NCBI RefSeq assembly: GCF_900114545.1
Contig: NZ_FOTI01000008.1
Coordinates: 1-64,000 of the forward strand
DNA length: 64,000 nucleotides
Reading direction: 5' to 3'
Origin: Halanaerobium salsuginis
Lineage (GTDB): Bacteria > Bacillota > Halanaerobiia > Halanaerobiales > Halanaerobiaceae
Under the pieces are notes generated by a model that saw nothing but the letters and a program-made list of their open reading frames with translations, did not search any database and had not been told where the DNA came from. The translations under genes and the position numbers were made by a program. Positions 1 through 64,000 of the stretch are shown in pieces. Each line of letters opens with the position of its first letter. Position 1 is the stretch's first letter.

Positions 1-148
1 GATAACGTCAAATAAAATATGATAGTTACCATAAAATGTAAGTAAATAGTAATAGAGTATCACTAATTTTAATTATAATAAAAATCTTAAGAATGTCAAA
101 AGCTTGAAGATGTAAATGATGTAAAAAAATGTAATTAAATAAATATAA

Positions 149-163
149 AACTCTAAAAGAGTT
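149..163 (-). terminator. Hairpin after the transposase gene
   Basis: AACTCT (149-154) pairs with AGAGTT (158-163). On the minus strand the hairpin is followed by a T-rich run, so it could end the transposase transcript. The stem is short, so support is modest. Confidence 0.4.
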
Positions 164-204
164 GAGCAAGATTTTTTGAAAAGTTATTCAGTAAAGATAT
201 TTAG

Positions 205-1563
205 TTACTTATCAGTTTTGTTGATCCACCTGATAAGTTGAGCCCAGGAGTTAATGGGCTGGCCTCTTGAATCTTCAACAACAAGAGGAGCCTTGTTATC
301 AAAAGAGCTATGAGGTTTTATATAGTTAAAATATAGCTGATATAAAGTTAAATGAGCAAGAGCACCATCAAAGGAACTAAAGCTTTTATGACGTTTGTAA
401 TGAGCTTTATAGGTGCCAAAGAAACGCTCAATGATGTTTTTATAGGGTCTGTAAACCTCATCTGAATTATCGTCATCAGTAAAAAGTCCTTTAACTTGTC
501 TGTGATCTACATCGGTCTTTAAAAAGGCCTTTGCAGCATGCACAGCAGTTCTATAGATTGGTGCCATATCAGAAACCAGGACAAAATCCCGACCCTGGTA
601 TTGGTCAATAATTCTTTTGAGAATGGTGATTGCACCTTTGGCATCTCGATGTTTTGAGAGATGCTGAGCAATGATACAGCCGTTTTTACCATCAATGGCA
701 GTAAAAAGATAATGCCAGCTGCCTTTGATTTTGATATATGTTTCATCAACAGCAACAATGCCAGATAAAGGTAGATCAAGGTCCTTAATGTTAGGACCAA
801 GTCTGTGAGCTAAAGAGACAGTCCAGTTTTGGATAGTCTGAGCTGAAGGTGAAACATTATATGCAAGTTTCAGGGCTCTTTTAGTCTGTCTTAGAGAAAG
901 ACCAAGACCCACATAAAAATCCATAGCTTTGGAGATTATGAAGTTCCCATACTGGGAATGATCCAGGTTAACAGGTTCTTTATCAGGTCTTGAAACTTCA
1001 AGGTTTTCGACATCAAAATCATAGGCTCTATAGCGATATCTTTTGTGTTCATTTTTCCATTTAGAGCAGTCATCATTGCGGCATTTATACTTGGTAAAAT
1101 GCTTACGCTCTTTCTCTTTAGATAAAGCATAGCCGCAAAAAGGGCAGCGATAGGTAGGCCTGTTACTGGATCTTAGTTCAGGTTTTTCAGGAGCCCACTG
1201 ATGATCACAAACTTTGCACTGAAGCTTCTGGTAACCATCTGGGTCATGACCGAAGCTGTAGAGATATTTTTTAGGAGCGCCACATTCGGAGCATTTTTCG
1301 ACTTCTACAGTCAGAGGTTTACGGCGGTTAACAGGCTTTATGGGCTGACCATTTTCTTTAGCTTCAGCCAAAATTTCCTGATAATTAAGCTGTTCAATAA
1401 CAGGAAGTGGGTCATCAAAGCTGTTAAACTTAGTATAGCTGTCATCAAGTTTTTCTTTGGGTTCAAAGTCAACGTGAAAGAGCTTGGAGAAAAAGAGATA
1501 GACCAAAAGAACAAAATTCATAAGAGGTTTAAGCAGGAAATTAGGTAAATTTCGAGAAATCAT
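205..1563 (-). CDS. DDE transposase with N-terminal zinc ribbons
   Basis: This 452-residue protein resembles the IS240/IS6-type DDE transposase domain, which cuts and joins DNA at the element ends. The likely catalytic triad is D273 (AVDETY), D332 (VSDMAP) and E379 (KNIIERFFGTYK). Two zinc-finger-like cysteine sets precede it: CSEC near 91 with CKVC near 116, and CPFC near 140 with C161 and C166. A hydrophobic stretch lies at about residues 12-30. It is much longer than a typical IS6 transposase (about 230 residues) because of the zinc-ribbon region. The reading frame is intact and the gene lies inside matching inverted repeats, so the element may be active. The exact IS family is not certain. 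Confidence 0.85.
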   Translation of the reverse strand: MISRNLPNFLLKPLMNFVLLVYLFFSKLFHVDFEPKEKLDDSYTKFNSFDDPLPVIEQLNYQEILAEAKENGQPIKPVNRRKPLTVEVEKCSECGAPKKYLYSFGHDPDGYQKLQCKVCDHQWAPEKPELRSSNRPTYRCPFCGYALSKEKERKHFTKYKCRNDDCSKWKNEHKRYRYRAYDFDVENLEVSRPDKEPVNLDHSQYGNFIISKAMDFYVGLGLSLRQTKRALKLAYNVSPSAQTIQNWTVSLAHRLGPNIKDLDLPLSGIVAVDETYIKIKGSWHYLFTAIDGKNGCIIAQHLSKHRDAKGAITILKRIIDQYQGRDFVLVSDMAPIYRTAVHAAKAFLKTDVDHRQVKGLFTDDDNSDEVYRPYKNIIERFFGTYKAHYKRHKSFSSFDGALAHLTLYQLYFNYIKPHSSFDNKAPLVVEDSRGQPINSWAQLIRWINKTDK

Positions 1564-1747
1564 AACTTAGGATCCCTTCCTTTCTGGGTGTAGTAGGTTG
1601 TGACTTCTCAATTACTATTTACGAGCTCAGGGGGAGGGATTCCTGCATTTAGTGCAGATTCCTAAACTGACAATTATGATAACTATTAATATTTTTAAAA
1701 AAACTATTAGATTTGACGTAACGTAAAAAAGAAAGGAAGGTTTAATT

Positions 1748-3037
1748 ATGGAATTAAGTGCAGTAACTTTTTCGGCAATAATATTAATAATATTTTTAAT
1801 TTCTAAAGTTCCTGTTTTTGTTTCTTTACTTGCTGGAACAATGACATATTTTGTTATATCTCCGCATGTTCCTTCGATAATTGCTGCTCAGAGAATTTTA
1901 TCTGGAGTCCAAAGTATTCCTTTGCTGGCTATTCCTTTCTTTGTGAGTGCGGGTATTTTTATGAATTATTCTGGAGTATCTAAAAGAATTATGAATTTTG
2001 CCCAAAGTCTAACTGGTCATATGAGTGGAGGATTAGCTCAAGTTAATGTTTTATTGTCAGCTTTGATGGGTGGTCTTTCAGGCTCTAACCTTGCTGATGC
2101 TGCAATGCAAGCTCAAATGTTAGTGCCTGAAATGGAAAAGAAGGGACTTTCGAAAGAATTTTCTTCAGTAGTAACTGCTACTTCTGCTATGATAACACCT
2201 TTGATACCACCAGGAATAGCAATGATTTTATACGGCTCGATTGCAAATGTTTCTATTGGCAAATTATTTGTCGCTGGTATTGGAGCGGGACTTTTGCTAA
2301 CAATTGTTTTAATGATTTTAATATCTTATTTATCTAAAAAAAAGGGTTATAAACCAGTTAGAGATAGTATGGTTAGCGGAAAAGAATTACTTCAATCAAT
2401 AAAAATAGCTTTTTTGCCTTTACTATTACCAGTTATAATAATTGGTGGAGTAAGATTTGGTATATTTACTCCAACTGAGGGGGGAGCGGTTGCAATTGTT
2501 TATGCTTTGTTTTTAGGCTTTCTATATAAAGAAATGAAATTTAAAGATATAATAACTGGAATCAAAGAAACAATAACAAGTACAGCTTCGATTATGGTTA
2601 TAGTTGGCGCTGCTTCAGCTTTTGCCTGGATTTTAACAAGAGAAAGAATACCACAAGAAATAACTCAACTGATTGTAAGTAGTATTTCAAATAAGTATAT
2701 ATTTTTATTTATAGTAAATATATTTTTAATAATTGTAGGTATGTTTATTGAAGGTAATGCAGCAATGATTGTTTTAGTTCCACTTCTAAAACCAATTGCT
2801 TCTGCTTATGGTATTAATGATATTCATTTTGCGATGATATTTATAGTAAACTTATCTATTGGAGCTTTAAGTCCTCCATTAGGGACTTTGATGTTTGTAA
2901 CTTGTGGAATAACAAAATGTGAGATAGAAGATTTTATTAAAGAATCTATTCCTTTTTATATAGCATTAGTTGTAGTATTATTATTAATTACTCTATTTCC
3001 GATTTTTTCAGTCGGAATAGTTAATCTTGTTTATTAA
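1748..3037 (+). CDS. dctM: TRAP transporter large permease (DctM-like)
   Basis: This 429-residue polytopic membrane protein is the large channel subunit of a tripartite ATP-independent periplasmic transporter. These importers take up organic acids and related solutes using an ion gradient. Family features seen are the N-terminal hydrophobic run with KVPVFVSLLAG, the conserved GGLSGSNLADAAMQ segment near residues 109-122, and ITPLIPPG near 149-156. About a dozen membrane spans cover the length. A good ribosome site (GGAAGG) precedes the ATG. The partner binding protein (DctP) and small subunit (DctQ) are not found downstream. They normally lie upstream, where the insertion sequence now sits, so the transporter may have been split or lost its promoter. 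The substrate cannot be read from the sequence. Confidence 0.88.
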   Translation: MELSAVTFSAIILIIFLISKVPVFVSLLAGTMTYFVISPHVPSIIAAQRILSGVQSIPLLAIPFFVSAGIFMNYSGVSKRIMNFAQSLTGHMSGGLAQVNVLLSALMGGLSGSNLADAAMQAQMLVPEMEKKGLSKEFSSVVTATSAMITPLIPPGIAMILYGSIANVSIGKLFVAGIGAGLLLTIVLMILISYLSKKKGYKPVRDSMVSGKELLQSIKIAFLPLLLPVIIIGGVRFGIFTPTEGGAVAIVYALFLGFLYKEMKFKDIITGIKETITSTASIMVIVGAASAFAWILTRERIPQEITQLIVSSISNKYIFLFIVNIFLIIVGMFIEGNAAMIVLVPLLKPIASAYGINDIHFAMIFIVNLSIGALSPPLGTLMFVTCGITKCEIEDFIKESIPFYIALVVVLLLITLFPIFSVGIVNLVY

Positions 3038-3115
3038 ATATGGAAATTTGATTATTAAGGCTGCTCTTGATTTTTAATTTATTTCAAAAAATAATAGACT
3101 AAATTTAAAAATCAG

Positions 3116-3144
3116 TTGACAAGCTTTTAAAATGATGTTATTCT
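3116..3144 (+). promoter_or_regulatory. Sigma-70-type promoter for the SAM riboswitch unit
   Basis: TTGACA (3116-3121) and TATTCT (3139-3144) are separated by 17 bases. Transcription would begin near 3151, about 60 bases before the aptamer. Confidence 0.65.
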
Positions 3145-3207
3145 TTATAGATAAATAATAGTAAACTACTAAAGTTATTGAAAATCAAACTAAAAATTTA
3201 ATAAAAA

Positions 3208-3338
3208 TTCATCAAGAGTGGCGGAGGGACTGGCCCTGTGAAGCCCGGCAACCTACCATTAAGGTAAGGTGCCAAATCCTGCATTTCAAAGAAATGAAAG
3301 ATGAGAGGATTATTAAACCCTCTCAGGAGGGTTTATTT
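3208..3338 (+). promoter_or_regulatory. SAM-I (S-box) riboswitch with terminator platform
   Basis: The stretch 3211-3306 carries the S-box core: ATCAAGAGTGGCGGAGGGA, then CTGGCCC, GAAGCCCGGCAACC and AAGGTGCCAAATCCTGC, closing with AAAGATGAG. S-box RNAs bind S-adenosylmethionine and switch off downstream genes when it is plentiful. The switch can be read directly. TGAGAGG (3302-3308) on the 3' side of the closing helix can pair with CCTCTCA (3319-3325), the 5' arm of the following terminator. Ligand binding would hold the first segment in the aptamer and free the terminator. The controlled genes are the MetQ-like protein, the aminotransferase and the dehydrogenase. Confidence 0.95.
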
Positions 3339-3341
3339 TTT
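3315..3341 (+). terminator. S-box-controlled intrinsic terminator
   Basis: AAACCCTC pairs with GAGGGTTT around the loop TCAG, followed directly by ATTTTTTTATT. It is the expression platform of the riboswitch. Confidence 0.9.
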
Positions 3342-3346
3342 TATTG

Positions 3347-3385
3347 CCACTTTTGTAATTTAATTTCAAAAGTGGTCTTTTATTT
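3347..3385 (+). terminator. Second terminator-like hairpin in the S-box leader
   Basis: CCACTTTTG (3347-3355) pairs perfectly with CAAAAGTGG (3367-3375) and is followed by TCTTTTATTTTT. It lies only about ten bases past the S-box terminator and could serve as a back-up stop. The remaining stretch 3386-3601 up to the MetQ-like gene shows no gene. Confidence 0.6.
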
Positions 3386-3601
3386 TTCTACTAATTGATT
3401 TTTAGTTGATTATAGTAGAATTTCTTAAATTAAATGGAGGTGAGAAATAGACTGAATTATTTTTGCTGAGGCTAAACAATATATAAAGTTGATCATTGAA
3501 ATTATGTGGTATTATTTAAAATCAAGTTTAAATTAAATAATTTTTTTAAGTATTAATTAAAAAGATAATAAATAAACTATAAGTAGAGGAGAATTTAAAT
3601 T

Positions 3602-4417
3602 ATGAAAACAAAAATTAAAGCATTTTTATTAAGTAGTGGAGTATTTTTAGCAGTCGCTTTTTATCTCTTACTTTCTTTGAATCCTGTTCAGGCAGCAGAT
3701 CCAGTCTTAACTGTAGGTGCAACCGCCGGCCCATTTGCTCAGATTCTAGAAGCTGTCAAGCCAGTTTTAAAAAGAGATGGTGTTGAGTTAAAAATTATTG
3801 AGTTTAGTGATTATGTAACTCCTAATCTAGCTTTAGCAGATGGCAGCCTTGATGCTAACACTTTTCAGCATATTCCATATTTTGAGCGTTTTAAAGCAGA
3901 TCGTAATTTAGATCTTGTTTCAGTAGCTAAAACAATTATTATTCCAATTGCAATTTACTCTGATAAATATAAATCATTAACAGAATTACCAGATGGTTCT
4001 ACAATAGCAATTCCTAATGATCCAACCAATGGGGGAAGAGCACTGCTTCTCTTTGAAAAGGCAGGCCTAATAAAATTGGCTGATTCAGCTGGTATAGCAG
4101 CTTCTGTAGTTGATATTGAATCTAATCCGCATAATTTTAACTTTTATGAAGTAGATGCAGCTCAAACTGCTCGAGTTATTCCAGATGTAGCAGCTGCTGC
4201 AGTTAATAGTAATTATGCTTTAGAATTAGGAATGAATCCACAGCAGGATTCGATTTATATTGAAGATGCCGATTCTCCTTATGTCTGCATTGTAGCGGTT
4301 AAGCGAGAAGATCAGGCTAATCAGTTGATTAATAAATTTATTAATGCTTATCATTCTGAAAAAGTTCGCGAATTTATTAAGACTGAATTTAACGGAGCTG
4401 TTATTCCAGCTTTTTAG
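3602..4417 (+). CDS. metQ: MetQ/NlpA-family methionine-binding protein
   Basis: This 271-residue NlpA-family protein should capture methionine outside the inner membrane for a MetNI importer. After the leader it shows typical MetQ blocks: VGATAGPFAQILE, the ALADGSLDANTFQHIPYF segment and IAIPNDPTNGGRALLL. The leader is a charged start, a long hydrophobic core and a VQA|A-type cleavage site at about residue 31. There is no lipobox cysteine, unlike most MetQ proteins, which are lipoproteins. That predicts a free periplasmic protein. MetN and MetI are not next to it and must be encoded elsewhere if the importer is complete. The upstream S-box supports methionine as ligand. It is followed by an aminotransferase 63 bases downstream. 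Confidence 0.88.
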   Translation: MKTKIKAFLLSSGVFLAVAFYLLLSLNPVQAADPVLTVGATAGPFAQILEAVKPVLKRDGVELKIIEFSDYVTPNLALADGSLDANTFQHIPYFERFKADRNLDLVSVAKTIIIPIAIYSDKYKSLTELPDGSTIAIPNDPTNGGRALLLFEKAGLIKLADSAGIAASVVDIESNPHNFNFYEVDAAQTARVIPDVAAAAVNSNYALELGMNPQQDSIYIEDADSPYVCIVAVKREDQANQLINKFINAYHSEKVREFIKTEFNGAVIPAF

Positions 4418-4480
4418 AATAATTTAATTTGAAATAATAACATATACGAGAGTAAAGAAATAATTAGAGGAGTGTAATTT

Positions 4481-5656
4481 ATGCCAGCATTAAATAAAAA
4501 AATAAATAATTTTACTGATTCGGTTATTAGAAGAATGACTAGAATAGCCAATCAACATGATGCAATTAATTTATCACAGGGATTTCCTGATTTTGATCCT
4601 CCTGTAGAGTTGAAAAATGCTCTACAGGAAGTAGCTGGTGGAAGTATTCATCAGTATGCTGTAACCTGGGGAGCACCTAATTTTAGAGAGGCTCTGGCAG
4701 CTAAGCAGAGCAAGTTTATGGGAATTAAAATTGATCCGGAACAGGAAATAGTTGTTACATGTGGTAGTACAGAAGCAATGATGGTAGCAATGCTGACTGT
4801 CTGTAATCCAGGCGATAAAGTTGTTGTTTTTTCACCTTTTTATGAAAATTATACAGCTGATGCAATTCTTTCGGGAGCAGAGGCAATTTACGTCCAATTA
4901 CAGCCACCAGAATTTAATTTTGATCCAGCTGAACTAGAAGCAGCTTTAAAACAGGGTGCAAAAGCATTAATACTCTGCAATCCTTCTAATCCAACTGGCA
5001 AGGTTTTTAGTCGAGCAGAGCTGCAAGTAATTGCAGAGCTTGCTGCCCAATATGATATTTTTGTAATTACAGATGAAGTTTATGAGCATCTTGTTTATCC
5101 GCCTTATCAGCATAACTATTTTGCTGCACTACCTGGTATGTTCGAGCGAACGATTTCCTGTAGTTCGCTTTCAAAAACTTACTCAATTACTGGCTGGCGG
5201 CTTGGCTATCTGATTGCTCCTGCTAATATAATTGCAGCTGCCCGGCAGGTACATGATTTTCTGACAGTTGGAGCTGCCGCTCCCCTGCAGGAGGCTGCAG
5301 TAACTGCTCTTAACTTTAAAGATGATTATTATCAACAACTACAGCAATTATATTTAAAAAAACGTGATTTTTTTCTAGCTGGTCTGGATAAACTTGGTTT
5401 AAAATATACTGTTCCACAGGGAGCATATTATGTAATGGTAGATATTAGCGACTTTGGTTTTGCTAATGACTTAGATTTCTGTGAATGGTTAATTAAAGAA
5501 ATTGGTGTAGCAGCAGTACCTGGGTCAAGCTTTTTTAAAGCAGATATTAATCATTTAATTCGTTTTCACTTTGCCAAAAAAGAAGCAACTCTAGCTGCTG
5601 CGCTGGCTAGATTAGCTAAACTACAGGAAAAGCTCAGTCTAAGAAATAAAAAATAG
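4481..5656 (+). CDS. Class I/II PLP aminotransferase, probably methionine/aromatic type
   Basis: This 391-residue fold-type I pyridoxal-phosphate enzyme moves an amino group between an amino acid and a 2-oxo acid. Family marks are NLSQGFPDFDPP near 30-41, NPSNPTG at 167-173, DEV at 198-200 and the PLP lysine K232 in SLSKTYSITGWRLGY. An arginine near the C-terminus (IRFHF) would hold the substrate carboxylate. The overall pattern resembles the YbdL/kynurenine-aminotransferase group, whose E. coli member YbdL prefers methionine. Its place in an S-box unit between a MetQ-like protein and a YbdH/GldA-like dehydrogenase supports a methionine to 4-methylthio-2-oxobutanoate reaction. The exact substrate is inferred, not visible. 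Confidence 0.85.
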   Translation: MPALNKKINNFTDSVIRRMTRIANQHDAINLSQGFPDFDPPVELKNALQEVAGGSIHQYAVTWGAPNFREALAAKQSKFMGIKIDPEQEIVVTCGSTEAMMVAMLTVCNPGDKVVVFSPFYENYTADAILSGAEAIYVQLQPPEFNFDPAELEAALKQGAKALILCNPSNPTGKVFSRAELQVIAELAAQYDIFVITDEVYEHLVYPPYQHNYFAALPGMFERTISCSSLSKTYSITGWRLGYLIAPANIIAAARQVHDFLTVGAAAPLQEAAVTALNFKDDYYQQLQQLYLKKRDFFLAGLDKLGLKYTVPQGAYYVMVDISDFGFANDLDFCEWLIKEIGVAAVPGSSFFKADINHLIRFHFAKKEATLAAALARLAKLQEKLSLRNKK

Positions 5657-5696
5657 CAGTTTAAACTTAAAAATTAGAAAAGGAGTAGTGGAATAA

Positions 5697-6800
5697 ATGC
5701 ATTTAGTAATGGGATCGCCGAATAGATATTTACAAGAAAAAGATATTTTATTAAAAGCTGGTGAGCAGATTGCTCCTCTGGGTAAAAAGGTATTATTAGT
5801 TGGTGACGAGACTACTCTAGCTGTTGCCCGGCCCAAATTAGCGCCTAGTTTAAACAAAGCTGGACTTGAGTTTGCAGAAGAGGTTTTTGCAGGTGAAGTA
5901 ACTAAAGAGGAAGCCCACCGAATAGCTGATCTACTTATTAACGCTGGCTATGATCTAATTATTGGAGTTGGAGGTGGAAAAGCGATCGATACAGCTAAAG
6001 CAGCCGCAGCTTATGCTGATCGTAAACTAGTTACAATTCCCACCCTTGCCTCTAATTGTGCTCCCTGGACACCATTATCTGTTTTTTATGATCAAACAGG
6101 TGCTTTTGAAGAATATATTATTTTTCAGTTCAGTCCAGCTCTGGTACTAGTTGATACTGAAATTATAGCTAAGTCAATGCCTAACTATTTTAAAGCAGGT
6201 ATTGCTGATACAGTAGTTAAATTTTATGAAGCCCGTGCTTCAGCAGCAAATAAAGAAAAAAATGTTCCCACCCGGGCGGCATTAAAGATTGCTGCTGAAT
6301 GTAAGTATATTATATTTGAGTATGCAGTTCAGGCTGCTAAAGATCTGGAAAAACAGAAAGCAAGTAAAGCAGTTGAGAAAATTGTTGATAGTATTATTGC
6401 TCTAGGAGGCATGGTAGGTGGAATTGGTAGTGATAATTGTCGAATTGCAGCTGCTCATGCTATCCACAATGGTTTAACTGTTTTGCCAGAAACACATCAG
6501 CTTTTACATGGTGAAAAAGTAGCTTTTGGCACTCTTGTTCAGTTAGAATTAGAAGGAGCAGAATCAGAATTTTTTGAGCTCCTGGAACTACTTAATCAGT
6601 TAGATCAGCCGATTACTCTGGACCAGCTAGGCCTGTCAGATATTGAACAGTCAGCTTTAGAGAAAGTAGCAGTTAAGAGTTGTTTACCAGCAGAATCAAT
6701 TCATAATCTACCTTTTAAAGTAAATCCTGAGCTAGTGATTAAAGCTATTCAATCAGTTGATGAGAAAGCCCAGGCTTATCTAGCAAAATTAAAAAAGTAG
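5697..6800 (+). CDS. GldA/HcxA-type metal-dependent dehydrogenase
   Basis: This 367-residue protein belongs to the glycerol-dehydrogenase branch of the iron/zinc-containing alcohol dehydrogenases. The nucleotide-binding GVGGGKAIDTAK lies at about 91-102. The three metal ligands of the family are in place at D171, H254 (AAAHAIHNG) and H271 (LLHGEK). In E. coli the neighbours ybdL and ybdH encode a methionine aminotransferase and a hydroxycarboxylate dehydrogenase (HcxA) of this same family. The same pairing here suggests reduction of a 2-oxo acid, possibly the keto analogue of methionine, rather than glycerol oxidation. It lies 40 bases after the aminotransferase and just before a terminator, so it closes the S-box transcription unit. 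Confidence 0.8.
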   Translation: MHLVMGSPNRYLQEKDILLKAGEQIAPLGKKVLLVGDETTLAVARPKLAPSLNKAGLEFAEEVFAGEVTKEEAHRIADLLINAGYDLIIGVGGGKAIDTAKAAAAYADRKLVTIPTLASNCAPWTPLSVFYDQTGAFEEYIIFQFSPALVLVDTEIIAKSMPNYFKAGIADTVVKFYEARASAANKEKNVPTRAALKIAAECKYIIFEYAVQAAKDLEKQKASKAVEKIVDSIIALGGMVGGIGSDNCRIAAAHAIHNGLTVLPETHQLLHGEKVAFGTLVQLELEGAESEFFELLELLNQLDQPITLDQLGLSDIEQSALEKVAVKSCLPAESIHNLPFKVNPELVIKAIQSVDEKAQAYLAKLKK

Positions 6801-6853
6801 ATTAAATAATTTAATTTTTAATAGTTTGAATAGATAGCTTGAATAGCTTTTTT

Positions 6854-6885
6854 AAACCAGTTAAGTTAACTTAGCTGGTTTTTTT
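6854..6885 (+). terminator. Intrinsic terminator of the S-box unit
   Basis: AAACCAG (6854-6860) pairs with CTGGTTT (6875-6881), with a further AT-rich pairing inside and a T run after it. Confidence 0.8.
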
Positions 6886-7013
6886 ATTAAATCTTTAACT
6901 TGCTAGGCAGGATATTTTTATTTTGTATTTAATAATTAAACTAAGCTTGTGTTTTATAGATTTTTTAGATTACTTTAAACAGCTCATTAATTATAAAAAA
7001 AGGGGGAGATATT

Positions 7014-7988
7014 ATGACAATAGAACAGGCTTTAATTACTGGTTATGCTGTTAATCAATCAGAAGCTGTTCCGCTCAATAAATTATCTCCAGCAGATGCA
7101 AAAGTTAGTGCTGATCATTTTGTCTGGTATCATCTTAATGTTCAGACAGCAGAGGCCCGGGAATGGCTGCGTAACAATAGTGGGTTGTCAGAGATAGTTA
7201 TTAAAGAATTAATTACAGAAGAAACTAGACCCCGGGTTTTAAAAGATGAAGCAGGTATTTTAATTAACCTCAGAGGTTTAAATTTAAATCCTGACTCAGA
7301 TGAAGAGGATATGGTTTCATTACATATGTGGATCGAGCCTGGCCTGGTAATTACTACCAGGAGTGAACGAGTCTTTACAATTAATGATATTGATGATCTT
7401 TATAGAAAGAATGAAGGGCCAGCTACAATTAATGACTTTTTGCTGCAGGTTATTGATGGCGTATTAGATCGAATTAGTGATTATGTCTATGATTTAGAAG
7501 CTCAAATTGATACTATGGAAGAATCTGTTTTGACAGCTGAACTAAGTCAGATTAGATCGCTATTAGCTGAAAAACGTCGGGAAGTTGTAATTATTAGACG
7601 CTATATAGTACCACAAAGGGAAGTGATGACGCGACTGTATCGAGAAAAAATTGATTGGCTTAATGAAGATGATAGAGAATATATTTATGAGTTTTCTAAT
7701 TTAACTATTCGGCAGGTGGAGGAACTTGATTCGATTCGAGAAAGAGCTGTTCTGGTTCAGGAAGAGTTAAGCAATAAAATTAATGATCAAATGAACCGCA
7801 CAATGTATATTTTATCAATTGTTGGAAGTGTTTTTCTACCACTTGGTTTTTTAACTGGTTTATTTGGAATTAATATTGGAGGGATGCCTGGAACTGAAAA
7901 TGAGTATGCTTTCTGGGTATTTTCTTTTTTAATGGTTTTAATTATTATAATTGAATATTTGTTATTTAAAAAGAACAACTGGCTTTAA
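7014..7988 (+). CDS. zntB: CorA-family transporter, ZntB-like
   Basis: This 324-residue protein has the CorA/ZntB plan: a long cytoplasmic N-terminal domain ending in a coiled helix, then two membrane segments near 263-283 and 299-318, with a short charged tail. The signature before the second segment is FGINIGG (GIN at 285-287) followed by MPGTEN, the form seen in ZntB-type zinc transporters rather than the GMN of classic magnesium channels. It probably moves divalent cations, with zinc more likely than magnesium. It is alone between two unrelated units, with a strong GGGGGAG ribosome site. Confidence 0.82.
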   Translation: MTIEQALITGYAVNQSEAVPLNKLSPADAKVSADHFVWYHLNVQTAEAREWLRNNSGLSEIVIKELITEETRPRVLKDEAGILINLRGLNLNPDSDEEDMVSLHMWIEPGLVITTRSERVFTINDIDDLYRKNEGPATINDFLLQVIDGVLDRISDYVYDLEAQIDTMEESVLTAELSQIRSLLAEKRREVVIIRRYIVPQREVMTRLYREKIDWLNEDDREYIYEFSNLTIRQVEELDSIRERAVLVQEELSNKINDQMNRTMYILSIVGSVFLPLGFLTGLFGINIGGMPGTENEYAFWVFSFLMVLIIIIEYLLFKKNNWL

Positions 7989-8060
7989 ATATGTATCCAG
8001 GCATAAATCAAAATAAATAGTTGTAAAATAAAAAATTTTATGTTAAACTAATATACAAAA

Positions 8061-8111
8061 TACAGTACATTGTATTGTGTTTTATTTTAACTTATTGTAC
8101 AGAATCCTGTA
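8061..8111 (+). promoter_or_regulatory. Two probable operators for YhfZ upstream of the yhf-type operon
   Basis: Two 14-base imperfect dyads share the form TACAG-N4-(C/T)TGTA: TACAGTACATTGTA (8061-8074) and TACAGAATCCTGTA (8098-8111). Their centres are 37 bases apart and the second lies just before the ribosome site of yhfZ. TTGTAA (8021-8026) and TAAACT (8044-8049), 17 bases apart, could form the promoter, which would put both dyads at or after the start of transcription. Binding by the adjacent regulator is inferred from position. Confidence 0.55.
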
Positions 8112-8129
8112 TATTGAGGAGGGAAAAGA

Positions 8130-9077
8130 ATGGTTTCTGAAATAAAAACAAAAATGATGTCTAAAATTGGCTATACAACTTCAATGTTGGCCCGGGAATT
8201 TCTTTTAAAAAATAAAGGAGATAGAATTAATACAATTAGTGCTTATGCAGAAAATTTTAGTACTGGGCGTGGAACTGTTCAGGCAGCTATCTCTTTTTTA
8301 ACTGAACATCATGCTTTAGAGTTGGAATCAAAAGGTCATCTAGGCAGTTATATAATAAATCTAGATTATCAGCTGCTCTGGGAAATTGCTGATTTAGGTA
8401 TGATAATGGGATTATTGCCTTTACCTTATTCATTACGTTATGAAGGCCTGGCTACCGGTTTGAACCGGGAATTTAAACAGGCAGATTTTCAGTATAGTAT
8501 TGCCTATACAAGGGGTTCAGAAAAAAGAATAAATGTACTGCAGGAAGATAAATATGATTTTGTAATTCTATCCAAATTTGCTGCTAATTATTATCAAGCA
8601 GAGCTGCAGAATGAGCTTGATTTAGAAATTTTAATGGGTTTTGGTCCTGGCAGTTATCTTTCTAAACATGTAATAGTTTTTTCTGATCCAGCCAGTCAGC
8701 AAATTGAGTCTGGTATGAAGATTGGGCTTGATCCATCGTCAGCTGACCATAAAATTTTAACGGAGCTTGAATGTCAGGATAAAGATGTAGAGTTTGTAGA
8801 ATTAACTTATATGAAAATAATGGAGCATATTAGAAATAAGACAATTGATGCTGCAGTCTGGAATTATGATGAAATTAGTGAACTAGAAAATATTAATTTT
8901 TCTGATCTGCAGAATGAAAGCTCTTTAACAATGAATAAAGAAATTAGCACTGCAGTTATTCTGGTTAACAAAAACAGCAGGCTAATTAGGAGAATTCTCA
9001 ATAAAACAATTGATCCAGCTGAGGTAGTCAAACTGCAGCAGGCGGTATTAAAAAGACAGTTGATTCCAGAATATTAG
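8130..9077 (+). CDS. yhfZ: YhfZ-like transcriptional regulator
   Basis: This 315-residue protein matches the YhfZ type: an N-terminal winged-helix region (about 15-75, with GRGTVQAAISFL as the recognition helix area) joined to a C-terminal periplasmic-binding-protein-like effector domain. It heads a nine-gene unit that holds homologues of the E. coli yhf genes, and two dyads lie in its own leader. It probably controls the operon and itself in response to a pathway metabolite. The ligand is unknown. The start is the ATG after GAGGAGGG. Confidence 0.82.
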   Translation: MVSEIKTKMMSKIGYTTSMLAREFLLKNKGDRINTISAYAENFSTGRGTVQAAISFLTEHHALELESKGHLGSYIINLDYQLLWEIADLGMIMGLLPLPYSLRYEGLATGLNREFKQADFQYSIAYTRGSEKRINVLQEDKYDFVILSKFAANYYQAELQNELDLEILMGFGPGSYLSKHVIVFSDPASQQIESGMKIGLDPSSADHKILTELECQDKDVEFVELTYMKIMEHIRNKTIDAAVWNYDEISELENINFSDLQNESSLTMNKEISTAVILVNKNSRLIRRILNKTIDPAEVVKLQQAVLKRQLIPEY

Positions 9078-9087
9078 GAGGAATAAG

Positions 9088-9456
9088 ATGGATGCAAAGT
9101 TGAAAGAAAGACTTGAAATTTTAGTAGCAGGAGATTTGTTGACAGAAGAATTAAAAAATAAGTTAGAAAGTTTATTAACTGATTTTGAAGCTAGTTATCA
9201 GGTAGAATTAAATAATGATAATGCAGCTATGCTGGTCACCCATTTGCCAATGGCTTTAATGAGAATTAAGCGTGGCGAAGCAGTTGAAGACTTAAATGAA
9301 GCAGTTTTAACTGAATTGAAAGCAGAAGAATTTTATACAGATTGTTTAGATTTTATTGAGAAAATTGAAGTGGAAACAGGAATTGAAATACCAGAGGGAG
9401 AGAAAAACTATCTGGTACTTCATTTTTGTAATTTAATTAAACAGCAGAGGGGGTAA
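9088..9456 (+). CDS. yhfY: YhfY-like PRD-domain protein
   Basis: This 122-residue protein is all-helical and resembles a single PTS-regulation domain (PRD), as in E. coli YhfY. The segment with LVTHLPMALMRIKRGEAV near 49-66 is the typical PRD core, with a histidine at about 52. The EKNYLVLHFCNL part near 105-117 holds a second histidine. There is no DNA-binding domain. It sits 11 bases after yhfZ and probably works with it as a sensor subunit; how it senses is unknown. Confidence 0.78.
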   Translation: MDAKLKERLEILVAGDLLTEELKNKLESLLTDFEASYQVELNNDNAAMLVTHLPMALMRIKRGEAVEDLNEAVLTELKAEEFYTDCLDFIEKIEVETGIEIPEGEKNYLVLHFCNLIKQQRG

Positions 9457-9460
9457 TAAG

Positions 9461-9817
9461 ATGAAGATAGTAATTGGAGGTCAGGTTGATCGTCAAAAAA
9501 TTGCTGATAAAGTAGTAGAAATTACTGATTCTGAAGTTGAAGTCGAAGTTATGGATGATATTCAAGCAGCAACAGCTATTAAAACAGGAGCAGCTGATTA
9601 TTATTTTGGAGCTTGCCACACTGGTGGCGGTGGTGCTTTAGGTATGGCAATGGCTATTTTAACTAGTGCTAAATGTGCAACAATTTCGATGCCTGGTCGT
9701 GGACCTAAAGAAGAAAAAATAATTGAAGAATTAGAAGCTGGTAAGGTTGCTTTTGGTTTTACAGCTGATCACATTGATAAAGCTGTTACATTATTAATCA
9801 AAAATATTTTGAATTAG
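9461..9817 (+). CDS. yhfU: YhfU-like DUF2620 protein
   Basis: This 118-residue protein is a small DUF2620 protein. The most striking part is a glycine-rich, cysteine-containing loop, YYFGACHTGGGGALGMAMAIL (about residues 47-67), followed by TISMPGRG. The fold looks like alternating strands and helices, and the loop could bind a phosphate or nucleotide, but no activity is established. It is always seen beside YhfT, which suggests a cytoplasmic partner of that transporter. The ribosome site GAGGGGGT precedes the ATG. Confidence 0.8.
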   Translation: MKIVIGGQVDRQKIADKVVEITDSEVEVEVMDDIQAATAIKTGAADYYFGACHTGGGGALGMAMAILTSAKCATISMPGRGPKEEKIIEELEAGKVAFGFTADHIDKAVTLLIKNILN

Positions 9818-9888
9818 GTTTTACTTGAGCTAAAAATATTACTTAGATAAGAAAGCTTGCTCAATTAATTAAACAAGGGGTGGAAAAA

Positions 9889-11160
9889 ATGCAGACAATT
9901 TTAATGGCCTTAATGGGTGGACTGGCAGCTATTTTGACTAATAAGGGGATAGCAGTGTTTAATGATGGCCTGCGGCCAATTATTCCAGAAAATGTTGAAG
10001 GTAGGATGAGCAAAAGAGACTTAGCGGCAACTTCTTTTGCAATGAGCTTTGGTCTGGTAATTGGATTTGGAATTCCATTTAGTCTTTCAGCTAATATTCT
10101 TTTGATACATAGTATTTTATTAGGAACTGATGTCATAGGGACCTGGGCACCAAAAGGAAAAAAAGGAGTCCTTACTGCTGGTGTAGTTGGAGCTCTCTAT
10201 GGTCTAGGTTTAATGTATGGTCTTGGTTTTATTGTAGATGTTTTTGCTAAATTACCAGTTAACTTTCTTGATGATTTAGGTAAGGTTGGTAATCCAATTG
10301 TAGTAGCTTTTGCTGCCTTCCCTGCTCTGGCAACAGCTTATCAATTTGGTGCTAAACGAGGTGTTTTTAATCTGCTTGCAGCAGGTATTGTTCGTCAGCT
10401 GGCAGTTAGATTTAGTCCTCTGCAGCTAGGAGAAATCCAGGTTGCAATTAATCCAGAAGGAATGGCACTTATTACTGGAATGGTAATCTTACTAATCTTT
10501 GCTGCTGGAGAAAAAGGAAAGAGTAGTGGAGTTAGTGATCTAGTTTCTGTTTTTAGCGAAAGAGTTGCCAGGATTAAAAAGAATTTACCTCTGCTGGCAA
10601 TAATGGGAGCACTTGTTTCAGCTGCGACTGCCTATCAAATTCTGGCTGGTGATCCAATTTCTCTAAACTTAGTTAAAGAGGGAGATTTAAATGCAGCGGC
10701 TTTAGCAGCTCTGGCAAGAGGAATTGGTTTTATACCTCTAATTGCTACTACTGCAATTGCAACAGGTGTGTATAGTCCAGTCGGTATGACTTTTATTTTT
10801 GCTGCAGCTTTATTTTTAAAGAATCCCCTTCTGGCAGCTTTAGCTGGTGCGATTATTATTTCTTTAGAAATTCTTTTTCTGGATAATATGGCTGGTCTGC
10901 TTGACAAGTTTCCCGGTATTAAAAAAGCAGGTGATAATATCAGGACTGCTATGAGTAAGGTGCTAGAAATTGCTCTTTTAGTTGGTGGTATGAATGCAGC
11001 TAATGCTATCTTACCTGGCTTTGGCTTCTTCTTTGTTGCTGGTCTCTATATTTTAAATGAAATTGCTGATCAGCCTATAGTCAGGATGGCAGTTGGTCCT
11101 ACCGCCGCAATTTTGGTTGGTATAATTGCTAATATTTTTGCTATCTTTTCTTTAGTATAG
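9889..11160 (+). CDS. yhfT: YhfT-like multi-pass membrane transporter
   Basis: This roughly 423-residue protein has about ten or more hydrophobic spans and matches the YhfT family of inner-membrane transporters of unknown substrate. Recognisable parts are an N-terminal LMALMGGLAAILTNKGIAVF, the ATSFAMSFGLVIGFGIPFS stretch and a GIATTAIATGVYSP-like segment in the second half. A GTG at 9880 is in frame, but the ATG at 9889 fits the GGGGTGG ribosome site better and was chosen. It probably imports the compound that the following enzymes break down. Confidence 0.78.
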   Translation: MQTILMALMGGLAAILTNKGIAVFNDGLRPIIPENVEGRMSKRDLAATSFAMSFGLVIGFGIPFSLSANILLIHSILLGTDVIGTWAPKGKKGVLTAGVVGALYGLGLMYGLGFIVDVFAKLPVNFLDDLGKVGNPIVVAFAAFPALATAYQFGAKRGVFNLLAAGIVRQLAVRFSPLQLGEIQVAINPEGMALITGMVILLIFAAGEKGKSSGVSDLVSVFSERVARIKKNLPLLAIMGALVSAATAYQILAGDPISLNLVKEGDLNAAALAALARGIGFIPLIATTAIATGVYSPVGMTFIFAAALFLKNPLLAALAGAIIISLEILFLDNMAGLLDKFPGIKKAGDNIRTAMSKVLEIALLVGGMNAANAILPGFGFFFVAGLYILNEIADQPIVRMAVGPTAAILVGIIANIFAIFSLV

Positions 11161-11193
11161 TTGAAAATTTATCCGAAAGGATTTGAGTAAGAG

Positions 11194-12303
11194 ATGAAAG
11201 ATCTGTCAGAAAAATTATTAACTAAATTTAATAATGCTCTCCAGACAAATTCTGCTGCAGTGGTCTATCATAATCGGAATTTAAAACCAAAATTAATAAA
11301 TCTTTATAATACAGATAAAGAGCATTATTTATTTGGAGTCAAAAATACTGCCCAAATTCCAATTGATTTAGTAAAAAAGTTAAGTCAGGATAATAAATTC
11401 TTTTTACACACAATTGATAAGATGGCCTGTGGTGGACGCGCAGTTGACCCTGATTTGATAAATCCACTAACTTTACGTGTAATGACAGGTTCTAGTAGTG
11501 GTGGCTGTATAAATATTCTGGCGGGAATAAATGACTTAGCAATAGGCACAGATGGAGGCGGCTCGGTTTTAGCTCCTGCTGCTTCCACAGCTTTATTTGC
11601 AATTATGGCGAAAGGTTTAGGATTAAAAGGTCAACAGCAGAAAATATCTACTGATGAGCTTAAATTTGTACCTGGAATTGGATTTATTGCTGCTGAATAT
11701 CAAATTTGTCTAGCTGCTGTAAAAAAGTTACTTTCTTTTCCGGAACTGCCAGAGTTAAACAGTAATTTAACTATTGCTCTTCCGCAGCCGGGAAGCTGTA
11801 CTTTACCTGATGGCCAGGATATGGCAGAGTTAGTTGCTTTAGCTGAACCTAATCTAGCAAAATTTAAACTAAATAGAATTGACTTAACTGGTGCAGCAGA
11901 TAGAAAAACTGCAATTAGAATTATTGAAGCTGCTTTTGCAGCAGGAGCTGAAATTATTATTACAGCAGAAGGGCCGGTAGATTATTATGGTTATGGAGAT
12001 TCAGTTCATGGCAGCTGGCAGATTGGAAAAAGCAGCCAGCAGCGCAGTGGTAAATACTTGATGCGGGCAGCTAACCTAGTTAATGCAACTGCATTGGCTT
12101 TGCCAACTAACAAGCTGGCAACAGCTTTAATTTTAATTGCTCGTCCTGGCTTAGAATCTGGCCTAAAATTACTGAGCTTAGGTCTTAAACTGCAGAATTT
12201 ATTTAAACGTCCTGAACTTTTTAAACGATATTTTATTAACCAGCAGAGAAATGAAAAGGAAAATTTTTTAGGAGCTGATAATTTTGATCAATACTTTGGC
12301 TAA
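11194..12303 (+). CDS. Compact amidase-signature-family enzyme
   Basis: This 369-residue protein shows the amidase-signature core in shortened form. The Ser-cisSer-Lys triad can be placed: K50 in LFGVKNT, S101 in TGSSSGG, and the nucleophile S124 in GTDGGGSVLAPA. Typical family members run to 450-500 residues. Here the region before the serine-rich motif and the C-terminal part are both trimmed. The enzyme should hydrolyse an amide bond, substrate unknown. The E. coli yhf cluster has no such gene, yet here it lies between yhfT and php in a tight co-directional run, with its end overlapping php by 20 bases. It is therefore probably a working step of the same pathway. Confidence 0.75.
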   Translation: MKDLSEKLLTKFNNALQTNSAAVVYHNRNLKPKLINLYNTDKEHYLFGVKNTAQIPIDLVKKLSQDNKFFLHTIDKMACGGRAVDPDLINPLTLRVMTGSSSGGCINILAGINDLAIGTDGGGSVLAPAASTALFAIMAKGLGLKGQQQKISTDELKFVPGIGFIAAEYQICLAAVKKLLSFPELPELNSNLTIALPQPGSCTLPDGQDMAELVALAEPNLAKFKLNRIDLTGAADRKTAIRIIEAAFAAGAEIIITAEGPVDYYGYGDSVHGSWQIGKSSQQRSGKYLMRAANLVNATALALPTNKLATALILIARPGLESGLKLLSLGLKLQNLFKRPELFKRYFINQQRNEKENFLGADNFDQYFG

Positions 12304-13180
12304 ACAAATAACTCCTTCTCAAATGGGAATTACTATGTATCATGAGCATTTGACGATTGACCTGTCCCGGCAAAAGTCAGATTCTGATGCTAAATTAACT
12401 GGAGATTTATTACTCAAAGATTTATCTAGAATCAAGGAATTTGGAGTTAAAACTATTATTGAATTGAGTAATATTGGGATGGGTAGAAATTTAAAAAGAA
12501 TGCAAGAACTGGCTGCTAAATTTGACTTTAATATTATTGCCAGTACAGGTTTTTATAAAGAGCCTTATTTACCAGAAATTTTTTATCAAAAAAATGCTGA
12601 TCAACTTACCAGTCTAATGGTTTCTGAAATTAAAAATGGTATTGAAGGAACAAATATTAAGGCAGGAGTTATTGGTGAAATAGGAAGCAGTAAAGAATTT
12701 ACTCCAGCAGAAAAAAAATTATTTAAAGCAGCAGCACAGGCACAACAGCAAACAGGAGTGCCAATAATTACTCATCTTACTCTGGGAAGTTGTGGCTTAG
12801 AACAATTAGAAATTTTAACTGCTAATGGAGCTGACTTAAATAAGGTAGCTTTTAGTCATCTTGATTTAGCAGAAGATATTGACTATATTTTAAAAATTGC
12901 TGAACGAGGTGTTTTTATCGGGATTGATACAATTGGTAAGCTCAAATATCAGACTGATCAGTTTAGAGTAAAAATTGTACAAGAATTAATCAAAGCAGGT
13001 TTTAGTCAGCAAATCTTGCTTTCGACTGATCTAACCCGCTTATCTCATCTCACCGCAAATGGTGGACATGGGTATCAGTATTTATTTGATAGTTTTATTC
13101 CACAACTTGAAGCAGCTGGTTTGAGTAAAGTAGAAATTGAAGCCATAATTACTGATAATCCAGCGCGGCTATTTTCTTGA
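12284..13180 (+). CDS. php: Phosphotriesterase-homology protein Php (YhfV)
   Basis: This 298-residue TIM-barrel metallohydrolase belongs to the phosphotriesterase homology group. Expected metal ligands are visible: H20 and H22 in MYHEHL, a glutamate in GVIGEIG near 126 in place of the carboxylated lysine of true phosphotriesterases, histidines in IITHL and FSHLDL, and an aspartate in LSTDL near 251. The natural substrate of Php proteins is unknown, with a lactone or ester more likely than a phosphotriester. The start is a TTG with GGAG nine bases ahead, overlapping the amidase gene, which suggests coupled translation. Confidence 0.85.
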   Translation: MINTLAKQITPSQMGITMYHEHLTIDLSRQKSDSDAKLTGDLLLKDLSRIKEFGVKTIIELSNIGMGRNLKRMQELAAKFDFNIIASTGFYKEPYLPEIFYQKNADQLTSLMVSEIKNGIEGTNIKAGVIGEIGSSKEFTPAEKKLFKAAAQAQQQTGVPIITHLTLGSCGLEQLEILTANGADLNKVAFSHLDLAEDIDYILKIAERGVFIGIDTIGKLKYQTDQFRVKIVQELIKAGFSQQILLSTDLTRLSHLTANGGHGYQYLFDSFIPQLEAAGLSKVEIEAIITDNPARLFS

Positions 13181-13194
13181 TTGGAGGTTAAAAG

Positions 13195-14292
13195 ATGAAA
13201 ACTTATCCACTGCAGTCATTAACTATTAATGAAGCAGTTCAATTACAATATCAATTAGTTGATACAATTCAAAATGAATTTAAAGGAACAGAACTTCTAA
13301 ACGGAGGTGACTATGGGCTTGATCCTGATCTAAAGCAGCCTCGTTTTACTCATAAAGTAGAACAAGTATTGGCTGATTTTTTTGATGTAGAACAGGCTCT
13401 TTTAGTTAGGGGAGCAGGAACAGGTGCTTTAAGATCTTTTTTTAATGCTAATCTTAAAGTAAATGAATCTGTATTAGTCCATGCTGCTCCAATTTATCCA
13501 ACAACTAAAGTAACTCTAGATAGTATGGGCTTAGCAATTATTAAATTTGATTTTAATCAACTCCAGAGTACTGCTGATATAAAATTATTGCCTGATAAAG
13601 ATTTTGCTGCTATTTTAGTTCAACACAGTCGGCAGCGAATTGATGATCACTATGATTTTAATAAAGTAATTAAAATTTTAAAAACAAAATATCCAGCTAT
13701 ACCAATAATTACTGATGATAATTATGCTGCTCTAAAAGTTAAAAAAATTGGGGTTCAGGCAGGAGCTGACCTAAGTACATTTTCTCTATTTAAACTGCAG
13801 GGACCTGCTGGAATAGGCCTTTTATTAGGGAAAAATAAATATCTAACTGCTGTTAAGAAAATAAACTATTCTGGAGGTAGTCAGGTGCAGGGACCAGAAG
13901 CTATGGCTGCTTTACGGGCAATGGTAACTGCTCCAGTAATTCTTGCAGTTCAGGCCAAAAGTGTAGCTGAGGTAAATGAACGTTTAAATCAAGGAGAAAT
14001 ATCAGCAGTAGAAAGTTCTTTTATTGCTAATGCTCAATCCAAAGTAGTGATTATGAAATTTAAACAGGCAATTGCTAAAGAATTTTTGGCTAAAGTTAAT
14101 CAATATGGAGGAGTTCCTTACCCAGTTGGTTCAGAATCTTGTTATGAGATTGGAGCTATGTTTTACAGAATATCAGGAACATTTCGAGAGCAGGATCCAG
14201 CCGCAGAAAATTATTTAGTTAGAATTAATCCAATGCGGGCTGGAGCCGATACAATACTGAAAATTATTAAAAAAACTTTAGCCAATTTATAA
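13195..14292 (+). CDS. yhfS: YhfS-like PLP-dependent aminotransferase
   Basis: This 365-residue protein is a fold-type I PLP enzyme of the YhfS group. It has the RGAGTGALRSFF cofactor-loop motif near 71-82, a cofactor aspartate in PIITDDNYAAL near 177, and the candidate Schiff-base lysine in TFSLFKLQGPAGIG near 199. The region LNGGDYGLDPDLKQPRFTHK near the start is typical of this branch. The reaction is not known for any member to my knowledge. It lies 14 bases after php. Confidence 0.8.
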   Translation: MKTYPLQSLTINEAVQLQYQLVDTIQNEFKGTELLNGGDYGLDPDLKQPRFTHKVEQVLADFFDVEQALLVRGAGTGALRSFFNANLKVNESVLVHAAPIYPTTKVTLDSMGLAIIKFDFNQLQSTADIKLLPDKDFAAILVQHSRQRIDDHYDFNKVIKILKTKYPAIPIITDDNYAALKVKKIGVQAGADLSTFSLFKLQGPAGIGLLLGKNKYLTAVKKINYSGGSQVQGPEAMAALRAMVTAPVILAVQAKSVAEVNERLNQGEISAVESSFIANAQSKVVIMKFKQAIAKEFLAKVNQYGGVPYPVGSESCYEIGAMFYRISGTFREQDPAAENYLVRINPMRAGADTILKIIKKTLANL

Positions 14293-14306
14293 AGGTAGTG
14301 ATAATT

Positions 14307-15500
14307 ATGTTTTTAGAGAAAATGCAGCAGCGAAATCCAGAATTAATTGAGACAGCTTTCTATTTACACCGCAAAGAGATACTGGAAGCAAATACATATA
14401 TTTTAGACCTTGACCAGATTAAGGCCAATGCAGCCTTAATGGCAAAAGAAGCAGCTCACTATAATTTCAAACTTTATTTTATGACTAAGCAGTTGGGACG
14501 TAATCCATTAGTTGCTAAAGCAATATCTGCAGCAGGGATTGAAAAAGCAGTTGCTGTTGATCCCTGGGAAGCCAGAACTCTGGCCCAGGCTGGTATTAAA
14601 TTGGGAAATGTTGGTCATTTAGTTCAAGTTCCAGATACTATGCTGGCTGAGATAATTTTTTATCAACCGGAAATTATGACAGTATATAGTCTTGCTAAGG
14701 CAAAAAGAATTTCCGAAATTGCTCTGGCTCAGGGAAAAGTGCAGCCAATTATGTTAAGAATATACAGTCCAGATTCTTTTAATTATCAGGGGCAGATGGG
14801 AGGAATTAGCTTAACTGAGCTGGATAAGTTTGTAACAGAAATTATTAAATTAAAAGGAATAACTTTAGCCGGTTTAACTGCTTTCCCCTGTTTATTATTT
14901 GATTACGAAACTAAAGTAATTAAAACTACACCTAATTTAGAATTAGTAGTTAAAACAGCAGCTGATTTAGCTCAAAAATACGGAATTAAAATTAAACAGC
15001 TAAATACTCCAAGTGTGACCTGTCAGAAAACTATTAGTATGTTAGCTGAAGTTGGTGCTACTCATGGCGAACCAGGTCATGGCTTAACCGGAACAACCCC
15101 CTATCATGCTTATGCTGATCAGGGAGAAAAGCCAGCTTTACTCTATCTTTCGGAAGTGTCCCATCTTTTAGATCAGCAGGCCTATATTTTTGGAGGAGGA
15201 TTTTATAGCCGTTCTCATTTAAAATATGCTTTAGCTGCTGGAGATAACTATCAGGTAGAATCAAAACTATATTCAGCCAGTCAGCCGGCTGCTGAGATGA
15301 TAGATTATTATGCAGCTCTAGATAATAGCTCAGCTAAGCTTAAAGTTGGGGATACAGCTTTACTGGCTTTTCGAACTCAAATTTTTGTTACTAGAGCTCA
15401 GGTAGCAGTTGTAAGTGGAATCCAGACTGGTAAATTAAAATTACATGGTATTTATAATAGTCAGGGCCAGCTGCTATCTAAAAAGGAGGAACTACTATGA
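14307..15500 (+). CDS. yhfX: YhfX-like alanine-racemase-fold PLP protein
   Basis: This 397-residue protein has an N-terminal PLP barrel of the alanine racemase type followed by a beta-rich C-terminal domain. The likely PLP lysine is in YFMTKQLGRNP near residue 53, after the LDLDQIKANAALM strand-helix typical of the fold. It is longer than YggS-type proteins and belongs with E. coli YhfX. It may act on a D-amino acid or a related amine. A GTG at 14298 is in frame, but the ATG at 14307 has better spacing from AAAGG. Its last codons overlap yhfW by four bases (ATGA). Confidence 0.8.
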   Translation: MFLEKMQQRNPELIETAFYLHRKEILEANTYILDLDQIKANAALMAKEAAHYNFKLYFMTKQLGRNPLVAKAISAAGIEKAVAVDPWEARTLAQAGIKLGNVGHLVQVPDTMLAEIIFYQPEIMTVYSLAKAKRISEIALAQGKVQPIMLRIYSPDSFNYQGQMGGISLTELDKFVTEIIKLKGITLAGLTAFPCLLFDYETKVIKTTPNLELVVKTAADLAQKYGIKIKQLNTPSVTCQKTISMLAEVGATHGEPGHGLTGTTPYHAYADQGEKPALLYLSEVSHLLDQQAYIFGGGFYSRSHLKYALAAGDNYQVESKLYSASQPAAEMIDYYAALDNSSAKLKVGDTALLAFRTQIFVTRAQVAVVSGIQTGKLKLHGIYNSQGQLLSKKEELL

Positions 15501-16720
15501 GCAAAAGAGCTATTTTATTAATCTTAGATGGATTAGGAATTGGAGCAATGGATGATCTTGCAGAACAGCAACGTCTGCAGGATAGGACAGCAAATACTTT
15601 AGCTAATGTTTTAACAAGTAATCCAGATTTAGAATTACCCAATTTAAATAAATTGGGTCTGAAAGCAGCGGCTAGTTTAACTGAAAGCAAGCCGCTAGCA
15701 GCTGAAATTAATGCTGCTTATAGTCGAGCCAGACTATCCTATGATGGAGCAGATACCTTTATGGGACATCAGGAAATTATGGGTTCAAGTCCAACTCATC
15801 CTAAAATTCAGCCCTTTAAAGAAGTTTATCACGAGGTCGCAGCTGCTTTGATAAAAGCAGGTTATCAAGTAACAGTTCCAGATCAGAATCACCCTTATCT
15901 ATTAGTAAATGAAAAGATAGTTGTTGCAGATAATATCGAAGCTGATTATGGACAGATTTATAATGTTAGTGCCTCTCTGGATGAGATTAATTTTGATACT
16001 GTGCTGGCAGTTGGTAAAACAGTTCGAGCTGCAGTAAAGGTTAGTCGAATTATTGCTCTAGCTGGTAAAAATACAACTACTAAGCAAATTATAGATAGTA
16101 TTGAAAGCCCAAATTCTCAAATAACAGGAGTTAATTCAACAGCTTCTGGAGTCTATGGTGAAGGTTATCAGGTAATTCATTTAGGTTATGGAATTGATCA
16201 TCGTAAGCAAATAAGTTCTATTCTGGCTGAACAGGATTGTGATGTTAGATTGATTGGTAAAGTACAGGATGTTATTCACTGTCCACAAGCTCGCGAAAAA
16301 TTACCAGCAGTAGCAACTGAACAGGTTCTATCTTTAATGTTAAGCAGGTTAGAAGAAGTTGAAAGTGGTTTAATAGCAGTTAATGTTCAAGAAACAGATT
16401 TAGCTGGACATCAACAAGATGCAGCTGAATATGGTCGAGTCTTAAAATTAGTTGATTCCAAAATACCAGATATTTTGTCCCAACTAAAAGAGGATGATTT
16501 ACTGATTATTACAGCTGATCATGGAGATGATCCAACTGTTGGTCATAGTCATCATACAAGAGAAGAAGTTCCTCTTTTAGTTTATCAACCTGGAATTAAA
16601 GCTCAAAAATTTGATCCACGGGCCAGTCTAGCTGACATAGCGGCAACAATTGCTGATTATCTAACTGTTAAGGCACCGGAAAGTGGAGAAAGTTTTCTGG
16701 CAGAGCTTCAACTTAGTTGA
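15497..16720 (+). CDS. yhfW: YhfW-like phosphopentomutase/alkaline-phosphatase-superfamily enzyme
   Basis: This 407-residue metalloenzyme resembles phosphopentomutase (DeoB). It starts with the metal-binding strand ILLILDGLGIGAMDD (aspartate near 11) and carries GADTFMGHQEIMGSSP near 83-98, where the threonine is in the position phosphorylated in DeoB. It ends with the ligand set ITADHGDDPTVGHSHHTREEVP near 335-356. It may interconvert phosphate esters of the pathway sugar or acid. It is translationally coupled to yhfX and is the last gene of the yhf-type operon. Confidence 0.82.
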   Translation: MSKRAILLILDGLGIGAMDDLAEQQRLQDRTANTLANVLTSNPDLELPNLNKLGLKAAASLTESKPLAAEINAAYSRARLSYDGADTFMGHQEIMGSSPTHPKIQPFKEVYHEVAAALIKAGYQVTVPDQNHPYLLVNEKIVVADNIEADYGQIYNVSASLDEINFDTVLAVGKTVRAAVKVSRIIALAGKNTTTKQIIDSIESPNSQITGVNSTASGVYGEGYQVIHLGYGIDHRKQISSILAEQDCDVRLIGKVQDVIHCPQAREKLPAVATEQVLSLMLSRLEEVESGLIAVNVQETDLAGHQQDAAEYGRVLKLVDSKIPDILSQLKEDDLLIITADHGDDPTVGHSHHTREEVPLLVYQPGIKAQKFDPRASLADIAATIADYLTVKAPESGESFLAELQLS

Positions 16721-16804
16721 TTAAAAAATTTATTTAAATAATAAAACCCTCCAGTTTTATAGCTGTTTAAGTTTGATTTAAAAATTAAATTTAATAATTA
16801 GTTA

Positions 16805-16840
16805 AGATGCAGAATAAATTTCTTATTTTGCATCTTTTGT
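16805..16840 (+). terminator. Intrinsic terminator of the yhf-type operon
   Basis: AGATGCAGAATAA (16805-16817) pairs with TTATTTTGCATCT (16823-16835) apart from one mismatch, followed by TTTGTTGTTTT. Confidence 0.85.
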
Positions 16841-16851
16841 TGTTTTAGTAG

Positions 16852-17018
16852 TATAATTGATCTAAACTATTTTAGCTAGAATCTTTTAAGAATATCTTAA
16901 AATAATTGGGAGAGCAGTTATTATTTTTATAGTTAGCTGACAATGTGAGCCAGCTACTTGACCTCCTAATTTACTAATTATAAAATTAATTTAAAAAGGT
17001 AGGAGTGAACTTAAATTT
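16852..17018 (+). promoter_or_regulatory. Leader region of trpS with possible ribosome-site sequestration
   Basis: A TATAAT box lies at 16852-16857. The leader holds a hairpin TAGCTG/CAGCTA (16934-16939 with 16951-16956). It is followed by CTCCTA (16963-16968), which is complementary to TAGGAG (17000-17005), the ribosome site of trpS. No T-box consensus was found. The pairing is short, so a regulatory role is only a suggestion. Confidence 0.3.
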
Positions 17019-18026
17019 ATGAATTCAAAAACAGCTAAAAAACGTGTTTTTTCTGGTATTCAGCCGACAGGACAAATTCACATTGGTAATTATATTGGAG
17101 CTTTAAGCCTCTGGGTTGAAAATCAGGCTAAATATGATAATATTTTTTGCATAGTTGATCTACATTCATTAACAATTCCAGAAAATATTACGGCAGATTA
17201 TCTTCGGCAAAAAGTGAGAGAGGCGGCAGCACTTTATCTTGCCTCAGGGATTGATCCTGAACAATCAACAATTTTTGTTCAATCTCAGGTTCCAGCTCAT
17301 GCTGAATTGACCTGGCTTTTAAATTGCGTAACTCCAATTGGCTGGCTAGAAAGAATGACTCAATATAAATCTAAATCAGAAAATGTGGAATCAGTTGGAA
17401 CTGGTTTATTTGATTATCCTGTTTTAATGGCAGCCGATATTTTGCTTTATCAGACAGATTTAGTGCCAGTTGGTGAAGATCAAACTCAACATATTGAAAT
17501 TACCCGTGATATTGCGCAGCGTTTTAATCATCTTTATCAGCCCACTTTTAAATTGCCAGAAAAATTAATTAGGCGTAGTGGTGCTAGAATAATGGGATTT
17601 GATGAGCCAACTAATAAAATGAGTAAAAGCAGAGCTGAAGTTTCTGATCGACATGCAATTGGGTTACTTGATTCGCCAGCTAAAATTAAAAATACTATTA
17701 TGAAAGCAACAACTGATTCTGACCGGGAGACTAGATTTGAATATGCTTCACCTGGTGTAAAAAATATGCTGGTTTTATATGAAGCTCTAACTGGAGAAAG
17801 TCGAACAGAGATCGAAAATCATTTTGCTGGCTCGGGATATGGTAAATTAAAGCAAGACCTGGTTGAGGTTGTGGTAGAAACTTTGCGTCCTATCCAAAAT
17901 AAATATCAGCAGTTAATGGAGGCAGAAGATTATTTAACAAAGGTATTGAATGAAGGTCGTGAGCGTGCTCAGACTATAGCAGTCCAGACATTGAATCAGG
18001 TTAAAATGAGAATGGGTCTAAAGTAA
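17019..18026 (+). CDS. trpS: Tryptophanyl-tRNA synthetase
   Basis: This 335-residue class I aminoacyl-tRNA synthetase loads tryptophan onto its tRNA. The HIGH-type signature is IHIGNYIGAL near 21-30 and the KMSKS loop is NKMSKS near 202-207. The TrpRS marks FSGIQPTG and VGEDQTQHIE are both present. Length and motifs are normal. It starts a short co-directional group with a Nudix hydrolase and a protein of unknown function, which ends at the 19438-19463 terminator. Confidence 0.97.
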   Translation: MNSKTAKKRVFSGIQPTGQIHIGNYIGALSLWVENQAKYDNIFCIVDLHSLTIPENITADYLRQKVREAAALYLASGIDPEQSTIFVQSQVPAHAELTWLLNCVTPIGWLERMTQYKSKSENVESVGTGLFDYPVLMAADILLYQTDLVPVGEDQTQHIEITRDIAQRFNHLYQPTFKLPEKLIRRSGARIMGFDEPTNKMSKSRAEVSDRHAIGLLDSPAKIKNTIMKATTDSDRETRFEYASPGVKNMLVLYEALTGESRTEIENHFAGSGYGKLKQDLVEVVVETLRPIQNKYQQLMEAEDYLTKVLNEGRERAQTIAVQTLNQVKMRMGLK

Positions 18027-18041
18027 AGGTGAGGTTAAATT

Positions 18042-18608
18042 ATGAATTTGGTAAAACAAATTAAAAATTATCACCCTTTTAATGAACAGGAGGCAGCAGC
18101 TCAAAGGGTAATCTTAGATTGTTTTGAAATTTTTCCGGATTTGCTAACTAGAGAAAATGAAGTTGCCCATCTAACTGCTTCTGCTTTTACTCTAAATGAA
18201 AATAAAGATAAGACATTAATGGTTTATCATAATATTTATGACTCCTGGGCCTGGACAGGTGGTCATGCTGATGGAAATGATAATTTATTTCAGGTTGCTA
18301 GACAAGAGTTGATAGAAGAAACAGGAGTTAAAAATATTAGGGCTTTGAGTCGAGAAATTTATGCTCTCGATCTGCTGCCTGTTTTTGCCCATTGTAAAAA
18401 TAACAATTTTGTTGCTGGTCATCTGCATCTAAATTTAAGTTATTTATTGCAAGCGGCAGAAAAAGATAAGCTGCAAATTAAGCCTGATGAAAATAAAGGC
18501 GTAAAATGGATACCTCTATCTGAAATCAGAAATTATTCCACAGAAAAAGATATGTATCCTGTTTATGAAAAAATCATTAGTAAATTCAAACTGAATGGAG
18601 TAACTTGA
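18042..18608 (+). CDS. Nudix hydrolase
   Basis: This 188-residue protein has a Nudix box at about residues 71-93, starting GGHADGND and ending QELIEETGV. Two consensus residues differ: the first glutamate is aspartate and the arginine of REUxEE is glutamine. The catalytic EExG pair is kept, so it can still bind metal and cleave a nucleoside-diphosphate-linked compound. Aspartate at the first variant position occurs in a known subgroup with a GGHADG motif. The substrate is not predictable. It lies 15 bases after trpS and one base before the next gene. Confidence 0.85.
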   Translation: MNLVKQIKNYHPFNEQEAAAQRVILDCFEIFPDLLTRENEVAHLTASAFTLNENKDKTLMVYHNIYDSWAWTGGHADGNDNLFQVARQELIEETGVKNIRALSREIYALDLLPVFAHCKNNNFVAGHLHLNLSYLLQAAEKDKLQIKPDENKGVKWIPLSEIRNYSTEKDMYPVYEKIISKFKLNGVT

Positions 18609-18609
18609 A

Positions 18610-19449
18610 ATGGTCAAAAAAAGAATTCAATTTACCTTAACTGTTGAACAGGCTAAAGAGTTAATTGTTATCGCAGTTAGCAAACATAGTGTGTTTAAGC
18701 AGGCAGTTAAAGCTGGTAAGATACTTTTTAAAGGTGGTACAACAGTTTCTAGATTAACTGAACTGCTTTATGATTATCCGCTGCGAATTTCAGGCCGAAT
18801 TACAGCCCGGGGAACTACTGCTGCTGCTAAAAAAAGTAATCTTCCGCATAGTATTTTAGTTGAAAAAGGAAATATAGTTAGTGTTGATCCAGAAATTTTA
18901 ACTATTTCGCAAACACTTGGGCCAGACGACCTGGTAATTTGTGGAGCTAATGCTATTGATGCTAGAGGACAGGCAGCTTTAATGGCTGGTAGCTCTGGTG
19001 GGGGTAAAGCAGGTAGATCAATTGTTTATTGGCGTAATAGAAACGTTAATTGTTTAATTACAGCTGGTCTTGAAAAGTTAATTCCAGGTAATTTAAGGCA
19101 GCTGACTGATCAAATTAATAGAGAAAACATAGATTTAGCCTGGGGAATGGCAGTTGGATTGATTTTACTGCCTGGTCATTTGATTACAGAGCTTGAGGCA
19201 GTTAAGCTCCTGGCAGAAGTTAACTGTTATGCAATTGGAGCAGGTGGAATTGGCAGTGCTGCTGGTAGCTCAGTTCTTGAAGCTTATGGAGATAAAAAAG
19301 AAATTGATAAATTAATTAATATTTTAAAAAATCTGAAGTCACATAGTAATCAGCCGGCTGGTTTACCAGACTCTTTAGTTGAGTGCAGACCTGGCAGTCC
19401 CGATTGTGCGGACCATTTAAGCTGTGGCTATCTGAAAAACAGGTTTTAA
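18610..19449 (+). CDS. Conserved-looking protein of unknown function
   Basis: I do not recognise this 279-residue protein. It looks soluble and alpha/beta, with glycine-rich loops that resemble cofactor or phosphate sites: LFKGGTTVSRL near 37-47, ARGTTAAAKKSN near 66-77, the strongly patterned GPDDLVICGANAIDARG near 99-115, MAGSSGGGKAGRS near 121-133 and AIGAGGIGSAAGSS near 210-223. The C-terminal tail has four cysteines in a short span (VECR, PDCADHLSCGY), possibly a metal site. No signal peptide or membrane span is seen. It is tightly placed after the Nudix gene, and a terminator overlaps its stop codon. Confidence 0.7.
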   Translation: MVKKRIQFTLTVEQAKELIVIAVSKHSVFKQAVKAGKILFKGGTTVSRLTELLYDYPLRISGRITARGTTAAAKKSNLPHSILVEKGNIVSVDPEILTISQTLGPDDLVICGANAIDARGQAALMAGSSGGGKAGRSIVYWRNRNVNCLITAGLEKLIPGNLRQLTDQINRENIDLAWGMAVGLILLPGHLITELEAVKLLAEVNCYAIGAGGIGSAAGSSVLEAYGDKKEIDKLINILKNLKSHSNQPAGLPDSLVECRPGSPDCADHLSCGYLKNRF

Positions 19450-19463
19450 AACCTGTTTTTTTT
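19438..19463 (+). terminator. Terminator overlapping a stop codon
   Basis: AACAGGTT pairs with AACCTGTT around TTAA, followed by eight Ts. The 5' arm lies within the last codons of the unknown gene. Confidence 0.85.
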
Positions 19464-19514
19464 TATGCTATAATAAGCCTGTAAGTTATTAAAAATGTTT
19501 AAAAGGAGGTTGCT

Positions 19515-20270
19515 ATGATCATTAAGTTAAATAAAGAACTGCTGGCTGAACTTACCAATACAGAAAAGCAGATCATTAATTATATCAACGAAAATTATCA
19601 AAAGATACCAGGAATGTCTATTATAGATCTAGCCGAAGAAACTTATACTTCACCAGCCAGTGTTTCACGGGCAGTAAAAAAATGTCAGCTGGCTGGTTTC
19701 TCAGAACTGCGATATTTAATTTCAGAGAGATTAAACAATAAAGAAAAATCAAAACCTCTAAATGATGCTCGCGAGAAGTCTTTGCTAGAAATTTCAAATA
19801 CAATTGAATATTTGTCTTTAGCTAATATTTTAGAGGCAGTAGATATTATTAGAAATTCACGTAAAATCTATGTTATTGCACGCGGCTTATCTGAGCTGGT
19901 GGCCCGGGAATTTTCACTTAAACTGCAGCTCCTTGGTTTTAATACATTTCAGATTGCTGATCCCAATATTATTAAGAGCTTAACTGGTGAAAATCTTCAT
20001 CCTCAGGATTTAATTTATATTTTTTCGCTTTATGGTCAAACAGAATCATTATTAATAGCAGCAGAAAATGCAGTTTCAATTGATGCCCGGGTAATTAGCT
20101 GCTGTTGTGCTGAAAATACTCCTTTAAAAGAATTATCAAATGTTTTTTTGCAGGGTTACAAACATGAGCATCATTCAATTAAAAATTTTGAAGTAAGTTC
20201 CCGACTTCCACTATATACTATTTCTCGAATTGTTGTTGATTACTTAGTTCAGGCTGAAGAAAATAAATAA
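19515..20270 (+). CDS. RpiR/MurR-family transcriptional regulator
   Basis: This 251-residue regulator has an N-terminal HTH of the RpiR type (about 10-75, with YTSPASVSRAVKKCQLAGFSE as the recognition part) and a C-terminal SIS sugar-phosphate domain (IYVIARGLSELVAREFSLKL near 116-135). RpiR proteins sense phosphosugars. The operon just downstream encodes a sugar PTS, a PfkB kinase and an aldolase, so it most likely controls them in response to a ketose phosphate. A long hairpin separates it from that operon. A TATAAT box lies 40 bases before its start. Confidence 0.85.
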   Translation: MIIKLNKELLAELTNTEKQIINYINENYQKIPGMSIIDLAEETYTSPASVSRAVKKCQLAGFSELRYLISERLNNKEKSKPLNDAREKSLLEISNTIEYLSLANILEAVDIIRNSRKIYVIARGLSELVAREFSLKLQLLGFNTFQIADPNIIKSLTGENLHPQDLIYIFSLYGQTESLLIAAENAVSIDARVISCCCAENTPLKELSNVFLQGYKHEHHSIKNFEVSSRLPLYTISRIVVDYLVQAEENK

Positions 20271-20300
20271 AACTCATTTGAATATAGTTATTAACTAATT

Positions 20301-20345
20301 GAGGCTGAAAATCTTTTCAGAAACTGGAAAGACATTTTCAGCCTC
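20301..20345 (+). terminator. Long two-part hairpin between rpiR gene and PTS operon
   Basis: GAGGCTGAAAAT (20301-20312) pairs perfectly with ATTTTCAGCCTC (20334-20345). An inner helix CTTTTCAG/CTGGAAAG with one G-U pair closes on an AAA loop. The tract after it is TTATTATAT, only moderately U-rich. It may end the regulator transcript or be an RNA or DNA control element for the PTS operon, whose ribosome site begins about 27 bases later. Confidence 0.6.
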
Positions 20346-20383
20346 TTATTATATACTGAAAATGAGCTGAGAGGGGGGAAGCA

Positions 20384-21304
20384 ATGATTTACACATTAAC
20401 AACTAATCCAGCTATTGATATGAATATAGAAAGTAATAAAATTAGACCAGGAGTAGTTAATAGGACTAAATCTACTAGTTATTCTGAAAACGGAAAAGGA
20501 GTTAATGTTTCACTAATTTTAAAACATTTTAATGTTCAATCGACAGTGTTAGGATTTTTTGGAGGTTTTTCAGGTAAATTCATTTTAGATGAACTTGCTG
20601 CTAAAGATATTCCTAATAAAGCGGTTTTAGTAGAAGAAGCTACCAGAATCAATATTTTCCTCAATGATGGAAAAGATGAGTATAAGATTGTTAATAAGGG
20701 CTCTTTTGTTAGCCGAAAAAAACAGCTGGAATTTCTTGATTTATTAAATAATCTCGATGACTGTCAATATCTTGTTATAAGCGGCAGTTTACCAAAAGGA
20801 ATTAAAGAAAGTTATTATAACGAAATTTTAGAAATATGTCAAAAAAATAGAATTGAGGTTATTCTCGATATTAGTTCCAGCAAACTAAAAGACTTATTGA
20901 ACTATCAGCCACTTTTAATTAAACCTAATGATGATGAAGTTAACCAGATATTTTCTCTTGCTACAAGTACTGAAGCAGAGATTAAAGCCTCTTTACAAGA
21001 GATCCATAAGCTTGGTGCTAGAAATATTCTTTTAACAATGGGAGAAAAAGGGCTTTATTTTTCAAATAGGAAAAAAATTTATTATTGTAATGCTCCGGAG
21101 ATCGAACTTTGCAGTTCAGCCTGTGCGGGAGACTCTGCTCTAGCTGCTTTTTTATCAGAATGGATTTATCAGCCTGATAATTTAGAATTAGCTTTAAAAC
21201 AAGCTTCAGCTACAGGGGCTAATGTCGCTGAATCAGCTGGTAGAGGCGAATTAAAAAAAGTGGAAGAATACTTAGAAGTTTTGCAAATCAAGGAGGTTAA
21301 ATAA
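20384..21304 (+). CDS. PfkB-family 1-phosphofructokinase / tagatose-1-phosphate kinase
   Basis: This 306-residue PfkB kinase phosphorylates a ketose 1-phosphate to the 1,6-bisphosphate. It has the FruK-type start YTLTTNPAIDMNI, the substrate loop SENGKGVNVSLIL near 33-45 and the ATP/anion-hole motif CAGDSALAAF near 246-255 with the catalytic aspartate. The partner aldolase 1.9 kb downstream looks like GatY (tagatose-bisphosphate aldolase), so tagatose 1-phosphate is as likely a substrate as fructose 1-phosphate. It is the first gene of a four-gene operon; its stop codon directly abuts the next ATG. Confidence 0.85.
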   Translation: MIYTLTTNPAIDMNIESNKIRPGVVNRTKSTSYSENGKGVNVSLILKHFNVQSTVLGFFGGFSGKFILDELAAKDIPNKAVLVEEATRINIFLNDGKDEYKIVNKGSFVSRKKQLEFLDLLNNLDDCQYLVISGSLPKGIKESYYNEILEICQKNRIEVILDISSSKLKDLLNYQPLLIKPNDDEVNQIFSLATSTEAEIKASLQEIHKLGARNILLTMGEKGLYFSNRKKIYYCNAPEIELCSSACAGDSALAAFLSEWIYQPDNLELALKQASATGANVAESAGRGELKKVEEYLEVLQIKEVK

Positions 21305-22690
21305 ATGAAAAAAATTGTAGCTGTTACTGGTTGTCCAACTGGTATTGCACATACTTATATGGCTCAGGAATCTTTACAGGAAGCAGCCAAAAAACTTGAG
21401 GTTGAAATTAAGGTAGAGACTAATGGAGCTTCTGGTGTAGAAAACAGATTAACTGCAGCTGAAATTGAAGCAGCAGAGGGAGTAATTGTCGCTGCTGATG
21501 TTGATGTTAATCTTGATCGTTTTAATGGTAAAGCTGTTATTGATACCTCGGTTCAAGATGGTATTCATCGTCCTGAGGAATTAATTGAACAAATTTTAGC
21601 TGGTGAAGCAGAAATAAGACAGGGGGTTAAACAGTCCCAACCAGAAAAGGCAGCAAATGCTTCAATTGGAAGACAGATTTATAAACATTTGATGAATGGA
21701 GTTTCCAAGATGCTACCTTTTGTAGTTGGAGGCGGAATTTTAATAGCTGTTTCTTTTCTCTGGGGAATTCATTCGGCTGATCCCAATAGTGACCAATATA
21801 ATGCTATTGCAGCAATGTTAAATCAATTAGGTGGCACAGCTTTTGGTTTGATGGTACCAATTCTAGCAGGTTATATTGCTTTTTCAATTGCTGATAAAGC
21901 TGGTTTAGCTGCTGGTTTTGTAGGAGGAGTTGTAGCTCGAGATACTGGGGCTGGTTATTTAGGTGGAATTCTAATCGGATTTTTTGCTGGTTATTTAATG
22001 GCTTATTGTAAAAAATTAATGGCTAATTTTCCTAAACAGCTCGAAGGTTTAAAATCAATCTTTTTATTACCCCTGATTGGAATTTTTATTTCTGGAACTT
22101 TAATGTATCTTCTGGGAGCACCGGTTTCTGCTGCTAATCAGGCTTTAAAAGCCCAGTTAGAGGCTATTCAGACTGCTAATCCAATTATTTTAGGAATAGT
22201 AATTGGTTGTATGAGTGCTTTTGATATGGGAGGACCTGTCAATAAAGCGGCTTATATTACAGGTACAATGCTTTTAGGAGAAGGTAATTATGAGTTTATG
22301 GCTGGTGTTTCTGCTGCCTGTATTACACCACCACTTCTAACAGCTCTGGCTACCACTATTTTTAGAAAAGAATTTACTGAAGAAGAAAAAGCTAACGGAT
22401 TAGTTAACTATATTTTAGGCTCAACCCATATAACTGAGGGAGCAATACCATTTGCTGCTCAAAATCCTCTAGTTGTTATTCCAATTTTAATGATTGGGTC
22501 CTCTATTTCTGCAGTTTTAACTTATATGCTGCAAATTGAAGTACCAGCTCCTCATGGTGGATTTTTAATCTTGCCGTTGGTTAATAAGCCATTTTTGTGG
22601 GTAGGAACTATTTTATTAGGTTCTTTAGTTGGAGCTCTGCTCTATGGTTTTTATCGTAAGCACAGCAATCGGAAGCTAACTGCCAAATAG
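21305..22690 (+). CDS. PTS fructose-family transporter, subunits IIB and IIC
   Basis: This 461-residue fusion has a IIB domain at about 1-100 with the phosphorylated cysteine C10 in VAVTGCPTGIAHTYMA, a linker, and a membrane IIC domain from about 118 onward with eight to nine spans. The IIC part shows family marks such as FMAGVSAACITPPL and GSTHITEGAIPFA, where the HITEGAIPF segment is the sugar/phosphate loop. It takes up a ketohexose and delivers it as the 1-phosphate. The IIA function is on the next gene. Confidence 0.92.
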   Translation: MKKIVAVTGCPTGIAHTYMAQESLQEAAKKLEVEIKVETNGASGVENRLTAAEIEAAEGVIVAADVDVNLDRFNGKAVIDTSVQDGIHRPEELIEQILAGEAEIRQGVKQSQPEKAANASIGRQIYKHLMNGVSKMLPFVVGGGILIAVSFLWGIHSADPNSDQYNAIAAMLNQLGGTAFGLMVPILAGYIAFSIADKAGLAAGFVGGVVARDTGAGYLGGILIGFFAGYLMAYCKKLMANFPKQLEGLKSIFLLPLIGIFISGTLMYLLGAPVSAANQALKAQLEAIQTANPIILGIVIGCMSAFDMGGPVNKAAYITGTMLLGEGNYEFMAGVSAACITPPLLTALATTIFRKEFTEEEKANGLVNYILGSTHITEGAIPFAAQNPLVVIPILMIGSSISAVLTYMLQIEVPAPHGGFLILPLVNKPFLWVGTILLGSLVGALLYGFYRKHSNRKLTAK

Positions 22691-22726
22691 AAATTAAAAT
22701 AAAAAAGAATGAAAAGGTGTATAAAG

Positions 22727-23176
22727 ATGGAAATAAATGAATTTATTAATGAAGAATTAATCAAACTTAATTTAAAAAGTCAGAGTAAACAAGCTGTTAT
22801 AGAAGAATTAGCAGCAGTTGCAGCAGCTGCAGGAGTAATTACTGATCAGCAGCAGATAATTACTGCTGCTCTGGAGCGAGAAGCTAAAGGTACTACTGGA
22901 GTAGGCAAGGGAGTAGCAATTCCCCATGTCAAGAGTTCAGCAGTGAAAAAGCCAGCTGTTATTTTTGGACGTTCTCAGTCTGGAATTGATTATCAATCGA
23001 TGGATGAAAAACTAAGTTATTTGTTTTTTCTGATCACTGTACCAGAAAATTCTCATGATCAGCATCTCAAGCTGCTGGCTCAGCTTTCTCGTAATTTAGT
23101 TCATGCTGATTTCAGGGAAAAATTAATGGCTGCTCAAAATAAAACAGAAGTAATTGATGTTTTGACTAATCATTAA
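22727..23176 (+). CDS. PTS fructose-family IIA component
   Basis: This 149-residue IIA(Fru)-type protein passes phosphate from HPr to the IIB domain. The active histidine is H67 in GVGKGVAIPHVKS. An in-frame ATG at 22709 exists, but the ATG at 22727 has AAGGTG eight bases ahead and gives the normal start MEINEFI, so it was preferred. It lies between the transporter and the aldolase genes. Confidence 0.9.
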   Translation: MEINEFINEELIKLNLKSQSKQAVIEELAAVAAAAGVITDQQQIITAALEREAKGTTGVGKGVAIPHVKSSAVKKPAVIFGRSQSGIDYQSMDEKLSYLFFLITVPENSHDQHLKLLAQLSRNLVHADFREKLMAAQNKTEVIDVLTNH

Positions 23177-23230
23177 GCTACTATTATAGCTAACAATTTA
23201 AATTTGGCTGAATAAAAATTAATTTATTGA

Positions 23231-24103
<873 letters not shown>

Positions 24104-24140
24104 ATAATAAATTATTACTATTAATTAAATATGTTCTATT

Positions 24141-24180
24141 AAACCTTCACTTTGCTAAATAAGTGGGGGTTTAATTTTTA
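24141..24180 (+). terminator. Terminator of the PTS/aldolase operon
   Basis: AAACCTTCACTT (24141-24152) pairs over all twelve positions, two of them G-U, with AAGTGGGGGTTT (24161-24172), followed by AATTTTTA. Confidence 0.8.
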
Positions 24181-24261
24181 GCTGTTGATATTCAAATTAG
24201 GTAGAAAAAATTAGTTTTCAATACTTTTTTGGAAAAAATTAAAGTTATTTTAAAATAACTG

Positions 24262-24290
24262 TTGACATAAGTAAATATTAGTGCTACACT
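24262..24290 (+). promoter_or_regulatory. Promoter of the cold-shock gene
   Basis: TTGACA (24262-24267) and TACACT (24285-24290) are 17 bases apart. The start near 24297 leaves a leader of about 57 bases. Confidence 0.75.
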
Positions 24291-24353
24291 ATATGAGATG
24301 GAAAACAAAAAACAAGTAACATTTCCATTGTGAAAAATAGGAGGAATTATTTA

Positions 24354-24557
24354 ATGATTTACACAGGAACAGTTAAGTGGTTTGATGGCAAAAAAGGTTT
24401 TGGCTTTATTGAAAGAGAAGATGGAGACGACGTGTTCGCACATTTCTCAGCTATTCAAGAAGATGGATTCAAAAACCTTGAAGAAGGCGAAGAAGTGGAA
24501 TTCGAAATCGTAGAAGGCGACCGTGGCCCTCAAGCTGCTAATATCGTTAAATTATAA
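24354..24557 (+). CDS. Cold-shock protein (CspA family)
   Basis: This 67-residue single OB-fold protein binds single-stranded RNA and DNA and keeps mRNA unfolded. Both RNP motifs are present: [15 protein letters not shown] (RNP1) and DVFAHFSAI (RNP2). The frame is open upstream from a GTG at 24330, but AGGAGG at 24339-24344 and the normal family start TGTVKWF set the start at the ATG at 24354. It is monocistronic, between its own promoter and terminator. Its codon use is richer in GAA/GGC than its neighbours, as expected for a highly expressed gene. Confidence 0.95.
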
Positions 24558-24588
24558 AGCAAATAAATAAGTTTTATAATAGAATTGA

Positions 24589-24625
24589 AAGCCCTGATTG
24601 CTTTTTAAGTAGTCAGGGCTTTTTT
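24589..24625 (+). terminator. Terminator of the cold-shock gene
   Basis: AAGCCCTGA (24589-24597) pairs with TCAGGGCTT (24613-24621), followed by a T run. Confidence 0.92.
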
Positions 24626-24803
24626 GATTATTTAAGAAATTATAGCTAGTTTTAGTGTGTCCCAATTAGAATTATAATTATTAATTAATTTAGAAATTAT
24701 AATTTGAGATAATTAATTGTGATTGTGACCATAACTAAAATTTAAATAATAAATTTAAAAATAAGGAAGTTAAGTTGACTTTATAAGAGAAAGGATTTTT
24801 AAA

Positions 24804-26609
24804 GTGGAAAAGAAAGAAATAATTAATTTAGCTGTTATAGCTCATGTTGATGCTGGAAAGTCAACTCTGGTAGATGCGTTTTTGAATCAGAGTGGTGTTT
24901 TTAGAGAAAATCAAGAAGTTGTTGATTGTGTAATGGATAGTAATGATCTTGAGCGAGAAAGAGGGATTACTATCTATTCTAAAAACTGTGCTATTGAGCA
25001 TAATGGTGTTAAAATTAATATTGTTGATACACCAGGTCATGCTGATTTTTCTTCGGAAGTTGAGCGAGTAATAAAGGCAGTTGATTCGGCTATTCTAATT
25101 GTAGATGCCGCCGAAGGTCCTATGCCCCAGACTAGATTTGTGCTTAAAAAGTCACTGGAAAAAGGAATTAAACCAATTGTATTTATCAATAAAATAGATA
25201 AAAATAATCAGCGGGCAGAAGAAGTTCGGGATGAAATTTTAGATTTATTTATTGATCTTGATGCCAGTGATGAACAGCTGGAATTTCCTGTTATTTATGG
25301 AGTAGCAGTTAACGGTAAAGCTTTTTATGATTTAGATGGTAAAAGTAAGGATTTAACTCCTCTTTTTGAAACTATTATTAAAAATGTACCCAGTTATCCT
25401 GATCTGGATGAAAAACCACTTCAGCTGCAGGTTTATGATCTGGCCTATGATGATTATTTAGGTAGAATTGGAATTGGTCGTGTTTATCAAGGAACTGTTA
25501 AAGATGGACAGCAGGTAGAAGTTTCTAAACGAGATGGTACAGTTGAAAAAGCAAAAATAAGCAAGCTCTCTGTTTATGAAGGACTTAATCAAAATGCCGT
25601 AGAAACTGCCTACAGTGGAGAAATTGTCTCAATAGCTGGTATTCCTGATATCTCAATTGGAGAAACAATTTGTGATTCCGGTAAGGTTAATCCAATGCCG
25701 ATGATCGAGATTGCTGAGCCAACTCTGGCGATGTATTTTCTGGTTAATGATTCTCCTTTTGCTGGACAAGAAGGTCAGTATTTAACTACCAGGCATCTTA
25801 AGGCAAGATTAGAAAGAGAATTAGAGGTTAATGTTGGCCTGCGAGTTGAAAAAGCTGAAAATACAGAGGCTTTTAAAGTTTCAGGAAGAGGAGAGCTTCA
25901 TCTTTCAATTTTATTAGAAAATATGCGGCGAGAGGGTTATGAAGTTTCTGTTTCTAAACCCGAAGTGCTGATGAAAGAAATTGATGGGAAAAAATATGAG
26001 CCAATTGAAAAAGTTATGATTGAGTTGCCAGAAAAATATTCAGGAACAATAATTAATAAATTGAATCAACGTAAAGGTATTATGCAGGCTATGCTGCCCG
26101 ATGCTGACTATGTCCATTTAGAATATTTGGTGCCAACCAGAGGATTAATTGGGTTCCGTAGCGAATTTATTAATGATACAAGTGGTGAAGGTACTTTAAT
26201 TAGATCTTTTGCCAGTTACGAGCCATTTAAAGGTGAAGTTCCTCAGCGTCAGAATGGAGTTTTAATTTCTAATCAGCAGGGAACAGCTATGGGTTATGCT
26301 CTATCTAATCTGGAAGATAGAGGTCAGATGTTTATTGAACCAGGAACAAAAGTTTACGAAGGAATGATTATCGGTTTGCATAATCGCGATAATGATTTAA
26401 CTGTTAATGCCTGTAAAAATAAAAAATTGACCAATGTGCGGGCTTCTGGATCTGATGATGCAATTAATCTTGCTCCAGCTAAGAAATTCACTTTAGAGAT
26501 GGCTCTGGAATTTATTAATGATGATGAATTAGTAGAAATTACTCCTCAGGCAATTAGATTACGTAAAAAGATTTTAAATGAAAAAATGAGACTTAGAAAA
26601 AGCAAATAG
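24804..26609 (+). CDS. typA: Ribosome-associated GTPase TypA/BipA
   Basis: This 601-residue translational GTPase has an EF-G-like plan without domain IV and helps large-subunit assembly and stress adaptation. G motifs seen are AHVDAGKST near 13-21, the switch I region RERGIT near 51-56, DTPGHAD near 77-83 and NKID near 131-134. The C-terminal TypA-specific part contains PTRGLIGFRSEF near 445-456. The start is GTG, with GAAAGGA ahead. It stands alone between the cold-shock and rubrerythrin genes. Confidence 0.96.
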   Translation: MEKKEIINLAVIAHVDAGKSTLVDAFLNQSGVFRENQEVVDCVMDSNDLERERGITIYSKNCAIEHNGVKINIVDTPGHADFSSEVERVIKAVDSAILIVDAAEGPMPQTRFVLKKSLEKGIKPIVFINKIDKNNQRAEEVRDEILDLFIDLDASDEQLEFPVIYGVAVNGKAFYDLDGKSKDLTPLFETIIKNVPSYPDLDEKPLQLQVYDLAYDDYLGRIGIGRVYQGTVKDGQQVEVSKRDGTVEKAKISKLSVYEGLNQNAVETAYSGEIVSIAGIPDISIGETICDSGKVNPMPMIEIAEPTLAMYFLVNDSPFAGQEGQYLTTRHLKARLERELEVNVGLRVEKAENTEAFKVSGRGELHLSILLENMRREGYEVSVSKPEVLMKEIDGKKYEPIEKVMIELPEKYSGTIINKLNQRKGIMQAMLPDADYVHLEYLVPTRGLIGFRSEFINDTSGEGTLIRSFASYEPFKGEVPQRQNGVLISNQQGTAMGYALSNLEDRGQMFIEPGTKVYEGMIIGLHNRDNDLTVNACKNKKLTNVRASGSDDAINLAPAKKFTLEMALEFINDDELVEITPQAIRLRKKILNEKMRLRKSK

Positions 26610-26656
26610 TAAGTGTTATTAGATTAAATTTAAATTAGAAATAGCTTTTATTTTTA

Positions 26657-26724
26657 AAAAAAGCAGGATATCTTTAGTTAAACGAGAAATATATACTATG
26701 TAAGTAAGGATACTCTGCTTTTTT
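26657..26724 (+). terminator. Hairpin after typA
   Basis: AAAAAGCAG (26657-26665) pairs with the CTGCTTTTT at 26715-26723. The loop is long (about 50 bases) with weak inner pairing, followed by a few Ts. It probably ends the typA transcript, although a small RNA cannot be ruled out. Confidence 0.55.
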
Positions 26725-26744
26725 AGATTTATTAGGATCTATTC

Positions 26745-26774
26745 TTGACAGTTTTGATGAGAAGGTGCTATACT
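26745..26774 (+). promoter_or_regulatory. Promoter of the rubrerythrin gene
   Basis: TTGACA (26745-26750) and TATACT (26769-26774) are 18 bases apart, about 40 bases before the start codon. Confidence 0.75.
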
Positions 26775-26813
26775 ATTAACAGTAATAATTATTAATAACT
26801 GGAGGTAGAAAAA

Positions 26814-27371
26814 ATGGTTAAAAATGATATGACAGCTCAAAATCTACGTTCTGCTTATGGTGGCGAAAGTATGGCTTACCAGCGTTATAAAGTTTGGGGT
26901 AAAAAAGCAGCAGAAGAAGGCTTTGAAAATGTAGCTCTGTTATTCGAAGCTATTGCTTATGCAGAAGAAGTTCATGCTGGTAATCACTTTACAGCCCACG
27001 AAAATGTTGATGGTGACTTTTTAGTTGCTTCTGGAGGAGAATTTGGTCTTGGAACAACTTCTGAAAATCTGGTTGGCGCTATTGCAGGAGAAGAATTTGA
27101 AGTTGAGCAAATGTATCCTACATATAGTTTAGTTGCTAAAGAACAAGGTGAATCAGATGCGGTTCGGTCTTTCCATTATTCATTGGAAGCAGAACAAATT
27201 CATGCTAAATTGTACCGTGAAGCTAAAGAAAAAGTTGATCAAGGTGAGGATATTGATATAGAATTTGTTAGTATCTGTGAAGTTTGTGGTCATACAGTAA
27301 TTGATGATACACCTGAAAAATGTCCGGTTTGTGGACGGCCTAAAGAGAAATTTCATATTTTTAGAAAATAA
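26814..27371 (+). CDS. rbr: Rubrerythrin
   Basis: This 185-residue oxidative-stress protein reduces hydrogen peroxide in anaerobes. The ferritin-like domain (about 1-140) carries glutamate and histidine ligands of a di-iron site in GGESMAYQRY, AIAYAEEVHAGNHF and SLEAEQIHAKLY. The C-terminal rubredoxin domain has the two iron-binding pairs CEVC and CPVC near 160-178. It has its own promoter and lies 145 bases upstream of superoxide reductase, making a peroxide/superoxide defence pair. Confidence 0.96.
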   Translation: MVKNDMTAQNLRSAYGGESMAYQRYKVWGKKAAEEGFENVALLFEAIAYAEEVHAGNHFTAHENVDGDFLVASGGEFGLGTTSENLVGAIAGEEFEVEQMYPTYSLVAKEQGESDAVRSFHYSLEAEQIHAKLYREAKEKVDQGEDIDIEFVSICEVCGHTVIDDTPEKCPVCGRPKEKFHIFRK

Positions 27372-27436
27372 TTATTTAACTCAAAAGTCTTTTTTAATAA
27401 TGTTAAAATAAATTTAAAAAAGTTAGTTAATAAGTT

Positions 27437-27465
27437 TTTAACTGGTTAATTTTTAGCCGGTTAAA
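27437..27465 (+). terminator. Weak hairpin between rubrerythrin and superoxide reductase genes
   Basis: TTTAACTGG (27437-27445) pairs with CCGGTTAAA (27457-27465) with one G-U pair, followed by TTTGTT. It may reduce read-through rather than stop it. Confidence 0.45.
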
Positions 27466-27516
27466 TTTGTTAATAAATTAATAAGTAGTTTTAAAATCTT
27501 AAAGGAGGAATTTAAA

Positions 27517-27873
27517 ATGGGTTATTATGATCTTAAGAAACTGGAACACACTGGTGAAGATAAGACAGCTTTAGAAAAGAAACATGTTCCTTATATTCAG
27601 GCACCTGATAAAGTAAAAAAAGGTGAGTACTTTGAAGTAACAGTTACTTTTGGCAAAGAAATTACTCATCCAATGGGTACAGATCACTATATTCAGTATT
27701 TTGACCTGTATGCTGACTATGCAAATCTTGCTAGAGTAGATTTTACTCCTGACATGAAAGCAGAAGCTACTTTAAATGTGAAATTAGAAGAATCCTGTAA
27801 GCTCCGTGTTTATGCTTTCTGTAATCTGCATGGACATTGGGAAGGCTTCAAAGAAATTGAAGTTGAAGCATAA
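27517..27873 (+). CDS. Class II superoxide reductase (neelaredoxin type)
   Basis: This 118-residue protein reduces superoxide to peroxide without making oxygen. The Fe(His)4Cys site can be read as H23 (KKHVPYI), H51 (THPMG), H57 (DHYIQYF), C102 and H105 (FCNLHGHW). The conserved Glu-Lys pair next to the open iron position is present just before HVP. There is no N-terminal desulforedoxin cysteine set, so it is the one-iron class. The rubrerythrin just upstream would remove the peroxide it makes. Confidence 0.93.
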   Translation: MGYYDLKKLEHTGEDKTALEKKHVPYIQAPDKVKKGEYFEVTVTFGKEITHPMGTDHYIQYFDLYADYANLARVDFTPDMKAEATLNVKLEESCKLRVYAFCNLHGHWEGFKEIEVEA

Positions 27874-27929
27874 ATTTAACTTACTTTAGAGTTGAATTTC
27901 ATTTTAGAATTAACATAGCAAAATTAATT

Positions 27930-27954
27930 GCCGCCCTCTGGGCGGCTTTTTTTT
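27930..27954 (+). terminator. Terminator of the superoxide reductase gene
   Basis: GCCGCCC (27930-27936) pairs with GGGCGGC (27940-27946), followed by eight Ts. Confidence 0.95.
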
Positions 27955-28013
27955 GCCAGAACTATTTACAAATCAGCAGAAATCTGTTAGAATCTATTTA
28001 AACAATAATTTAA

Positions 28014-29198
28014 ATGAATAAACAAAAATTTAAAAGAAAGGCGGTGGCACTAATAGATAATCTAACTGAACGGGAAAAAGAAGTTTTAGAGCTGATTAAA
28101 AATGATGCTTTAATTAAACGAGATGAAATTGCAGCTAAGCTAAAAATTTCAGAATCAGCTGTGGGAACTTATATCCATCATTTAAGCACTAAAGGCTACC
28201 TACTTGGTAAAGGCTATATTACTGCGCCAGAGAAAAAGATAGTTGTGGTTGGGGGAGCAAATCTTGATATTAAAGGTTATAGTCCAAATTATATTAGTGG
28301 AACTTCAAGTCCAGGCTGGATAGAAGAAAGTTTGGGCGGAGTTGGCCGTAATATTGCCGAAAATCTGGCTCTCTTAGATCAGGATGTCTTGCTTTTATCA
28401 GTTGTTGGTGATGATCATTTCGGGCGTAAACTTCAGATGGAGACTGAAGCAGCTGGTGTTGATCTTAGTCAATTGAAAATTACTGCAGCTCCAGATAATA
28501 AAACTGGAATTTATCTAGCACATCTTGATGATAATGGTGAACTGCTTGGGGCTGTTAATGATATGAGAATTTTAAAAGAAATAGATCAATGTTACTTAAC
28601 TAAAAAAAGAAAAATAATAGAAAATGCTGCTCTATTAATTTTTGATACTAATTTAGATCAAACAGCAATTGATTTTTTATTTGAACTAACTTTTGCTCAA
28701 AATATGATAAAAATTGCTGATACAGTTTCACTTGAAAAAAGTTTGAAATTAAAAAATAGGCTGGATCAATTAGATTACTTGCGGGCTAATCTAGTTGAAA
28801 TTGAAGTATTGTTGGCCATTAAAACTCTGTCAGAAGCAGATTATCCTGACCCTCTGACTATAACTGAAAGAGTAACAAGAATATTTAATATTTATCAGCA
28901 GCAAAATGATCTGCCTGCAATGATAGTCAGTGCTGGTAACCAGGGGGCATATTATTTTAATAGAGAGCAAGATAGAGCAGTAAGCAAACATTTTCCAGCT
29001 GAAGTAGTTAAGAAAACAGATATTGGAGAGACAACTGGGGCAGGAGATGCATTAACTGCTGCTTTTGCAGCTGGATTAAATGAAGGCTTGGCTGTTGAAT
29101 CAGCAATAAAATTAGGCATAAAAGCAGCTGCGATAACTATTAAAAGTAAGCAGACCTGCAGTCCAGAGCTAGCAAATTTAGAATTAGGCTGCCAATAA
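28014..29198 (+). CDS. psuK: Pseudouridine-kinase-like PfkB protein fused to an HTH
   Basis: This 394-residue protein joins a winged-helix domain (about 15-65, EKEVLELIKNDALIKRDEIA and SESAVGTYIHHL) to a PfkB kinase domain with GGANLDIKGYS near 77, GGVGRNIAENLALL near 105 and the catalytic TGAGDALTAAF near 341. The pseudouridine glycosidase gene next to it identifies the substrate as pseudouridine. The HTH suggests that the kinase regulates its own unit. The start is uncertain: the ATG at 28014 has no ribosome site, and a GTG at 28044 follows GAAAGG too closely. Confidence 0.85.
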   Translation: MNKQKFKRKAVALIDNLTEREKEVLELIKNDALIKRDEIAAKLKISESAVGTYIHHLSTKGYLLGKGYITAPEKKIVVVGGANLDIKGYSPNYISGTSSPGWIEESLGGVGRNIAENLALLDQDVLLLSVVGDDHFGRKLQMETEAAGVDLSQLKITAAPDNKTGIYLAHLDDNGELLGAVNDMRILKEIDQCYLTKKRKIIENAALLIFDTNLDQTAIDFLFELTFAQNMIKIADTVSLEKSLKLKNRLDQLDYLRANLVEIEVLLAIKTLSEADYPDPLTITERVTRIFNIYQQQNDLPAMIVSAGNQGAYYFNREQDRAVSKHFPAEVVKKTDIGETTGAGDALTAAFAAGLNEGLAVESAIKLGIKAAAITIKSKQTCSPELANLELGCQ

Positions 29199-29270
29199 AA
29201 TAAATTAAGTTAAACTGGCAGCAAAAATTATTTAAAAAAGATTGATTACATTATTTAGGAGGGTTTATTA

Positions 29271-30188
29271 ATGAAAAATTTAAATAAATATCTAGAAATC
29301 AAGTCCGATGTTAAAGAGGCAATAGCAGCTGGCAAACCGGTGGTTGCTCTAGAATCGACAATTATTGCTCATGGTATGCCTTACCCAGAAAATATTGATA
29401 CAGCATTGGAAATAGAAGAAATAATTCGCGAAAATGGTGCTGTGCCTGCTACAATTGGTATTATTTCAGGTAAAATAAAAGTTGGACTAACTAGAAAAGA
29501 AGTTGAATTTCTTGGCAAATCTGATGATGTACTCAAAGTTAGCCGGCGGGATTTGCCATATGTACTTGCTGCTAAAAAGCATGGTGCTACAACAGTTGCA
29601 GGGACAATGATTGCTGCTGATTTAGCTGGCATTAAAATATTTGTTACTGGTGGTATTGGCGGGGTACATCGGGGAGCAGAAAATACTTTTGACATTTCAG
29701 CTGATCTGGAAGAATTAAAGAAAACCTCTGTTGCAGTTATTGCAGCTGGTGCTAAATCAATTCTTGATCTTGGTTTAACTTTAGAAAAGTTGGAGACTTT
29801 TGGTGTGCCAGTTTTAGGCTATCAAACTGCCGAATTTCCTGCTTTCTACAGCCGTCATAGTGGCTTTAATTGTGACTATAAGGTAGATAATCCACAAATA
29901 GCAGCCGAAATTATTCGTTCAAAATGGGAAATTGGACTTGAAGGAGGAGTTTTAATTGCCAATCCAGTTCCAGAAGCCGATCAGATTGAAGCTAATATAA
30001 TTAATGAAAAAATAGATTTAGCTTTAAAAGAGGCAGATCAAGCTGGAGTAAGTGGTAAAGAAATAACACCCTTTTTACTCGATAAAATTAAAGAAATTAC
30101 CGCAGGGGAAAGTTTAAAAACTAATATTGCTCTAGTTAGAAATAATGCAGAAGTAGGAGCAAAAATAGCAGCAGCTTTTGCGAACTAA
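29271..30188 (+). CDS. psuG: Pseudouridine-5'-phosphate glycosidase
   Basis: This 305-residue enzyme splits pseudouridine 5'-phosphate into uracil and ribose 5-phosphate. The family start VVALESTIIAHGMPYPEN (about 24-41), the RRDLPYVLA region, TVAGTMIAADLAGI and the very conserved FVTGGIGGVHRGAE near 123-136 are all present. With the kinase upstream it completes pseudouridine breakdown from modified-RNA turnover. The start follows GGAGGG. Confidence 0.96.
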   Translation: MKNLNKYLEIKSDVKEAIAAGKPVVALESTIIAHGMPYPENIDTALEIEEIIRENGAVPATIGIISGKIKVGLTRKEVEFLGKSDDVLKVSRRDLPYVLAAKKHGATTVAGTMIAADLAGIKIFVTGGIGGVHRGAENTFDISADLEELKKTSVAVIAAGAKSILDLGLTLEKLETFGVPVLGYQTAEFPAFYSRHSGFNCDYKVDNPQIAAEIIRSKWEIGLEGGVLIANPVPEADQIEANIINEKIDLALKEADQAGVSGKEITPFLLDKIKEITAGESLKTNIALVRNNAEVGAKIAAAFAN

Positions 30189-30345
30189 CTTGCTTAACCA
30201 GGCTAGTTCCAATTTGATTAAATTAGCTTAAATTGATTAATTTAATTAGTTGTGATAATATAAAAAGAAAACTTTGTTTGTTAAATAAAGGCAATTATTG
30301 CTACAAATTAAATGTAAATTTAATCATAATTGGGAAGTGAAAAGA

Positions 30346-31290
30346 TTGCGTAATTATATAATTAAGCGGTTACTGTTATTAGTTCCAATCATTATGATAG
30401 TAGCAGTAATTGCTTTTTTTATTACAAATTTAATGCCAGGTGATCCAGTCCGGGTTATTTTAGGTAACATGGCAACAGAACAAGAAGTTAATCGCTTAAA
30501 TCAAAGTCTTGGCTTTGATCAGCCGCTTTTAGTAAGGTTTTTTAGCTGGCTGCAGCAAATAATTAGAGGTGATCTTGGAGACTCTCTTTATTTAAATGCT
30601 CCAGTAGCTCAGATTTTAATTCAGCGAATGAAACCAACTTTTTTAATAGCAGTAACAGGAGAAATTTTAGGAGTTACTGCTGGTATTTTATTAGGAATTC
30701 TGGCAGCTGTAAAACATCGTAAATTATTAGACCAGCTGGCAATTACAGCTTCTTTATTTGGAATTTCTATTCCTAGTTTCTGGCTTGCTTTAATACTAAT
30801 GTTTTTATTTTCGGTTAAATTACGTTGGCTGCCTGTTAGTGGCTATGAATCCTTTGCTGAGGCTGGATTAGCTAGTTTTAAATATATTATTCTTCCTGCG
30901 GTAACGCTGGCTTTTATGCAGGCGGGGTTAATTGCAAGAATGACCAGAAGCGCTATGCTTGATACTTTAAAGCAGGATTATATTAGAACAGCTAAAAGTA
31001 AAGGCTTACCTGGTCAAATCATAGTTTTTAAGCATGCTTTGAAAAATTCTATGCTGCCTGTAATTACTGTGATTGGTCATAATTTTGCAGTTTTATTAGG
31101 AGGAACCTGGATAGTCGAGACTATTTTTGTTATTCCAGGCACAGGCTTTTTAGCGATAAATGCTATTATGCGGCGTGATATACCGGTTATCCAGGCTTGT
31201 ATAATTTTTGTAGCAGTAATTTATATAATATTAAATTTATTAGTTGACTTAAGTTATGCTTTTTTAAATCCTAAAATACGCTATAATTAA
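30346..31290 (+). CDS. Dpp/Opp-type ABC transporter permease, DppB-like
   Basis: This permease of about 314 residues has six membrane spans. It shows the DppB/OppB start RNYIIKRLLLLVPIIMIV, the LMPGDPVRVILG segment and the ATPase-contact loop with DYIRTAKSKGLP near residue 205. Together with the next gene it would form the channel of a peptide/nickel/opine-class importer. The frame is open from 30298, but TTG at 30346 after GGGAAGTG is the natural start. It lies 157 bases after psuG. Confidence 0.88.
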   Translation: MRNYIIKRLLLLVPIIMIVAVIAFFITNLMPGDPVRVILGNMATEQEVNRLNQSLGFDQPLLVRFFSWLQQIIRGDLGDSLYLNAPVAQILIQRMKPTFLIAVTGEILGVTAGILLGILAAVKHRKLLDQLAITASLFGISIPSFWLALILMFLFSVKLRWLPVSGYESFAEAGLASFKYIILPAVTLAFMQAGLIARMTRSAMLDTLKQDYIRTAKSKGLPGQIIVFKHALKNSMLPVITVIGHNFAVLLGGTWIVETIFVIPGTGFLAINAIMRRDIPVIQACIIFVAVIYIILNLLVDLSYAFLNPKIRYN

Positions 31291-31306
31291 AGGGGCTAGA
31301 ACTAAA

Positions 31307-32143
31307 TTGCTTAAAAAATATCGTAGATATAAACATCCTTATATTATAACTTCAATTATAATCCTGAGTTTATTACTTTTTTTAAGCCTGGCAGCTCCGT
31401 TATTAACAAATTATAATCCGGTCAGAAATGATGCTCGTAATCGGCTCAAAGCGCCATCTGCAGTTCATTTTCTGGGTACAGACCAGTTTGGACGGGATGT
31501 TTTTACGCGGATTTTATATGGCTTGCGAGCTTCTCTGGAGGTAGGCCTTGCAGTAGTTTTTCTGACTGTTCTTACTGGTGGAATTGTTGGTGTTTTAGCT
31601 GGTTTTTATCCTGGACTCGATAAATTTATTATGCGTATTCTAGATGCTTTAATGGCTTTTCCGGGGATCATAATTGCTATCTCCCTGGCTGCTATTTGGG
31701 GGGCTGGCAAATTAAATATAATTCTGGCTCTATCTTTTGCGTATTTCCCTAAAATGGCAAGGATAGTCAGGAGTTCTGTTGTGGCAATTAAAGACTTAGA
31801 TTATGTAGAATCTGCCCGGGCAGCTGGTGCCAGAGATAGCCGGATTATAGCTGCTTATATTTTGCGTAATTCTGCTTCTCCAATTATGGTTCAGGCTACT
31901 TTTAATTTTGCCCTGGCAATTCTAGATGAAGCTGCACTTAGTTTTCTTGGTGTAGGTATTATGCCACCTGCTCCTAGCCTGGGAGCTATGATTACTGAAG
32001 CTAGAAATTATATGGTGGTTGCTCCCTGGCTGATAATTGCTCCTGGAATAATGATTATTTTATCCGTTTTATCTTTAAATCTTTTAGGTGATGGTCTACG
32101 TGATTTACTTGATCCACATTTGAAAAATAGTTTTAAAAAGTAA
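31307..32143 (+). CDS. Dpp/Opp-type ABC transporter permease, DppC-like
   Basis: This 278-residue permease has the DppC/OppC plan: a first span, the HFLGTDQFGRDVFTRILYG segment near 53-71, and a cluster of five spans with the ATPase-contact loop DYVESARAAGA near 165-175. LDEAALSFLGVG and LGDGLRDLLDP are also typical. The start is TTG, with AAAGGGG ahead. It works with the DppB-like permease and the binding protein on either side. Confidence 0.9.
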   Translation: MLKKYRRYKHPYIITSIIILSLLLFLSLAAPLLTNYNPVRNDARNRLKAPSAVHFLGTDQFGRDVFTRILYGLRASLEVGLAVVFLTVLTGGIVGVLAGFYPGLDKFIMRILDALMAFPGIIIAISLAAIWGAGKLNIILALSFAYFPKMARIVRSSVVAIKDLDYVESARAAGARDSRIIAAYILRNSASPIMVQATFNFALAILDEAALSFLGVGIMPPAPSLGAMITEARNYMVVAPWLIIAPGIMIILSVLSLNLLGDGLRDLLDPHLKNSFKK

Positions 32144-32159
32144 AAAGGGAGGATAAAAT

Positions 32160-33740
32160 ATGTTAAATAAAAAGAAAAGTATCTATGTTGGTTTACTGGT
32201 GATTATTTTTTTAGTTGCTTTTAGCACAGCTTTATTTGCTCAAGATCAGGAGCATTATGGTGGTACAATGAATGCTGCTTTTCAGATGTCAGTTGCTCAT
32301 CTTGATAGTGATAATTCAACTGATTCAATGATTACAACAATGATGAATCATGTTTATGAAGGCTTATTTGAGTTTGATGAGAATTTAAAATTACAGCCTC
32401 ATTTAGCAGAAAGCTACCAAGTTCTAAAAAATGGTCTTGAATATAAAGTTAAACTGAGAAAAAATGTAATGATGCATAATGGGCAGACTATGAATGCTGA
32501 TGATGTAATTGCTTCTTTTCAGCGCTGGTTAAAAATTAATAATGCCGGGCAGCTGGTTGAACCTTATTTTGACAAAGTCGAGAAAATTGATAATTATAAT
32601 TTGGTCTTTAAATTTAAAGAACCATATGCTCCATTTTTAAATTTATTGGCTTCACCAGTTTCAAATCAAAAATTTGTAGTACGCTCTAAAGAAATAGTAG
32701 ATAAGTTTGGAACTGATGTTATTACAGAACATGTCGGAACAGGCCCTTACAAATTTGCTGAGTGGATTCCTGATCAAAAGCTCGTTCTAACCAGGTTTGA
32801 TGATTATACTCCCAGTCCATTAGAAGCATCTTTTTTTGCAGGTAAAAGAACTGCCTATTATGATAAGATAGTCTTTAATTTTATTCCAGATGCTCAAGTA
32901 AGAGTTTCTGGAGTACAGACAGGCCAATTCCAGTTTGCAGAAGAAGTTCCCCGGGATCAATATCAGCTTTTTGAAGCTAATCCTGATATTAAAAATATAA
33001 TTATTTATCCTGATCGAATGGCAATGTTTATTACTAATAATGGTATTCCTCCTTTTAATAATAAATATGCCAGACAGGCAATTGTTTATGCTCTTGATTT
33101 TGAAGAACTTGGGTATGCAATGATTGGTGATTCTAAGTTTTGGCGTCTGGAATCAGCTTTACATGAAAAGGGAAATCCCTGGCATGTTGAAAATGCTGGT
33201 CAGGGTATCTATGGAGTCTATGATCCAGAAAAAGCAAAAGAATTATTAAAGAAAGCTAATTATGATGGGACTCCGCTAGTTATTTTAAGTGGTCAAGATA
33301 ATGAGATGGAACGGCAGGGTGCAATTGCCATTAAAGATCAGTTAGAAAAGATAGGAATTAAAGTTGACTTACAGCTTTTTGATCGGCCAACTGTGGTTGA
33401 AAAAAGATCCCAAAAAACTGGATGGAATATTCATCTTTCTCCTTTTATTAAAGTAGTTCCTGACCCTCAGATCCATCAGGGTTGGACTGGAACTAATAAA
33501 TGGATAAGTAATTGGGATAGTAAAGAATCACATCAAATGGATCAGATTTTTGCAGAATTATTACAGGAAGTAAATTACCAAAAACGTTATCAAATTATGG
33601 AAAAATTAGAGACAGAAATGTGGGACTCAGTACCGTATTTTAATATTCTTGATTATAGTCGTCTGCACATTATTCGTAGTGAAGTTAAAAACTTTAAAGC
33701 TGGTTGGCAGCCCTTTTTCTGGAATAGTTATCTCGAATAA
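32160..33740 (+). CDS. Family 5 extracytoplasmic solute-binding protein
   Basis: This 526-residue SBP_bac_5 protein captures the substrate of the adjacent permeases. It has a leader with cleavage near ALFAQ (about residue 30) and no lipobox cysteine, so it should be free in the periplasm. Family marks are GLFEFDENLKLQPHLAESY near 62-80, DDVIASFQRW near 112 and GTGPYKFAEWIPDQ near 187. No ATPase genes (DppD or DppF) follow; a terminator and convergent genes come instead. Peptide, nucleoside or another small solute are all possible. Confidence 0.9.
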   Translation: MLNKKKSIYVGLLVIIFLVAFSTALFAQDQEHYGGTMNAAFQMSVAHLDSDNSTDSMITTMMNHVYEGLFEFDENLKLQPHLAESYQVLKNGLEYKVKLRKNVMMHNGQTMNADDVIASFQRWLKINNAGQLVEPYFDKVEKIDNYNLVFKFKEPYAPFLNLLASPVSNQKFVVRSKEIVDKFGTDVITEHVGTGPYKFAEWIPDQKLVLTRFDDYTPSPLEASFFAGKRTAYYDKIVFNFIPDAQVRVSGVQTGQFQFAEEVPRDQYQLFEANPDIKNIIIYPDRMAMFITNNGIPPFNNKYARQAIVYALDFEELGYAMIGDSKFWRLESALHEKGNPWHVENAGQGIYGVYDPEKAKELLKKANYDGTPLVILSGQDNEMERQGAIAIKDQLEKIGIKVDLQLFDRPTVVEKRSQKTGWNIHLSPFIKVVPDPQIHQGWTGTNKWISNWDSKESHQMDQIFAELLQEVNYQKRYQIMEKLETEMWDSVPYFNILDYSRLHIIRSEVKNFKAGWQPFFWNSYLE

Positions 33741-33804
33741 ACTATTTTAAGTTGGATACTAGATTGGCTTTTTTAATTTCTTAAAATATTATAGATCAAA
33801 TATA

Positions 33805-33846
33805 AAACAGCAGTTAAGAAATTTAAATCTCTTAACTGCTGTTTTT
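33805..33846. terminator. Bidirectional terminator between convergent genes
   Basis: AAACAGCAGTTAAG (33805-33818) pairs perfectly over 14 bases with CTTAACTGCTGTTT (33831-33844). Ts follow on the plus strand and a shorter T/A tract follows on the minus strand, so it can serve both the importer operon and the permease pair. Confidence 0.9.
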
Positions 33847-33867
33847 TAATATATTTTTTTAATTAAA

Positions 33868-34398
33868 TTATTCTATTTCTGGAATTTGATAATTAATTTT
33901 GCTAAAAAAATCACCTAGAATAATTGAGCTAATTATTACCAGAGGCAGTGAAACTCCAATTCTAATTGCAGTAAACTTAACGCCCAAAATAGAAGCTTCC
34001 ATGACACTCATAGGAATCATAACTAAAGAAGAAGCGCTAACATAAACAAAAATAGCAGAGTAGTTTGCTCCTTTATGATAGAGAGTATTTGCTACTGGAA
34101 AAGCAACAAAAGTTCCTCCAACAGTAGTTGCTGCTAATAAAATTGCATAAATATATTTTTTAAATCCTGAACTGTGACCAAAATTTTTTTCAATGCTTTT
34201 CCTGCTAATCCAGACATCAAATAAACCGATTAAAACAAAGGCTGGTGGAAGAATTGCAATCATATCGCGAGAAAAAATCATAAAATTTGCTCCTATTTTT
34301 TTGCCGATATTAAAATTTACTAGATAAGAAATAAATATAAAAGCGGCAAAAATAGTGAATAAATAATAGTTTGTTTTATCTTGCATTTTTTTAGACAT
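33868..34398 (-). CDS. Half-size permease, second subunit (COG0701-like)
   Basis: This 176-residue membrane protein has about five spans. Its core GGTFVAFPVANTLYHKGANY near 94-113 has the Pro-x-Ala plus Lys/Arg-Gly-x-Asn pattern of the YraQ/ArsP permease family. Full-length members carry this motif twice in about 300 residues. Here the two halves are on separate genes. It starts within the stop codon of the partner gene (TAATG), so translation is coupled. The transported compound is not known for this two-gene form. Confidence 0.72.
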   Translation of the reverse strand: MSKKMQDKTNYYLFTIFAAFIFISYLVNFNIGKKIGANFMIFSRDMIAILPPAFVLIGLFDVWISRKSIEKNFGHSSGFKKYIYAILLAATTVGGTFVAFPVANTLYHKGANYSAIFVYVSASSLVMIPMSVMEASILGVKFTAIRIGVSLPLVIISSIILGDFFSKINYQIPEIE

Positions 34399-34880
34399 TA
34401 AATTAACACCTCTCCATATAAAATTCCTGTAACCAGGGCAATTAAAGCTGAAATTATAAAACCTGCAATATTACGCCATATTGTAGCTTTTACTCCGAAA
34501 TATTCTTTTTCAACTGGAAAAGTTGCCACCCCAACTAACATTAAAGTTGTGATAAAAGCAGCAACAACCATATAATTAACACCACGAGCTACTAATATTC
34601 CCGCTAGAGGATAAGCAATAAAGCCCGGCATCATAGTTATAGAACCGATAATTAGTCCCATGATAAGACCGATAAAAGGAGCCTGGTTTCCTAAATAGTT
34701 AATGATAAACTGATCAGATATTAATAAAATAATTGATAAAATGATTAATAATTTTAAATAAGTTCCCAATATTTTAGAAAATTTTTTCCAACCGATTAGT
34801 AATCCATTAATAGTTTTTTGACGGTCTGCTAAAAAAGAAATTAATATTGCTGCTCCAGCAATATAATAAAGTTTATACAT
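34398..34880 (-). CDS. Half-size permease, first subunit (COG0701-like)
   Basis: This 160-residue membrane protein has four to five spans. The central GSITMMPGFIAYPLAGILVARGVNY (about residues 79-103) is the matching half motif to that of its partner, and ATFPVEKEYFGVKATIWRN near 119-137 is a typical cytoplasmic loop. The strong ribosome site AGGAGGAGG lies right behind a CsoR-like palindrome, so a metal- or persulfide-sensing repressor may control the pair. Related permeases move arsenicals, metals or sulfur compounds. Confidence 0.72.
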   Translation of the reverse strand: MYKLYYIAGAAILISFLADRQKTINGLLIGWKKFSKILGTYLKLLIILSIILLISDQFIINYLGNQAPFIGLIMGLIIGSITMMPGFIAYPLAGILVARGVNYMVVAAFITTLMLVGVATFPVEKEYFGVKATIWRNIAGFIISALIALVTGILYGEVLI

Positions 34881-34898
34881 AAATTATCCTCCTCCTAA

Positions 34899-34915
34899 AT
34901 ACCCTGATGGGGTAT
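34899..34915 (-). promoter_or_regulatory. CsoR/CstR-family-like operator
   Basis: The 17-base site ATACCC-N5-GGGTAT is a perfect dyad. On the minus strand it reads ATACCCCATCAGGGTAT, matching the ATACCC...GGGTAT operators bound by CsoR-family copper and persulfide repressors. It lies about 19 bases before the start codon of the permease pair. No CsoR gene is in the window. Confidence 0.65.
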
Positions 34916-35074
34916 CAATATAATTATCATATGTTTAAAACTGAACAAAAAAAGTAAAGTGATTTACAAATTATAAAATTATATCTATAAAAAGCGATAT
35001 ATAATAGCAGATAAAGTATTTATTTTAAAGGTTTAAAAGATTTGCTCAATATCATAGATCAGATGTAAAAAATC

Positions 35075-35103
35075 TTGCAAAATTAGGCTGAAAAATATAT
35101 ACT
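35075..35103 (+). promoter_or_regulatory. Promoter of pgi
   Basis: TTGCAA (35075-35080) and TATACT (35098-35103) are 17 bases apart, about 55 bases before the start codon. Confidence 0.65.
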
Positions 35104-35157
35104 TGTGATAGTATTATTAATCTAAGTAGCAATATAAGAACATAAGGAGGAAATACT

Positions 35158-36594
35158 ATGTCTGCAAATAAGAAAATCCAGTCACAGGATGATTTAAGAA
35201 TTAAACTGGATATTAATAATGTTTTTGCGGAAATGATTGGTGAAGAACATGGACTGACAAGGAAAGAATTAGAAGCAGCTAAAGATAAAGCACTGCAAGC
35301 ACATAAAAATATATTACAGGCTGAAGCGGAAGGCAAAATGGGTTTTATGGAACTTCCCTATCAGCAGAAAGAAGTTGTTAAAGAACTGCAAGCAACTGCT
35401 GCAGAATTGAAAGATAAGTTTGATAATTTTGTCGTTTTAGGAATTGGGGGTTCTGCCTTAGGTAATATTGCTGTACAGACTGCTATTAATGACCCTTATT
35501 ATAATATGTTTACTGAAGTAAGAGATGGTTATCCCCGTCTTTTTGTAAATGATAATGTTGATCCAGAGGGAATTAAAGCTCTTCTAGATAAGCTTGATCC
35601 TGCCAAAACATTATTTAATGTTATTTCTAAATCAGGAAGTACAGCTGAGACAATGAGTCAGTTCTTATTGGCCCGTAAAATTGTAGCAGAAGCCGTTGGT
35701 GAGGAAAATGTTGGCGAACATTTTATTGCTACAACTAGTAAAGATTCAGGCTATTTAATTGAAATTGCTGAACGAGAAGGAATGAAAAAATTCTTTATTC
35801 CAGATAATGTTGGGGGAAGATTTTCTGTACTAACTCCGGTTGGTTTATTGTCAGCTGCTATGACAGGAGTTGATATTGAAGCTCTGTTAGCTGGAGCAGC
35901 TTATATGGATAAAATTTGTCGTAAGTCAGATTTCTGGCAAAATCCAGCTTTAGTGAATGGTCTTCTGCATTATCTGGCTTATGAAAAAGGAAAAGTAATG
36001 TCAGTTATGATGCCTTATTCTGATCGCTTAAAAGATGTAGCTGATTGGTATCGACAGTTATGGGCAGAATCTCTGGGTAAAGAAGTTAATCGCGAAGGCG
36101 AAAAAGTAAATGTTGGTCCAACTCCAATTAAGGCACTTGGAGCTACAGATCAACATTCACAGGCGCAATTATATATGGAAGGTCCTTATGATAAAATAAT
36201 TACTTTCCTGGAAGTAGAGAGTTTTAATCAAGAGCTTGAAATTCCTGCTGCCTATCAGGACTTAGCTGGACTTGGTTATCTGGGTGGGCATTCTTTTGCT
36301 GAATTAATTAATACCGAAAAAGAAGCTACTGAATTAGCTTTAAATAAAAGAAACCGGATGAATCAAACTGTCAAAGTACCAGCTGTAAATGAATTTACTC
36401 TGGGACAGTTATTCTACTTTTTTGAATTTCAGACTGCTGTTGCTGGCGAATTATTCAATATTAATGCCTTTAATCAGCCAGGAGTTGAACTTGGTAAAAA
36501 TTATACTTATGGAATTTTTGGTCGTGATGGTTACGAGTCTAAAAAAAATGAGTTTGAACAATCGGCTGCTCATAAAGAGGATTTAATACTTTAA
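35158..36594 (+). CDS. pgi: Glucose-6-phosphate isomerase
   Basis: This 478-residue glycolytic enzyme converts glucose 6-phosphate and fructose 6-phosphate. Family marks are VLGIGGSALGN near 92-102, ISKSGSTAETM near 158-168 (phosphate site), GGRFSVLTPVGLL near 219-231 and the catalytic region ATDQHSQAQLY near 330-340. The length is normal for bacterial enzymes of the shorter type. It stands alone with its own promoter and AAGGAGG ribosome site. Confidence 0.96.
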   Translation: MSANKKIQSQDDLRIKLDINNVFAEMIGEEHGLTRKELEAAKDKALQAHKNILQAEAEGKMGFMELPYQQKEVVKELQATAAELKDKFDNFVVLGIGGSALGNIAVQTAINDPYYNMFTEVRDGYPRLFVNDNVDPEGIKALLDKLDPAKTLFNVISKSGSTAETMSQFLLARKIVAEAVGEENVGEHFIATTSKDSGYLIEIAEREGMKKFFIPDNVGGRFSVLTPVGLLSAAMTGVDIEALLAGAAYMDKICRKSDFWQNPALVNGLLHYLAYEKGKVMSVMMPYSDRLKDVADWYRQLWAESLGKEVNREGEKVNVGPTPIKALGATDQHSQAQLYMEGPYDKIITFLEVESFNQELEIPAAYQDLAGLGYLGGHSFAELINTEKEATELALNKRNRMNQTVKVPAVNEFTLGQLFYFFEFQTAVAGELFNINAFNQPGVELGKNYTYGIFGRDGYESKKNEFEQSAAHKEDLIL

Positions 36595-36724
36595 TTTGCG
36601 ATAGTAGTTGTTTTCTAATTGAATTTTAATTATGATCCTTTATTATAATTATAAGGAGTAGTGAATTTATTTTAGGATAAATAATTATTTTATTCTACTT
36701 TTTATAAATGTTAGGGGAGCAAAT

Positions 36725-38149
36725 ATGGACAAGAATAGAAAAAATGAATCGGAAGCCAGACCAGATGTTAACTATTCTCTTTTAGAAGGTGAATTAATTA
36801 AAGAAAAATTATTTGAGCAAACTAAGCCTAAATCAAGGGTCAGACTTGATTTAGTTAATGAACTTAAAGAAATTATTGATACATTACCAGCTCAGCTGCC
36901 AGCTCAGATAGTTAACTATCAAAAAGTAATTCAGGAAAATGGCGAATATTATTTACTCAGACAGGGGAAAAAGAATCTAACTCCCCTGCCTGTTTTTCTA
37001 AGACAGAACAAATTTAGTCTAAATAATCTGCTCTTAGAACTGGAGAAACTTTTACCTTTATTAAAAAACAAAGAACTGTTAGAGAAATTATTTCCAGTGG
37101 GGTTAAATGCTGCTAATTTCTGGCTTGATGACCAGCAGCGGTTCTACTTACTTCCAGAAGCTTTTCTTAAGTTAAAACAAAATTATGGTACTTATACTTA
37201 TGATCTGCCGGGTGATGAATATTTTAAGCCACCTGAGATAATCTCGGGCAGCGATTGGACACAGGAAGCTTACTTATTTAACCTAGCAGCTGATTTTTAT
37301 TATTTTTTGAGTGGGCAGACTATTTTTGCTGATCAAGATTCAGCTCGGGTTTTAAATAAAATTCAACAGGAAAATATTCTGGACTTAAAATTAATTAATC
37401 CTAAACTTCCGGAGGCTCTGACTGATCTTATGCAGATACTGCTGCGGCGTAAAGCTTCAGCTCGGCCAGATTTAGCTGATGTTCAGGCTAAGTTGACTGA
37501 AATTTTACAGAGCTTTAATGAGAAGATAGAATTAGATCCCTGGTTGGAAAATCAAGATATTCTAGTTGGCAAAGTTGTTAAACGAAAAAGAAGACAGGAG
37601 AATGCTAAGCTTTTTCTTAGGCAAAAATGGAAATTTATTCTTTTTCTGCTGGTTGTTGGGGGAACTTTTATCTGGAGTTTAACTTCAGGACCACCCCCAA
37701 CTATTACAAAGGCTAATTCACCAGCTGAAGTAGTTAATTATTTTTACCAGGCTGTTGCAGATAAAAATATTACTCTGGTTGAAGAAGCAGCTCAAGTAGA
37801 TTTAGGGCAAATGGATAGGTTGATTTCTGAAAGCCATGTTATAGAAAAAATGCAGCAGGCTTATAGTGACCCAACTAAGACTGAGCAAACAGGTCGAGGT
37901 GTGTATAGTCTGACTGATTTAACAATTACTCAGCTTTCTAGTAATGGAAAGCAAGCTTTATTTTTAGCTAAGTATAAATTTGATTTTAGAGATAAAAATG
38001 GTATATATAAAAATAATTTAACTGACCAACTAAAATTAACTAAAATTGATGGTGTCTGGCGTATAACTAAAATAGCTGGTGATTTTGGTCAGATGATTCA
38101 GGGAAAGTATCCCTGGCAGAATAAATCAGTTTCAGCAGGAGGAGAATAA
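36725..38149 (+). CDS. Membrane-anchored degenerate kinase-like protein with outer NTF2-like domain
   Basis: This 474-residue protein has a cytoplasmic part that resembles the C-lobe of a Ser/Thr protein kinase. GLNAANFWLDDQQRFYLLP (126-144) sits where HRDxxxxN and DFG belong, FKPPEI (167-172) resembles the APE motif, AYLFNLAADFYYFLSG (182-197) the sDiyslG helix, and RRKASARPDLADVQ (241-254) the RP motif. The catalytic aspartate, the DFG aspartate and the ATP lysine are not found, so it should be a pseudokinase. One span at 303-320 leads to a C-terminal domain of about 140 residues that looks NTF2-like (SPAEVVNYFYQAVADKNI), probably outside the membrane. It lies five bases before a binding-protein gene. 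The function is unknown; a receptor or scaffold role is a guess. Confidence 0.6.
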   Translation: MDKNRKNESEARPDVNYSLLEGELIKEKLFEQTKPKSRVRLDLVNELKEIIDTLPAQLPAQIVNYQKVIQENGEYYLLRQGKKNLTPLPVFLRQNKFSLNNLLLELEKLLPLLKNKELLEKLFPVGLNAANFWLDDQQRFYLLPEAFLKLKQNYGTYTYDLPGDEYFKPPEIISGSDWTQEAYLFNLAADFYYFLSGQTIFADQDSARVLNKIQQENILDLKLINPKLPEALTDLMQILLRRKASARPDLADVQAKLTEILQSFNEKIELDPWLENQDILVGKVVKRKRRQENAKLFLRQKWKFILFLLVVGGTFIWSLTSGPPPTITKANSPAEVVNYFYQAVADKNITLVEEAAQVDLGQMDRLISESHVIEKMQQAYSDPTKTEQTGRGVYSLTDLTITQLSSNGKQALFLAKYKFDFRDKNGIYKNNLTDQLKLTKIDGVWRITKIAGDFGQMIQGKYPWQNKSVSAGGE

Positions 38150-38154
38150 TACAA

Positions 38155-39066
38155 TTGAAAAAAAGTTTGTTTTTTAGCTTAATAATTATTTTGCTGGCAG
38201 TTAATTCCATACTGGCAGCTGATTTTCCTCTTAGTTATCAAGATGATCTAGGACGCACAATAGTTATAAAGAAACCAGTAGAAAGAATTGTTTCACTAGC
38301 GCCAGGAATTACTGAAACACTTTATGCACTTGGACTGTCAGATAAAATAGTTGCTGTTAGTTCAGCAGCTGATTTTCCTGAACAGGTTAAGCAGAAGACT
38401 TCTGTGGGGAGAATTTCTGAACCAGATATAGAAAAGATTGTTGCTTTAGAACCTGACTTAGTTCTGGCAGAATCGTTAACTAAGCTTAGCTTTCTTAATC
38501 GTCTAACAGAGCTGGGAATAAATAATGTCGGTTTTAACCCAGAGAGCATAACAGCTACTTTGACAATGATTTCTGAGATAGCTCAATTATGTTCAGCTGA
38601 AAAAAAAGGTGAGTTATTGATTGAAAATCTAGCAGCTGAGCATCAGCAGTTGAAAAAATTAGTTGCTTCGAAATTAAAGACAAAATCGCGGCCCCGGGTT
38701 TTTTATCAAATTTGGCCTGATCCGATTTATACGGCTGGTAAAGATACTTTTATTGATAATATGATTTTTGAGGCTGGCGGCTATAATATTGGCAGAAATG
38801 CTGGCTCTGGCTGGCCCCAATTTAATATGGAAAGTTTATTAACTGCTGATCCCGAGGTTTTTATTATTAGTGATCATAATGGCAGTGGTTATAATCTTAA
38901 TAAATTACGCGAAAATAAATTGTTAAGAGAAATTTCTGCATTTAAAAGCAAAAGGCTTTATCAGGTTAAAGCGGATCTTGTTAATCGACCTTCGCCGAGA
39001 ATTGTTGCAGGATATAAGGAGTTTGTACTGGCTATTTTTCCTGAGTTAAAAAAGGAAATAGAATAG
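38155..39066 (+). CDS. BtuF/FecB-type solute-binding protein
   Basis: This 303-residue TroA/BtuF-fold protein should bind cobalamin, haem or an iron chelate in the periplasm. The leader ends near SILAAD without a lipobox cysteine. Family marks are DDLGRTIVIKKPVERIVSLA, ITETLYALGLSDKIVAVSS and VGRISEPDIEKIVALEPDLVLAE near 86-108. No permease or ATPase gene is near. The start is TTG, with AGGAGGAG ahead. It is co-transcribed with the pseudokinase-like gene, which suggests a shared role that is not obvious. Confidence 0.83.
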   Translation: MKKSLFFSLIIILLAVNSILAADFPLSYQDDLGRTIVIKKPVERIVSLAPGITETLYALGLSDKIVAVSSAADFPEQVKQKTSVGRISEPDIEKIVALEPDLVLAESLTKLSFLNRLTELGINNVGFNPESITATLTMISEIAQLCSAEKKGELLIENLAAEHQQLKKLVASKLKTKSRPRVFYQIWPDPIYTAGKDTFIDNMIFEAGGYNIGRNAGSGWPQFNMESLLTADPEVFIISDHNGSGYNLNKLRENKLLREISAFKSKRLYQVKADLVNRPSPRIVAGYKEFVLAIFPELKKEIE

Positions 39067-39158
39067 TTTTGTTGAATAGCAAATAGTGGTAGGCAATTTT
39101 TACTTAAGCCTTTTTTAAAAGGATATAAGCAAGAAGAATAAGACTAAGAGGTGATTTG

Positions 39159-39629
39159 ATGAATTTATCAGATTTTACAATTGATGATTTTACAGAAATT
39201 GACGGGGGACAATCAATTGGGAAAGTAGCAATATTATTATCGATGGTTAACGATGAGTATGACGGCAGTATTATCGATGCTTATAAGAATGTTGGTTATA
39301 AGGCTGTCATTACTAGAGCTGGTGGCAAGGGATCCAAATTAAAAGATAAAGTGTTGAGAAATTGTCTGGGGGCAGCAATTAAAGGAGATGTAATTACTGA
39401 ATCTGTTCAGGATCAGCGAATTTTAACTCGCTGTGTAGAACGGGCCATGCTTGATTTTGATAAACCGCTTTCTGGTATTTCAGGAGCAGGAATTAAAATT
39501 GGGATTGTCAGTAAAGAACCCCATCTTGCAGTAGCACTTTATGGAAAATTAGGCATTCCTGGGCTTGATGTTGACCATGAAATTTCAGGAATGGGGATAC
39601 ATTATTATGGACTCAGCACAAGAAAATAA
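39159..39629 (+). CDS. hutP: HutP-family RNA-binding antiterminator-like protein
   Basis: This 156-residue protein matches the HutP family. B. subtilis HutP binds RNA as a hexamer in the presence of histidine and magnesium and blocks a terminator. Shared features are IGKVAILLSMVND at the start of the fold, the central GDVITESVQDQRILTRCVERAML helix region, the GIKIGIVSKEP strand and the C-terminal LDVDHEISGMGIHYYG. The histidines there correspond to the metal/histidine site. No hut genes are in the window. Its end overlaps msbA by 23 bases, and it heads the lipid A gene run. A TTG at 39156 is also in frame, but ATG at 39159 is preferred. Confidence 0.82.
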   Translation: MNLSDFTIDDFTEIDGGQSIGKVAILLSMVNDEYDGSIIDAYKNVGYKAVITRAGGKGSKLKDKVLRNCLGAAIKGDVITESVQDQRILTRCVERAMLDFDKPLSGISGAGIKIGIVSKEPHLAVALYGKLGIPGLDVDHEISGMGIHYYGLSTRK

Positions 39630-41382
39630 TGAAAGTCAATTCAAAATTTTAAAGAGAGTTTTTTCATATATACTACCATATAAAGGCAGGCTAGCAGGTG
39701 GCGTTTTTTCCATGCTGGTTCATGCCTTTTTAACGGTTTTTTTTGTAAAAGTTTTTCAGGATTTGTTAGAAACAATTATTTCAGATATTTCGGTTGGAAA
39801 AGAAGGCATAATCCAGCTGAGTTTAATTGCTGTATTTATGATTTTTATTTATTTGTTTAAAGGGATAGCTTATTATGGTCAAAATTATCTTGTTTCTTAT
39901 GTTTCGGAACGGGCAATTAAAGATATGCGAGATCAGCTCTATAGTCATTTGCAAAATTTATCGCTGAGTTTTTATAGTAAGAATAAAACTGGTGATATTT
40001 TATCTCGAGTGACAAATGATGTTTCTCAGCTGGAAAAGTCAATGATTAATGCATCAGTAGGTACTGTAGATAAGTTTTTTACTTTAATTGGCGGAATTAT
40101 TTATTTAGTTTATTTAAATTATCGCCTGACAATTTTTTTGTTAATAATTTTACCTTTAATTGCTTATGTAATGAGCTCTTTTAATTTAAAGTTAAAACGG
40201 GTTAGTCGGAGAGTTCAGATTCAAATTGCTAATGTTTCAGACGTATTACAGGAAACTTTATCAGCAGTTAGAGTTGTTAAATCTTTTGGTAGGGAAGAAT
40301 ATGAATTTGATCGTTTTAGCTCCCGTAATCAAGCTAACTTTCGGGCCAAAATGAAAAAAACTCAGTATGGAGCAATTCTGACTCCGTTAGTAGAGTTTAT
40401 TGCTGCAATAGCTTTTACAGCAATTTTATGGTATGGAGGCTATGAAGTTATGCAGGGGAGAATGACACCTTCAGAATTAATTGCCTTTTTTACTTTACTG
40501 TTAACAATTAGTGATCCACTGCGTTCGCTAACTAAATTAAGTAAACGGCTGCAGCAGTTATTTGCTTCTGCTGAAAGAGTTTTTGAAATTATGGATACAG
40601 AAAGTGATCTGCGTTTTGATGATGAAAATAAAATTGAATTACATTCAGTTGCTGGTGAAGTTGTTTATGATAATGTAACCTTTGCTTATAAAAAGAATGA
40701 AAATGTTTTAAAAAATATTAATTTAACTGCTTCCCCGGGTGAAGTTGTTGCTTTAGTAGGCCATAGTGGAGCTGGTAAGACAACAATGGTTGACTTAATT
40801 CCCCGGTTTTATGATCCAGTTGCAGGTAGAATGAGAGTCGATGGTCATGATCTAAGAGATGTCAAGCTAGATAGTTTACGTAATTTTATCGGAATTGTTC
40901 CTCAGGAAACTATTTTGTTTAGTGGTACTTTGAAAGATAATATTGCATACGGAAATCTTAATGCAGATGATCAGGCAATTCAAGCAGCTGCCCGGGCAGC
41001 TAATGCTCATCAATTTATTATGAGTTTTCCTGCTGGCTATGAAACTGAAGTTGGAGAACGTGGGGTTGGACTTTCGGGAGGACAGCGGCAGAGAATTTCT
41101 ATTGCCAGGGCCATCCTTAAAGATCCCCGTATTTTAATTCTTGATGAAGCTACTTCTTCACTTGATGCTGAATCAGAAGCACTAGTTCAGGAAGCACTTG
41201 ATCATTTAATGCAGAATCGGACTACATTTATTATTGCTCACCGCTTATCAACAATTAGAAATGCAGATAAAATTATTGTTATGGAACAGGGCGAAATTGT
41301 TGAATCTGGAACTCATACTGAATTATTGGAGCAGGCTGGTAAATATGCTGCTCTTTATCAGGGTCAATTTATCGAAAACTAA
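39607..41382 (+). CDS. msbA: MsbA-like lipid A flippase (ABC exporter)
   Basis: This roughly 591-residue half-transporter has six membrane spans and a C-terminal ATPase. The Walker A is VGHSGAGKTTM, the signature LSGGQRQR, and the Walker B ILILDEATSSLD. Its position at the head of lipid A and Kdo genes indicates that it flips the lipid A core across the inner membrane, as MsbA does. Generic multidrug export is the alternative for this fold. The frame is open from 39565 within hutP. The ATG at 39607 gives the expected N-terminus before FKILKRVFSYILPYKG. Confidence 0.87.
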   Translation: MDSAQENNESQFKILKRVFSYILPYKGRLAGGVFSMLVHAFLTVFFVKVFQDLLETIISDISVGKEGIIQLSLIAVFMIFIYLFKGIAYYGQNYLVSYVSERAIKDMRDQLYSHLQNLSLSFYSKNKTGDILSRVTNDVSQLEKSMINASVGTVDKFFTLIGGIIYLVYLNYRLTIFLLIILPLIAYVMSSFNLKLKRVSRRVQIQIANVSDVLQETLSAVRVVKSFGREEYEFDRFSSRNQANFRAKMKKTQYGAILTPLVEFIAAIAFTAILWYGGYEVMQGRMTPSELIAFFTLLLTISDPLRSLTKLSKRLQQLFASAERVFEIMDTESDLRFDDENKIELHSVAGEVVYDNVTFAYKKNENVLKNINLTASPGEVVALVGHSGAGKTTMVDLIPRFYDPVAGRMRVDGHDLRDVKLDSLRNFIGIVPQETILFSGTLKDNIAYGNLNADDQAIQAAARAANAHQFIMSFPAGYETEVGERGVGLSGGQRQRISIARAILKDPRILILDEATSSLDAESEALVQEALDHLMQNRTTFIIAHRLSTIRNADKIIVMEQGEIVESGTHTELLEQAGKYAALYQGQFIEN

Positions 41383-41404
41383 GCTGGCGAAGGAGGAGGC
41401 TTTA

Positions 41405-42055
41405 TTGTCTATAAAAAATATTTTTAATCAAGATAAGGTTCTGCCTCTGCTAGCCTATAATTTACTGCGCTGGACTAATATTAGTTTACGTCTGCAAGTA
41501 GAAGGCTGGGAGAAGGTTAATGATGATCTAAAAGCTGGTCATTCACTTGTTTTTTCAATCTGGCATGGTAAGTTGTGGCTTCCAGCTTATTTTTTGCGGG
41601 CTAGAGAAATTTATGCGCTTGCTAGCCTCAGTCAAGATGGCAGTTATATTGCTGATGTTCTGGAACGATTGGGCTGGAGAACAGTAAGAGGTTCAAGCAG
41701 TCGGGGAGCGTCACGTTCTCTGCTTTCTCTCTATAGAAAGTTAAAGCATGGTGCCAGTGCAGCTATTACTCCAGATGGACCAACTGGTCCAATTTATCAG
41801 GTTAAGGGAGGAATTATTTTTTTGCAGGAAAAAGCTGATGCTTTAATTGTACCTGTTGGTGCTGATGCCAGCTGGAAAAAGAATTTTTCCAGCTGGGATA
41901 ATTTTATGCTGCCGCTTCCTTTTAGCAGGGCTGCTCTTGTCTTTGGAGCTCCGTTTTCTTGCCCAGAAGCTATGGAGATGGAAGCCAGGCAAGAACTTCT
42001 CCAGTCTAAAATGAAAGAAGTTAATGACCGGGCTGCTCAATTGATTAGTCAGTGA
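41405..42055 (+). CDS. DUF374 lysophospholipid-acyltransferase-like protein
   Basis: This 216-residue protein belongs to the DUF374 family of acyltransferase-like proteins found among LPS genes of Gram-negative bacteria. The SIWHGKLWLPAYFLR stretch near 46-60 is the family form of the acyltransferase histidine motif, and AAITPDGPTGPIYQVKGG near 120-137 is its second hallmark. It probably adds or remodels an acyl chain on lipid A or its precursor; this is inferred from family and position. The frame extends back into msbA, but TTG at 41405 after GGAGGAGG is the real start. Confidence 0.85.
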   Translation: MSIKNIFNQDKVLPLLAYNLLRWTNISLRLQVEGWEKVNDDLKAGHSLVFSIWHGKLWLPAYFLRAREIYALASLSQDGSYIADVLERLGWRTVRGSSSRGASRSLLSLYRKLKHGASAAITPDGPTGPIYQVKGGIIFLQEKADALIVPVGADASWKKNFSSWDNFMLPLPFSRAALVFGAPFSCPEAMEMEARQELLQSKMKEVNDRAAQLISQ

Positions 42056-42132
42056 ATTAGTTGATTGGAGCTGATTTTTAATTTATAGGTATATTTTAAA
42101 CAAATCTGGTCTAAAATAAGTGGTGGAATAAA

Positions 42133-43266
42133 ATGCTATATTTACAGAAATATATTGAAAAAATTATTAGAGGAGAAAAGACAGGTTATCTAGCTGCTGT
42201 ACTAAAGTGGCTGTTATTTTTGCTTTCTTTATTTTATTCCTGTTTAGCAAAATTACGCTACTATCTATATCAGCATAATATTCTGCAGAGAAAAAAAGCA
42301 GAGGTGCCAGTAATTAGTATTGGGAATCTGGCAACTGGTGGTACTGGCAAAACACCTTTTGTTGCCTTTTTAGCTGAAGAATTGGGAAAAGACTACCAGA
42401 TAGCAATTATTAGTCGAGGCTATGGAGCTGAAAAAGAAGTTGTAGAGCCATTTTTAATTAGTGATCAGGCAGGTCTTTATGCTGCTGCAGCTCAAGCAGG
42501 TGATGAATTATTTATGCTGGCTAGAAATAATAGTGAGCTGATTTTTATTCGTTCTGCTGAACGAGCAGCAGGGGCTAAATTAGCAGTAGAAAAAGGAGCT
42601 GATTTAATTTTACTGGATGATGGATTTCAGCATTATCAGCTGGAACGTGATCTTGATATAGTATTAATTGATGCACTGCGACCATTTGATCAGGCAAAGG
42701 TACTGCCGGCTGGATTCTTAAGAGAGCCAGCTACTGCCTTAAAAAGAGCAGATTTATTTTTGCTTACTCGCAGTGATAATGTTGATTGGAATCAATTGAA
42801 AGCTATTCAAGATTCATTACTTGAATACAGTCCTGATAATGATGGTGTTTTTACAGCAGTAACTGAGCTAAAAGGATGTATTTCAGTTGCTGGTCAGGAA
42901 AAAAAAGCAATTGATTTCCTGGCAGGTAAAAAAGTTTTTGCTTTTTCAGGAATTGGCAGTCCAACCGCTTTTAAAAAAAGTATTGAAATTACAGGAGCAC
43001 GTTTAGTTAGTTATAAAGTTTTTGCTGATCATTATAATTATCAGCAGGAAGATTTATTAACTTTACTTGATCAATATTCTGCCTCACAGGCGGACTTGAT
43101 TTTAACAACTGAGAAAGATGCGGTTAAGTTATTTGATTTTGCTGAAATGATTGGTGACCTTCCTTTTTATTATCTGCAGATTGCAATGGAGATCAATGAG
43201 TCTGCTCAATTAATAGAAGTTATTAAAAATAAATTAGCTCTTCGAAAAGCCAGGCATAAAAACTAA
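42133..43266 (+). CDS. lpxK: Tetraacyldisaccharide 4'-kinase
   Basis: This 377-residue inner-membrane P-loop kinase phosphorylates the 4' position of the lipid A disaccharide. The Walker A is ATGGTGKTPF near 70-79, preceded by VPVISIGNL. The LpxK marks ISRGYGAE, GADLILLDDGFQHYQLERDL near 153-172 and LTTEKDAVKLF near 333-343 are all present. An N-terminal hydrophobic helix near 20-38 would anchor it. It leads the Kdo-lipid A block. Confidence 0.96.
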   Translation: MLYLQKYIEKIIRGEKTGYLAAVLKWLLFLLSLFYSCLAKLRYYLYQHNILQRKKAEVPVISIGNLATGGTGKTPFVAFLAEELGKDYQIAIISRGYGAEKEVVEPFLISDQAGLYAAAAQAGDELFMLARNNSELIFIRSAERAAGAKLAVEKGADLILLDDGFQHYQLERDLDIVLIDALRPFDQAKVLPAGFLREPATALKRADLFLLTRSDNVDWNQLKAIQDSLLEYSPDNDGVFTAVTELKGCISVAGQEKKAIDFLAGKKVFAFSGIGSPTAFKKSIEITGARLVSYKVFADHYNYQQEDLLTLLDQYSASQADLILTTEKDAVKLFDFAEMIGDLPFYYLQIAMEINESAQLIEVIKNKLALRKARHKN

Positions 43267-43291
43267 ATTCATTATATTTTGAGGTGTAAAA

Positions 43292-44047
43292 ATGACTAAT
43301 TTAAAAACCGCTGCTATAATTCCAGCCCGCTATGATTCTAGCCGTTTTCCTGGTAAAGCACTTGCCAAAATTGCTGGTAAAGCAATGATTGTTAGGGTAA
43401 TGGAAGCAGCTCAAGAGTGTAAGCTAATTGATCAAGTCTTTGTTGCTACAGACGATGATCGCATTAAAGCAGCAGTTAAAGCAGCAGGTGGCCAGGTAAT
43501 TATGACTGCAAGTACACATCAAACAGGAACAGACCGGATTGCTGAAGCAGCAGCTGGATTACAGGAAATGGACTTAATTGTTAATATTCAGGGTGATGAA
43601 CCTTTAATTAAGCCAGCAACTATTGCGGCTGCTTTACAGCCTTTTGCAGTTGAGCAAGAGCTAATGATGAGTACTTTAAAACGAGAAATTACTTTTTTAG
43701 AGGCCCAAAACCCCGATCTTGTTAAAGTGGTAGTTGATCAAAACGATTATGCTCTTTACTTTTCGCGTTCTCCGATTCCATATTATAGAGCAGATAATGC
43801 TGTTAAAGTTTCAGATAAATTATATTATCAGCATATAGGACTTTATGTTTATCGGCGTGATTTTTTGCTTGATTTTGCTAGTCTAGCAGCAACTCCACTG
43901 GAAAAAGCAGAATCTCTAGAACAATTAAGAGCTCTGGAAAATGGCTATAAGATTAAAGCTATTACTACAGCTGCAACTTTAATTGGGGTTGACCGTTTAG
44001 CTGATATAGAGCTAGTTGAAGCAGAATTAGCAAAGAAGAGACTTTAA
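43292..44047 (+). CDS. kdsB: CMP-Kdo synthetase
   Basis: This 251-residue enzyme activates Kdo with CTP to CMP-Kdo, the donor for WaaA. Family marks are IIPARYDSSRFPGKALAKI near 9-27, VATDDDRI near 51, the NIQGDEPLI metal-binding region near 97-105 and FSRSPIPYYR near 151-160. The length is normal. It lies 25 bases after lpxK. Confidence 0.97.
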   Translation: MTNLKTAAIIPARYDSSRFPGKALAKIAGKAMIVRVMEAAQECKLIDQVFVATDDDRIKAAVKAAGGQVIMTASTHQTGTDRIAEAAAGLQEMDLIVNIQGDEPLIKPATIAAALQPFAVEQELMMSTLKREITFLEAQNPDLVKVVVDQNDYALYFSRSPIPYYRADNAVKVSDKLYYQHIGLYVYRRDFLLDFASLAATPLEKAESLEQLRALENGYKIKAITTAATLIGVDRLADIELVEAELAKKRL

Positions 44048-44124
44048 ATGAAAGATAATTAAACTGACCGATTTTTTAATTAATTAATTGATTGGAAAGT
44101 CAGCTTAAATGAGGGTGATTAATT

Positions 44125-44964
44125 ATGAAAAAAGTAAGACTAAATGAGCAGATAGTTTTCGGGGATCAATCTAAACCTTTTGTTTTACTGGCAGGTCCCT
44201 GTGCGATTGAGGAAGAAGAGCGGGTAATTCGGATTGCTGCTGAAATTAAAGCAATTACTGAGCGGCTTGGTATTCCATATGTGTTTAAGGCTTCTTTTGA
44301 TAAAGCAAATCGATCTTCTATTGATTCTTATCGGGGACCAGGCTTAGAAAGAGGTTTAGAAATACTGGCCCGGGTTAAATCAGAATTAGATTTACCGATT
44401 ATTTCTGATGTGCATCTGCCAGAACAGGCAGCCCAAGCAGCAGAAGTACTTGACATTATTCAGGTTCCTGCTTTTCTATCCAGGCAAACTGATCTTTTGC
44501 TGGCAGCTGGTAAGACTGGTAAAATTGTTAATGTTAAGAAAGGACAATTCTTAGCTCCCTGGGATATTGATCAGGTGGCTAATAAAATTGCCAGTACTGG
44601 TAATAAAAAAATACTTTTAACTGAACGGGGAGTCTCTTTTGGCTATAATAACTTAGTTGTTGATATGCGTTCTTTGCCGCGTCTACATGCAGCTGGTTAT
44701 CCAGTTGTTTTTGATGCAACTCATTCTGTTCAGCTGCCAGGTGCTGCTGGGACTAGTTCTAGTGGAGAAAAAGAATATGTACCACCTCTAATGAGGGCAG
44801 CTCTAGCAGTTGGAGTTGATGCTTTGTTTATGGAAGTTCATGATGAACCAGCTTTAGCTAAAAGTGATGGGGCAAATATGCTGCCGCTTGCTGGTCTGGA
44901 AAAAATACTCAAGCAAGCTCTAATTATTGATCAAGCACAAAAAGATTGTCAGAAAATAAATTAG
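44125..44964 (+). CDS. kdsA: Kdo-8-phosphate synthase
   Basis: This 279-residue aldolase-type enzyme condenses phosphoenolpyruvate and arabinose 5-phosphate. Marks are LLAGPCAIEEEE near 21-32, YVFKASFDKANRSS near 51-64, the KKGQFLAPWD motif near 138-147 and VVFDATHSVQLPG near 194-206. C24 in GPCAIE is the position that binds metal in metal-dependent forms, so this may be the metal type. The end shares bases with an alternative early start of kdsD. Confidence 0.96.
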   Translation: MKKVRLNEQIVFGDQSKPFVLLAGPCAIEEEERVIRIAAEIKAITERLGIPYVFKASFDKANRSSIDSYRGPGLERGLEILARVKSELDLPIISDVHLPEQAAQAAEVLDIIQVPAFLSRQTDLLLAAGKTGKIVNVKKGQFLAPWDIDQVANKIASTGNKKILLTERGVSFGYNNLVVDMRSLPRLHAAGYPVVFDATHSVQLPGAAGTSSSGEKEYVPPLMRAALAVGVDALFMEVHDEPALAKSDGANMLPLAGLEKILKQALIIDQAQKDCQKIN

Positions 44965-45014
44965 ATATTTTAAAGTTGCTTAACGAACAAATTTTAGATG
45001 ATTGGGTGACAAAA

Positions 45015-46025
45015 ATGGAAAAAACTAAATTAACAGAAAACAGTACTGCCGATGATAAATTAAATAAATGTTTAGTTGAAGCGAGAAATACTTTAGAAAT
45101 TGAAGCACAGGCAGTTTCTCAGTTAAAGCAAAAGATTGGTTCAGAATTTAAAAAGGTTATGGAAGTAATTATTAATTGTACGGGAAGAGTTATTTTTACT
45201 GGGGTTGGTAAGACAGGGCTAGTTGGTCAAAAACTAGCTGCTACTTTTTCTAGTACTGGTACTTCTGCTTTTTTTGTTCATGCTGGAGAAGGTTCACATG
45301 GGGATCTTGGCATGATTAAGCAGGGTGATGTTGTAATTGCAATTTCTAATAGTGGAGAAAGCGAAGAAGTAATTAACTTACTGCCTTCTTTACGTAGGAT
45401 AGGAGTTACTTTAGTTGCTTTAACTGGTGACAATAATTCTACACTAGCTAAACAGGCTGATTTAATTCTGGAAGCTTCTGTAGCAGCTGAAGCATGTCCT
45501 AATAATTTGGCACCTACGGCAAGTACTACTGCTGCTATTGCTCTGGGCGATGCTCTAGCAATAGCACTTTCGACATATTATGGTTTTACCCCAGAAGACT
45601 TTGCTCTTTATCATCCCGGGGGATCTCTGGGCAGAAAGCTTTTAACTAAGGTAAAAGATGTAATCAAAATTAGAGAGCAAAATCCAGTTGTAAATTCTGC
45701 CACTGCTACAGTCAGGGAAGCACTTTTCGAAATGACAAAAAGCAGAATGGGTTCAACTTCAGTCGTTGATCAGGCTGGTAAATTAGTTGGAATTATTACA
45801 GATGGTGATATTAGAAGACTGTTAGAAGAATCAGCTGATTTTATTGATCAGCCAGTCAAGAAATATATGACAGTTAATCCGACAACTATCACTGCTGATA
45901 AACTGGCAGCGCAGGCTCTGCAGATAATGGAAGCTAAAGAAATTAATGATTTACCAGTTGTAGCAGCTGGCGAGCCTGTGGCGATGCTTAATTTTCAAGA
46001 TTTATTGCGTGCCAAAGTATTTTGA
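45015..46025 (+). CDS. kdsD: Arabinose-5-phosphate isomerase (KdsD/KpsF)
   Basis: This roughly 336-residue enzyme converts ribulose 5-phosphate to arabinose 5-phosphate, the first step of Kdo synthesis. It has an N-terminal SIS domain with VIFTGVGKTGLVGQKLAATF and HAGEGSHGDLGMI, the HPGGSLGRKLLTKV link, and two C-terminal CBS domains (ATVREALFEMTKSRMGSTSV and YMTVNPTTITADKLA). A TTG at 44946 would overlap kdsA, but the ATG at 45015 with GGGTGA ahead is better. It completes the kdsB-kdsA-kdsD set. Confidence 0.94.
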   Translation: MEKTKLTENSTADDKLNKCLVEARNTLEIEAQAVSQLKQKIGSEFKKVMEVIINCTGRVIFTGVGKTGLVGQKLAATFSSTGTSAFFVHAGEGSHGDLGMIKQGDVVIAISNSGESEEVINLLPSLRRIGVTLVALTGDNNSTLAKQADLILEASVAAEACPNNLAPTASTTAAIALGDALAIALSTYYGFTPEDFALYHPGGSLGRKLLTKVKDVIKIREQNPVVNSATATVREALFEMTKSRMGSTSVVDQAGKLVGIITDGDIRRLLEESADFIDQPVKKYMTVNPTTITADKLAAQALQIMEAKEINDLPVVAAGEPVAMLNFQDLLRAKVF

Positions 46026-46093
46026 TCATAAATAAATCAATTGCTTAAGATTAATTAAATTTAATTGAAGTGACTTATTAAAAGAGGGTAAAA

Positions 46094-46972
46094 ATGGGAA
46101 AAAATAAATTTAAGGATTATTTAAGTGTTTTTGCTTATAAGTTTTTTAAATATATAGTTAATATCTTGCCTAATTTTTTGATAAAACTTCTTGCTAAATT
46201 AATAGCTAAACTTGCTTATTTATTGACAAAAAAACGCAAAAAAATAGCTTTAGCTAATTTAAAAAGAGCACTTAATTTAGATGAAAAATCAGCTAAGCAA
46301 ATATTAAAAGATGTTTATCAGAATTTGAGCTATAATTTTATGGAATTTTTACAGCAGGATAAATTGAGCCAGCAGCAGCTGCTTGAGCTGATTTCTTTTG
46401 TAGATACTGAATATCTTGATCAAGCTTTGGCAGCTGGCAAAGGGGTTATTATTTATACCGCTCATTTTGGGAATTGGGAACTATTAGGAGCTGCTTTAAC
46501 TGCCCGGGGTTATCAAGTTAATGCAATAGCTAGAAAACAAAATAATTCTTTTTTTGATCGGGAAATTAATCAAATTAGGCAGAATAGCAGTCTCAAAATC
46601 ATTCCAAAAGGACTCGCAGTAAGGCAAGTTTTTAAAGCCTTAAAGAAAAATGAAATTGTTGTTATTTTAGGTGATCAAGATGCTCGTCAGAGCGGCTGGA
46701 AACTAGATTTTTTTTCCAGACCAGCTTCAACTTATAGTGGGGCAGTTCAATTTGCGAATAAAACAGGTAGTCCGATTGTACCTGCCTTTTTAAGAAGATT
46801 AGGCTGGCTGGAACATCAATTTAAATTCTATCCTGCTCACAGTTTAAGTAATCTTTCTGAGGCTGATTTAAAACAAGAACTGCAGGATTTATTAACTATT
46901 TCTGAAGCTGAAATTAAAGACCGGCCAGCTAATTGGATGTGGCTGCATAGGCGCTGGAAAACTTTTAACTAA
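46094..46972 (+). CDS. LpxL/HtrB-type lipid A acyltransferase
   Basis: This 292-residue inner-membrane protein adds a secondary acyl chain to Kdo-lipid A. The catalytic motif is TAHFGNWELLG near 122-132, and the second family block is VVILGDQDARQSGWKLDFFSRPA near 193-215. An N-terminal hydrophobic anchor with LPNFLIKLLAKLIAKLAYLL precedes it. Its place between kdsD and waaA fits this role. Which acyl chain and position it uses cannot be told. Confidence 0.92.
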   Translation: MGKNKFKDYLSVFAYKFFKYIVNILPNFLIKLLAKLIAKLAYLLTKKRKKIALANLKRALNLDEKSAKQILKDVYQNLSYNFMEFLQQDKLSQQQLLELISFVDTEYLDQALAAGKGVIIYTAHFGNWELLGAALTARGYQVNAIARKQNNSFFDREINQIRQNSSLKIIPKGLAVRQVFKALKKNEIVVILGDQDARQSGWKLDFFSRPASTYSGAVQFANKTGSPIVPAFLRRLGWLEHQFKFYPAHSLSNLSEADLKQELQDLLTISEAEIKDRPANWMWLHRRWKTFN

Positions 46973-47072
46973 TTCAGCTGTAAATGTTTAAATAGTTAAA
47001 ATATCTTAATTAAATTAAGCTATTTATTTATTAAAAATTGAATTTTAATCAAGAAATCTGAGGGAGTAAAGT

Positions 47073-48395
47073 ATGTATTTGATATATAATTTATTGTTGC
47101 TTTTTCTGTTGATTATTTTATTACCCTATTATTATTTTAAAAATTTAAGCTCAGGTGATAATTTAGGAATTAAAGAACGATTTGCTTTTTATACTGAGCA
47201 GCAAAAAGATCTATTTCCCGCCGAGCAAGTAATCTGGATTCAGGCTGCTTCAGCGGGGGAAACTCTTGCTGCAGAACAGCTGACAGCTGCAATTAGGGAT
47301 CAATATCCAGCTGCTAAAATAATTTTTTCTACATTAACTGCTAGTGGGAAAAGTCTGGCAGAAAAAAAAATTTCAACTGCTGATTTAATTATTTATCTGC
47401 CCTTTGATCTCGATTTTATTGTAAGAAGAGCAGTTAAACTGTTTCAACCTGATCTATTTATAATGATTGAAACTGAACTCTGGCCTAATTTAATTAAAAA
47501 TTTAGCAGCTAATGATTGTAAGTTGATTTTGGCTAGTGGTAGAATTAGTGATGATTCTTTTGATAATTATAAATTGCTTGCTCCTTTAGTAGCTAAAACT
47601 CTGACCAAAGTTGATGTGTTTAGCATGCAAAATCAAGAAACAGCTGGTCGTATTGCAGAACTGGGTGCACCGCTATCTCATATTTGTATTAATGGTAATC
47701 TTAAATATGATCTTGGTTTAAATTCGCCTACCACAGCTGAAATAGCCGTTGAGTTCAAAAGACTTGGCTTAAAAGCAGCAAGTCAATTAATTGTAGCAGG
47801 CAGTACTCATCAGGGAGAAGAAGAAATAATTTTAGCTGTTTATAAAAAATTAGCTGCTGAGTTTAGTCAGCTTAAATTATTATTAGCTCCTCGCTATGTA
47901 GAGAGGAGAGAAGAACTACTGCAGTTGTGCTCAGATTATGGATTGCGAGCAGAACTTTACTCTAAACTAAAGAAAAAAGCTATTCCTACTGATCAGAGAC
48001 AGTCAAATCAGGTAATAATTATTGATACTATGGGTGAATTGGCCCGACTTTATTATTATGCGGAACTTGTTTTTGTTGGTGGGTCATTAATTAAACGGGG
48101 CGGTCATAATATAATTGAAGCAGCAGCTCTAGGCAGGGTTGTATTATTTGGTAACAGCATGTATAATTTTAAAGAAGAACGGGACTTTTTATTAGCAGAA
48201 AAAGCTGCTTTTGAAGTTAGTAATCAGGCTGATTTTTATCAGACAGCTTTTAATTTGTTAGCTGATGATAATTATCGTCAGCAAACGGCAGAGCTAGCTA
48301 AAAAAGTTATTGCAAAAAATCGCGGTTCTGTTGCCAGGCATCTAAAATTAATTGAGGTCTTATTAGATCAGGGAGTAGATGATAATGCTGAATGA
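47073..48395 (+). CDS. waaA: Kdo transferase WaaA (GT30)
   Basis: This 440-residue membrane-anchored GT30 enzyme adds Kdo to lipid A. It has an N-terminal span near 1-20, the acceptor-site motif IQAASAGETLAAEQL near 61-75 with its essential glutamate, MIETELWPNLI near 130-140 and the donor-site stretch FVGGSLIKRGGHNIIEAAAL near 333-352. Whether it adds one or two Kdo units is not visible. Its last codons overlap the following GT9 gene. Confidence 0.95.
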   Translation: MYLIYNLLLLFLLIILLPYYYFKNLSSGDNLGIKERFAFYTEQQKDLFPAEQVIWIQAASAGETLAAEQLTAAIRDQYPAAKIIFSTLTASGKSLAEKKISTADLIIYLPFDLDFIVRRAVKLFQPDLFIMIETELWPNLIKNLAANDCKLILASGRISDDSFDNYKLLAPLVAKTLTKVDVFSMQNQETAGRIAELGAPLSHICINGNLKYDLGLNSPTTAEIAVEFKRLGLKAASQLIVAGSTHQGEEEIILAVYKKLAAEFSQLKLLLAPRYVERREELLQLCSDYGLRAELYSKLKKKAIPTDQRQSNQVIIIDTMGELARLYYYAELVFVGGSLIKRGGHNIIEAAALGRVVLFGNSMYNFKEERDFLLAEKAAFEVSNQADFYQTAFNLLADDNYRQQTAELAKKVIAKNRGSVARHLKLIEVLLDQGVDDNAE

Positions 48396-49440
48396 TAACC
48401 CAGAAAGAATCTTAGTGACAAGGTTAAGTGCAATTGGTGATGTTGTTCATGCTTTACCAGTAGCTTATGCTCTGCGCTGTAAATTTCCTAATGCCAGGAT
48501 CGACTGGTTGGTTGAAGATAAAGCTTATCCACTTGTTAATTTAAATCCATATTTAGATCAGGTAATTATCTTGCCGCGCAAATATTGGCGAGAAAATTTA
48601 AAAGAGCGGGGCTTTATTAAAACTGCCAGATCTTTTTTTGGCTTTTTTTCTGATTTGAAATCTAATAATTATGATTTGAACCTTGACTTACATGGGCTTT
48701 TTAAAAGTGCATTAAGTGGTTTTCTTTCCAGGTCATCTTTACGAATTGGACCAGCTGATGGAAGGGAATTGAGCACTTTATTTTATCAGGCTAAAATTGC
48801 TCTACCTGATAAAAAATTACATCAGGTAGAAAGAAATCTTCATCTGGCAGCTGCTCTGGGAGCTGACCTAAATGAAGTTAATTATGGTTTGAAAATAACT
48901 CCTGTTATTAAAAGTAGACTAAACAGATTATTTAAAAGTGAAAAAATTAGCAGTGAGAAAAAAATAGTAATTATTAATCCTTTTACGACCTGGGAATCAA
49001 AAAATTGGTATCTAGATCGTTATTTTAGATTAGCAGAGCAGTTAATTGCAGCAGGTTATTATATCATTTTTACCGGTTCAAGGTCTGATCGGACAGCTTT
49101 AAAAAAATTTACTGCTGATCAGTCTGCTTATACAAATCTAGCTGGCAAAACTGATTTACCTGAGTTAGCAGCTCTATATGAAAAAGCCCAACTTTATATT
49201 GGAGGAGATACTGGACCTACTCATCTAGCAGCAGCAGTTGGTCTGCCAGTGGTCGCTTTAATGGGGCCTACTGACCCTGAGACACACGGGCCTTATGGTA
49301 AAGGGCACACTGTTATTCAGGATAATAGTCTAGAGTGTATTCGTTGTTGGGATCATCACTGCAGTCGTAATATGCAGTGTATGAAGTCAATTAGTGTAGA
49401 ACAGGTGCTCAGAATAGCTAAAAAGAAACTAAATGAATAA
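48385..49440 (+). CDS. GT9 heptosyltransferase-like enzyme, WaaC-like
   Basis: This roughly 351-residue GT9 enzyme probably adds the first core heptose or a related sugar to Kdo. It starts with ILVTRLSAIGDVVHALPVAYALR and has the donor-site GGDTGPTHLAAAVGLPVVALMGPTDPETHGP region near 268-298. Near the C-terminus it has a cysteine set (CIRCWDHHCSRNMQC). The first ATG at 48379 is too close to the ribosome site GGGAG, so the ATG at 48385 was chosen; it overlaps waaA by 11 bases. No heptose-synthesis genes are in the window, so the sugar remains open. Confidence 0.88.
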   Translation: MLNDNPERILVTRLSAIGDVVHALPVAYALRCKFPNARIDWLVEDKAYPLVNLNPYLDQVIILPRKYWRENLKERGFIKTARSFFGFFSDLKSNNYDLNLDLHGLFKSALSGFLSRSSLRIGPADGRELSTLFYQAKIALPDKKLHQVERNLHLAAALGADLNEVNYGLKITPVIKSRLNRLFKSEKISSEKKIVIINPFTTWESKNWYLDRYFRLAEQLIAAGYYIIFTGSRSDRTALKKFTADQSAYTNLAGKTDLPELAALYEKAQLYIGGDTGPTHLAAAVGLPVVALMGPTDPETHGPYGKGHTVIQDNSLECIRCWDHHCSRNMQCMKSISVEQVLRIAKKKLNE

Positions 49441-49534
49441 ATTGAATTTTTTAGCAGCAACTTTGAGTTAGCTTAATTCTTTATGAAAGCAAACTTGAAT
49501 TTGAAGCTCAGACTCTGAATGAGGAATGGTTAAT

Positions 49535-50602
49535 ATGGAAGCAGTAAAAAGGATAATAGTAGTTGATCTTTTGTATCTAGGGGACTTATTATTTGCTCAT
49601 CCATTTTTATCAGGTTTAAGGAAGCTTTTTCCGGCAGCCAGGATTGATCTGGTGGCAAATAGTAATTTCGCTGAATTGATGCGAATTAATCCCAACCTTG
49701 ATCATGTTTATAGTTATAATAAAACTTGGAATACAGGACGTTCTTATAAGTTTGCTAAGAAATTAAAAATGAATAATTATCAGCTTGGCTTAAATATTCA
49801 TGGTAACTGGCGGACTGCATTATTGTTAAAAGTCATTGCAGCTAATTATAATATTGGTTATGGTGGTCAGGGAAGAGGGATTTTTCTGGAGCAAGAGGTT
49901 AATCAGACTATTGATGGTCATATGATTGATTCTTATCTTGACTTTTTAAATAAACTTACTCAGAATGAACAATTAGCTGATCATTTTAGTGATGAGCAGG
50001 TTTATTCTAGCAGTCAAATTACAGATATACCTCAATTAGAAATTTCAGCAGAATATTTACAGTCTGGAATAGCTAAATTAAAGATGATAGGTTTAAATCA
50101 GGAGCAAAAATTTATAGCTTTAAATACAGGTGGTAGCTGGCCTACTAAGCGCTGGCCAGTAGAACATTTTACAGAGCTAGCTGCCTGGCTAATTGAAAAT
50201 TCCTGGCCAGTATTGTTTATTGGTGGCCCGGGAGATCAGGAGCGAGTTGCTCAAATCTTAGCTCAGCTGCCTGATTCAGAATATCTTTTTAATCTAACTG
50301 GACAGACTTCTCTAGTGGAGTTGACAGCAGTTTTAAAACAGGCTGAGTTGATAGTTAGTGGTGATACAGGTCCAGTTCATGTAGCAGCAGCAGTTGGAAT
50401 ACCAACTGTAACTTTGTTTGGACCATCTGATGAAAAAAAATATGCCCCCCGGGGTAGAGCAGATAATATTGTGATAAAAAATACGGGTCTTAACTGTCGT
50501 CCTTGCGGTGAACACGAATGTCCTTTAGGCCACTTTAAATGTCTGCGAGAGTTAACTTCAGAGTTAGTAATTGATAGTTTAAAAGCCAGGGGGCTGATCT
50601 AA
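49535..50602 (+). CDS. GT9 heptosyltransferase-like enzyme, WaaF-like
   Basis: This roughly 355-residue GT9 enzyme resembles heptosyltransferase II. Marks are IIVVDLLYLGDLLFAHPFL at the start, ALNTGGSWPTKRWP near 189-202 and VSGDTGPVHVAAAVGIPTVTLFGPSDEKKYAP near 274-305. It also carries a C-terminal cysteine set (CRPCGEHECPLGHFKC). An ATG at 49526 is one base from GAGG, so the ATG at 49535 is more likely. It overlaps the next gene by one base. Confidence 0.88.
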   Translation: MEAVKRIIVVDLLYLGDLLFAHPFLSGLRKLFPAARIDLVANSNFAELMRINPNLDHVYSYNKTWNTGRSYKFAKKLKMNNYQLGLNIHGNWRTALLLKVIAANYNIGYGGQGRGIFLEQEVNQTIDGHMIDSYLDFLNKLTQNEQLADHFSDEQVYSSSQITDIPQLEISAEYLQSGIAKLKMIGLNQEQKFIALNTGGSWPTKRWPVEHFTELAAWLIENSWPVLFIGGPGDQERVAQILAQLPDSEYLFNLTGQTSLVELTAVLKQAELIVSGDTGPVHVAAAVGIPTVTLFGPSDEKKYAPRGRADNIVIKNTGLNCRPCGEHECPLGHFKCLRELTSELVIDSLKARGLI

Positions 50603-51354
50603 TGGCTGATTTGACAGCTTTAGTTTTAACTTATAATGAGGAAAAAAATATTGCTGGCTGTTTATCTAGTCTTGACTGGGTTAAAAACATAATTATAATA
50701 GATTCTTTTAGTACTGATCAGACTAAAGAAATCTGCCTTAGTTATAATAATGTGCAGTTTTATCAGCATGAATTTAATAATTTTGCTGAACAGAGAAATT
50801 TTGGTCTTAAAAAACTGAAAACTGACTGGGTTTTAGTGGTTGATGCAGATGAAAGAGTGACAGAAGCTTTACAGTTAGAAATAACTAAAACACTTAAATC
50901 TCCAGCTGCTCCAGCTTATAAAATACCTCGTAAAAATTATTTTCTTGGTAAATGGATTAAATATTGTGGTTGGTATCCTGATTATTCTATTCGTTTATTT
51001 AAGAGCAGCTATCACTATCAAGGGCTTGTTCATGAGTCACCTATTATTAAGGAACCTATTTTGGCTTTACAGAATGATTTTATTCATTATACTTATTCTG
51101 ATCTGGCAAGTTATTTAGCTAAAATAAATCAGTATACCACTTTAGATGCTGCTAAGAAGTTTGCGCGGAATAAAAAAATTGGCCCTTTATATCTGCTCAT
51201 CAGACCTATACTTGAATTTATTAAAAAATTTATTCTTAAAAAAGGTTTTCTATTGGGGAGTCAAGGCCTTATTCTGTCTGTTTTATCTGCTTACTATCAA
51301 TTTTTAAAAGCTGCTAAATTATGGGAATTAAATAATCTTAAGGATGAAAAATGA
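50602..51354 (+). CDS. GT2 glycosyltransferase, WaaE/KdtX-like core type
   Basis: This 250-residue GT2 enzyme probably adds glucose to the inner core. It shows ALVLTYNEEKNIAGCLSSL near 6-24, the nucleotide-sugar residues IIDSFSTDQT near 34-43, VVDADERVT (DxD) near 79-87 and FAEQRNFGL. KIPRKNYFLGKWIKYCGWYP and HESP are typical of WaaE/LgtF-like members. It has a basic, amphipathic C-terminal part that may attach to the membrane. The acceptor is inferred from the neighbouring genes. Confidence 0.87.
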   Translation: MADLTALVLTYNEEKNIAGCLSSLDWVKNIIIIDSFSTDQTKEICLSYNNVQFYQHEFNNFAEQRNFGLKKLKTDWVLVVDADERVTEALQLEITKTLKSPAAPAYKIPRKNYFLGKWIKYCGWYPDYSIRLFKSSYHYQGLVHESPIIKEPILALQNDFIHYTYSDLASYLAKINQYTTLDAAKKFARNKKIGPLYLLIRPILEFIKKFILKKGFLLGSQGLILSVLSAYYQFLKAAKLWELNNLKDEK

Positions 51355-52457
51355 TGAAAAATATTGTTTTTTTAAATAGCTGCCCTGTCTGGGGTGGTGG
51401 TGAAAAATGGACTTTTACTACAGCAAAAGCTCTAGCCGAAGATCCTGAATATAATGTATATATTGCTACTGGTCGAGATACTGAGCTGGCCCGGCGATCA
51501 GCTGCAGCTGGACTTGAAGTTCAACCTGTAAACATTAAAAGTGGAATTACAGTTCTTAATTTTGTTAAAACATATCGTTTTGTTAAATTTTTACAGACTA
51601 AGCAGATTGATATTATGTTTTTAAATATGTCTCAGGATTTAAAATTTGGTGGTATAACTGGTAAATTGGCCAATTTAGATAAGGTTATTTATCGACGGGG
51701 ATTAGCAGTTCCTATTAAGAATAGATTTTATAATAAATATTTATTCAAAAATTGTTTAACTGATATAATTGCTAATTCTTTAGCAGTAAAGAATTCTCTT
51801 TTAAAATATACTGAACAATGGTTAAAAGAAGATAAAATAACTATAATTTATAATGGAATTAATTTTAAGAAAGTTAATTTAGCAATTGAAAACCGACAAA
51901 GTAATATTCGTGAAGAATTTAATTTGAATGCTGAGACAACGATTATAGCTAATGTGGGTCGTTTAACAGAGCAAAAAGGCCATACATATTTAATAAAAGC
52001 AGTTGATTTACTTGCTAAAAAAGCTAATAATTTTAAAGTTTTAATTATTGGTACAGGTCCTTTGTTAGAATCAATAGAACAAGAAATAAGTAATTATGAT
52101 TTAAATGATAAATTTATCTTAACCGGTTTTAGAGATGATATTTATAATATTTTAGAACAGAGTGACTTTTTGGTTCATACTGCTCTCTGGGAAGGATGTC
52201 CTAATACTATTTTAGAAGCAATGGGAGTTGGGCTACCAATTGTTGCTGTTAATATTGATTCAGTTAAAGAAGTAATGATTGACAATAAAACTGGATTTTT
52301 AGCTGAGAATAAAAATTATGTTGATATAGCAGATAAGATTGAAAAAATGATTTTTAGTCAAAAAAAAGAGTATTTTAGTAAACAGGAAAAATTATTAGTT
52401 AAAAATAAATTTTCCTTTAAGATAATGATTGAAGAAGTAAAAAAGCTTTTGGAATAA
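51354..52457 (+). CDS. GT4 glycosyltransferase (copy A of a duplicated module)
   Basis: This roughly 367-residue GT-B enzyme has NSCPVWGGGEKWTFTTAKAL at the start (GGGEKW acceptor loop), NVGRLTEQKGHTYLIKAV near 199-216 and the donor-site HTALWEGCPNTILEAMGVGLPIVAV near 260-284. It is clearly paralogous to the GT4 gene at 56918. Both share an IYRR...PIKN(R/K)FYN segment near residues 105-120. It would add a core or O-antigen sugar. The ATG at 51354 shares its A with the preceding TGA. From here onward the codons look more AT-rich. Confidence 0.87.
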   Translation: MKNIVFLNSCPVWGGGEKWTFTTAKALAEDPEYNVYIATGRDTELARRSAAAGLEVQPVNIKSGITVLNFVKTYRFVKFLQTKQIDIMFLNMSQDLKFGGITGKLANLDKVIYRRGLAVPIKNRFYNKYLFKNCLTDIIANSLAVKNSLLKYTEQWLKEDKITIIYNGINFKKVNLAIENRQSNIREEFNLNAETTIIANVGRLTEQKGHTYLIKAVDLLAKKANNFKVLIIGTGPLLESIEQEISNYDLNDKFILTGFRDDIYNILEQSDFLVHTALWEGCPNTILEAMGVGLPIVAVNIDSVKEVMIDNKTGFLAENKNYVDIADKIEKMIFSQKKEYFSKQEKLLVKNKFSFKIMIEEVKKLLE

Positions 52458-52476
52458 TAATTAGGGGGAGATTTTT

Positions 52477-53676
52477 ATTTCAGTTAAAATTAATTTTATT
52501 GATAATTTTATAGTTGGTAGTTTGATGTTTATGATGTTTAGTTCAGCTATTTCAATTGCAGGTTCTAGTATTGGGATGGGATTAGCTTTTTTAGCCTGGA
52601 TTATAAAGTTAATTTTAGTTAAATTTAAAGGAGAGAAGATTTCATTTGTTAAAGTTCCTTTTAATAAAGCTATTTTAATTCTTTTTTCGGGGATTTTAGT
52701 GTCTTTTATCGGCACACTTGATTTTGATATGAGTCTAGCGGGCTTAGAAGATATTTTAATAGTTATTATACTTTTTTATTTAGTTGTTAATAATGTAAAG
52801 ACTGTTAAAACTATAAAGAAGATGTTTGCTCTGGGAATAGTTTCAATAATTATTTCATCTATATATGCTACTTTTTATCAACATTTTTACTTAGGAATAT
52901 CTAGAGTTGATTCAACATTTATGGCACTAGATTTTGGTGCTTTACTTTTAATATATTGTATTTTTATTATGATATTTTTATTTTTTAATGAAAATGGGCT
53001 AAAAAGTGATTTCTTATCTGGCTTTGCTTTAATACTACTTTTAGTTACATTAGCTTTAAATAAATCTCGAGGTTCTTGGTTGGGGTTTGTTGGAGGTTCT
53101 GTAATAACTTTTTGGTTACATAAAAAGAAACTGATACCAATTTTTTTGATTGTTTTACTTGTTGTAATGTTATTTGCCCCAGCAGCTATTCATGATAGAA
53201 TAATGAGTATTACAGATTTAAAAAACAATAAGAGTAATTATACAAGATTAGGTCTCTGGAAAAGTTCCTTAATGATTTTTAGAGATAACCCAATTAATGG
53301 GGTTGGAATTAATAATTTTAGGCAAGCTTATAAATCTGGCTATGAACAGTCCAATGTAGACCATCCTTTTTCTCATGCACATAGTACATTTTTAAATTTT
53401 TTAGCTGAAACAGGGGCGATTGGGCTAGGTTCTTTATTGTACTTATTTTATAGTGTTTTAAGATTTCTTTATTCAGGATATAAATATGTAGAAGATAAGT
53501 TTTCTAAGCTATTTATTTTAGGAACCTTTTCATCATTTATTGGAACCTTTTTAATTCAAGGGATGACTGAATCTAACTTTTCTAAATCTGTTGTGGGGCG
53601 GACAATCTGGTTCTTAGTTGCTTTAGCTGTTGTTTTAGTTAAACTAAGTGAAAAGCAAGAAGAAATCCCCCAGTAA
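52477..53676 (+). CDS. waaL: O-antigen ligase (WaaL family), probable ATT start
   Basis: This roughly 400-residue membrane protein has about ten to twelve spans and a large loop with GLWKSSLMIFRDNPINGVGINNFRQAY and HPFSHAHSTFLNFLAETG, the Wzy_C motif with the key histidine. It joins O-antigen or another polymer to the lipid A core. The frame is open after a TAG at 52462-52464. No ATG or GTG suits the GGGGGAG at 52464-52470. ATT at 52477 is six bases after it and gives a normal leader (SVKINFIDNFIVGSLM). The alternatives TTG at 52522 and ATG at 52525 lack a ribosome site and would cut into the first span. Confidence 0.83.
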   Translation: MSVKINFIDNFIVGSLMFMMFSSAISIAGSSIGMGLAFLAWIIKLILVKFKGEKISFVKVPFNKAILILFSGILVSFIGTLDFDMSLAGLEDILIVIILFYLVVNNVKTVKTIKKMFALGIVSIIISSIYATFYQHFYLGISRVDSTFMALDFGALLLIYCIFIMIFLFFNENGLKSDFLSGFALILLLVTLALNKSRGSWLGFVGGSVITFWLHKKKLIPIFLIVLLVVMLFAPAAIHDRIMSITDLKNNKSNYTRLGLWKSSLMIFRDNPINGVGINNFRQAYKSGYEQSNVDHPFSHAHSTFLNFLAETGAIGLGSLLYLFYSVLRFLYSGYKYVEDKFSKLFILGTFSSFIGTFLIQGMTESNFSKSVVGRTIWFLVALAVVLVKLSEKQEEIPQ

Positions 53677-53692
53677 TTAGGAGTTAACTAAG

Positions 53693-54502
53693 ATGAATAT
53701 TAGTTACTACAATAATAAAATAAATTATTGTTATAATAACCATTTTGATCAAGAACTATTACGAATGGCAATTTCCTTATTAAAAAATGATGTAGTTCCT
53801 GATAAAAGATTTGAATTAGTCAAAGCAGAGCCTGAACGCAAGGTTTATAAAGCTTTAATTAATGGGAAGAGTTATTTTTTAAAGCAGTATAAATATCGCA
53901 AATTAAAAAAAAGAGTCAAAAATATTTTCCGGAAGTCTTCTGCTTGCCGAGCATTTAAAATGACTAATAAATTATTAGACAAAAAAATAACTGTTGTTAA
54001 ACCAGCTTTAGCAGTTACTTACCGACATGATTTTTTCACTCTAGATAGTTTATTCATAACAGAAGATTTTATGGGGTCTGATCTGCAGAGCTTTATTGCC
54101 CAGGGAAATTATGATTTAAAGACTAAAAGTAAAGTAATAAAGCAGGTTGCAAAATTATGGGCTGATTTATATAATAATAATTTTATTAATGGTGATCCTA
54201 ACTTGCCAGGTGTTTTATTAAAATTTACTACTGAATTTAAGCTTTGTCTGGTTGGTGTAGATAATATAAGACATTTTCCCTACTTAACTAAAAAGGCCAT
54301 AACTAACAATTTGGCTAAATTTAATGCCCATAGTTATTCAGGACTTGCTGGGCTAGGAAAAGCAAGATTGTCTCATCAGGATCGAAAGCTTTTTTATAAT
54401 GAATTTTTAGCTTGTTATAATAAGAGTGGTATATTGCTTTCTGATATTAAAAATAAGACTTTTAAGATATTATCTGATTGGGATAAAGGAGATCTAATAT
54501 AA
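53693..54502 (+). CDS. LPS-kinase-like protein, possibly inactive
   Basis: This 269-residue protein resembles the WaaY/WaaP-type LPS core kinases. The ATP lysine appears as K64 in YFLKQY, and VDN at 189-191 matches the metal-binding aspartate. The catalytic loop is altered: it reads NGDPNLPGVLL (166-176), where a relative at 58067 reads HQDPSPVNFIV. The histidine is Asn166 and the metal-binding asparagine is replaced by Gly173, while D168 is kept. Activity may be reduced or lost. It lies between the O-antigen ligase and GT4 genes and is a paralogue of the broken gene at 58067. Confidence 0.72.
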   Translation: MNISYYNNKINYCYNNHFDQELLRMAISLLKNDVVPDKRFELVKAEPERKVYKALINGKSYFLKQYKYRKLKKRVKNIFRKSSACRAFKMTNKLLDKKITVVKPALAVTYRHDFFTLDSLFITEDFMGSDLQSFIAQGNYDLKTKSKVIKQVAKLWADLYNNNFINGDPNLPGVLLKFTTEFKLCLVGVDNIRHFPYLTKKAITNNLAKFNAHSYSGLAGLGKARLSHQDRKLFYNEFLACYNKSGILLSDIKNKTFKILSDWDKGDLI

Positions 54503-54521
54503 TTTAAAGGAGAAGATCACT

Positions 54522-55667
54522 TTGAATATTGTATATGTTTATGGACGAGACTGGCCGGGTGAAAAAGCTGGCATAAGTTTTTCTACCTATACTGGCTATG
54601 GTATAGCAGAGAGTGATAAAAAAAATAACATAGAGATGATATTTGCTAAAAATACTAAAAAAGACCCAGAGGAAGTTTTAAGTGATTATTTTTCGTTAGA
54701 TCCAATTTCTAATTTTAATATTAATTTATTAGATAATAGTACTTTTTTTAGTGAAACAACAAAATTTTATTTTCAAGCTTTAAAAAAAATAATAGAGTTA
54801 AATAAGAATAAAAAAATTGATGCTATAATTACTAGAACTGTAAAATTTTTGCCATTTTTGTTCTTATTAAAAAAATTATATGGCTTAAATATTTTTTTTG
54901 AGGCACATAGTTTTTATCTTGATCCAGATTTGAAGCAAGAATATGATCGTAAAAAAGAATATATTTATCAGAAGCTATTTTTGCCTAGTTTTGATGGTAT
55001 TATATGTCATCAAAGTCAGATAAAAAATTTATACCAGAAATATATTCCAGAAAGTAATTATGCTACTATAACTTATGGTATTAGAACTTTAGAGAGGGTT
55101 AATGATATTTGGGAAAATCAATATATTGGCTATGTAGGATCACTTTATGAAAATAAAGGTGTAGAAGATCTTTTTAAAGCTTTTAAAAAGATAGAATATC
55201 CAGGCTTAAAGCTATTAATTATTGGTGGCAGAGATAAGCGAATAGCAAGATTTGAGAACTTAGCTCGTAATCTTAATATTGAAGATAGGGTTGAAATTAC
55301 AGGTTGGGTTGATAGAGGTAAAGTTGATGATTATTTAAAAAAAGTGAAAATAGGAGTAGTTCCAGTCAGAGATACTTTTCATGGTAGATATCTTACCTGT
55401 CCCACTAAAATATTCAATTATTTTTCTCATGGTATTCCAGTTGTTGGTAGTGATTTACCAACGGTTAAGGAAGTAGTAACAGATAAATGTGGTTTATTTT
55501 ATAAAGATGGTAATATTGATGATTTAACTAAAAAAATAAATAAATTATTGGATTCTAAGGAGCTATTTTACAATTGTTCTGATAATATTATGGAAATAGC
55601 TAAAAATTTATATTTTAAAAATCGAGGAAAAAAATTTATTGATTTTATTGAATCTGTTTCAAATTGA
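54522..55667 (+). CDS. GT4 glycosyltransferase
   Basis: This 381-residue GT-B enzyme has a Rossmann-like start IVYVYGRDWPGEKAGISFS, the donor-side IGYVGSLYENKGVEDLFKAF near 204-223, and CPTKIFNYFSHGIPVVGSDLPTVKEVV near 293-319, where the family EX7E motif is partly degenerate (KIFNYF in place of the first glutamate region). The start is TTG, after AAAGGAGAAG. Lysine and isoleucine codons AAA and ATA are very common here. The sugar is unknown. Confidence 0.83.
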   Translation: MNIVYVYGRDWPGEKAGISFSTYTGYGIAESDKKNNIEMIFAKNTKKDPEEVLSDYFSLDPISNFNINLLDNSTFFSETTKFYFQALKKIIELNKNKKIDAIITRTVKFLPFLFLLKKLYGLNIFFEAHSFYLDPDLKQEYDRKKEYIYQKLFLPSFDGIICHQSQIKNLYQKYIPESNYATITYGIRTLERVNDIWENQYIGYVGSLYENKGVEDLFKAFKKIEYPGLKLLIIGGRDKRIARFENLARNLNIEDRVEITGWVDRGKVDDYLKKVKIGVVPVRDTFHGRYLTCPTKIFNYFSHGIPVVGSDLPTVKEVVTDKCGLFYKDGNIDDLTKKINKLLDSKELFYNCSDNIMEIAKNLYFKNRGKKFIDFIESVSN

Positions 55668-55696
55668 TTGACATTATTTAGTTAGGAGAATAAAAA

Positions 55697-56839
55697 ATGA
55701 AAGTAGCGCTTGTACATAAAAAATATACTACTCATGGAGGTACAGAACGTTATTTAGTTGGTTTATCCAAGTTTTTAGTTAAAAACAATCATCAAGTTCA
55801 TGTTTTTACAGCAAGTATTGATCCAGAATGTAGAGATGAAAAGATCAACTTTCATCAAGTTTCTGCCTGGGGTAAGCATCTTGGCATTGATAAATATACT
55901 TTTTCTAAGAATGTGAAAAAAGAATTAAAAAAATATGATTTTGATATTATTCAAACTTTTTCTCGAGTTGGTTTTGGTGATGTAATTCGAATTGGTGGAG
56001 GATGTCACCAAATTTTTCTGGATAAATATTTTAATAGTTTAGAAAATCCACTTTATAAATTAAAAAAGAAAATTGAATATAAACTTTCTTTACAAGATTA
56101 TTTTACTAGATATTATGAAGCCCAAGATTTTAAGAAGGGTAATTATAAAAAAATAGTTGCTGTTTCACAGATGGTAAAAAATGAAATTATAGCTAATTAT
56201 CATGTTCCACCAGCAGATATAATTGTTAATCATAATGGAGTAGATATTGGAAAATTCAACCCGGGTAATCGAGAGGAATATCGCAGAGAAATTAGAAAAA
56301 AACATGAGATTGCTAATGATGATTTTATGATATTGTTTTTAGGGACTGGCTTTAAAAGAAAAGGTTTAAAATATATAATTAAAGCATTACCTGATATACC
56401 AAAGATTAAATTAATGGTTGTTGGCAGAGGTAATATCAAAAGATATAGAAAATTGGCTGCGGAATTTTCAGTACTAGATAGAACAGTTTTTGTTGGTCCT
56501 ATAAAAAATGTTGAAGCTTATTATGCAGCAGCAGATATTTTTGTTTTTCCTTCTATTTATGATCCCTGTGCTAATGTGACTCTAGAAGCTATGGCTTCTG
56601 GATTACCGGTTATTACTTCAGAGAGTAATGGAGCGTCAGATGTTATAAATCATGGTAAAAATGGATATATTCTAGATAGTGCAGATGATACTCATGATAT
56701 TAAAAAATACATTAAATTTCTAATTGATAATAAAATTCTTAATGAATTCTCTAAAAAATCTAGATGTACAATGTTAGATTATAGTAAAGAGAAAAATTAT
56801 CAAAAAATGTTAGATATTTATCGGGATATAGATAGATAA
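55697..56839 (+). CDS. GT4 glycosyltransferase, WaaG-like
   Basis: This 380-residue GT-B enzyme resembles WaaG, the LPS glucosyltransferase I. Marks are VHKKYTTHGGTERYLVGLS near 6-24, FSRVGFGDVIRIGGGCHQIFLD, IVNHNGVDIGKFNPG near 176-190 and the donor site FPSIYDPCANVTLEAMASGLPVITSESNGASDVI near 281-314 with the EX7E pattern. It probably adds glucose or a related hexose to the heptose region. It lies 30 bases after the previous GT4 gene. Confidence 0.87.
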   Translation: MKVALVHKKYTTHGGTERYLVGLSKFLVKNNHQVHVFTASIDPECRDEKINFHQVSAWGKHLGIDKYTFSKNVKKELKKYDFDIIQTFSRVGFGDVIRIGGGCHQIFLDKYFNSLENPLYKLKKKIEYKLSLQDYFTRYYEAQDFKKGNYKKIVAVSQMVKNEIIANYHVPPADIIVNHNGVDIGKFNPGNREEYRREIRKKHEIANDDFMILFLGTGFKRKGLKYIIKALPDIPKIKLMVVGRGNIKRYRKLAAEFSVLDRTVFVGPIKNVEAYYAAADIFVFPSIYDPCANVTLEAMASGLPVITSESNGASDVINHGKNGYILDSADDTHDIKKYIKFLIDNKILNEFSKKSRCTMLDYSKEKNYQKMLDIYRDIDR

Positions 56840-56917
56840 AAATATTATTAAGTATAAATTATCTTTAATTTTAAAAAACATATTTTATATATAATATAAT
56901 TTAAGGTGGATGTTATT

Positions 56918-58045
56918 ATGATAAAAAATATTTTATTTATAAATACAGGAAGCGGTTGGGGGGGGCTAGAAGCCTGGTTTTATAAAACCTCTGCTGCTTT
57001 ACAGCAGCGAAATTATCGTGTATTTATTTTAGCTCAAAATGATTCTAAATTTTATAATAAATCTATTGAAAAAGGATTTAATGTTACCGGAATTGATCAT
57101 ATTGGAGATGGAACATTTTTAAATCCATTTAGGATTTGTTTTTTAGTTAATTATCTAAAAAAAAATAATATTGATGCTATATTTTTAGCTCAATCTTCTC
57201 ATTTTAAATATGGTTCAATTTCAGGTAAATTGGCAGGAACAAAAAAGATTATTTATCGCAGAGCAATTGCTAAGCCTATAAAAAATAAGTTCTACAATAG
57301 ATTGTTTTTAAAATACTTTATTACGGATTTTATGTCGATATCTAAAATTACTAGAGATATGAATTTGAAAGATATTCCAGAAGGTGTTTTAGATGAGAGC
57401 AAACAAAAGTTAGTATATAAAGGTGTTAAGAAAGACAATTTTTTAAATCCCGAGATCAAATCAGATATAAGAAAAGAATACAGTATAAAAGATAATGAAT
57501 TAATATTAGTAAATATTGGTAGACTCTGTCGTCAAAAAGCTCAACAATATTTAATTGAGGCTCTGCCTGAAATTATAGAGGAGCATCAAAATTTTAAAGT
57601 TTTATTTGTTGGTAAGTTGGGTGGAAAAGAAGATGAATACATTCAAAGAGCTAAAGAGCTTGGAGTAGAAGACAAGATTATTTTTACCGGCTTTAGAAAA
57701 GATATACCATCTATTTTAAAACAGGCTGATTTTATGGTTCATACTGCAATTTATGAAGGTGGCTCTCCCTGGGTGATTTTAGAAGCAATGATGGCCGGTC
57801 TGCCAATAGTATCAACTCGAGCAATAACGATTCCTGAATTTGTTGAAGATGGTGTTAATGGCTATCTAGCTGAAGATAAGAATCCAACTGATATTGCTAA
57901 TAAAATAATTAAGATGATTGAAAATAAAGATCGATCCCAAATGGGCAAAAAATCAGCAGAAATTGCTGCTGAAAAATATACTTTTAAAAAAATGATAGAT
58001 AATATTGAAGAAAAAATATTTGAGAAAAAAAATTATGATGAATAA
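56918..58045 (+). CDS. GT4 glycosyltransferase (copy B of a duplicated module)
   Basis: This roughly 375-residue GT-B enzyme is a paralogue of the GT4 at 51354. It shares the NTGSGWGGLEAWFYKTSAAL start, YRRAIAKPIKNKFYN and the donor motif HTAIYEGGSPWVILEAMMAGLPIVSTRA. The frame is open from a GTG at 56906, which lies in the ribosome site AAGGTGG, so the ATG at 56918 was chosen. It is followed by a broken kinase gene, as copy A is followed (after the ligase) by an altered kinase gene. Confidence 0.86.
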   Translation: MIKNILFINTGSGWGGLEAWFYKTSAALQQRNYRVFILAQNDSKFYNKSIEKGFNVTGIDHIGDGTFLNPFRICFLVNYLKKNNIDAIFLAQSSHFKYGSISGKLAGTKKIIYRRAIAKPIKNKFYNRLFLKYFITDFMSISKITRDMNLKDIPEGVLDESKQKLVYKGVKKDNFLNPEIKSDIRKEYSIKDNELILVNIGRLCRQKAQQYLIEALPEIIEEHQNFKVLFVGKLGGKEDEYIQRAKELGVEDKIIFTGFRKDIPSILKQADFMVHTAIYEGGSPWVILEAMMAGLPIVSTRAITIPEFVEDGVNGYLAEDKNPTDIANKIIKMIENKDRSQMGKKSAEIAAEKYTFKKMIDNIEEKIFEKKNYDE

Positions 58046-58066
58046 TTTAAATGGAGTAATTTTAAA

Positions 58067-58940
58067 ATGCTTACTAAAAAAACATACAATAATAGAATTA
58101 ATGTTTATTCACAAAATAAAATTGAACCTGAGCTAATAAAAATTATTATAAATTTTTTGTTTTATAGTAAAGAGGATTCAGAACATAATTTTGAATTGAT
58201 TAAAGCAGATAAAGTAGGAACAGAAGTCTGGAAATTAAACTATAAAAACCAATTTTATTTTTTAAAAAAATATTTCCCAGTTAAATTTGTCAAAAAGATT
58301 AAAAATATATTTCGACCAACCGAAGCAGTCAGACACTTTATTACTACCATTTTATTAAATAGATCTGGAATAGATAGTTTTGAACCGGTAGCTGCTTTGA
58401 CTTATAGAAAGTCTTTATGGTCATTTGATAGTATTTTTGTTATGAAAGAGTCTAAAGGACTATTGCTTAAAGATTTTATTAAATCTGATTTAGGAAATCT
58501 GAAAAATGATGAAATAATTGCAAAAAAATTTGCTTTACTGTGGAAAAACTTATTAAAAAATAATTTTTGGCATCAAGACCCTAGCCCAGTTAATTTTATT
58601 GTAAATACTAAAACTTCAAAACCAGAAGTGAATTTGATTGATGTTGACAATATTTATAAAGTTCCTTATAATTAAGTACAAGGCTAAATCGCTGGCTGTA
58701 TTTCAACATAAGATTTTATTATCATTAGAGCAAGAAAAAATTCGTAATTTTTCTTTTGAGCATTTTCTGGAAGAATTATTGAAAGTTTCAGACAATACAG
58801 CATTGGTTAAAAAGTTTATTTCAAAAACTAATCAAGAACTGCTGGCGAGAATTTATAAAAAGAATGATCAAATATTTATTAAAGAAAATCCATACCTAGA
58901 AAAAATCAATTATAAATATCAAGGAGGAAATATAAATTGA
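58067..58940 (+). pseudogene. LPS-kinase-like gene broken by a frameshift
   Basis: The first frame (58067-58675) gives 202 residues of a WaaY/WaaP-type kinase with the ATP lysine near 67, an intact catalytic loop HQDPSPVNFI (169-178) and the metal-binding IDVDN (191-195), then stops at a TAA at 58673. The +1 frame goes on without a stop to 58940, and its residues (KYKAKSLAVFQHKILLSLEQ) continue the domain as in the paralogue at 53693. Removing one T in TAATTAAG near 58670 restores one frame of about 290 codons. A real mutation or a sequencing error are both possible. The kinase core itself is complete before the break. Confidence 0.8.
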
Positions 58941-59890
58941 AACATTTAGTTACAGGTGCAGCGGGTTTCATTGGTTCAAATTTGGTTAAAAGATTATTAG
59001 CAGAAGGAGAAGAAGTAATTGGAGTTGATTGCTTTACTGATTACTATCAGCGCAGCTTAAAAGAAAGAAATTTAAATGGACTGCAAAGTGCTCAGAAATT
59101 TGAATTTATTGAAGCAGATTTATTAGAAATTGATCTTTCCGATTTATTAAAGAATATTGACTACATATATCATCAGGCAGCCCAAGCAGGAGTTCGTTCT
59201 AGCTGGGGAAAAGATTTTGAAATTTATAATCGCAATAATGTTTTGCTAACCCAGAAACTTTTAGAAGCCGCTAAAGCAAGTAAACAGCTAAAAAAGTTTG
59301 TTTATGCGTCATCTTCCTCTGTCTATGGAGATACTGATCAATTACCTATGCAGGAAAGCAACCGCTTACAGCCTGTTTCACCTTATGGAGTTTCTAAATT
59401 GGCAGCTGAAAATCTTTGTTATCTATATTATAAAAACTTCGCAGTCCCAACAGTTGCTCTGCGATATTTTACTGTTTATGGGGAAGGACAAAGACCTGAT
59501 ATGGCTTTTCATATTTTTATTAAAGCTTTTTTGGAAGGAAAGGAAATTGACATTTTTGGTGATGGCAACCAGAGTCGTAACTTTACTTATGTAGGCGATA
59601 TAGTAAGGGCTAATATTTTAGCTGCCAGGCAGGCACCAGCAGGTGAAATTATAAATATTGGAGGATCTGGTAAAGGAATTGTACTTAATGATACCTTAAA
59701 TTTGATTGCAGAGTTAACTGGCCAGGAAACAAAAATTAATTATCTTGATCAGGTTAAAGGTGATGTCAGACATACATCAGCAGACACCACTAAAGCAGAA
59801 AAATTATTGAACTATTATCCTGAATGTTCTTTTGCTGATGGTCTGCAAAGAGAAGTTGATTGGTTGAAAGATATCTATTTAGCAGATTAA
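58937..59890 (+). CDS. NAD-dependent UDP-sugar 4-epimerase-like enzyme
   Basis: This 317-residue short-chain dehydrogenase-type epimerase has the NAD motif VTGAAGFIGSNL near 5-16, the VDCFTDYY stretch, YASSSSVYGD near 123-132 and the catalytic pair in SPYGVSKLAAE (YxxxK, Y150/K154). The pattern resembles UDP-glucuronate or UDP-N-acetylglucosamine 4-epimerases. It supplies a nucleotide sugar to the nearby glycosyltransferases. The start is TTG, with AAGGAGGAAA ahead, overlapping the broken kinase by four bases. Confidence 0.88.
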   Translation: MKHLVTGAAGFIGSNLVKRLLAEGEEVIGVDCFTDYYQRSLKERNLNGLQSAQKFEFIEADLLEIDLSDLLKNIDYIYHQAAQAGVRSSWGKDFEIYNRNNVLLTQKLLEAAKASKQLKKFVYASSSSVYGDTDQLPMQESNRLQPVSPYGVSKLAAENLCYLYYKNFAVPTVALRYFTVYGEGQRPDMAFHIFIKAFLEGKEIDIFGDGNQSRNFTYVGDIVRANILAARQAPAGEIINIGGSGKGIVLNDTLNLIAELTGQETKINYLDQVKGDVRHTSADTTKAEKLLNYYPECSFADGLQREVDWLKDIYLAD

Positions 59891-59995
59891 TTTATATAAA
59901 TTTACTATAGACTGATTATTCTTTTTTAAAAGTAATTTAATGATTTTAAATGATTATTTTTAAACTAAAATAGACTAAATTAAGGATGTTAGCAG

Positions 59996-60805
59996 ATGAG
60001 TTTGGAAAATAATTCTTTTATAAATTATACTAAAGATGAGATTAAAGTTATCGTTAGGGCAGATTTGGATCCTATCTGGGTGGATAAATTCATTGCTGAG
60101 CATTGTGAGAATAAATCTGGAAATTATCAAGCAGAAACACTTTATAATAAAAGGAATAAAATTAGTCGTTTTACTGATCCAATTTTAGAAAGAGATATTG
60201 CAGTAAAGGAGTTTCATTTAGAAAAAAAATATGATCAATTAAGATTCAGATTTTTAGATTCAAAAGCAGTACGTTCTTTAAAAATTGCACGCGCTTTGCA
60301 AGAAATTGGCCTATTGACTCCAGAACCGCTGGCTGTAATTGAAAAAAGAGCTGAAAACAAAGAAATTATTTATAGCTATTATATTACTGATTATCTTAAT
60401 TATGATTTTAATTTACTCGATATTGCCAAAAAAATGGATCATCCTGAGCGTTATAAAGTAGCAGAACTAATGCCTCAGTTAGCAGCTGAGTTAAAAAGAA
60501 TGCATGCTGCTGGAATAGTTCATAATGATCTGCATGCAGGCAATATATTAGTTAAAAATTTTTCCAATCAGCCAGAAATTTTCTATATAGATTTAAATAG
60601 AGGTCGGATTAAAACTGATCTAGCAAGAAAAGAAAAAATTGCCGATCTTAAGCGTTTGAAGTTGACTACTCACGAACAGAAGATTTTTTTAAAAGAATAT
60701 GCGGGTAAAAACTGGCAGGGTTATCAAAAAGAACTACAGCGGGCCAGGGCCAGACGTAGAACATTTGTTAAATTAAAAAGAAAAGTTCGTAATTTTTTTA
60801 ATTGA
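59996..60805 (+). CDS. Lipopolysaccharide kinase family protein (WaaP/InaA-like)
   Basis: This 269-residue kinase-fold protein has intact catalytic features: ATP lysine K71 in IAVKEF, the loop HNDLHAGNIL (176-185) with D178 and N183, and the metal-binding aspartate D199 in YIDLNRG. It would phosphorylate a sugar of the LPS core. It is the only one of three LPS-kinase-like genes here with both an open frame and a full catalytic loop. The C-terminus is very basic (RARARRRTFVKLKRKVRNF), suiting contact with the membrane surface. Confidence 0.87.
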   Translation: MSLENNSFINYTKDEIKVIVRADLDPIWVDKFIAEHCENKSGNYQAETLYNKRNKISRFTDPILERDIAVKEFHLEKKYDQLRFRFLDSKAVRSLKIARALQEIGLLTPEPLAVIEKRAENKEIIYSYYITDYLNYDFNLLDIAKKMDHPERYKVAELMPQLAAELKRMHAAGIVHNDLHAGNILVKNFSNQPEIFYIDLNRGRIKTDLARKEKIADLKRLKLTTHEQKIFLKEYAGKNWQGYQKELQRARARRRTFVKLKRKVRNFFN

Positions 60806-60847
60806 ATTTTAGTAAGCAATATTAACTAAGAAAGGAGGCAATAAATA

Positions 60848-62509
60848 GTGAAATTAATTGATAAATTAATTAAAACCAAAACTCAGCAAAAGCTTATCTT
60901 GGGAACATTAATTGTAATTATATTTTTATTATATTTTATGAATAGCTGGAGTTATGATCTCTGGTCACCCGATGAACCTCGTTATGCAGAAGTAGCTAGA
61001 GAAACAGCCTTAAATGGCAACTGGATAATTCCTCAATTAAATCAGCGAACTTATTATGAAAAACCTCCACTCTATTTTAATTTAGTTGCTTTAAGTGGAC
61101 TTTTAATAGGCCGATTTTCAGTAACTTCTGTGAGATTACCTGGTATAATTATAGCTGTACTTTTACTTGCTTTTTTAACTTATTTTGTCAGAAAAGAGAT
61201 TGATTTTTTAACCGGAATCTTAAGCTTTATTATTTTAGCTACAACTATCAATTTTTTCTGGTTGGCTATGAAGGTTAATCTTGATATACCATTACTTTTT
61301 TGTACTACCCTAGCTTCTCTGCTACTTTTTAGAAATAGAGATAATTATCAGTCAAAACGTTGGACCACTTATTTAGCATTTTTATTAATGGGATTAGGGA
61401 CTTTAATTAAAAGTCCAATTTCTATTCTACCTGTGCTAACAATTATAGTCTATCTTTTTTTGCATAAAAATATTTATCGACTTAAAAAGTTTCCCTGGTT
61501 AGGATCATTTTTCTTTTTATTTTTACCTGGGATTATCTGGTTATATTTAGCCTATCATATTGCTGGATATTCTTATCTAAAAACAGCAGTTTTTGATCAG
61601 CTGATTGGTTATTCAACAGGTGGTCAAGGGCATCCTCAGCCTTTTTATTATTATTTAATTAATTTTCCACTGCAGGCACTTCCCTGGTCTTTGTTTTTAA
61701 TTCCAGGATTTTATTATTCGTATAAGGTACGTTCTAATTTACCAGACCTACTTAATTATGCCATAGTTTCATTTTTAGTGATTTTTTTAGTCTTTTCATT
61801 AGTAGGTAGTAAAAGAGGAGTTTACTTAATGCAGTTGTATCCTTTTGCTGCTATTATAATTGCCTGGTTTTTTAAACTTCATTTCAATGGTAAAATTAAA
61901 AATAATAAATCAATTATTATTCCAACTTTAATTATGGCTATCTTATTTCTATTTCTAGGAATATATTTATATTTACAGGGGACAGATCTCCTTACAGATC
62001 AGTTTCAAATTAATTTACAGCAGCAGTCAGGCTTTGTATTTTTCTATCATTCTCTAGTATATCTTTTCATAATAACATCTTTAATATTAATTACTATAAC
62101 TCTGTTTCGTTCAGCTCAGTTTAATTTTAGTTTTATAGTCTTATTTGGGGTGATATTACTTATTATGCTCAAGACTATTTTCTTACCGACTCTAAACCAG
62201 GTTAAATCAGAAAGATATTTGGCCAATGATTTAGCGGCAGCTTATACTAAACAGGCTGAAATTGGTCTCTGGGGTTCACTAAATAATGATAGTGGTTTTG
62301 TCTTTTATACTGGTATTTATTATGATTATATTTTTGAAAATGAAAATGAAGTTAAATATTTTTTAGCTAAACCAGGTAAGCAAATTCTAATTATTAATGA
62401 TGTTGATAAGTGGGAAGAAAGTTCTTTTAAAGATATATATCAGCAATATTTTCGGTTAAAGCAATATCAGGTGGGCAGTAATAAAATGCTGCTTTTAACT
62501 GAGAACTAA
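60848..62509 (+). CDS. GT83 (ArnT/PMT-like) membrane glycosyltransferase
   Basis: This 553-residue protein has about twelve spans and a C-terminal outer part. Near the N-terminus, WSPDEPRYAEVARE (about 39-52) is the acidic first-loop motif of PMT/ArnT enzymes, followed by the YYEKPPLYF stretch. These enzymes use polyprenyl-phosphate sugars to modify lipid A, LPS or proteins outside the inner membrane. The start is GTG, with AAAGGAGG ahead. The GT2 and LpxB-N-like genes that follow could make and move its lipid-linked donor. Confidence 0.87.
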   Translation: MKLIDKLIKTKTQQKLILGTLIVIIFLLYFMNSWSYDLWSPDEPRYAEVARETALNGNWIIPQLNQRTYYEKPPLYFNLVALSGLLIGRFSVTSVRLPGIIIAVLLLAFLTYFVRKEIDFLTGILSFIILATTINFFWLAMKVNLDIPLLFCTTLASLLLFRNRDNYQSKRWTTYLAFLLMGLGTLIKSPISILPVLTIIVYLFLHKNIYRLKKFPWLGSFFFLFLPGIIWLYLAYHIAGYSYLKTAVFDQLIGYSTGGQGHPQPFYYYLINFPLQALPWSLFLIPGFYYSYKVRSNLPDLLNYAIVSFLVIFLVFSLVGSKRGVYLMQLYPFAAIIIAWFFKLHFNGKIKNNKSIIIPTLIMAILFLFLGIYLYLQGTDLLTDQFQINLQQQSGFVFFYHSLVYLFIITSLILITITLFRSAQFNFSFIVLFGVILLIMLKTIFLPTLNQVKSERYLANDLAAAYTKQAEIGLWGSLNNDSGFVFYTGIYYDYIFENENEVKYFLAKPGKQILIINDVDKWEESSFKDIYQQYFRLKQYQVGSNKMLLLTEN

Positions 62510-62594
62510 AAAATATCTGTTAAAAAAGTTTTTTCTGTTTTGAGTAGAAATAATTTATCGGACTAGACTAATTATTATAAAGAGGGTAATTAAA

Positions 62595-63320
62595 ATGAAT
62601 ATGAATAAATATAAATATGATATTTCTTTTGTAGTTCCAGTTTATAATGAACTACAAAATTTAAAACCTTTAACAGCCAGAATTATTACTGTTGTTGCGG
62701 AATTAGATTATAATTGTCAATTAGTTTATGTTGATGATGGTAGTCAGGATGGCAGCAGTGAACAAATTGATCAATTAGCAAAAAAACATCCTAATTTAAA
62801 GGCACTTCATTTTACAGAAAACAATGGTCAGACTGCCGCTTTTTTAGCTGGATTCAGAAGTTCTGAAGCAAAATACATAGCTACACTTGATGCTGATCTA
62901 CAGATTGATCCGGCAGATGTCAAAAAATTAATTCCTTATTTAAAAGACTATGATATGGTAATCGGAATTAGAAGTAAAAGGAATGATAGCTGGGTTAAAA
63001 AAATTTCTTCCTTAATAGCTAATCGAGCTAGAAATCTAATTACTGCAGAAGAAATAACTGATACTGGCTGTCCATTAAAAATTTTTAGAAGTGAAGTACA
63101 GGCTAATTTTTATCCTTTTCAGGGTATGCACAGATTTTATCCTACTCTGGCAAAAATGACTGGCTATCAAGTCAAGGAAGTTGAAGTTAATCATCACCAA
63201 CGCCAACACGGAAGTTCCAAATATGGAATCAATAATCGTCTCTGGTGTGGTATTTTAGATACTATTGCAGTTAGATGGATGAAAAATAGAATAATTAATT
63301 ATCAACTTGAGGAGGAATAA
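62595..63320 (+). CDS. GT2 polyprenyl-phosphate glycosyltransferase, ArnC/DPM1-like
   Basis: This 241-residue GT2 enzyme has SFVVPVYNELQNLKPL near 11-26, the donor residues VDDGSQDGS near 45-53, ATLDADLQIDP (DxD) near 93-103 and HHQRQHGSSKYG near 201-212, typical of enzymes that load a sugar onto undecaprenyl phosphate. The two C-terminal membrane spans of ArnC are absent, so it should be a soluble or peripheral form. It most likely makes the donor for the GT83 enzymes on both sides. Confidence 0.88.
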   Translation: MNMNKYKYDISFVVPVYNELQNLKPLTARIITVVAELDYNCQLVYVDDGSQDGSSEQIDQLAKKHPNLKALHFTENNGQTAAFLAGFRSSEAKYIATLDADLQIDPADVKKLIPYLKDYDMVIGIRSKRNDSWVKKISSLIANRARNLITAEEITDTGCPLKIFRSEVQANFYPFQGMHRFYPTLAKMTGYQVKEVEVNHHQRQHGSSKYGINNRLWCGILDTIAVRWMKNRIINYQLEEE

Positions 63321-63325
63321 ATTTT

Positions 63326-63604
63326 ATGGTCTGGATTTTAATTGGTCTAGCTGGCCAGGCGATGTTTTCAATTCGCTTTATAATTCAGTGGTTGGCTTCT
63401 GAGAAGGCAAAGAAAAGCATTGTGCCAGTCTCTTTCTGGTATTTTAGTATTGGAGGTAGTGTGATTTTATTAATTTATGCTATTCACCGCCGGGATCCAG
63501 TTTTTATTCTTGGCCAGTCAACAGGGTCATTTATTTATTTGCGTAATTTATATTTAATCAGGCAAGAAAATGAAAACCAAAAAAAAGAAAATAATCTTAA
63601 ATAA
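63326..63604 (+). CDS. LpxB N-terminal-domain-like small membrane protein
   Basis: This 92-residue protein has three spans and matches the LAB_N family: GQAMFSIRFIIQWLASEKAKKSIVPVSFWYFSIGG near 10-44. The family is named after an N-terminal part of some lipid A disaccharide synthases, but stand-alone members occur with ArnC/ArnT-type genes. A role in moving or presenting the lipid-linked sugar is plausible, not shown. It starts six bases after the GT2 gene. Confidence 0.85.
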   Translation: MVWILIGLAGQAMFSIRFIIQWLASEKAKKSIVPVSFWYFSIGGSVILLIYAIHRRDPVFILGQSTGSFIYLRNLYLIRQENENQKKENNLK

Positions 63605-63635
63605 TAAATTTATAATAGTGAGGAGGAATAATTAC

Positions 63636-64000
63636 TTGGATTTAGCTAAATTTTTTCGCAAACGCACTTATATTTATCTAGTTATTTTATTTGCTTGTTG
63701 TAGTATCTTATATCTTCCCTCTGCTCTTAATCGGGATTTACACTATCGTGACGAACTTCGTTATGTTGAGGTAGCTCGGGAGATGTCAGTAACAGGTAAT
63801 TATCTTGTGCCTCATTTTGGAGGAGAAGTTTATCCTGATAAACCTCCAGTCTATTTCTGGCTGTTGAACTTTAGCAAAAAAATATTTGGTAACTACTCTA
63901 CTCTGGCAATGATATTTCCGAGCTTAATAGCAGCTTTAAGCATGATTATAATGACTTTTTATCTCGGCAAGTTGTTTTGGGAACAGCAGACTGGTCTGCT
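63636..64000 (+). CDS. Second GT83 (ArnT/PMT-like) glycosyltransferase, partial
   Basis: The frame opens at a TTG with AGGAGG ten bases ahead and runs to the window edge for about 121 codons without a stop. The product has a basic start, a first span (YLVILFACCSILYLP) and the GT83 motif YRDELRYVEVAREM near 38-51, followed by YPDKPPVYFWLL. It resembles the enzyme at 60848 in layout. The rest lies outside the window. Confidence 0.82.
   Translation, partial: MDLAKFFRKRTYIYLVILFACCSILYLPSALNRDLHYRDELRYVEVAREMSVTGNYLVPHFGGEVYPDKPPVYFWLLNFSKKIFGNYSTLAMIFPSLIAALSMIIMTFYLGKLFWEQQTGL

Follow-up and report, generated by a model that had tools for sequence, protein, structure and literature searches.

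The yhf cluster of Halanaerobium salsuginis: a mobile gene module with a possible role in amino-sugar salvage

The yhf cluster was interpreted as a mobile module that salvages compounds containing amino sugars, probably derived from peptidoglycan, with hexosamine-6-phosphate as the end product, a reading to which we give slightly less than an even chance. An amino-sugar substrate, most likely derived from the cell wall, was suggested by the recurrence of NagB, NagA, MurQ, MurP, MupG, PBP4B and NagZ nearby. An initial reading of the sequence alone (the sequence-only reading) had proposed import and breakdown of an amino-containing compound. This fitted the protein families, and the recurrent neighbors narrowed it to amino sugars.

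In E. coli K-12, the yhf genes form one of the larger operons that still lack an explanation. Neither a functional study of these genes nor ligand, growth or enzyme data on them were found in the papers searched. The neighbor genes are the first concrete lead to their function, and the comparison narrows "function unknown" to candidate substrates, namely the phosphates of GlcN, GlcNAc and MurNAc, and muropeptides.

Gene content of the cluster

The window analyzed was a 64,000-nt stretch from H. salsuginis, a diderm member of Bacillota. Positions 8130-16720 contained nine ORFs, all on the plus strand and with the same coordinates as in the sequence-only reading (Table 1). The gaps or overlaps between neighboring ORFs ranged from -20 to +62 bp. 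The block contained all eight E. coli yhf families and a ninth, amidase-like gene, in the order Z-Y-U-T-(amidase)-V-S-X-W. Curated models agreed with the initial assignment of the Z, Y, U, T, V, S, X and W homologs to one co-directional block. For yhfX, the conserved MFL start at 14307 was preferred over 14298 (alignment A9).

Table 1. Genes of the yhf block in the window
Gene	Position	Strand	Product and supporting match
yhfZ	8130..9077	+	regulator: GntR-type HTH and periplasmic-binding-like C domain; NF041241, PF14503
yhfY	9088..9456	+	stand-alone PRD domain; PF00874 E 2e-13
yhfU (DUF2620)	9461..9817	+	RpiB-fold protein (by model), CxTGxG motif (C52); PF10941
yhfT	9880..11160	+	polytopic membrane protein, presumed permease; PF10797 E 1e-175
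amidase-signature hydrolase (predicted)	11194..12303	+	PF01425 31.3 bits; no E. coli counterpart
php/yhfV	12284..13180	+	phosphotriesterase-like metallohydrolase; PF02126 E 3e-82
yhfS	13195..14292	+	fold-type I PLP enzyme; PF22475, PF00266
yhfX	14307..15500	+	fold-type III PLP enzyme (alanine-racemase fold); PF21279, PF01168
yhfW	15497..16720	+	phosphopentomutase-like enzyme; NF009049 529 bits

YhfZ scored 368.9 bits with the equivalog model NF041241 (cut-off 260) and matched PF14503 at E 1e-76. YhfY scored 50.7 bits with the PRD model (cut-off 23) and aligned with E. coli YhfY. Its PRD histidine, H52, was invariant across all aligned homologs (alignment A13).

The counterparts of YhfZ (2ozz), YhfV (1bf6/4lef), YhfS (4j8l) and YhfX (4kbx) in E. 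coli or Shigella have solved structures. YhfS scored 130 bits with PF22475 (YhfS-like_C), also matched Aminotran_5 (PF00266), and found 4j8l at E 1e-106; its Schiff-base Lys, K200, was invariant (alignment A10). Similarly, YhfX scored 107.5 bits with PF21279 (YhfX-like_C), matched Ala_racemase_N (PF01168) and found 4kbx at E 3e-88, with K64 invariant (alignment A9). YhfW scored 529.4 bits with NF009049 (cut-off 254), and its metal ligands and acceptor Thr/Ser (T87) were conserved (alignment A12). Against phosphopentomutase (3m8w) the catalytic residues were kept, and the cap region was divergent.

In YhfV, the metal ligands HxH...E...H...H...D were conserved (alignment A11, read without row L050, a YhfS sequence). 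The Php structures 1bf6/4lef were by far the best PDB matches and share the metal-site residues with YhfV, and the score with the Php equivalog NF007373 was 286.7 bits against a cut-off of 486. Membership of the PTE family would allow the cluster to be read as a detoxification system for organophosphates or phosphonates centered on YhfV. YhfV, however, has Glu (alignment A11) at the position where catalytic PTEs carry a carboxylated Lys. Phosphonate genes were not recurrent nearby, and such a function leaves the PLP enzymes and NagB unexplained. We consider it very improbable.

The match of the ninth product to PF01425 (cut-off 27) was confined to the signature region. K50, S100, S102 and S124 were invariant (alignment A3), and a Lys-Ser-Ser triad is predicted from the sequence. 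The gene was present in 54 of the 92 loci compared below and missing from 38. It is a recurrent ninth yhf member, a recurrence not recognized in the sequence-only reading, and this names a ninth component for the set.

Linkage and gene order

The comparison set consisted of 92 loci from about 90 genomes, picked by YhfT alone, with K-12 and Pasteurellaceae on the enterobacterial side. Each of the other yhf genes was linked to YhfT in 83-91 of these loci, and the non-amidase genes were co-directional in all 92. This linkage is far beyond chance. It spanned Bacillota, Pseudomonadota, Fusobacteriota, Spirochaetota, Synergistota and Thermotogota. A neighborhood comparison across phyla had been proposed as a check on the sequence-only reading, and the homologs proved to be linked in about 90 loci, not scattered.

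About 14 core gene orders were found among the 92 loci. That the content is kept despite these changes in order indicates that the yhf proteins almost surely act together, as had been proposed. On the other hand, the suggestion that the Halanaerobium locus is unusually reordered did not hold: its order is the most frequent one in Bacillota. The E. coli order, previously given as S-T-U-V-W-X-Y-Z, is transcribed in the opposite direction, Z-Y-X-W-V-U-T-S, which puts Z-Y first in both organisms.

Smaller clusters were also seen. Two Synergistaceae loci contained T and V only, one of which (L081) ends at a contig edge. In L022, compared with L038 (flanks 93-96% identical), a divergent T alone replaced T-amidase-V, and MurQ was gone too. 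It was as if T, the amidase and V constituted one substrate-specific front end. Within Halanaerobium, the intact module was found at four different sites and was missing from most species. We interpreted the cluster as an intact, horizontally mobile catabolic module that moves as one unit.

Neighboring amino-sugar and cell-wall genes

NagB lay within 600 bp of the cluster in 10 of the 11 loci having it (inside the cluster in L089), and PBP4B/YfeW-type proteins did so in 12 of 14. With the share of flank sequence within 600 bp (10%) as the expectation, binomial p was about 1e-9 for NagB and about 1e-10 for PBP4B. Two of the three NagB calls tested were above the TIGR00502 cut-off, and the third (L053) was slightly below.

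MurQ, MurP, MupG, NagA and NagZ also recurred as neighbors. MurQ-MurP-MupG was downstream of the cluster in H. kushneri (L025), and GntR-PTS-MupG-MurQ was downstream in a Sporomusaceae locus (L041). MupG-MurQ preceded the cluster and NagA followed it in Thermoanaerobacter (L038), and a PTS and MupG were within the cluster in L042. On the YhfT tree, 8 changes were needed for NagB, 9 for PBP4B and 5 for the Mur genes. This indicated that the associations arose independently many times. The genomic association of yhf with peptidoglycan/MurNAc recycling genes is beyond chance. The murQ operon of E. coli has yfeW in third place (PMC5061867).

About two thirds of the loci had none of these neighbors adjoining. 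In the window, neither MurQ nor NagB adjoined the cluster, and the murQ-murP-mupG operon of H. salsuginis was on another contig.

The neighbors could mark amino sugars in general, not peptidoglycan. In a Leptotrichiaceae locus (L069), for example, genes for a glucose-type PTS and for a protein resembling an N-acetylneuraminate anomerase were upstream. The cluster would then serve the catabolism of amino-sugar conjugates at large (glycated amino acids, chitin or glycan fragments, amino-sugar acids), and the neighbors would reflect the clustering of catabolic genes. NagB and NagA serve every GlcNAc source, and frlABCDR (fructoselysine) adjoins yhf in E. coli. However, peptidoglycan-specific PBP4B, MupG, MurQ and NagZ recurred in independent lineages, and frl adjoined the E. 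coli locus only, within the sample. A fructoselysine link, not seen at other loci, was rejected. We regard the general function as unlikely, although worth keeping in mind.

YhfU and YhfT

The yhfU gene directly adjoins yhfT, and its product scored 148.8 bits with PF10941. Its AF2 model (pLDDT 95.6) matched RpiB in Foldseek with a probability of 1.00 and TM of 0.67-0.70. By this model, YhfU has the ribose-5-phosphate isomerase B fold with the catalytic-Cys motif kept. The Cys of the motif (C52) was invariant; in RpiB it is the catalytic base (PMC3212906).

Membership of the LacAB_rpiB sequence family was not supported: PF02502 matched only 1 of 53 members, at E 0.017, and hhalign with a single RpiB was weak alone (E 0.03). 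YhfU also has a homolog in SFCGS, a protein from a parallel cassette, and the SFCGS profile, PF14272, matched a true RpiB at 3.6e-4. The likeness to RpiB, proposed for the mode of action only, was supported by the fold, the SFCGS bridge and the motif, not by the single hhalign match. The comparison suggests that DUF2620 and SFCGS proteins may act as isomerases. The resemblance of YhfU to a sugar-phosphate isomerase had gone unnoticed in the sequence-only reading.

With phosphopentomutase nearest to YhfW and RpiB nearest to YhfU, salvage of modified nucleosides or pentose phosphates may also be considered. YhfW would be a pentose-1-phosphate mutase and YhfU a pentose-5-phosphate isomerase (cf. 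DeoB, RpiB), and an amino-acid decoration would be the target of the PLP enzymes. A nucleoside hydrolase gene was indeed 1.4 kb off in L054 and L072, but few loci had this enzyme; NagB and PBP4B, by contrast, were recurrent. Nucleoside phosphorylase or kinase was not recurrent among the neighbors, and the YhfW cap region deviates from phosphopentomutase. Such salvage appears improbable.

YhfT scored 584.9 bits with PF10797. A fold search of its AF2 model (pLDDT 89.5) against the PDB gave no match with E<=0.001, and the protein is a candidate for a new membrane-protein fold. No YhfT was found in viral contigs. A weak YhfT-profile match in G143 overlapped a nucleobase-permease-like ORF. Fusion of DUF4311 and DUF4310 was rejected as an account of YhfT at the sequence level (hhalign probability 0.2-0.3% with both).

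Proposed pathway

For salvage of amino sugars, we infer the following pathway, in which the substrate, each reaction, the order of the steps and the importer role of YhfT are given conditionally. YhfZ would sense the inducer, and YhfT would import a compound in which an amino sugar is linked to a second moiety that also contains an amino group, most likely from peptidoglycan turnover material. The amidase and YhfV may hydrolyze amide or ester (or lactone or phosphoester) bonds of the imported compound. YhfS and YhfX would process the amino-acid or amino-sugar-acid part, and YhfW and YhfU would work on the phosphorylated sugar, which would exit as hexosamine-6-phosphate and be taken by NagB. 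Not every assigned step would be obligatory, because YhfW is missing from some Bacillales clusters and the amidase from the 38 loci mentioned above.

Uptake might instead be of a phosphotransferase type. YhfY-YhfU-YhfT and PRD-SFCGS-DUF4312-DUF4311-DUF4310 would then be unrecognized systems in which HPr phosphorylates the lone PRD protein at its invariant His, the RpiB-fold protein receives this phosphate on its invariant Cys, and a phosphorylated amino sugar is delivered by the membrane protein. Both cassettes combine a PRD protein, an RpiB-fold Cys protein and membrane proteins; the PRD His and YhfU Cys are invariant, and HPr genes adjoin some yhf clusters. However, the Cys serves RpiB proteins as a base, and a Synergistaceae locus (L058) has YhfT without U or Y. 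We consider this mechanism a long shot.

Comparison with known systems

The E. coli K-12 locus, yhfSTU-php-yhfWXYZ (b3376-b3383), shares with Halanaerobium the eight families, their common direction, and Z as the first and Y as the second gene. Halanaerobium differs in the extra amidase gene, in having X-W last and U-T before V, and in the CorA and second TrpRS genes beside the block. Next to yhf, trpS was found in E. coli and the window but not in the remaining compared loci, and this absence suggested a coincidence.

Genes of the MurNAc recycling operons (murQ-murP-yfeW; mupG-murQPR) recur beside or inside yhf clusters. Unlike these operons, yhf itself codes for neither an etherase nor a PTS, and none of its enzymes is related to MurQ, MurP or MupG.

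The SFCGS/DUF4310-4312/DgaE/KDGP-aldolase cassette (loci L112-L117) is a glucosaminate-type pathway, in which SFCGS occurs with a PRD protein, a metallohydrolase, a DgaE-like PLP lyase (a glucosaminate-6-phosphate lyase homolog) and KDGP aldolase. In common with yhf, it has a single PRD protein, the RpiB-like YhfU homolog with membrane proteins, an amidohydrolase-superfamily enzyme and a fold-I PLP enzyme. It differs from yhf in its two membrane proteins, DUF4311 and DUF4310, which have no detectable kinship with YhfT, in the presence of a BglG regulator, KDGP aldolase and HAD, and in the lack of X, W and the amidase.

Gene order and linkage of the nine-gene block

The block comprised nine plus-strand genes spaced −20 to +62 bp apart (ORF list). 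Pfam and NCBIfam identified, in order, YhfZ, a PRD protein (YhfY), DUF2620 (YhfU), YhfT, an amidase-signature protein, a phosphotriesterase-family protein (Php/YhfV), YhfS, YhfX and YhfW. This bore out the sequence-only reading of yhf homologues in a single co-directional block with short gaps and overlaps. YhfS, YhfX, YhfV and YhfZ have E. coli or Shigella relatives with solved structures. No functional study of the yhf operon was found in the literature searched.

Coordinates of the yhf block and of features in the window and compared loci
Feature	Sequence	Positions	Strand
Nine-gene yhf block	window	8130-16720	+
TrpRS gene	window	17019-18026	
Transposase-like ORF	window	205-1563	−
LPS-type genes	window	42133-52457	
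MetE/YxjG-like gene	L137 (Halanaerobium G404)	2283-3473	
YhfT-YhfV pair	L058 (Synergistaceae)	9938-12161	
YhfT-YhfV pair	L081 (Synergistaceae)	80-2256	

Loci were fetched from Bacillota genomes and a named collection with YhfT alone as the bait, and the remaining genes were then mapped. The 80 loci closest to the window's YhfT were retained from the 442 in the collection, a selection that under-samples rarer arrangements. In the resulting 92 YhfT-selected loci the other yhf genes were linked, not scattered (V in 91, U, S and Y in 90 each, X in 89, Z in 86, W in 83); the amidase gene was linked in 54. The non-amidase genes were all co-directional in 92 of 92 loci; YhfY was divergent in 14 of its 90.

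The core order Z-U-T-V-S-X-W occurred in 52 loci, and 13 further orders in the remainder. The order thus drifts while the set is kept, as had been proposed, and the yhf set is almost certainly a conserved module. The window, described earlier as reordered, carries the commonest order. The E. coli order had been given as S to Z, opposite to transcription; in K-12 all eight are minus-strand genes, with Z-Y-X-W-V-U-T-S as the order of transcription.

Two Synergistaceae loci held YhfT and YhfV only; one (L081) is truncated by its contig end, and in the other (L058) no further yhf gene lay within 10 kb.

The amidase gene, absent from the E. coli operon, lies between T and V in the window. Its position varied across the compared loci: it followed T, separated V from S or X from Y, stood first or last in the cluster, or lay divergently upstream. 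On the YhfT tree its presence required at least 10 changes. The Lys and Ser of the amidase signature were invariant in the alignment.

Mobility

The window's YhfT was 87–88% identical to those of H. kushneri and H. saccharolyticum, and the host was therefore assigned to Halanaerobium. The genome, although of Bacillota, also has LPS-type genes (judged by eye to be Kdo, heptosyltransferase- and acyltransferase-like), consistent with a diderm Halanaerobium.

Of the 399 genomes sampled across the phylum, only 12 encoded YhfT; within the genus the figure was just 4 of 12. In Halanaerobium the nine genes were intact at different sites. The window's copy adjoins trpS, that of H. kushneri (L025/L135) murQ-murP-mupG, and that at L137 a NagB-like gene; in H. 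saccharolyticum (L026/L136) the neighbours are unrelated regulators and transporters. The murQ-murP-mupG operon of the window's organism was on a separate contig, without yhf. A transposase-like ORF (DDE/IS6-type by eye) lay 6.5 kb upstream of the cluster.

Locus L022 was near-identical to L038 and L014 in its cluster (flanks 93–96% identical to L038), with a divergent YhfT alone in place of T-amidase-V and the adjoining MurQ lost. This natural exchange suggested that T, amidase and V form one front end.

Recurrent neighbours

Flanking ORFs were clustered and scanned for families. NagB lay within 600 bp of the cluster in 10 of the 11 loci having it, always co-directional, and PBP4B/YfeW-type proteins in 12 of 14. 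This concentration is non-chance, because only 10% of the flank sequence lies within that distance. MurQ, MurP, MupG and NagA adjoined the cluster at L025, L038, L041 and L060, and at L042 MupG was inside it, together with a PTS of the lactose/cellobiose type. Further neighbours were glycosidases of the NagZ type, HPr and chemoreceptors. On the YhfT tree, adjacency required 8 changes for NagB, 9 for PBP4B and 5 for Mur, and therefore did not stem from one inherited event.

MetE/YxjG-like proteins (by eye) were directly beside yhf at L137 and, upstream of Z, in two Fictibacillus species (L055, L057).

Predicted folds and active sites

Alignments showed that the PLP lysines of YhfS and YhfX and the HxH, E, H, H, D residues of YhfV were kept. 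In YhfW the metal ligands of phosphopentomutase were retained, as was the Thr/Ser that follows GxD, but the cap region was not kept; we take its residue roles to be those of B. cereus phosphopentomutase. The YhfT model was confident (pLDDT 89.5), and a fold search against solved structures found no relative.

The YhfU model (pLDDT 95.6) matched RpiB structures with probability 1.00 and TM 0.67–0.70. YhfU C52-H-T-G-G-G aligned with the C-G-T-G-I-G motif of RpiB; in RpiB the Cys of this motif acts as catalytic base (PMC3212906). YhfU did not match the RpiB sequence family, so we infer only that it may work like RpiB. Pfam Gly_rich_SFCGS matched 41 of 53 YhfU proteins (best E 1.9e-6; profile comparison, E 4.8e-6), and its profile weakly matched true RpiB.

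Comparison with known systems

At L112-L117 an SFCGS-DUF4312-DUF4311-DUF4310-DgaE-KDGP aldolase cassette was seen. Alongside SFCGS the cassette encodes a PRD protein, an amidohydrolase, a pair of membrane proteins, a PLP enzyme of SelA/DgaE-like type and KDGP aldolase, a set that parallels Y-U-T-V-S of yhf.

In E. coli trpS adjoins yhfZ, whereas in the window it follows yhfW directly; no other compared locus had trpS beside yhf. The window's TrpRS was 50% identical to E. coli TrpS and only 37% to the second TrpRS of its own genome.

We give about an even chance to yhf being amino-sugar salvage with a cell-wall source; the individual reactions are putative. In E. coli murQ-murP-yfeW is a single operon (PMC5061867), and in S. 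aureus MurNAc-GlcNAc is the substrate of MupG-MurQ-MurP (PMC6262408).

Follow-up and report, generated by a model that had tools for sequence, protein, structure and literature searches.

A compact amidase-signature protein of yhf-type operons and its possible role in the use of peptidoglycan-derived compounds

Background

Members of the amidase-signature (AS) superfamily are defined by a Ser/Gly-rich signature with a Ser-cisSer-Lys catalytic triad (PMC8393822), and both are found in the compact protein described here. Its gene lies in a cluster corresponding to the Escherichia coli yhfSTU-php-yhfWXYZ genes, which are an orphan system: several of the Pfam families concerned are named "unknown function" and the structures of two of the enzymes (4kbx and 4j8l) were deposited as uncharacterized proteins. 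All the eight genes of the E. coli cluster are also present in the window, the whole stretch of 64,000 nucleotides from Halanaerobium salsuginis that was analysed. The E. coli cluster differs in gene order and, as an earlier note on this DNA had pointed out, K-12 has no amidase gene from yhfS to yhfZ. The sequence, predicted structure, distribution and gene neighbourhood of the protein were examined and are discussed below with respect to its probable function.

Methods

The name AMD is used here for the yhf-linked compact AS protein. Members were sought by a pattern scan of one genome per species (84,980 species), and co-occurrence was assessed in an independent, even sample of the phylum comprising 399 genomes. 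AlphaFold2 models were compared with the PDB using Foldseek, and Pfam and NCBIfam models were used for family assignment. The profile aligned to Arabidopsis fatty acid amide hydrolase (FAAH; 6dhv) was built from 53 AMD members.

Results and discussion

The amidase gene and its operon

The yhf set of the window is complete and is arranged in the order Z, Y, U, T, AMD, Php, S, X, W (Table 1). The AMD gene, an open reading frame of 369 codons with an ATG start, is sited between yhfT and php and begins 33 bp downstream of the end of yhfT. It overlaps php by 20 bp, with the TTG start of php and the AGGAG sequence nine bases 5' of it both falling within the AMD gene; this start and the overlap are kept in three Halanaerobium relatives. 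The compact amidase overlapping php that the earlier note had described is therefore confirmed. A chance reading frame is ruled out by homologues of 30-64% identity in more than 50 genomes, and a local insertion or artefact by the distribution of AMD across yhf operons. An ordinary SAM riboswitch upstream of a MetQ-like lipoprotein gene was also observed in the window.

Table 1. Positions of the features in the window
Feature	Position	Strand	Basis
SAM riboswitch	3206..3307		RF00162, 91.5 bits
MetQ-like lipoprotein gene	3602..4417		sequence-based name
yhfZ, GntR-like regulator	8130..9077	+	NCBIfam NF041241 YhfZ_full, 368.9 bits, above cut-off
yhfY, stand-alone PRD domain	9088..9456	+	PF00874
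yhfU, DUF2620	9461..9817	+	PF10941
yhfT, polytopic membrane protein, putative transporter	9880..11160	+	PF10797, 584.9 bits; AlphaFold2 pLDDT 88.6
AMD	11194..12303	+	PF01425; AS fold; at least 53 scan matches, all listed ones yhf-linked
Catalytic Lys50 codon	11341..11343	+	invariant, 48/48
Ser100 codon, assigned cis-Ser	11491..11493	+	invariant; pairs with AtFAAH S281; 24 residues before S124 in 48/48
Ser124 codon, assigned nucleophile	11563..11565	+	invariant, 48/48; pairs with AtFAAH S305
AGGAG, likely php ribosome-binding site, inside AMD gene	12270..12274	+	sequence
php (yhfV), phosphotriesterase family, TTG start	12284..13180	+	PF02126; best PDB match E. coli Php 1bf6/4lef
yhfS, PLP fold-type I enzyme	13195..14292	+	PF22475; PDB 4j8l YhfS
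yhfX, PLP enzyme, alanine-racemase fold	14298..15500	+	PF21279/PF01168; PDB 4kbx YhfX
yhfW, phosphopentomutase-like metalloenzyme	15497..16720	+	NF009049, 529.4 bits, above cut-off

Fold and subfamily

The structure prediction proposed in the earlier note yields an AS fold (AlphaFold2 pLDDT 93, pTM 0.92). The top Foldseek matches in the PDB are all AS enzymes (malonamidase E2, allophanate hydrolase and GatA, E ~1e-12), at TM 0.5-0.66 and 12-18% identity, and favour no AS subfamily. The Pfam Amidase model PF01425 scores 31.3 bits against a gathering score of 27, over residues 90-135 only, and is detected at E<=0.001 in 50 of 53 AMD members. Assignment to a named subfamily is ruled out, every NCBIfam cut-off being missed: the best score among the AS subfamily models (GatA, allophanate hydrolase, indoleacetamide hydrolase and other PRK amidases) is 30.5 bits against cut-offs of at least 391.

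Phylogenetic analysis of 26 AMD rows and 15 canonical AS proteins places AMD on one side of a branch with SH-aLRT support of 100, with long separating branches. When the 399 genomes were searched, the weakest full-length AMD match had E 1e-106, and other AS proteins followed only from 3e-9. Judged from its sequence, AMD is a new and separate AS subfamily, characterised by its own clade, a shortened segment between Lys and cis-Ser and the loss of the Arg after the nucleophile; the clade and the gap in E-values bear out the earlier suggestion that the shortened fold may define such a group.

Active site

The AMD profile aligns without gaps to Arabidopsis FAAH, S100 being paired with S281, which we take to be the cis-Ser of plant FAAH, and S124 with S305, whose role as the nucleophile is consistent with the S305A entry in the PDB. 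The canonical spacing of 24 residues between cis-Ser and nucleophile, seen for S281-S305 in AtFAAH and for S131-S155 in malonamidase E2 (the triad of which was read from the PDB mutants K62A, S131A and S155C), is found for S100-S124 in 48/48 AMD members, while S101 lies 23 residues from S124. K50, S100 and S124 are invariant in these 48 members, of which 38 have Ser and 10 have Thr at position 101. S101 is therefore ruled out as the cis-Ser by its spacing, by the Thr in 10/48 and by the FAAH alignment, and S100 is favoured. Thus, the earlier assignment of K50, S101 and S124 stands for K50 and S124, both of which the alignment places in triad register, and is off by one for the cis-Ser.

The segment K50-S100 is 49-50 residues long, compared with 69 for its counterpart in malonamidase E2, and this accounts for part of the compaction of AMD. 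The Arg that usually follows the AS nucleophile is Leu or Ile in AMD (S-V-L/I-x-P-A). T119, D120 and the GGG loop preceding the nucleophile are likewise invariant in 48/48 members from four phyla, and this invariance, together with that of the triad, points to selection on catalysis. Other invariant polar residues include T73, D75, R82, R237, E259, D263, K287 and N294; because many of the invariant residues are charged (R82, D85, R237, E259, D263, K287), a polar or charged ligand is suggested. AMD is probably a catalytically competent amidase with the triad Lys50/cis-Ser100/Ser124. No signal peptide was seen in the AMD sequence, and the protein is predicted to be cytosolic.

Distribution and association with yhf operons

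At least 53 AMD members were identified in the species scan, in Bacillota, Coriobacteriia, Fusobacteriota and Treponema. The search for members with the same neighbours proposed earlier found yhf genes beside AMD in 53/53 among the matches listed, incomplete contigs included, and none solely elsewhere, with scan patterns derived from yhf-linked members, which distant unlinked ones could escape. AMD is present in 8 of the 11 YhfT-bearing genomes and in 0 of the 388 YhfT-less genomes of the 399-genome sample (Fisher p 1e-14, a statistic that ignores kinship). The two sets are identical in the 12 Halanaerobium genomes, AMD being found in 4/4 genomes with YhfT and 0/8 without. The order of the yhf genes is variable, yet AMD stays in the cluster. 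By its distribution, AMD is dedicated to the yhf pathway.

Operons found via YhfT or by a genus search contain AMD in 16 of 21 cases; one of the five operons lacking it (L156) lies on a contig that ends within the operon. A Vibrio plasmid carries a yhf operon without AMD, and a Cetobacterium megaplasmid one with it. In the tree of YhfT, operons with AMD are found in each of the two deep groups and those without it are scattered, so that AMD was probably present ancestrally, E. coli having a reduced form. The earlier description of the amidase as extra to the operon did not hold: AMD is common in yhf operons and probably an ancestral component of them, the tree favouring its loss in E. coli and in the Vibrio plasmid.

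Some individual loci deserve mention. YhfS too went undetected in the Vibrio halioticoli plasmid cluster lacking AMD (L138). The genes for AMD, YhfT, YhfX and YhfY are interrupted in L155 (L062 is apparently the same record), and murQ is split in L152; intact copies of these genes are present in relatives.

Peptidoglycan and amino-sugar genes near yhf operons

The families most often directly flanking yhf operons are Glucosamine_iso (9), beta-lactamase/PBP (5) and SIS (3). A NagB-like gene lies directly 3' of yhfW on the same strand, with a gap of -16 to 121 bp, at nine loci from about five lineages (L038, L044, L045, L046, L064, L070, L083, L086 and L089), and three of the four Glucosamine_iso neighbours tested exceed the TIGR00502 cut-off. 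PBP4B-like genes, scoring below the model's cut-off, occur at eight yhf loci; yfeW, the E. coli member of this family, belongs to murQP-yfeW.

MurQ, above all the cut-offs, flanks the yhf operon in L033 and L151, with MurP and MupG alongside. In one Halanaerobium genome (G005) MurR-MupG-MurP-MurQ adjoins yhfW and a NagZ-like gene lies beyond; next to yhfZ is an MR/MLE enzyme that is matched best, though below cut-off, by the L-Ala-D/L-Glu epimerase model. The order murP-mupG-murQ-yhfZ...W is found in G461 and G463; in the latter, murR and EIIA precede this array and a PBP4B relative follows it. In a Sporomusaceae MAG (L052) the genes after yhfW are one for a GntR-like regulator (sequence-based name), murP, mupG and murQ. 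Clusters of murQ-murP-mupG(-murR) beside yhf operons were also noted in L152 and L174; in L174, which is without AMD, murQ lies ~7 kb downstream of yhfW.

Searches of 75 yhf loci gave 35 matches to 12 E. coli murein and amino-sugar genes against 16 to 36 other E. coli genes. MurQ exceeds its cut-off in 10 of the 11 YhfT-bearing genomes and in 77 of the other 388 genomes of the sample (p 1.4e-6, ignoring kinship). One genome with yhf and AMD (G136) has no MurQ above the cut-off.

Other neighbours were observed beside yhf operons that lack AMD or are rearranged: an APH-type phosphotransferase encoded immediately 5' of yhfZ (L042:5760-6770) and Cof-type HAD phosphatases (L034:11796-12620, with a second one in L090). 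These may be alternative entry enzymes.

Proposed pathway and alternative explanations

We consider it rather probable that AMD is a yhf-dedicated, cytosolic and competent amidase in a pathway that degrades a peptidoglycan-derived amino-sugar/peptide compound. The compound would enter the cell, probably via YhfT/YhfU. AMD and Php would constitute a variable hydrolytic layer that removes an acyl/amide bond and a bond of the ester/lactone type. The freed amino compound would then be processed by the conserved core, in which YhfS and YhfX are PLP enzymes and YhfW is phosphomutase-like. The product would then join amino-sugar catabolism (MurQ/NagA/NagB) where those genes adjoin the operon. We infer the peptidoglycan origin of the substrate, the order of these steps and the cleavage of the amide by AMD; the origin appears probable because mur and nag neighbours recur and MurQ co-occurs with YhfT. 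By its gene neighbourhood the substrate can be narrowed beyond the earlier reading, towards peptidoglycan and amino-sugar compounds. Two kinds of bond come into question with similar likelihood: that of an N-acyl group attached to an amino sugar, and a peptide, lactyl or carboxamide bond within a muropeptide. A de-N-acylase would be in keeping with a NagB gene that has no adjacent NagA, and an amide of the peptide type with the neighbours that resemble Ala-Glu epimerase and PBP4B; either bond would free an amine, which would explain the two PLP enzymes downstream.

The recurrence of NagB, PBP4B-like genes and MurQ/MurP/MupG in several separate lineages, often right after yhfW, and the co-occurrence of YhfT and MurQ across genomes have to be weighed against the majority of yhf loci, which show no mur or nag gene in the flank examined, the presence of unrelated genes among the yhf neighbours, and the E. 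coli cluster, which adjoins the fructoselysine genes frl, away from murQ. The latter observations, and core enzymes that are PLP- and phosphomutase-like, would suit a yhf-dedicated AMD whose substrate is not cell-wall-derived (examples being N-acylated amino acids, lactams, N-acyl lactones and other amide natural products), the nag and mur neighbours then reflecting shared catabolic islands or regulation; this we regard as less likely. Some AS-fold proteins have lost hydrolysis and act as non-catalytic partners, and AMD, which adjoins Php in 45 and YhfT in 37 of 69 loci and has lost the usual Arg after the nucleophile, might similarly serve YhfT or Php as a scaffold or regulator. In [Clostridium] citroniae, YhfT and AMD form a single in-frame ORF of 768 aa (L078:8579-10885), which may be a true fusion or the result of a lost stop codon or a sequencing error. 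The invariance across four phyla of the triad, T119, D120 and the GGG loop renders such a non-catalytic role very improbable.

The earlier note had also held that the imported compound contains an amide that is cleaved early. PLP enzymes need a free amine, and an amidase ahead of the two PLP enzymes would supply it; an early step is modestly supported by the gene adjacency, by the YhfT-AMD fusion, the sole fusion seen, and by a weak association of YhfT divergence with AMD loss. A divergent YhfT is seen in 5 of 7 operons without AMD and in 10 of 63 with it (Fisher p 0.004, kinship being ignored), while the identities of YhfS, YhfX and YhfW are even and unaffected by the absence of AMD. On the other side, the divergence of AMD correlates with that of YhfS (0.65), YhfX (0.68) and YhfW (0.65) no less strongly than with that of YhfT (0.59) and singles out no partner, as might be expected if AMD acted late, on the product of YhfS/X/W; we hold this late action to be improbable. 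Early cleavage of the amide in an imported compound is only plausible on these sequence comparisons, and YhfT is assumed to be the importer. The YhfT model (pLDDT 88.6) is a confident one and shows a polytopic membrane protein. Its comparison with the PDB gave no Foldseek match at E<=0.001 (TM up to ~0.2), and an attempt to read its transporter class from the fold failed; YhfT may represent a transporter fold new to the PDB.

Extending the preferred reading of a peptidoglycan-derived substrate, we propose tentatively, at somewhat less than even confidence, that the yhf operon encodes a hitherto unrecognised route by which amino-sugar/peptide compounds from peptidoglycan are catabolised. Its ancestral form would employ a new class of AS enzyme, lost from E. 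coli, that cuts an amide of the cell-wall compound (as a muropeptide amidase or an amino-sugar de-N-acylase). If true, cell-wall recycling or scavenging would gain a new branch in gut and anaerobic bacteria, and the AS fold a new class of substrate. A dedicated amidase together with the recurrent MurNAc and amino-sugar neighbours provides a short list of testable substrates for the yhf pathway. A literature search, with most subscription journals outside its reach, found nothing on yhf function, on MurNAc use involving an AS amidase or on a link between yhf and MurNAc; the literature using these gene names mostly concerns unrelated genes of Bacillus subtilis or Staphylococcus aureus.

Comparison with known systems

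To our knowledge, the known steps of MurNAc catabolism offer no obvious place for YhfW, which is phosphopentomutase-like, or for the Php family. The E. coli murQP-yfeW genes include neither AMD nor yhf genes, and the same is true of the MurNAc operon of S. aureus, mupG-murQ-murP-murR (PMC6262408). Genes of the MurNAc operon adjoin yhf operons in several lineages, whereas in H. salsuginis murQ-murP-mupG-murR (murP, mupG and murR named by likeness) is present on another contig, unlinked to yhf. AMD resembles malonamidase E2, GatA, allophanate hydrolase and FAAH in its fold, Ser/Gly-rich signature, Lys-cisSer-Ser triad and 24-residue spacing, and its GTDGGGS loop is as in plant FAAH. It differs from the canonical AS enzymes in the length of its members (327-407 aa) and in having Leu or Ile for the Arg of the GSxR/GSxxR motif.
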